Below the pieces are notes generated by a model. That model made no database searches and was not told the DNA's origin. It was given only the letters and a program-made list of their open reading frames with translations. From a virus: 20,298 nt of DNA. Positions 1-20,298 of this stretch are shown one piece after another; the stretch's first letter is position 1, and each line of letters begins with the position of its first letter. A program made the translations under genes and the position numbers. Location: positions 1 through 20,298 of IMG/VR virus record IMGVR_UViG_3300026510_000091. One strand, given 5' to 3'.

Positions 1-1
1 A

Positions 2-2329
2 TCAGGAACAGATAAGAACGCTTGGCAGACAGCTTTAAACATTGCATTTCTTACAGATAGTATAAACGATTTAACGGCAGAAGATGCTTACCAAATAAGT
101 CTTAATGGATTTTACTACACTGATGCAACAACGGCTAATTTACCCAACATCAATAAGGTGGGAATACTTCGTACTATAATAACACCAACTGAACGTTACC
201 TTACCTATTTAACAGTAGAAGGAGGGCGTCTTGTAATGTGGGCAAATAGGTACGATGGAACGACATGGGGAACATGGAATGCCTTAAGTGGAGGAGCTGC
301 GATTGACGTTACAACAGATACAACTAATTTCGTTACCTTATTATCTAACACAGATACAGATGTGCAGAAGGCGTTAGATACCTTAGATAAACATGTGCAT
401 AGTACTCTGTCTCAGCCAGATGGCACGAATCCTTTTGTCTATACAGATAACGGAGGAGCATTACATATAGACGGAGATATAATTCAAAATGGAGTAGCGT
501 ATGAGACGCATGTAGAACAAGTATTCTCTAAGAATGACCTGATTATCACAAGAGATGGAGCAGTAGGGGGATTAGGTACAGGAGAATACACAGGTATTCA
601 GGCAAATCTTTATGACGGTGTAAATAGTGGGCAATTAGTATTTGATAAGGACGGATGGGCAAGAGTAGGTGATGTAGGTAATCTTTTAAAATTAGCTACA
701 ATTACAGAAAACCCGACAGATGCACAGGTTGTAAGATGGGACGCTGCGACGAGTACACTGGTATCTATTCCTTTTGGGACGGTAGCAGGAACAATTTCAG
801 AAGGAAACCATACACACGCCTTGCTCCATCAGCAGAACACGGATTATAAGATAGAAAAATATGGAACTCCTATCATTACTTCCAACACAACAACAGGCAC
901 ATATGGGGCACAATTTACTGTCTTATACTACATTGCGACAGCTAATACCTTATTATCCAGTATTAAGGTATTTCTTGATACTGTAAATCAAACATCGTCT
1001 GTGGCTAATGTTGTAATAGACATATATGACCATGAATTCGGGTACCTTGAGGTACTTTCTGCAGGAACAGCAGGTAATTATTTAACCGGACAGGTTTATA
1101 GAGAAGAAGGGTTTACTATTACCGCAGGCAATGCTTCTGAGATATGGAATTTATCAAATCCTTTTCCAGTAGCTAATGGAAATAAATATTCTATCGTAAT
1201 CTATTCACAGGCAAGTCCTTTATATGGAAAAGAATTAATTTATTTTGATATCTCTTCCGATGCATCAGGCATGGTACAAAGATACGTAGGGTCAGATGGA
1301 ACGAATATAGTTGCAGACCCAAACACTTCTACACCAGGCACGACAACTAATTTATCGTATGAGATTACCTTACAATCACTTGCAAAGGTACAGTGTGATA
1401 CGACAGGATTAGTTAATGTAACAGGCATAATGAGAGCTACACAAACGCCCGCGATTACATCAGATTTAGATTACATTACAAAAGGTTGGGCAGATATTAA
1501 TAAGGAGGATACATTTACAAAGAATACGGCTTTTAATAAAAACTTTGGTACTGTGGCAGGTACGGTTGCGGAAGGTAATCATAATCATGTCGGAGTATAT
1601 GCAAATCTGAGTTCAGTTAATAACTTTACCAAGTATCAAAATACCTTCTTAGACATAAGATTAGGTGATACAACTTCAGGTTATACTGGAAGTATTGGTG
1701 TAAAAAATATGGCGGGAACAGGCGACGGGACTACATTGGGTTATACGACATATCTTACATACGATTTATTTTACGACAATGTAAACGATAATTGGGTAGC
1801 TTACAGGGGGACGTTGGGACGTAAGCAGTTGTTACTGATTGGATATCACGATGATGGCTTTAAATTTATGACTGCAGACCCAGCAAAAACAACATATACA
1901 TCTGCAGACTTTACAAAGATAATGCATGTTGTCGGCAGTACTAAAAGGGTGGCGATTGGGGACATCTTACCGACAGAGAAATTAGAAGTAGTAGGTAACA
2001 TAAAGGCATCAGGTACGATAACAGGTTCAGATATAAGATTAAAAACTGATATTAACCCATTAAATAAAGGAATAGACGGACTTAACCCTGTATCATACAG
2101 GCTTAAAGACACAGGGGAATTCTATTACGGGTTTATTGCCCAAGAGATGCTAAAGACACACCCTGAACTTGTTAAGGGTACGGGTAAAGAAAGAGAAGAT
2201 GGTACGATTGATTATTACGGAATAAAACAAGATGCCATAATTCCATTACTGGTTAAAGATGCACAAGATAAAGACATAAGAATTAAAGAATTAGAACAAA
2301 GAGTAATACTATTAGAAAAAACCGTTTAA
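2..2329 (+). CDS. Phage tail fibre/spike-type protein with C-terminal S74 self-cleaving chaperone (5' end outside window)
   Basis: The frame is open from base 2 with no stop, so the gene begins before the window; the GTG at 158 is only an internal codon. About 775 residues are visible. The body is rich in Thr, Gly, Asn and Asp, as in beta-structured fibres. The motif FGTVAGTxxEGNHxH occurs twice (773-817 and 1544-1588); GNHxH motifs in phage fibres often bind metal along a trimer axis. The last ~100 residues match the Peptidase_S74 intramolecular chaperone: SDIRLK holds the Ser and Lys (codons starting at 2027 and 2042, five residues apart) of the known Ser-Lys self-cleavage dyad, followed by GFIAQE and a C-terminal coiled coil (KDIRIKELEQRV). 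By family knowledge this domain drives trimer folding and then cuts itself off. Probably a receptor-binding or adjacent tail protein on the virion; the exact role cannot be told. Confidence 0.85.
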   Translation, partial: SGTDKNAWQTALNIAFLTDSINDLTAEDAYQISLNGFYYTDATTANLPNINKVGILRTIITPTERYLTYLTVEGGRLVMWANRYDGTTWGTWNALSGGAAIDVTTDTTNFVTLLSNTDTDVQKALDTLDKHVHSTLSQPDGTNPFVYTDNGGALHIDGDIIQNGVAYETHVEQVFSKNDLIITRDGAVGGLGTGEYTGIQANLYDGVNSGQLVFDKDGWARVGDVGNLLKLATITENPTDAQVVRWDAATSTLVSIPFGTVAGTISEGNHTHALLHQQNTDYKIEKYGTPIITSNTTTGTYGAQFTVLYYIATANTLLSSIKVFLDTVNQTSSVANVVIDIYDHEFGYLEVLSAGTAGNYLTGQVYREEGFTITAGNASEIWNLSNPFPVANGNKYSIVIYSQASPLYGKELIYFDISSDASGMVQRYVGSDGTNIVADPNTSTPGTTTNLSYEITLQSLAKVQCDTTGLVNVTGIMRATQTPAITSDLDYITKGWADINKEDTFTKNTAFNKNFGTVAGTVAEGNHNHVGVYANLSSVNNFTKYQNTFLDIRLGDTTSGYTGSIGVKNMAGTGDGTTLGYTTYLTYDLFYDNVNDNWVAYRGTLGRKQLLLIGYHDDGFKFMTADPAKTTYTSADFTKIMHVVGSTKRVAIGDILPTEKLEVVGNIKASGTITGSDIRLKTDINPLNKGIDGLNPVSYRLKDTGEFYYGFIAQEMLKTHPELVKGTGKEREDGTIDYYGIKQDAIIPLLVKDAQDKDIRIKELEQRVILLEKTV

Positions 2330-2341
2330 AAACTTAGAAAA

Positions 2342-2995
2342 ATGAATGAGGAGATGTGGACATTATTAGGGATACTTATTACAAACCTTGCCGCTATATT
2401 GTCAAGTTATATAAAGACAAGAGCAGATAACCTGGCAAGTCGGCGGAAAATTGAAAATAATCATACCTATCTATCTAATAAAATAGACAGCCTCCAAAAG
2501 ACTGTTAAGCATTCGGAAGTAAGTAGGGAATTAATACGTACTATTCACCTTGGATTGTCTAATGAGGCATTCTTTATTATTGCCGCAAATAGTGATATAA
2601 CCGCAAGTATGCAGACCGCTTTAAATTATGTACAGATTAGAATTAGGAATTTTGCTGCAAACTATGTTCTAAGTCCATATAGGAAGAATAAACAATTAGT
2701 AGAAAATTATTTACCTATTGAATTAGCTACGATAGAAGGCAATATAAGACATGTGTTTAATGATACGTTTACAGGAGTTAAAGAAATTGAATTTAAAGGT
2801 AAGAAAAGAAAATATACATGTTACGACTTTATAAAGGAGGATAATCCTGAAATACAAACAGAAACACGTGTTCTTATAGCAACATTGACAAAGAACGGAT
2901 TAGAGGATGCGGAATATATAGCAGTATTTAAGAATTATATACATACCTATTTGATTAATTTAATAAAAGGCTGGAGAAAATGGGAACGATTGTAA
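2342..2995 (+). CDS. Membrane-anchored protein of unknown function
   Basis: A 217-residue protein starting 12 bases after the fibre gene, on the same strand, so probably cotranscribed. The N-terminus has one hydrophobic segment (about residues 6-24), followed by a charged, probably coiled-coil stretch (about 25-65) and a soluble mixed alpha/beta remainder with a basic C-terminus (KGWRKWERL). No family motif is recognised. A single N-terminal anchor with a coil just after the tail genes is the sort of layout seen for lysis accessory or tail-associated proteins, but nothing in the sequence proves this. Its end overlaps the next small ORF by 16 bases in another frame. Confidence 0.6.
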   Translation: MNEEMWTLLGILITNLAAILSSYIKTRADNLASRRKIENNHTYLSNKIDSLQKTVKHSEVSRELIRTIHLGLSNEAFFIIAANSDITASMQTALNYVQIRIRNFAANYVLSPYRKNKQLVENYLPIELATIEGNIRHVFNDTFTGVKEIEFKGKKRKYTCYDFIKEDNPEIQTETRVLIATLTKNGLEDAEYIAVFKNYIHTYLINLIKGWRKWERL

Positions 2996-3099
2996 TACCT
3001 ATTATAATTATTGTAATTGTGTGTGTTGTAATATATGGGCTATTCACGATAGCCCCTATTATATACGACTTCTTTGTAGAATTGTTTAAAAAGAATTGA
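2980..3099 (+). CDS. Small single-span membrane protein (39 residues)
   Basis: ATG at 2980 to TGA at 3097-3099. The start is preceded by GGAG six to nine bases upstream, a rare visible ribosome site in this window. The protein begins MGTIVIPIIIIVIVCVVIYG, a clear membrane span (about residues 3-25), then a short soluble tail ending FFVELFKKN. It overlaps the preceding gene by 16 bases, as coupled phage genes often do, and overlaps the stop region of the opposite-strand gene at 3086 by 14 bases. The size and single span would suit a small lysis protein such as a holin or a spanin subunit, but this is inference. AT-rich DNA can encode hydrophobic ORFs by chance, so confidence is moderate. Confidence 0.5.
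   Translation: MGTIVIPIIIIVIVCVVIYGLFTIAPIIYDFFVELFKKN
3037..3055. terminator. Hairpin between convergent operons, possible bidirectional terminator
   Basis: A perfect 7 bp inverted repeat, GGGCTAT, loop of 5, ATAGCCC. It lies inside the 39-residue ORF and about 30 bases beyond the stop of the leftward operon at 3086. The flanks on both strands are AT-rich but lack a clean T tract, so termination is plausible from position rather than shown by sequence. Confidence 0.35.
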
Positions 3100-3730
3100 T
3101 ATTATGAGCATTATAAGAACTTACCTTGCTTATTTTCTTTTCTTTTTCTTTCTGCAATGTGACCTTATGTACCTCATCTGCATAGGCGGTTAAGGCGGGG
3201 TCGTGTGTTACAATTATAAACTGAATGTCTAATTTCTTACTAACCTCCTTAATCATACTTGACGCTTTTTCGCGTAAATCCTCACTTACAAACCTCATAG
3301 GCTCATCTAAGATAATTACATTACTTAACCGACTGGATAACGACCATAATGCAATTCTTAATGCGAATGCCGCAATATCTACAGCTCCTCCTCCTGATGC
3401 CAGTAATGGATTTATTCTGTGCTCTCCTCGTACGAAATACACATCACACTCCGTCTTATTCCTCCGTTGTATAAATTCAATTTCTAATCTATATGCATCA
3501 TCAAATACGGATTCCAATGCGATTGATGTAATGTCTGAGATATGGAATTGTAGTTGTTGTTGTGTATGCAGTCCAATTCCCCTAATTACCTCCTTTGCTT
3601 CTTCAAGATATTTTAGGTGTAGTTTTTCTTCTTTAAGAGCTCTTCTTGTAGAAGTAATTGACTTCTTTATATTTGCTCGTACCCCTTGCATTCTTTGTAA
3701 GGTGTTGTGTATATAATCTAATCTACTCAT
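3086..3730 (-). CDS. sbcC (C-half): C-terminal half of a split SbcC/Rad50-type ATPase
   Basis: 214 residues carrying only the C-lobe of an SMC/Rad50-type ATPase. Residues 1-50 are a charged coiled coil (the returning arm). Then comes the ABC signature region LLASGGGAVDIAAFALRIAL (about 109-128), Walker B VIILDEP (138-144) and the H-loop VTHD (His176). There is no Walker A, which sits in the separate gene at 5038-6084. In the SbcCD/Mre11-Rad50 family the two lobes meet to bind ATP and gate the nuclease, so this chain should assemble with the N-half. It starts inside the end of the coiled-coil gene (8-base overlap, ATGAGTAG), consistent with translational coupling. It ends the leftward operon and overlaps the rightward small ORF by 14 bases. 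Confidence 0.85.
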   Translation of the reverse strand: MSRLDYIHNTLQRMQGVRANIKKSITSTRRALKEEKLHLKYLEEAKEVIRGIGLHTQQQLQFHISDITSIALESVFDDAYRLEIEFIQRRNKTECDVYFVRGEHRINPLLASGGGAVDIAAFALRIALWSLSSRLSNVIILDEPMRFVSEDLREKASSMIKEVSKKLDIQFIIVTHDPALTAYADEVHKVTLQKEKEKKISKVSSYNAHNINSF

Positions 3731-3971
3731 TGTCAGCTATTTTATCTAATTCATCTTCTAACTCTATTGACAAAGTATCTATCTGTGTATCAATTTTTCT
3801 AATCTCACTTTCCATTTCTTCTAATTTTTTCCTTGCCTGTACAAGTGTTTTGCACCCCCATACATTCGCTAATTCTTCTTTGAGGTGCTTTTCTTTGCCT
3901 GATAATTCTGCCAATAATGTCTTTGCACCTTCAATTTCTTTTTGCAATCGTAGTAATTCTTTTTCGTTCAT
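3723..3971 (-). CDS. Free coiled-coil protein, probable missing arm segment of the split SbcC
   Basis: 82 residues, almost wholly charged heptad-like helix (LLRLQKEIEGAKTLLAEL and onward), with one Cys at about residue 40 and no catalytic motif. It sits between the 70-residue gene (ATGA overlap at 3968-3971) and the SbcC C-half (8-base overlap). The C-half frame is offset from this one, so the two are separate chains unless ribosomes shift frame. In an intact Rad50 protein, a returning coiled arm lies between the zinc hook and the C-lobe; by order and composition this ORF is the best candidate for that part. That assignment is inference. Alternatively it could be an unrelated helical phage protein. 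Confidence 0.65.
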   Translation of the reverse strand: MNEKELLRLQKEIEGAKTLLAELSGKEKHLKEELANVWGCKTLVQARKKLEEMESEIRKIDTQIDTLSIELEDELDKIADNE

Positions 3972-4180
3972 GATAGGTAATTTTTTAAAAGTTTATAAAA
4001 ATAGTCTCTTTTATCTCCCGCTACATGATGCAATAGAAACTCTAATTCCATGTAAGGAGCTTGCTTCTTCCAGTATGGATGCCTTGCTACAACGTGTTCT
4101 ATTAATTCTGTCCTTTCAGGGAAATCTTTCTTTCTTCTAATTCTCCCTCTTTTTAATTTAATAGGTTTTTTACGTTTCAT
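3968..4180 (-). CDS. Small very basic protein of unknown function
   Basis: 70 residues; the first 20 are mostly Lys and Arg (KRKKPIKLKRGRIRRKK), followed by a probably helical part with RHPYWKKQAPYMELEFLLHH. It overlaps the sbcD-like gene by 4 bases (ATGA at 4177-4180) and the coiled-coil gene by 4 bases. The charge suggests nucleic-acid contact, and the position inside the SbcCD group suggests an accessory role; neither is shown. No known family recognised. Confidence 0.6.
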   Translation of the reverse strand: MKRKKPIKLKRGRIRRKKDFPERTELIEHVVARHPYWKKQAPYMELEFLLHHVAGDKRDYFYKLLKNYLS

Positions 4181-5031
4181 TTTTGTAAAGATTTTAATAG
4201 AATATCCTTAACAGATTGATTTATAGACGTGTTACGTATGTATATTTCTATATTTTTTTCAAAAGAAATCTCATTATCTAATGACTGTCCTAATTTCTCA
4301 ATAAATGCATCTATTCTATTCATCTTCTGTTCTTTACGAATTAAGGACTTCTTATCAAATACATTATCTTTAATAGGAATATACTCTGCCAGTACCTTAT
4401 TTTCTTCTGCATTATACAGAAATACGCAAGGTTTATGCCTTTCTTGTGTTATGTTCATGCGGAAAATACTGCCAGGATTTACTAATAATCTGTCTTTATA
4501 CTCTTCGGTAAAGGTAAGATGATTATGTCCTGTTACAATTACATCGTAATTTCTATATTTTCGTAGTAATTTGATACTTTTGGGGTCTGTGCAATCATGC
4601 CAGGGCTTCTTGCCTTGATAAGTCATCACATGCCAGACCAATATAGAACGACCCTTGATATTAATCGTTTCTTGGGTAGGCACCTGCCCCCAGTGTGTTC
4701 CTTCTAATACCTTTATTTTACCTGCATTTTGCAACACACTAATACCTGTCTTATACTGCAATTCTAAATTATGTTGCGGTAGGTCATGGTTTCCATATAT
4801 AGTATAGAAATTGTCAGGTAAGTATTTTAAAGTATTAGCAAGAAGCATAGGAGAAGGCTTCCATGTATCAAATAAATCTCCTGAATGAATTATAGGGCAT
4901 TTATGTTTCTTTTGTAATTGAGCAATAAAGGATACCTTCTCCCATTGGACCTTATAGAAATCATCTATCCTATTAGTAGGAGGCTTCTCCCGCAAATGCC
5001 AATCACCTGTAAATATTGCGTCTATTTTCAT
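4177..5031 (-). CDS. sbcD: SbcD/Mre11-type nuclease
   Basis: 284-residue metallophosphoesterase. Metal-binding motifs appear in the family order: GDWH (Asp10, His12), HSGDLFD (Asp52), YGNHD (Asn81, His82), VWH (His134) and TGHNH (His169, His171), then NPGSIFR. The C-terminal ~70 residues form a short helical tail that would contact the ATPase. This matches SbcD/Mre11 and T4 gp47, which cut DNA ends and hairpins when paired with the SbcC/gp46 ATPase. The gene lies 6 bases after the SbcC N-half and is separated from the C-half by two small genes, so nuclease and ATPase parts are interleaved in one operon. It is shorter than bacterial SbcD (about 400 residues), typical for phage. Confidence 0.9.
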   Translation of the reverse strand: MKIDAIFTGDWHLREKPPTNRIDDFYKVQWEKVSFIAQLQKKHKCPIIHSGDLFDTWKPSPMLLANTLKYLPDNFYTIYGNHDLPQHNLELQYKTGISVLQNAGKIKVLEGTHWGQVPTQETINIKGRSILVWHVMTYQGKKPWHDCTDPKSIKLLRKYRNYDVIVTGHNHLTFTEEYKDRLLVNPGSIFRMNITQERHKPCVFLYNAEENKVLAEYIPIKDNVFDKKSLIRKEQKMNRIDAFIEKLGQSLDNEISFEKNIEIYIRNTSINQSVKDILLKSLQK

Positions 5032-5037
5032 ATTTTT

Positions 5038-6084
5038 TTATTTTTCTAAATTAGTACCACATAATGGACAAACAGGTGGAAAATTTGTTTTAAATTTACC
5101 TTCTAATTCATTAACCTTATTTCTTACGTTCTTACGCCTTTTCTCTATATCTGTAATGGTGTTGTATAGTTTTTGTAAGTTATTACAGGAGATTAAAGAT
5201 TTTTGCTTATTATATAGAAGTTCTAATAATGTGTTCACTTTACTTTTTAGGTTTACCTGTAATTGTAACTTCTGTATCCTTGCCTGTGTCTTATGTAATT
5301 GTAAACTAATTATGCGTAATTCTTTACCTTTCCGTAATATTTCTTTCTTCTTAGAGTATAAAGATAACATAGAATTAATAAATGTTTCTAATTCTACCTT
5401 ATTATTAAGGTACATAGAACGTGTAGATATCTTCTGTAATTCAGTGATAATAAAGGTAATTTTAGATTTTTCGTCCTGTAATTTAATTAATTGTTTTTCT
5501 TTATTACGTATATATTGCAATTGGTCAATAAGGGTGTCTAAGTCATTATACCTACTTAATTCCTGTCTTAACTCTTTTAAATTTTCGCTCAGATGGTCTT
5601 TTCTTTTCTTAACTTGATTTATTTGTCTTTGTACGTAAGATAAAGAAGTATCAATCTGTTCTAACCCAGCTAATTCGTTAAACTTCGCTGCTACCGTACC
5701 TGGGGTATCAGCTAAAATAAACGGAGCATCCATCTGTTTCTGTATGTTTATTTCATCTATTTTTAACACCTCCTGAATCTCATCAGGTACAGAATTACCA
5801 ATCGCATTAAATTCCTGATTATTAAGAATATAAAGATTTTTTGAATTAGTACGAATCCTGTGAATTATATTTTTATCAAGGTGTAGTGTAACCTGTGTAT
5901 CCCCTCCCCAGTTACTACGAAAGGCATCACCAGTAGGTTTATTATATAGTACCCATTGTAATGCCCTTATAATAGTGGTTTTCCCATTATCTGAACTACC
6001 TATAATTACATTCATTCCTTTATCGAACGTAACTACCGTATTCTTATGTGATTGAAAATTCTTTATTTCTACTTTTTTTATCAT
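5038..6084 (-). CDS. sbcC (N-half): N-terminal half of a split SbcC/Rad50-type ATPase, ending at the zinc hook
   Basis: 348 residues. The N-lobe has the Rad50-like start (IKNFQSHKNTVVTF) and Walker A GSSDNGKTT (29-37); the Q-loop region is near QKQMDAPF (115-122). Residues ~150-330 are a long coiled coil. The chain ends at FPPVCPLCGTNLEK, where Cys339-x2-Cys342 is the zinc-hook motif, six residues from the stop. An intact Rad50 would continue through a second coil to the signature motif and Walker B; here those are in the separate gene at 3086-3730. It starts with an ATGA overlap with the RuvC-like gene (6081-6084). The clean end right after the hook argues for a functional split rather than random decay. 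Confidence 0.87.
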   Translation of the reverse strand: MIKKVEIKNFQSHKNTVVTFDKGMNVIIGSSDNGKTTIIRALQWVLYNKPTGDAFRSNWGGDTQVTLHLDKNIIHRIRTNSKNLYILNNQEFNAIGNSVPDEIQEVLKIDEINIQKQMDAPFILADTPGTVAAKFNELAGLEQIDTSLSYVQRQINQVKKRKDHLSENLKELRQELSRYNDLDTLIDQLQYIRNKEKQLIKLQDEKSKITFIITELQKISTRSMYLNNKVELETFINSMLSLYSKKKEILRKGKELRIISLQLHKTQARIQKLQLQVNLKSKVNTLLELLYNKQKSLISCNNLQKLYNTITDIEKRRKNVRNKVNELEGKFKTNFPPVCPLCGTNLEK

Positions 6085-6632
6085 CTTGCTAAGATTTTAA
6101 CTATTGGAGATTTTTTTTTCGCTGTGTAGTAAATAGCTAATGCGTCCGCCACCGCCTCATCTCTGTACTTCGTCCCCGTCCATTGTACGATAAATAAAGA
6201 ATTTATTGCATCTATCATTTCTGCCTTAGTACAAGAACTTTTATTAAGGACTGTTCTTTTTGCGTCTTGTTCGCTGTACCATTCTATCGTAATCTCCTTT
6301 GCATCCGCTACCGCCTGCAATAATCCATTTACTAAACCTAAGGCAATCGCCGCCACCGCTGACTGGCTACCATGAGGAAGTTCTGAGACAATATGTTGTA
6401 CATTGTAGGTATCAATTATGCGTAGTAATTCGGACGTAATCTCAGATACCCTCCGCATTCTATCATCTCCTTTACGTATCCGTAATTTCTTTGAGACAGG
6501 TGCTGTCTTAATACAACCGCTTACAATTACTTTTCTTACGTGAGAATTAGCGGCTATAATAGCCCATCCAAACGCTGTGAGACTTGGGTCACATGTAAGT
6601 ACATGCACATATTCTTTTTTAGTCCTTTTCAT
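6081..6632 (-). CDS. ruvC: RuvC-like Holliday-junction resolvase
   Basis: 183 residues from the ATG at 6632, chosen because it gives a 4-base ATGA overlap with recA; an upstream in-frame ATG at 6683 would overlap recA by 55 bases. RNase H-fold motifs of the RuvC family are visible in order: CDPSLTAFGW (Asp15), IVSELPHG (Glu84) and YRDEAVADALAI (Asp158, Asp163), giving the four acidic metal ligands. By family knowledge it would cut four-way junctions made during recombination-dependent replication or before packaging. It sits between recA and the SbcCD group, as expected for a recombination operon. Confidence 0.8.
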   Translation of the reverse strand: MKRTKKEYVHVLTCDPSLTAFGWAIIAANSHVRKVIVSGCIKTAPVSKKLRIRKGDDRMRRVSEITSELLRIIDTYNVQHIVSELPHGSQSAVAAIALGLVNGLLQAVADAKEITIEWYSEQDAKRTVLNKSSCTKAEMIDAINSLFIVQWTGTKYRDEAVADALAIYYTAKKKSPIVKILAR

Positions 6633-7663
6633 CTTTTCTTCTTTGTCCGGGTTTGCTTGAATTTGTTTTGAATGCTTTCCCACAAGTCAATTACAGCCTC
6701 TTTTAATTGCTCTTCCATATCATTTTCTTCTACAAGACGAACAGAGGTATCTAATGACTTATCTAATTGAGTATCATCTACATAATAGACGGACGAAGAG
6801 GAATAATCTTTTAAAAATTGAAGATTAGCTCTTATGTCATCAATTCCATAATCAAACAGGATATATAGGTCTGCAGTACGGTAAGGGGCATCTACACTAT
6901 TCTTATATACCTCAACCTTTACCTTAGTACCTATCACCTTTGCAAATTCTTTGCCTTTCACCTTAATTTTTTTCTTTAATTTCTCCGGCTTATGAAATCT
7001 AAGACGTACACTACTATAGAAGGCAATAGCTTTGCCACCTGGTACGGTAAATTGTTCTCCGTAAGCTGATGCCCCAGCCTTTACTCTAATTTGGTTAGAA
7101 CATACCATTAAGTAATTTTCTTTCTTAAGTATGCGGGCGATTTTACGAAATCCTTCTGAAAATTCTTTTGCTCTCCGCATTCCCATTTTATCCCCATCAG
7201 GGTTATCCATTTCCATGTCGGTACTTAATGCGGCAAGACTATCAGTTAGAATTCCGTTTATCTTAGCATCGGATTTCGGCTGCCAATCCTGCACGCCGGA
7301 TATTACCTGTGTAACTGTATCAGGATTAGATACCTCAATATCTTCCATATCTAAATCAAACATCGCAGCGAACTGTGTGTTAAGGCGGGCTTCAGGGTCA
7401 TTAAATTTAATCTCTCCTCCTTGTCTCTGTATATACCCACCTATCTCACACAATAACACGGTTTTACCACTCCCTTCAGGACCAAATACTTCCATTAAAA
7501 TTCCTGATGGAATGCCCCCGCCTCTCTTACGTGTTCCACTGATAGCAAGGTCTAATAAGGTACTACCTGTACTTATCATTATTTCGTTATTTGCCTTTTC
7601 TTTCTTTGTCGTACGTTTCTTTAATTGTGTAGAAAGGGCAACTTCTTTATTTCGTCTAATCAT
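6629..7663 (-). CDS. recA: RecA-like recombinase
   Basis: 344 residues. Visible elements are Walker A GPEGSGKT (61-68), the FNDPEARL segment aligning with the RecA catalytic-glutamate region (Glu91), Walker B GILTDSLAAL (Asp141), the CSNQIR segment, and the L2-type loop VPGGKAIAFYSSVRLR (207-222). These are hallmarks of true RecA rather than a short Sak4-type protein, and the length is close to bacterial RecA. It would form filaments on single-stranded DNA and drive strand exchange. The C-terminus is acidic, then ends in a basic TRTKKKR tail. It overlaps the upstream ribbon-helix-helix gene by 8 bases and the RuvC-like gene by 4. Confidence 0.93.
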   Translation of the reverse strand: MIRRNKEVALSTQLKKRTTKKEKANNEIMISTGSTLLDLAISGTRKRGGGIPSGILMEVFGPEGSGKTVLLCEIGGYIQRQGGEIKFNDPEARLNTQFAAMFDLDMEDIEVSNPDTVTQVISGVQDWQPKSDAKINGILTDSLAALSTDMEMDNPDGDKMGMRRAKEFSEGFRKIARILKKENYLMVCSNQIRVKAGASAYGEQFTVPGGKAIAFYSSVRLRFHKPEKLKKKIKVKGKEFAKVIGTKVKVEVYKNSVDAPYRTADLYILFDYGIDDIRANLQFLKDYSSSSVYYVDDTQLDKSLDTSVRLVEENDMEEQLKEAVIDLWESIQNKFKQTRTKKKR

Positions 7664-8003
7664 AATTCCTTAGTATTTCTTTAATTACATTATCAGCAAG
7701 TCCTCTTCTTACAAGCTCTTCCTTAACCTGAGCTATATATTTTCTTTGTGCAGGAATAGTCTTATATTTCTTAAACATAGAATTAACCTCCTTAATTACC
7801 TTATCTATAAGATGTTGTTCAGGTACATTCTTAGAAGTCCTTTTTTTCCATTCGTCCAACATCATTACAATTATACGCGATTTTGTTGTGCGATTAGCAA
7901 GTGCGTATAATGCAAGGTATTCGTGAATGATAGAGGGGAGCTGGGCCCCCACTATCTTCGCATCTTTAATGCGTCTTTGTGCTTTCTTTTTAAAAAGTAC
8001 CAT
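7656..8003 (-). CDS. Probable ribbon-helix-helix DNA-binding protein
   Basis: 115 residues. After a basic start (FKKKAQRRIKDAK) comes a short predicted strand (about 15-21), a helix (HEYLALYALANR), a turn with Thr-Thr-Lys-Ser and a second helix (RIIVMMLDEWKKR). This matches the Arc/CopG ribbon-helix-helix pattern. The C-terminal half is helical and charged, possibly for oligomerisation. It lies 2 bases after the SSB gene and overlaps recA by 8 bases. It may regulate this operon or bind recombination intermediates; the sequence does not say which. Confidence 0.6.
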   Translation of the reverse strand: MVLFKKKAQRRIKDAKIVGAQLPSIIHEYLALYALANRTTKSRIIVMMLDEWKKRTSKNVPEQHLIDKVIKEVNSMFKKYKTIPAQRKYIAQVKEELVRRGLADNVIKEILRNYD

Positions 8004-8005
8004 TC

Positions 8006-9193
8006 TTATACTCCTCCTTCTTCTTGTGCGTCAATACAATCGTCCCAAATATCACAATCATCACAATCGTCATATTCGTCCGTATCTACGCCGAATTTAT
8101 GTTTAAATGGGCATTTACCAGATGGTTTAGATTTTACTTGCTTAGAAGGCTTCTTCTTTGTTTCTTTTACAGGCTTCTTTTTAGGCTGTTTGATGCCTAA
8201 CTGGTCGGCAACATCCTTCCTTAACTCATCTTCGTCTTCCTCATAATCATCAGCATCTATATCTAATGCCCTATCCTCAACAACCTCAGCTAATTCAACG
8301 AAATCCATGTCATTTAAATCGTCCCATGTCAAATCTTCTTCTTCCTCTTCCTCTGTCTTAGTGGTGGGTTTTACTGATTTCTTTTTTCTTGTTTTTACTG
8401 ATTTCTTTTTTCTTGTTTTTACTGGTGGTTCTTCTTCGGTCTCTTCTTCACTGTCTTCGTCCATTTCAAAGAATTTTAATTCCATTTCTTTGTAAGGTAA
8501 TTCAATTAATACTTTATCAAGGTCAGGAATATCCTCTATCAAATCTTCTTCAATAAGAGTATGTCTTTCAATAAAATCAATTCTATTTGCTTCTGCATAC
8601 TTATTACCTCCGAAACTCTCTTCTGACCACCTAACACGCAATGTAAGTCCTTCTTCCAAATCAGGAAATACTTCGTATTGTTCATCTTCTTCTAATTCCT
8701 CATTTAAAAGATTTTGAAAAAGGTATTGAGACATGTCAAAGATATGGATTTCTTCTTCCCTCTTCTTTACACCTCTTGGAATTACAAGGTATAGATTACG
8801 TTGCGAAGAATTATATGCCTTTAATTCGTCTTTATCAGCACCTTCTTTTGCTCTTTTTTTCCGGTATTCACAAATAGGACATTTTTTTCCAAAACTTGTA
8901 AGACAAACGACTGTTTCATTATCAGCTCCTACCTGTCTATGTGTACGGAATGGGCGTTTATACCACAAATCGCCTACCTGTGCAATCTGGTACTCGTCAT
9001 CTCTGTCGGGGTGTTTATCAAATGATACCGTATAAGGTATAATATCAATTTTTTCCCTTGCTCCTGGTGTAGGAGAATAAACCGGAATACCCTTTGGTAA
9101 CTGTAGATATCCATAAGAACTTCCTGCTCTCTTCTGACGTTGAGAGTCTTTACTTACTTTGCCCCTAAATGAGCTTTTTTTCTTTTTTGCCAT
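8006..9193 (-). CDS. ssb: Zinc-binding single-stranded DNA-binding protein (phage SSB, gp32 analogue)
   Basis: 395 residues in four parts. Residues 1-240 form the OB-type core with a zinc motif, His85, Cys97, then KKCPIC (Cys105, Cys108), as in gp32-type phage SSBs. Residues ~245-285 are a low-complexity linker with acidic runs and two copies of KTRKKKSV. Residues ~288-335 form a small acidic domain (DLNDMDFVELAEVVEDR) that resembles SAP-like modules. After a Lys/Pro linker the end has a second Cys cluster (Cys361, 377, 380, 386) in CPFKH and DDCDDCDIWDDC. The acidic tail should recruit replication partners, as SSB tails do. It sits upstream of recA. Confidence 0.8.
   Translation of the reverse strand: MAKKKKSSFRGKVSKDSQRQKRAGSSYGYLQLPKGIPVYSPTPGAREKIDIIPYTVSFDKHPDRDDEYQIAQVGDLWYKRPFRTHRQVGADNETVVCLTSFGKKCPICEYRKKRAKEGADKDELKAYNSSQRNLYLVIPRGVKKREEEIHIFDMSQYLFQNLLNEELEEDEQYEVFPDLEEGLTLRVRWSEESFGGNKYAEANRIDFIERHTLIEEDLIEDIPDLDKVLIELPYKEMELKFFEMDEDSEEETEEEPPVKTRKKKSVKTRKKKSVKPTTKTEEEEEEDLTWDDLNDMDFVELAEVVEDRALDIDADDYEEDEDELRKDVADQLGIKQPKKKPVKETKKKPSKQVKSKPSGKCPFKHKFGVDTDEYDDCDDCDIWDDCIDAQEEGGV
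8372..8419 (-). repeat. 24 bp tandem duplication in the SSB linker
   Basis: Two adjacent near-identical 24-base units encode KTRKKKSV twice in the SSB linker. The unit is in frame, so it only lengthens the flexible basic segment. Confidence 0.85.
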
Positions 9194-9210
9194 AATTTTC
9201 TGTTTTTAAA

Positions 9211-9702
9211 TTAATCTTTTTTACGTTTCATTTTTATTTTCTTATCACTCTTTCGTTGCACCTGTTTTTGTGTACTTTCATACGTCAAATCTCTTGGAAC
9301 GGAAGGACCTGCAAAGTAATTCTGCCCATGTAATACTACAAGATTTTGAAGTGCTGCCTTGCGTGTGCGGCTTATTTCATTCTTCGCAATTTCTGCAATG
9401 TTTAATTCATATTGGGTTTTTATCAGCTTTTCTTTTGCGTTCTTATGTCTTCTATGTGTCCTGTAATAGCTTTCTACATTAACAGCGGTAGGCTTAACCC
9501 CTTCTCCTAAGTAGGTATCAGGATCCTCATTAGCCTGTTGAATTAACTCTGCTCTTATTAACTTGACATGTTCCTCCGCTAATTGAACCGCTTCTACTTT
9601 CTCAGCCCAATATCTTCCATATTGCATCGCCAAAGATGCCTGATTAAGCCATTCTACATCTAATGCGGATTCATCTATTCTCATATCATTTTCAAAATCC
9701 AT
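9211..9702 (-). CDS. Conserved-looking helical phage protein, possible recombination mediator
   Basis: 163 residues, mostly helical. It has a central basic stretch (YYRTHRRHKNAKEKL), a region LQNLVVLHGQNYFAGPSVPRDL that looks like a conserved motif, and a very basic C-terminus (RKSDKKIKMKRKKD). It lies just upstream of the SSB gene in a recA/SSB operon. A small basic helical protein there could be a UvsY-like loader for RecA onto SSB-coated DNA, but I see no diagnostic UvsY motif, so this rests on position and composition. Spacing is 17 bases to the SSB start. Confidence 0.55.
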   Translation of the reverse strand: MDFENDMRIDESALDVEWLNQASLAMQYGRYWAEKVEAVQLAEEHVKLIRAELIQQANEDPDTYLGEGVKPTAVNVESYYRTHRRHKNAKEKLIKTQYELNIAEIAKNEISRTRKAALQNLVVLHGQNYFAGPSVPRDLTYESTQKQVQRKSDKKIKMKRKKD

Positions 9703-9714
9703 AACCTATTATTT

Positions 9715-10017
9715 TTAATTTTGTAAAGATTGTAGATATTCAAAGAAATTGACTAATTCTGCATCTATTACCGTCCATTTCATGTCTTGTATTAAAAGTA
9801 GTATCGTAGTTATTTCTTCCTTAGTTACTTGAATAGAAGGAGCTCTCTTTGCTATCTTAAACGTATTATATACGGCAATACGTTCTGCCATTTCAGAAAT
9901 CTTTATACCTTGTGCAGGCGGATTATCAAGGCAAATAAGCACTAAATCCGCGTACGTAAAGTCTTTTGGAAATTTCTTAGACTTTAATGGTTTGTTCACA
10001 AATGTAATTTTCTTCAT
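9715..10017 (-). CDS. Hypothetical protein, 100 residues
   Basis: A well-formed small ORF between the clamp loader (19-base spacer) and the 163-residue gene (12-base spacer). It starts MKKITFVNKPLKSKKFPKDF, and the rest is predicted helical, with CLDNPPAQGIKISEMAERI resembling a small helical fold. No catalytic or metal motif is visible. Its steady place in the replication operon suggests a replication or recombination accessory; otherwise unknown. Confidence 0.6.
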   Translation of the reverse strand: MKKITFVNKPLKSKKFPKDFTYADLVLICLDNPPAQGIKISEMAERIAVYNTFKIAKRAPSIQVTKEEITTILLLIQDMKWTVIDAELVNFFEYLQSLQN

Positions 10018-10036
10018 TTTAATCTATTTTTAATTA

Positions 10037-10951
10037 TTAACTATTTTTCACAACTGAATAAGAGGCAAACACTATCTGCGAGAACCCACTATTATAGGTA
10101 GGTTCAAGAAACTCTTCAAGCACTAATCCGGCCTTGGTATTGTCAGATTTTAATAGCACACTTGTAGCATACCCCAACACATGTCTTCTTATCCCTTCCG
10201 CATCCTGTTGCCTTAATCCTGATAGTATTTTAGACACTTGCTTCCAATTAGAATTTGCCAGTAAAGCTCTACATAATTCTATACTTTCTGACGTTTCCTT
10301 TTGAACTTGTTTAGCCGTTTCAAGTCGTTTATCCTCCTCTGTAGAAAGTACTTGTTCCAGTATTTGTAAGGCATTTCTTGGTATCCCACCTGCTTCTTTA
10401 ATAATCACCTGTAATACCTCCTTATCAAGTGCTTCCTTTTCTTTTCGTAAAACGTTCTTTAAAAGGCGTTTCATGTCAATTTCTTCTAATGGATTAACTT
10501 GTAACTGTGTGCATCTGTTCTTTACGGTAGGTAATACCTTTTGTGGGTCAGTGGTACACAAGATAAAATAAACATGTGGAGGGGTATCCTCAAGTATCTT
10601 TAATAAGGCGTTCTGAGCGTCTTTACTTAATTGATGCATCTCATCAAGTAGAAACACACGATAAGGGCTATTTACCGGCAAATACTGGGCATTCTTACGT
10701 ATCTCTCTAATTGTATCAATCCCCCTAAAATCCGCAGAATCAATCTCAGTAAAATCCTTATCTGATACTCCCAATGTCTTTCCCACAATACGTCCTAATG
10801 TAGTCTTTCCACAACCTGTCGTGCCGTGAAACATGAATACATGAGATGACGTATCAGGATTTTCCAGTAAACCTTTTAAACTGCTTACTATTTTTCTATT
10901 ACCTTTTACCTCTTCTAAGGTAAAAGGTCTGTATTTATGATATAGACTCAT
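10037..10951 (-). CDS. dnaX: DnaX-like clamp loader ATPase
   Basis: 304 residues, an AAA+ clamp-loader core. It starts SLYHKYRPFTLEEVKG, the typical DnaX/RFC opening. Walker A is GTTGCGKT (43-50), Walker B LLDEMHQL (101-108), sensor 1 around CTTDP (132-136), and KNRC (144-147) takes the place of the SRC arginine-finger motif. The zinc module of bacterial DnaX is absent, and the C-terminal collar is short. It would load the sliding clamp encoded at 13654-14661. It is the first gene after the polymerase-end terminator and a Bacteroidota-type promoter, so it likely opens the recombination transcript. Confidence 0.88.
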   Translation of the reverse strand: MSLYHKYRPFTLEEVKGNRKIVSSLKGLLENPDTSSHVFMFHGTTGCGKTTLGRIVGKTLGVSDKDFTEIDSADFRGIDTIREIRKNAQYLPVNSPYRVFLLDEMHQLSKDAQNALLKILEDTPPHVYFILCTTDPQKVLPTVKNRCTQLQVNPLEEIDMKRLLKNVLRKEKEALDKEVLQVIIKEAGGIPRNALQILEQVLSTEEDKRLETAKQVQKETSESIELCRALLANSNWKQVSKILSGLRQQDAEGIRRHVLGYATSVLLKSDNTKAGLVLEEFLEPTYNSGFSQIVFASYSVVKNS

Positions 10952-10976
10952 ATTATTCTTATTATTATGATTTTTA

Positions 10977-10984
10977 CAAAGTTA
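10977..10984 (-). promoter_or_regulatory. Bacteroidota-type -7 promoter element (TAACTTTG)
   Basis: On the minus strand TAACTTTG fits the Bacteroidota sigma-ABfr -7 consensus TAnnTTTG exactly, 25 bases before the clamp-loader ATG, in the only sizeable spacer of the replication region. The expected -33 TTTG is not clear: T-rich sequence is present at the right distance but no exact match. Confidence 0.5.
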
Positions 10985-11008
10985 CAAAAAAATAATGTAT
11001 TTAAAAAA

Positions 11009-11031
11009 CTTTTTAAAACTCTTTTAAAAAG
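11009..11031 (-). terminator. AT-only intrinsic terminator after the polymerase gene
   Basis: A perfect 10 bp inverted repeat, CTTTTTAAAA, loop GAG, TTTTAAAAAG, overlaps the polymerase stop codon and is followed on the minus strand by six Ts. The form is that of a rho-independent terminator, though an all-AT stem is weak; it may allow read-through. Confidence 0.5.
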
Positions 11032-13654
11032 GTGTTATGAATTCAGGAGAATACTCCTTTCTTTCTGCCCAACTGCCATCTACTGGACTTACTTCCGCAT
11101 CAATGGATAAAGGTACATTTATCCATTTAAACGCCTCGGGTAATTGAACCGTCGCAATGTAGGTAATGATGTTGTAAATATGTTCTAATTCTGTTGGGTG
11201 TACGTCTAATACTATTGCATCATGTATTTGTCCTACTATTTTAGAACGCATTTTTCTTGCCCGTAAAGCCTTATCTACTTCAATAAATGTCCATAGCAAG
11301 CAATGGAAGGCAGCGCCTTGAACAGGGTAGTTTATCACATCATTTCGTCCCATTACCCCTTGCACTACAAATCCAGTATATAAAGATGAATAACCATTCT
11401 TAAGATATTGTGAGTAATGCTTCTTTTTCCAATTATTATATACCTTAAATCTGTTATTCCAAAAATCGTACTCTATATCTTTAAGATGATTTTCAAAATC
11501 TGTGTATGATTTGATACCTACATTGATTAGGTGCTCTGCAATAGACATCTTCTTATTAAGAGGCACTCCCATATCCTTTTTCCATTTACCTTGTGGGAGA
11601 TGTAACCAATTGCTACACATATTATTTGCATTATTAGCATAATAATCTCCGTAGAATTGAGGGAAAATAAACGAATTCTTTGTTGCTGCTCTTAATAGGT
11701 TATGTTCAGGTAGATGTCTATCAAAGTCAGGTATTTTAAAAATCTGTTTCGCTGTATCTCCGTGCATATCAGTACCTTTATCTGTAAGATATTTAATCAT
11801 AATAGGGTCCTTATGATAACATGCAGCGATTGAAACTTCTAATCCTGAGAAATCCATTTCTAAGAATTGATGACCTGGTCTTGGTATAATAGCTCCTCTA
11901 ACTATTTTCATTGCCTTTTTATCCCTTTTAGGAATATTTTGGAAATTAGGGTTTGATGAACTGCTCCTATACGTACGGGCAAGGTGCAAATTAAAGAAAG
12001 GATGCAGCACTCCATTTACCTGTTCTCGTTCAAATGCAGTTAAATAGGTATCTCGTATCTTTAATAATTTTGTTCTTTCTAAAATCCACTTTAATTCTTC
12101 TATGTTCAGCATTTGCAATGCTTCTTCGTCTGTACTGCCTTTTCCTGTGTCTGTTAATTTCTTAGGAGTAATCTTCTTGACAATATATAAGAAGTGTCCT
12201 AATTGTGTACCGCTATTAAGATTGGGAGTGCCTTTTGTAGTGTGCTTCCAATGTCTGTAGAATGAACTGGCATAGATTTTCTTTTCTAATAACTCTATTT
12301 TTTTAGTCAATCTATGTTTTTGCTTAGAAATGTACGAAAGGTCAATTCTAAGCCCGTTTCTTTCTGCTCTGGCTAATGACAATATACCTTTATGGAAAAG
12401 TGTGTAGGCATTAGGAAAATTGCTATTTCTTGGAGATAAATAAGTCTCTCCTTGTGTTCCTATTATATACTTCCTTTGTAGCATTGATAAACGGTATTGG
12501 AAAATACTGTCATAGGCGCAATATTTAAGCACTTCCTTACCTATTACAGGGTCATCCATTACATTAGGGAGGTTATTCAGTGCATTCGCATTATTTTTCT
12601 CCTTAGATTTTAGATATGGACTTACATCACTATCGTAATCTATTATTCCAAAATTAACATAGGTCTGAAATTTTAAACCGCTTATGCCTTGTCTATTGTC
12701 TATTATGTGTGCCGCTTGCATACTGTCCCACAACCAATTCTTTACAGGTACTTTTAATCGTACGTTTGTCCATGTATCTTCGAATTTTATGTTATGAGCC
12801 ATTTTACCTACTTCTTCACGCTGCATTAAATCAGTAAAAGGTTTTCTTTTACTTCTATTTGTAGGCATTTTAAAGGTATATACTTTATCCTCTGAAATTG
12901 CCAAACTTGCACACACTATTCTATGTCCTTTTGCGTGAGGCTTTAATCCCGTTGTCTCATAGTCAAATGCAACGTTTCCTACCGTTATCTTATCGAAAAT
13001 TGATAAATCATCATCAAGATAGATTATCTCAGGCTCATGATATTTTCTAAAAGGAATAGTCAAATGTTGAACAGCCTTCTTTAAATCCTGCTTAAAAATA
13101 ACCTCCTCCACCTTATTAGTAGAAGATAATACCTTATTTACGTCTAACATAGGAGCAATCCATGTAGATAATACCTGGTCAGGTATTACAAAACCTCTCC
13201 ATTTATTTATATTCCCTAAATCTTTTTTCCATCTATTTCCAATTAAAGAATACAATGAAGTATCCCCAAAGAATACTATTAATTTAGGTCGTATTTCATC
13301 TATTACATGCATTAGTCTTTTACGACATGCTATTATTTGCGCCGTAGTAGCTTGTTTTTCTGTGTAACAACTTACTCCGTAGGTATTCACACAATCTTTG
13401 TCTAAGTCAATTCCGACCTCATCATAAACCTTTTTAAGGAACCTTGCGTCCTTACTTCTAAAAACCTTGCCTGTCTTGTCATCAATGGCAGAGGGAGAAG
13501 GAAATACATTAAGTATTCCTTTCTCTCCTGCTCCTGATGTAGTCAATTTAGGGTTACTACATTTCTTAGATAACCCACAAGATACACAAGAGTATATTTT
13601 CCCATCAGGGTGGGCTGTGCTTCGCACCTGTTTCTTTGTGAAGAACCCACTCAT
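11024..13654 (-). CDS. polA: Family A DNA polymerase with N-terminal UDG-like domain
   Basis: 876 residues from the ATG at 13654, which overlaps the clamp stop as TAATG; an upstream ATG at 13687 would overlap the clamp gene by 34 bases. Residues ~15-180 resemble a family 4 uracil-DNA glycosylase: Cys23, Cys26 (or Cys32), Cys96 and Cys110 in SCVSCGLSKKC, GVSC and IIACRKRL suit its iron-sulphur ligands, and RPKLIVFFGD follows. Residues ~225-390 are a 3'-5' exonuclease (Exo I DYE, Asp231/Glu233; Exo II HNIKFED; Exo III YCAYD, Asp382). The polymerase palm has motif A DFSGLEVS (Asp601, Glu606), motif B RAATK to FYG (Arg655, Lys659, Tyr668) and motif C IHDAI (His811, Asp812). SPO1-type phages are known to have UDG-PolA fusions. 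The glycosylase site looks degenerate. Confidence 0.9.
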   Translation of the reverse strand: MSGFFTKKQVRSTAHPDGKIYSCVSCGLSKKCSNPKLTTSGAGEKGILNVFPSPSAIDDKTGKVFRSKDARFLKKVYDEVGIDLDKDCVNTYGVSCYTEKQATTAQIIACRKRLMHVIDEIRPKLIVFFGDTSLYSLIGNRWKKDLGNINKWRGFVIPDQVLSTWIAPMLDVNKVLSSTNKVEEVIFKQDLKKAVQHLTIPFRKYHEPEIIYLDDDLSIFDKITVGNVAFDYETTGLKPHAKGHRIVCASLAISEDKVYTFKMPTNRSKRKPFTDLMQREEVGKMAHNIKFEDTWTNVRLKVPVKNWLWDSMQAAHIIDNRQGISGLKFQTYVNFGIIDYDSDVSPYLKSKEKNNANALNNLPNVMDDPVIGKEVLKYCAYDSIFQYRLSMLQRKYIIGTQGETYLSPRNSNFPNAYTLFHKGILSLARAERNGLRIDLSYISKQKHRLTKKIELLEKKIYASSFYRHWKHTTKGTPNLNSGTQLGHFLYIVKKITPKKLTDTGKGSTDEEALQMLNIEELKWILERTKLLKIRDTYLTAFEREQVNGVLHPFFNLHLARTYRSSSSNPNFQNIPKRDKKAMKIVRGAIIPRPGHQFLEMDFSGLEVSIAACYHKDPIMIKYLTDKGTDMHGDTAKQIFKIPDFDRHLPEHNLLRAATKNSFIFPQFYGDYYANNANNMCSNWLHLPQGKWKKDMGVPLNKKMSIAEHLINVGIKSYTDFENHLKDIEYDFWNNRFKVYNNWKKKHYSQYLKNGYSSLYTGFVVQGVMGRNDVINYPVQGAAFHCLLWTFIEVDKALRARKMRSKIVGQIHDAIVLDVHPTELEHIYNIITYIATVQLPEAFKWINVPLSIDAEVSPVDGSWAERKEYSPEFITPF

Positions 13655-14661
13655 TACTGCCTTTTTAACATAGATAAATACTTCCAATCGGTGTCAGAAA
13701 AGAACATCCTGTCAGTAGCTAATATAGCTTTATTTGTTCTCGACAAGATGTCTTTAAGTAAATAGGGAGTTATCTTAAATTCTATCTGCTCTCCTTTGTA
13801 TGTAACTCTCATTTTTTCCTCGTACCAACCGCCCGTCTCACTTTCACTTCTTACAATTAATGCACCTTTCTTTAAGATTAAAGAAATCGTCTCGTCTAAC
13901 ATATGTTCTCGCTTACTGAATACACCTGCCCTTTCTATTACATCTATTAGATTTTCAGGCAGTGTTATATCTTTTCCTTGCATTTCAAAGAATACAGAAG
14001 TATCAGGAAATTTATCCTCAAAAACTCTACAACTTATCACGCAGGAATCTTTTGTCTTAAAGTGAACCCAACCTTTTGTAATCGCTATCTTAATAGGAGA
14101 CATACGAGCAACCTTAATCGCTATATGTGCAGGTAAAAGAAAGTCCACAACCTGCATCTCTTCAGATAAGGTGTAATTAGCAATTCTATAATTATCTGAA
14201 CCTTCCATCTTAGTACTGGTAACATGTACACACGTAAGAACGGGGGTACTCATGTTTGTAGAACATGCTCCTGCCGTGAACTGTAATGCGGTATTGAAAT
14301 TCTCAGGTAAATGTACCCATTTTTTCTTTACGTTTATCTCTTCAAGTGGAAGCATTATTTCTTTAATTAAAGTAAACCCAGCCTTAGACCTACCAGCCTT
14401 AAACACAATTTGGGTATCTTCCTGTTCTACATTTATTTCTTCTGTATTTATCTTGTTCACGTAGGTAAACAATTCAGAAGCAGCAATCGCACCTATAATA
14501 GGTAGATTTACAGGACTTTGAATACTCATTTCGTCGTTGTAGGATATTACCTTATTATCTTTGAATACAAAGTAGGTGGATTGCTCAATTAGCTCTTTCG
14601 TAGCTACTGCAGGCCTAACAAATGTCAGTGCCTTTAATAATTCATTCTTATTTATTTTCAT
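13654..14661 (-). CDS. dnaN: Sliding clamp (DNA polymerase III beta-like)
   Basis: 335 residues with a DnaN-like opening (MKINKNELLKALTFVRPAVATK) and repeated beta-rich segments, e.g. LPENFNTALQF and LPENLIDVIERA, as expected for a ring of similar subdomains. The end, KAILATDRMFFSDTDWKYLSMLKRQ in two pieces, resembles the clamp C-terminus where the partner groove lies, though the bacterial MPMRL ending is absent. No catalytic residues are expected. It follows dpdA with an ATGA overlap and touches the polymerase start (TAATG), forming a clamp-polymerase pair. I rate family membership as probable because clamps diverge strongly. Confidence 0.72.
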   Translation of the reverse strand: MKINKNELLKALTFVRPAVATKELIEQSTYFVFKDNKVISYNDEMSIQSPVNLPIIGAIAASELFTYVNKINTEEINVEQEDTQIVFKAGRSKAGFTLIKEIMLPLEEINVKKKWVHLPENFNTALQFTAGACSTNMSTPVLTCVHVTSTKMEGSDNYRIANYTLSEEMQVVDFLLPAHIAIKVARMSPIKIAITKGWVHFKTKDSCVISCRVFEDKFPDTSVFFEMQGKDITLPENLIDVIERAGVFSKREHMLDETISLILKKGALIVRSESETGGWYEEKMRVTYKGEQIEFKITPYLLKDILSRTNKAILATDRMFFSDTDWKYLSMLKRQ

Positions 14662-15632
14662 ATGAATAATGTATTTTGCTTATTAATTTTAAATTGTTCT
14701 TGCGAATGTAATTTCTCATAGGTATTAAAAAAAGAAATATTAACCGCATTTCTTATTAGATATGAATTAACTACTCCCTCCTTTAGGATTACCTTTACAC
14801 GAAGTTTCTGCGAGTCCACGAACTTCTCATTCTTATTAAGAACATACCCCTTTTCTACGTTTTTCCATTCAGATTCCCCCAGTACATATCCAATACTTTC
14901 AAGGTATTCTTGTATTATTTTTTTCTGTAAAGGTGGGTAAGAATTATAATGTGCTCCTTTTATATTAATTTGAGGAGAATCATCAGATATCACACATGTA
15001 TAGGGTTTTTTATAAGAAAATCTACCATTAATTTTATTAGGCACAAATATCTTACCGGTGATGCCTGTCATTAACCAATATGTGCTATCTACAGAATGCC
15101 ACGGGTATCTGTTCATTAATGAGAACGACGTTACTCCAAATCCATGTACCTTTACCTCCTTACCTATTCTATTAATCTCAGAAAAGCAATAATCTAAGAA
15201 TTGCGTTCTTTCTGTAGAACCGTACCCACTTGCGGTACCGCCTATACAAAAATATGGGTACTTATCAATACACCTATGTAGATACTTAACAGGCTCCATT
15301 ATGTGGAAAACAGGTAAAGGAGAAAATCCATTACGTTCCATTATACGTTGATTGCGCCAGGTTCCTTTAACATCTCCGATTACATCAAGATTTGGATAAA
15401 TTGTGATATACTCTTTATTATCCTCAATAAATTGCATATATGCATCTAAAGAGATAGTAACACCTTTAGATTTTGCACTATAGGCGCCTGAATCTAAGAA
15501 TAAATTCCTATTTTTCCAATGAGCGCCTAACTTAGGTTTATCAAAGAATGATAGTAATCTATTATGTATCATTCTCTCCCAACCTATTTTCTCAGGATTG
15601 GATGATGCACTTCCAGCAAGGTAAATCCTCAT
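14658..15632 (-). CDS. dpdA: DpdA-like DNA guanine transglycosylase (TGT paralogue)
   Basis: 324 residues. Tied to the tRNA-guanine transglycosylase fold by FLDSGAYSA (45-53, aligning with the TGT DSGGF substrate site), NLDVIGD (81-87), PVFH (107-110), CIGGTASGYG (129-138), VHGFGVTS (162-169) and SVDS (180-183), where Asp182 is the likely nucleophile. The Cys-rich zinc site of tRNA-type TGT is not seen. DpdA enzymes swap guanine in DNA for preQ0-type bases, which protects phage DNA from restriction. The neighbours supply that base: folE (ATGA overlap), queC, queD and queE. The C-terminal ~100 residues (from about 225) carry no motif I know and may bind DNA. Confidence 0.82.
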   Translation of the reverse strand: MRIYLAGSASSNPEKIGWERMIHNRLLSFFDKPKLGAHWKNRNLFLDSGAYSAKSKGVTISLDAYMQFIEDNKEYITIYPNLDVIGDVKGTWRNQRIMERNGFSPLPVFHIMEPVKYLHRCIDKYPYFCIGGTASGYGSTERTQFLDYCFSEINRIGKEVKVHGFGVTSFSLMNRYPWHSVDSTYWLMTGITGKIFVPNKINGRFSYKKPYTCVISDDSPQINIKGAHYNSYPPLQKKIIQEYLESIGYVLGESEWKNVEKGYVLNKNEKFVDSQKLRVKVILKEGVVNSYLIRNAVNISFFNTYEKLHSQEQFKINKQNTLFI

Positions 15633-16222
15633 TTTGTAAGATTTAAAAATTCTTGTCTAACTTCTTGTTTTTCAATAAAAATTCCTGTTAGACGTGTAGT
15701 AGTCATTGTGCCTTGTTTCTTTGCTCCTCGCATGGTCTTACAAAGATGTTCTCCTTGCATCATAAGAGCAATGCCTAAAGGAGGATAGGTATCATCTAAT
15801 GCCTTTTCGATGTACCGAACAATCTCAGCCACAAGACGTTCCTGTATTTGTAACTTCGCACTGAAATAATCCACGGTACGAGCAATTTTGGACAAGCCTA
15901 ATAATTTGCCTTTTGGGTGCGGTATGTACGCGAACCAATACCTACCGAAAAAAGGCAACATGTGGTGTTCGCATTGTGAATGAAACGTTCCAGTATCTAC
16001 AATCATCTGGTCGTAGATTATTCCGTCATTTCCGTTTCTGAATGTTGTTATTTTAGGAGCTTGTTGCGGGTCATATCCTTTAAAAAGCTCCCCCCACATA
16101 CGAACAACACGTTCAGGAGTACCTTGCAAACCTTCACGTTCAGGATTTTCTCCTATTTCTTTCAATAACTGGCGAATAACTTTTTCACTTTCTTTCGCCT
16201 GTATAGGATTATTTGTTTTCAT
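15629..16222 (-). CDS. folE: GTP cyclohydrolase I
   Basis: 197 residues, the usual length. FolE converts GTP to dihydroneopterin triphosphate, the first step to 7-deazaguanine. Zinc and active-site motifs are CEHHMLPF (Cys84, His87) and GEHLCKTMRG (His159, Cys161), with GLSKIAR (109-115) and QERL (127-130). The start gives an ATGA overlap with the sulfotransferase-like gene and the end overlaps dpdA by 4 bases, so it is translated as part of the modification operon. A phage copy would raise precursor flux during infection. Confidence 0.96.
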   Translation of the reverse strand: MKTNNPIQAKESEKVIRQLLKEIGENPEREGLQGTPERVVRMWGELFKGYDPQQAPKITTFRNGNDGIIYDQMIVDTGTFHSQCEHHMLPFFGRYWFAYIPHPKGKLLGLSKIARTVDYFSAKLQIQERLVAEIVRYIEKALDDTYPPLGIALMMQGEHLCKTMRGAKKQGTMTTTRLTGIFIEKQEVRQEFLNLTK

Positions 16223-16827
16223 TTAAAATGTATTTTAGAAGAATCAAATAAATCCTTCCATATAGAAAGACTTAATGTAATTCCGGTTAATGTCTCAATT
16301 TCAAGAATAGTTCTTTTAATGTCGTCTATAGGAAAAGGAACAATGATGTACCTGAACCCATACCTATTAAAAAGTGCCAAACTCTCCGTATAATTAGCGG
16401 TTAAGGTAGGTATGTCCTGATTAAGTAATATCGAATCTTCTTCTAAGAACTCTTTTCTTGAATTCTTAGAAGTAACAACCTTATTAATATCCCTTTGCAT
16501 TACGATGAATAGGTCTTTATTGCCTCTGATTTTATTCCATTGTTTTACGAACTCAGGCAACATCGTAAGATAACTGAATTTCCCTACTGTGGATTTTAAT
16601 TGTGAGAAATCCTCAAATCTTTGCTTATATATAGAGTCCCAATATGTAGAGAATGGGAATCTGGGGTCTCCTGTATAAGCTCTAAAAAAATTACATATAT
16701 CGGGATGTTCTAACCCACCTTCGATTCTATTATCCCAAAAATTAGAACCTACATCAATTCCATTTTTTTGGAAAAACTTTGCCATTAAGGAGGTACCGCT
16801 TCTTTGCGTTCCTGTAATTACTATCAT
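16219..16827 (-). CDS. P-loop sulfotransferase-like protein
   Basis: 202 residues. Begins IVITGTQRSGTSLMAKFF: the GTQRSGTS loop (6-13) is the 5'-phosphosulfate binding loop typical of sulfotransferases. A second motif, QRDINKVVTS (111-120), fits the R-D-P-x-x-V-x-S 3'-phosphate binding pattern. Together these favour a PAPS-dependent sulfotransferase fold over a nucleotide kinase. The gene is smaller than most sulfotransferases and I cannot identify the catalytic base. It lies between queC and folE with 4-base overlaps on both sides, so it is made together with the base-modification enzymes. It may act on the modified base, a sugar or a host molecule; this is unknown. It could also be a divergent P-loop kinase. 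Confidence 0.65.
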   Translation of the reverse strand: MIVITGTQRSGTSLMAKFFQKNGIDVGSNFWDNRIEGGLEHPDICNFFRAYTGDPRFPFSTYWDSIYKQRFEDFSQLKSTVGKFSYLTMLPEFVKQWNKIRGNKDLFIVMQRDINKVVTSKNSRKEFLEEDSILLNQDIPTLTANYTESLALFNRYGFRYIIVPFPIDDIKRTILEIETLTGITLSLSIWKDLFDSSKIHFK

Positions 16828-17471
16828 AATGCAGGGTCTTTTAGGTTAGCCAATTCAAATCCTTCGGCACGTTCTACGCAAGCCGCACATACTCCACATG
16901 GAATTTCATTTGATGTATAACAGGTTCGTGTTAATTCAAAAGGTACCTTAAGTAGGTGTCCTTTTTGAATTATGTGTTTTTTATACAGATTCACAAACGG
17001 GGTTAATATGTTTACCTTACCTGATGTGGATGCCAAAACGGCAGATGTAACATTATGTAGAAAATCTGGTCTACAATCAGGGTATATATAATTATCCCCG
17101 GCATGTACTCCTAAGGCGATATATTTCGCCTTTATGTTGTCAGCTATGCTCGCAAGTATAGATATAAATATTAGATTTCTACCTGGGACAATAGTATTTG
17201 CCATAATACTATCCGTATAATGTCCTTTAGGAATCTCCGTATCAGAATTTAATAAAGAGGACGTCGTGCCTTTAAAAATAGAGGAGACGTCTATTACACG
17301 TAATTGCATACCTAAAAGGGATATAATGTCCTCCGCAGCTCTTTTTTCTATATCATTATGTTTACTACCGTAGGTAAAAAACACAGGATGTACCTCATAA
17401 GACTCCTTAAGAGTGTATAAAAGAGTGGTTGAATCTAATCCCCCACTCATACTAATTACTACCTTATCCAT
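16824..17471 (-). CDS. queC: 7-cyano-7-deazaguanine (preQ0) synthase
   Basis: 215 residues. QueC turns carboxy-deazaguanine into preQ0 using ATP and ammonia. The PP-loop SGGLDS (9-14) binds ATP, TIVPGRNL (93-100) is a family motif, and the zinc site is four cysteines, Cys184, Cys192, Cys195 and Cys198, in TCYTSNEIPCGVCAAC. The length is normal and there is no glutamine amidotransferase fusion. It starts 2 bases after the repeat-protein gene and overlaps the sulfotransferase-like gene by 4 bases. Confidence 0.96.
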   Translation of the reverse strand: MDKVVISMSGGLDSTTLLYTLKESYEVHPVFFTYGSKHNDIEKRAAEDIISLLGMQLRVIDVSSIFKGTTSSLLNSDTEIPKGHYTDSIMANTIVPGRNLIFISILASIADNIKAKYIALGVHAGDNYIYPDCRPDFLHNVTSAVLASTSGKVNILTPFVNLYKKHIIQKGHLLKVPFELTRTCYTSNEIPCGVCAACVERAEGFELANLKDPAL

Positions 17472-17473
17472 AA

Positions 17474-18199
17474 TTATTTATTTTTTTTTGCGATTGCGGG
17501 CAAGGCGGTGCCTTTACTCCATTTTTTAATCCATTGGGTAATAGTTTTTTCCTGTACCTTCCCCTTGCATAACTTATGTAGGTATTTTACGTCAGAATTG
17601 CCTTTATCCCATGCCATCCAGATAATTGCTTTATTTGATAAAGCACCACCCTTTTTGGTATCATCCTTTTTGGCATCATCCTTTTTGGTATCATCCTTTT
17701 TGGTATCATCCTTTTTGGTATCATCCTTTTTGGTATCATCCTTTTTGGTATCAGCCTTTTTGGTATCAGCCTTTTTGGTATCATCCTTTTTGGTATCAGC
17801 CTTTTTGGCATTTTCGTTTCGTGTACGAGCAAGCATAGCTAACATTTTATCGCGTAATTTTTCGATATCTTTTTGCACGCCAAGACCTTTACGAATTGAC
17901 TTAAATTCGTCCTCTTGCTTAATAATACTTTTTAATACATTTATATCCGTTGCTTGCTCAATTTGTTCTTCAAGACTTAACTCATCGAATGATACTTCAT
18001 CGACAGCGGCTGTTAATTCTTTTATAACTGCTTGTGTTTTTGTACTCAATTCCTCTTCTTCCCCCTCATCCAGTAGCCCGATTGCTTCTTTTACAAGTGC
18101 TTCTAAAGTTTCTTGGTTTTGTTTTACATCAATAGGGGGTTCAATGGCTAAAAACTGGTTTAGCTCTTTTGCTGCTTTTTTAATGTCAATTAATTTCAT
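17474..18199 (-). CDS. Lys/Asp repeat protein with C-terminal basic helical domain
   Basis: 241 residues. The N-terminal ~125 are acidic, helical and probably coiled (LDEGEEEELSTKTQAVIKEL). Residues 135-184 are ten 5-residue units, mostly DTKKD or DTKKA. The last ~55 residues are basic with Trp and Lys (IIWMAWDKGN, TITQWIKKWSKG) and look like a small helix-turn-helix domain. No enzyme motif. It could be a DNA-binding or scaffold protein with a flexible charged linker; unknown. It opens the queC-folE-dpdA gene run, behind the structured spacer at 18200-18310, so it may be the first product of that transcript. The start ATG at 18199 follows an A-rich leader related to those before two other small genes. 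Confidence 0.75.
   Translation of the reverse strand: MKLIDIKKAAKELNQFLAIEPPIDVKQNQETLEALVKEAIGLLDEGEEEELSTKTQAVIKELTAAVDEVSFDELSLEEQIEQATDINVLKSIIKQEDEFKSIRKGLGVQKDIEKLRDKMLAMLARTRNENAKKADTKKDDTKKADTKKADTKKDDTKKDDTKKDDTKKDDTKKDDAKKDDTKKGGALSNKAIIWMAWDKGNSDVKYLHKLCKGKVQEKTITQWIKKWSKGTALPAIAKKNK
17648..17797 (-). repeat. 15 bp minisatellite, 10 units
   Basis: Ten tandem 15-base units inside the 241-residue gene; on the plus strand each reads roughly TTTTTGGTATCATCC with single-base changes (GCATC, CAGCC). It stays in frame and encodes D-T/A-K-K-D/A/G. Slippage here would change the linker length by five residues at a time without a frameshift. Confidence 0.95.
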
Positions 18200-18224
18200 T
18201 TTTTTAATTTTTAAGATGAATAAT
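18197..18224 (-). promoter_or_regulatory. A-rich leader before the repeat-protein ATG (degenerate third copy)
   Basis: On the minus strand it contains TTATTCATCTTAAAAATTA and runs into the ATG at 18199. It resembles the better conserved leaders at 18507-18532 and 20136-20162. Confidence 0.35.
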
Positions 18225-18237
18225 AAATTTTTTAGAA

Positions 18238-18293
18238 TTTTGTAAGTTTTTATAAAAGTAAGGGGAGGAACTTACAAAAACCTGCCCCTTACT
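18238..18293 (-). ncRNA. Interleaved inverted repeats: candidate pseudoknot or attenuator RNA
   Basis: Two inverted repeats overlap in A-B-A'-B' order. Stem 1 pairs 18281-18293 with 18257-18268 (minus strand AGTAAGGGGCAGG with CCTCCCCTTACT; 12 bp with one bulged C). Its loop (18269-18279, TTTTGTAAGTT) is exactly complementary over 11 bases to a downstream tail at 18238-18248 (AACTTACAAAA). The RNA could form an H-type pseudoknot, or switch between two exclusive hairpins; stem 1 is followed by four Ts, so it could also terminate. It begins 18 bases after the 49-residue ORF and ends about 40 bases before the repeat-protein gene. The pairing is seen in the sequence; the function is inference. 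Confidence 0.6.
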
Positions 18294-18295
18294 GC

Positions 18296-18310
18296 CCTTT
18301 TTTAAAAAGG
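18296..18310 (-). terminator. Short AT palindrome directly after the 49-residue ORF
   Basis: CCTTTTTAAAAAAGG on the minus strand abuts the stop codon at 18311. The same kind of CC-T-run/A-run palindrome follows queE and the polymerase gene. Weak alone; stem 1 of the neighbouring structure is the stronger terminator candidate. Confidence 0.3.
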
Positions 18311-18460
18311 TTACAATGTTATTACCGTTAATGTGCATTCGATGTTAAAATCTGCGATTATCATTGAGGTAGTACGATTTATAAATTCGTCAATCGTTTC
18401 CCCGTACATTGCCGAGTATATACTACCTCTAAAATGCATTTCTAATCCGTATTTTTCCAT
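18311..18460 (-). CDS. Small hypothetical protein (49 residues)
   Basis: ATG at 18460 to TAA at 18311. It reads MEKYGLEMHFRGSIYSAMYG, then ETIDEFINRTTSMIIAD, and ends FNIECTLTVITL. The pattern of strand, acidic helix and strand looks like a small alpha-beta fold, and composition resembles other genes here. It overlaps the 26-residue ORF in another frame by 32 bases, and no ribosome site is visible, so it may depend on coupling to that ORF. Function unknown. Confidence 0.5.
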   Translation of the reverse strand: MEKYGLEMHFRGSIYSAMYGETIDEFINRTTSMIIADFNIECTLTVITL

Positions 18461-18509
18461 TCTTAATTAGTGCCGCTTCTTTTTGATTAATTCTTCTAAT
18501 GGTTGCCAT
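18429..18509 (-). CDS. Possible 26-residue leader ORF
   Basis: ATG at 18509 to TAG at 18429-18431, encoding a basic peptide that starts MATIRRINQKEAALIKNGK. Its ATG sits exactly at the end of a leader that is nearly identical to that before the 90-residue gene at 20138, which supports real initiation here. It may be a short protein or a leader peptide that brings ribosomes to the 49-residue ORF. Confidence 0.35.
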   Translation of the reverse strand: MATIRRINQKEAALIKNGKIRIRNAF

Positions 18510-18532
18510 AATTGTAAGTTTTTAAATGAATA
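18507..18532 (-). promoter_or_regulatory. Conserved leader before the 26-residue ORF
   Basis: On the minus strand TATTCATTTAAAAACTTACA, then ATTATG. Apart from one added A and one T/C change it is the same as the leader at 20136-20162. It probably belongs to a translation or transcription start signal used by the phage for early-type small genes. Confidence 0.5.
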
Positions 18533-18554
18533 AATAATTTTTGTTTTGTTGGTG

Positions 18555-18589
18555 CAAAAAGTAAAGGATAATTTTGTAAACGACAAAAT
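18555..18589 (-). promoter_or_regulatory. Promoter-like site with a dyad over the -33 region
   Basis: Minus strand TTTG (18584-18587), 20 bases, then TACTTTTTG (18563-18555), close to the Bacteroidota TTTG/TAnnTTTG pattern with one extra base in the -7 element. The -33 part lies in a perfect 7 bp dyad, ATTTTGT, 5 bases, ACAAAAT (18571-18589), that could be an operator. It would drive the short ORFs and the repeat-protein/queC/folE/dpdA group. Confidence 0.4.
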
Positions 18590-18599
18590 CTTTTTAAAA

Positions 18600-18627
18600 C
18601 TTTTTTTAAAAAAATTTAAAAAAAAGG
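18600..18627 (-). terminator. AT-rich terminator-like hairpin after queE
   Basis: Starts at the base after the queE stop. On the minus strand C and seven Ts (18626-18619) can pair with seven As and G (18607-18600), followed by GTTTTAAAAAGATTTT. The stem is almost all A-T, so strength is doubtful; position and likeness to the polymerase-end hairpin support it. Confidence 0.4.
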
Positions 18628-19380
18628 TTACACACTTTTCTTGGAACCCCACAATTCTATATGCATTCGTGATGAATACCTAACCTGATTTTTTATTGCG
18701 ATTTTAAGACAAATAGGGATAGTATATTGTAATTCTTGCCTATTTTGCCCCAATGGCATTAATAAAATCTGATGTTTTCGTATAATTTGGGCATCAATTA
18801 ATTTCTGAATCTCATTCCAATCTGACTCCTGCCCTATTACAAATTTAAACCATGAATTAGGCAATTCTGACATAATAGATAATATATCCGTATGCAGTGC
18901 ATGTACATTCCCTGAATTACGTAATTTAGGAGAATTATTCCAACAATCAATTAATGGAACGATTCCTGTAACAGGTGGTAACACACACTCATTTTCCAAT
19001 TCGATAAAAGGCTTGAAATTAAACCTTTTTATGAAAGCATTAATAAAATTAACAAGACGTAATTGTTGTAATAATGGACTGCCCCCAGTAATAACAAGGT
19101 GCATTCCATTATATAACTTAGCTATTACCTTTTTATCTTCCATTAGTTTGAATAGAGCACTAAAAGAGTATGGGTTTCCAACCTTCCAAATGTCCTTAGT
19201 ATCGCACCATTGACAACGTAAGGTACACCCTTGTAGCCGCAGAAAAGCGGCAGGAGTGCCCGTATAAATTCCTTCCCCCTGAATTGTATCATAAAAGAAT
19301 TCAGAGATATTTAAGAAATCCCCACCTAAGGGGACTTCTTTCACCTGCACAGGATTAGGTTTAATTAATATTCGGCTCAT
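18628..19380 (-). CDS. queE: 7-carboxy-7-deazaguanine synthase (radical SAM)
   Basis: 250 residues from the ATG at 19380; an in-frame ATG at 19407 would overlap queD by 47 rather than 20 bases. QueE is the radical SAM enzyme that makes carboxy-deazaguanine from the QueD product. The cluster motif is CTLRCQWC (Cys52, Cys56, Cys59; C-x3-C-x2-C), preceded by the family segment TIQGEGIYTGTPAAFLRLQG and followed by ITGGSPLLQQ, where Ser replaces the common Glu of TGGEP. Its end is followed by a terminator-like hairpin, so queD-queE may form their own transcript, separated from queC by about 1.2 kb. Confidence 0.92.
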   Translation of the reverse strand: MSRILIKPNPVQVKEVPLGGDFLNISEFFYDTIQGEGIYTGTPAAFLRLQGCTLRCQWCDTKDIWKVGNPYSFSALFKLMEDKKVIAKLYNGMHLVITGGSPLLQQLRLVNFINAFIKRFNFKPFIELENECVLPPVTGIVPLIDCWNNSPKLRNSGNVHALHTDILSIMSELPNSWFKFVIGQESDWNEIQKLIDAQIIRKHQILLMPLGQNRQELQYTIPICLKIAIKNQVRYSSRMHIELWGSKKSV

Positions 19381-19726
19381 ACCTGGCAGTAGTTTTAGGT
19401 GTTTCACTTACTGTTACGGCGGATACCTGCCATACCATTTGTTTGAATTTTTCGTAAAAATATTTTGCCATATTTTCCGCCGAAGGCTGTTCAAACGGCA
19501 ATACATCATTTAAGAATGTGTGGTCTAACGTGTTGTCAATCCACTCTTTAATAGGTTGTAACTCGTGGTAATCGACCACAAATCCGTCTTTATTAAGAAC
19601 GGCGTTACGTAATTCCACAGTAACGATATAATTATGCCCGTGTACTGTCATGCACGGATGCCCGTCTTCCAGGTTAAGGAGGCGGTGAGCTGCCGCAAAT
19701 TCAAATTCTTTTGTAATTGTGTACAT
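19361..19726 (-). CDS. queD: 6-carboxy-tetrahydropterin synthase
   Basis: 121 residues, typical for QueD. It converts dihydroneopterin triphosphate (from FolE) to carboxy-tetrahydropterin. Zinc ligands are His14 (AAAHRL), His29 and His31 (VHGHNY); Cys25 (HPCMTVHGH) is the catalytic cysteine; LDHTFLND (68-74) supplies the catalytic Asp/His; Glu108 in VSETP binds the pterin. It overlaps queE by 20 bases, suggesting coupled translation. It follows a 139-base spacer. Confidence 0.95.
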   Translation of the reverse strand: MYTITKEFEFAAAHRLLNLEDGHPCMTVHGHNYIVTVELRNAVLNKDGFVVDYHELQPIKEWIDNTLDHTFLNDVLPFEQPSAENMAKYFYEKFKQMVWQVSAVTVSETPKTTARYEPNIN

Positions 19727-19743
19727 ATATTTATTTAATTAAT

Positions 19744-19772
19744 TTATAAAATCCGTAATTCTAATTTGTCAA
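19744..19772 (-). promoter_or_regulatory. Sigma70-like promoter upstream of queD
   Basis: Minus strand TTGACA (19772-19767), 17 bases, TTATAA (19749-19744), with TATAAA one base further; it ends 18 bases before the queD ATG. This is near the classical -35/-10 form, which is odd if the host is a Bacteroidota. AT-rich DNA makes the -10 part cheap, so it may be chance. The rest of the 19727-19865 spacer holds no gene I can support. Confidence 0.3.
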
Positions 19773-19865
19773 GCCCTTTCCCATACCCAAACCTCATTCT
19801 TACATGAGCCACACGTACAAGAATATAATTTACATTTTCAAACCTTCTTAAATTTACGGGAACAC

Positions 19866-20138
19866 TTAATAAATACAGATTATTTCGTTTGTGTAATTTA
19901 TTCTAAAAAAAGATACCTCCCCTTTACTTGTTGTTAAGGTTGTTATTAGGCGTCCTATACCGCCGCTTATATTATACATACCCTTATTAGGTGTTGGTAC
20001 GTTTTCTTTTCTTATAACAAATAATTTTTTATTCTTAATTAATCGTACCCATTCATTGTTATTTATTATTGCATTAATAATATACTTTGGGTATTCCTCG
20101 TCATACTGAACTGTGTTTAAATCAATTAAATTTGTCAT
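19866..20138 (-). CDS. Hypothetical protein, 90 residues
   Basis: Begins MTNLIDLNTVQYDEEYPKY and reads as a small soluble alpha-beta protein with INNNEWVRLIKNKKLFVIRK, a Gly-rich turn (NISGGIGRLI) and a beta-rich end (VSFFRINYTNEIICIY). No motif is recognised. The ATG lies at the end of a conserved leader that also forms the start of the 52 bp tandem repeats, so its expression is probably tied to that array. It is 139 bases upstream of queD; whether they are cotranscribed is unclear. Confidence 0.6.
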   Translation of the reverse strand: MTNLIDLNTVQYDEEYPKYIINAIINNNEWVRLIKNKKLFVIRKENVPTPNKGMYNISGGIGRLITTLTTSKGEVSFFRINYTNEIICIY

Positions 20139-20162
20139 AATTGTAGGTTTTTTAAATGAATA
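20136..20162 (-). promoter_or_regulatory. Conserved leader before the 90-residue gene
   Basis: Minus strand TATTCATTTAAAAAACCTAC followed by AATTATG, nearly identical to 18507-18532. Its upstream half is also part of each 52 bp repeat unit to the right. Confidence 0.5.
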
Positions 20163-20298
20163 CTATTTTGTATGCACTTTTGTTTGCCAGATAGTATCTT
20201 TTTTTAAATGAATACTATTTTGTATGCACTTTTGTTTGCCAGATAGTATCTTTTTTTAAATGAATACTATTTTGTATGCACTTTTGTTTGCCAGATAG
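20148..20298. repeat. 52 bp tandem repeat array, 2.9 copies, running into the window edge
   Basis: Units at 20148-20198 (51 bases, one T fewer), 20199-20250 and 20251-20298 (cut at the edge) are otherwise identical. Each has a T-run, AAATGAATACTAT, TTTGTATGCACTTTTG and GATAGTATC. ATACTAT and ATAGTAT form a 7 bp inverted repeat within a unit. No ORF. It may be a regulatory or replication array, or an assembly end artefact. Confidence 0.9.

Follow-up and report, generated by a model that had tools for sequence, protein, structure and literature searches.

Can an SbcC/Rad50 ATPase work as separate chains, its polypeptide ending at the zinc hook and its second lobe encoded by another gene? The question is raised by a locus on the minus strand of the window, the 20,298-nucleotide stretch of viral DNA analyzed here. 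Judged from sequence, with a probability of about 0.8, the locus encodes a multi-chain SbcCD (Mre11-Rad50) belonging to a phage recombination module.

Gene content of the divided locus

In order of transcription, all on the minus strand, the genes encode a RecA/UvsX-like recombinase (positions 6629-7663), a RuvC-like Holliday junction resolvase (6081-6683), SbcC-N (5038-6084; 348 aa), an SbcD/Mre11-like nuclease (4177-5031; 284 aa), a basic protein (3968-4180; 70 aa), SbcC-M (3723-3971; 82 aa), and SbcC-C (3086-3730; 214 aa). The recombinase and resolvase were assigned by family searches and are, respectively, a conserved and a frequent upstream neighbor in related loci. Genes overlap by 8, 4, and 4 bases from SbcC-C through SbcC-M and the basic protein to SbcD; a gap of 6 bases separates SbcC-N from SbcD, and the SbcC-N and RuvC genes overlap by 4 bases.

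The original prediction, of an SbcC divided just after its hook with all motifs intact and few-base overlaps between genes, proved accurate in every coordinate and motif. SbcC-N has a Rad50 N-lobe with Walker A (GSSDNGKT), a helical arm, and a CxxC hook (CPLC, residues 339-342), and the chain ends six residues later. SbcC-C is a Rad50 C-lobe with ASGGG, VIILDEP, and VTHD and lacks Walker A. The 82-residue coil, SbcC-M, lies just before the C-half, and SbcD and the basic protein lie between the halves. The locus has the N-lobe, the C-lobe, the hook-tipped arm, and the nearby SbcD of an SbcC/Rad50 system, without the joining of both lobes in one chain.

Profile alignment to SbcC identified both halves as Rad50 lobes. 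SbcC-N matched Pfam AAA_23 (E value of 1.5e-18 in a family search) and the SbcC family phrog_77 (2.6e-16), aligning at the phrog_77 N-lobe and arm, and a profile search aligned the N-half with solved Rad50 at 6.7e-19. SbcC-C matched phrog_15167, annotated as “ATPase” (2.7e-21), as well as the far C-terminal end of phrog_77, and its alignment with solved Rad50 in the profile search had an E value of 1.1e-15; the match to SMC_N (1.1e-6) fell short of the curated cutoff of that family. Approximately 45 residues of helix precede the C-lobe in SbcC-C.

The catalytic residues are nearly invariant among relatives. Walker A residues G29, G34, and K35 are present in 80/80 N-halves, with T36 occupied by T or S, and the Q-loop glutamine (Q117) is found in 79/80; the two hook cysteines are retained in 78/80 and 79/80. 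Every C-half (86/86) has the Walker B DE and the signature glycines Gly113 and Gly115, the residue between them being glycine in 66/86, and the ABC signature reads [SA]GxG, not LSGGE. The H-loop histidine is present in 77/86 C-halves and absent in 9/86.

SbcD matched calcineurin-like phosphoesterases (1.2e-13 in a family search) and carries all five phosphoesterase metal motifs of SbcD/Mre11 intact (D10, H12, D52, N81-H82-D83, H134, H169, and H171); it is a presumptive nuclease. D10, H12, D52, H82, D83, H134, and H171 are present in 82/82 related proteins. Two motif positions vary in these relatives: Gln replaces the Asn of GNHD in 40/82, and Asp takes the place of the first GHxH histidine in 58/82; the window retains N81 and H169. 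A paper on mimivirus R555 reports a similar His-to-Asp change.

The basic 70-residue protein does lie between the halves, as originally described. It occurs in only about one in four related loci and is probably an accessory protein, not part of the core enzyme. T4 46.1 and 46.2, which lie between gp47 and gp46, were considered as counterparts of the coil and the basic protein and matched neither. Elsewhere in the window, positions 11024-13687 encode a DNA polymerase of family A whose N-terminal domain is uracil-DNA glycosylase-like (PF03167; 1e-6). Positions 14658-19726 encode queuine transglycosylase-like, GTP cyclohydrolase I, QueC, radical SAM, and 6-pyruvoyl tetrahydropterin synthase proteins, probably a set of deazaguanine DNA modification genes. 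The gene at the left edge (2-2329, plus strand) resembles, by eye, a tail fiber with a peptidase_S74-like end.

Arm, hook, and SbcC-M

The position of the hook at the end of the chain is general: in all but two of 77 distinct N/coil pairs, the CxxC lies 2 to 21 residues from the C terminus of the N-chain. In one exception (L085) no CxxC was found, and in the other (L012) a NUMOD4-HNH domain is fused behind the hook. The AlphaFold2 model of SbcC-N (mean pLDDT of 87.9) has a helix at 141-177, a short break at 178-181, and a helix at 182-334 that runs to the hook, with no fold-back of the arm. The best solved-structure match of this model was the separately expressed Rad50 N-lobe chain of 1f2u (2.8e-7).

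On the preferred reading, SbcC-N and SbcC-C would associate noncovalently to form one ABC ATPase head, as the separately expressed Pyrococcus Rad50 lobes do in crystals, and two such heads would enclose ATP between them and bind a dimer of SbcD. The arm would consist of one long SbcC-N helix, and two SbcC-N hooks would pair through zinc. SbcC-M would be a small separate helical subunit, probably packed against the arm where a covalent return strand would otherwise lie. Closing of the heads, driven by ATP, would then gate SbcD, so that DNA ends are processed for the neighboring RecA/UvsX and RuvC proteins.

The role of SbcC-M is the point on which a more conventional interpretation is possible, one that we regard as somewhat improbable: SbcC-M could be the detached return strand, the three chains rebuilding an ordinary antiparallel SbcC arm with no mechanistic consequence. 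This would account for the location of the SbcC-M gene just before the C-half and for the proximal helix retained by the C-half, the predicted arm break at 178-181 falling about where that helix would end. In addition, the summed length of the pieces resembles that of T5 D13 (612 aa). Against it, the model predicted for SbcC-M has helices at 3-36 and 43-81 joined by a conserved loop (pLDDT of 96.3; pTM of 0.61), most likely forming a hairpin. This model had no fold match in the PDB, and the SbcC-M profile produced weak matches to assorted coiled coils only, including a Rad50 fragment at an E value of 0.26.

Variation in arm length also counts against a detached return strand. SbcC-N arms consist of two to four repeats, each exactly 47 residues long (consensus lklEk.Vn.LL.L...k..L......L..LI..Ie.ieeeIe...kl), and their autocorrelation peaks at 47. 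With a 47-wide profile, which overlooked units in some proteins, the spacing was 47 in 99/105 neighboring pairs. Hook positions cluster near 294, 343, and 386, matching the expectation for two, three, and four units. Coil and C-half lengths remain constant as the arm varies by these units (arm length versus coil length, r = 0.10; versus C-half length, r = 0.005). Since SbcC-M does not lengthen with the arm, a single SbcC-M cannot pair with the full length of the arm in every member. For the same reason, the suggestion that the pieces add up to one SbcC is correct as arithmetic and weak as evidence. The free coil is indeed conserved beside the C-half; calling it a conserved two-helix subunit in its own right fits better than treating it as the part lost from the middle of SbcC.

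A modular arm is a more speculative and rather unlikely extension of the preferred reading: each 47-residue repeat might dock its own SbcC-M, giving a countable noncovalent row that replaces the return strand. If so, the row of SbcC-M would set arm length and permit the arm to be assembled or remodeled, unlike any known Rad50 or SMC arm.

Relatives in phages and plasmids

Pattern scans of IMG/VR for C-half relatives retrieved first 26 and then 348 viral contigs; a single-protein SbcC-N query against IMG/VR gave no match. A bacterial genome scan with the closer alignment set (A4) found the C-half in only six contigs of metagenome-assembled genomes. The search for the same gene order in phage genomes that had been proposed with the original prediction recovered N-half, SbcD, (basic protein), coil, and C-half in separate frames in 99/113 mapped records, repeated contigs included. 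Mapped split loci lie mostly beside RecA and often RuvC, yield 77 distinct N/coil sequence pairs with separate genes, and include no single reading frame holding both lobes. A full-length sbcC elsewhere in the genome would have spoken against a split enzyme; because the window is a 20 kb fragment, its absence was judged only in the window's relatives, and none of 25 contigs of 53-101 kb contained one, each having one N-half and one C-half. For the C-half and coil, dN/dS was approximately 0.15-0.18, an estimate from few usable pairs with high dS. The split arrangement is old and conserved, and the proposal of a working split enzyme rather than decay is supported at the sequence level by the 77 pairs, the conservation of the break behind the hook, the near-invariant catalytic residues, and the lack of a full-length alternative in the 25 long contigs.

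More distant members vary in arrangement. Bacillus phage vB_BboS-125 has the N-half, an AP2 gene, a small helical gene, the C-half, and an unannotated SbcD, and Microcystis phage Mvi-JY20 has the N-half, SbcD, a 94-residue protein, and the C-half. The coil profile gives weak matches or none to the small helical genes of these more distant members, which are considered SbcC-M counterparts by position, size, and helicity. In the 485 kb phage LR745208 the halves are approximately 8 kb apart, and in Microbacterium phage Magritte, whose N-half is without CxxC, Tunturiibacter phage Tunturi_5, and one metagenome-assembled contig they are far apart. Plasmids also carry the system: an Alkaliphilus plasmid has SbcD, N-half, coil, and C-half in a row, Geobacillus and Paenibacillus plasmids have SbcD fused to the N-half with coil and C-half separate, and the B. 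velezensis p3 plasmid has N-half, coil, C-half, another gene, and SbcD.

Proteobacterial megaplasmids, from Pseudomonas, Variovorax, Bosea, Acidiphilium, and Alteromonas as well as Leaf58, encode a circularly permuted single chain consisting of C-lobe, N-lobe, arm, and CxxC. One permuted chain used as a tblastn query matched 21 plasmid records. Six permuted loci were inspected (L140-L145). Pattern searches located both motifs in four chains, and in each of these Walker B comes before Walker A. An SbcD-like gene lies after the permuted chain and, except in Alteromonas, a small gene (approximately 97-140 residues) precedes it; the small genes of Pseudomonas, Variovorax, Bosea, Acidiphilium, and Leaf58 are helical. 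The SbcD match is weak beside the Pseudomonas, Leaf58, and Alteromonas chains, and these proteins may have lost activity. The joining of the lobes in permuted chains is the strongest sequence evidence that N- and C-lobes form one head.

These relatives bear on whether the halves might act apart, SbcC-N as a hook protein with a structural or regulatory role and SbcC-C as a separate ATPase-like factor, with no shared head. The distance between the halves in Magritte, Tunturi_5, and the metagenome-assembled contig is what such independence would predict. Yet each lobe has only half of the catalytic residues and both sets are near-invariant, every long contig checked has one N-half and one C-half, and permuted relatives join both lobes in one chain, making separate action highly improbable. 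That a single sbcC gene has decayed, or was wrongly sequenced or assembled, might be suspected in a metagenomic fragment but has a negligible probability: the same separate genes recur across dozens of independent contigs, two cultured phages (vB_BboS-125 and Mvi-JY20), and complete plasmids, and relatives show signs of purifying selection. Frameshifting that rejoins the halves was ruled out because SbcD sits between them.

A tree of concatenated lobes separates the split and permuted forms from T4 gp46, T5 D13, E. coli SbcC, and one bacterial SbcC. A single origin of split and permuted forms is suggested, not proven, as bootstrap support is only 69%. The homing-endonuclease domain fused directly behind the SbcC-N zinc hook in L012 (411-2003) and the AP2 gene immediately after the hook-bearing N-half of vB_BboS-125 are compatible with endonuclease-linked gene splitting, homing endonuclease insertion being a known route to split phage genes (PMC2988022).

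Comparison with known systems

Rad50 is usually pictured as passing signals between head and hook via a continuous two-stranded arm. A chain that stops at the hook, together with permutants joined at the head, suggests that arm connectivity is dispensable, and with small, separately expressed parts the contributions of head, arm, and hook can each be tested directly. The enzyme has been overlooked in phage and plasmid genomes because its pieces are annotated as “exonuclease,” “ATPase,” “ParA,” or “hypothetical.” In PHROG, family 16465 (“exonuclease”) matches the N-half type and a different family, 15167, the C-half type; their entries are silent on the two being parts of one enzyme. The papers found in the open literature describe neither a split nor a permuted SbcC, and as far as found the arrangement is undescribed.

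E. coli SbcCD, T4 gp46/47, T5 D13/D12, and archaeal Rad50 have in common with the window the head motifs, the long arm, the CxxC hook, the SbcD partner, and the recombination neighborhood. T4 gp46, T5 D13, and E. coli SbcC each consist of one chain; the original prediction said the same of phage gp46 and bacterial SbcC. In known SbcC/Rad50 proteins one chain runs through the hook, whereas in the window the chain stops there, another gene supplies the C-lobe, and a small helical subunit is added. The lobes of Pyrococcus furiosus Rad50cd (1F2T, 1F2U, and 1II8) are likewise separate chains, A and B, in one crystal structure; that split is an artificial construct, and the split in the window is natural.

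Among viral fold matches of the window's N-half, an SbcD-SbcC fusion from Bacillus phage 0305phi8-36 (A7KV18) ranked second (3.1e-14). A 2011 report describes one ATPase segment as missing from this fusion (PMC3175470), in which respect it appears to resemble the Paenibacillus fusion. It differs from the window in the fusion of its N-half to SbcD, and no C-lobe gene is mentioned in the passages that describe it (PMC3175470). Other divided phage enzymes, Aeh1 NrdA, T4 topoisomerase gene 60, and gene 43A/43B, have chains that cooperate, some having arisen via homing endonuclease insertion (PMC2988022). Those splits are described from single phages or close groups, whereas the SbcC split occurs in phages of several host phyla and in plasmids.
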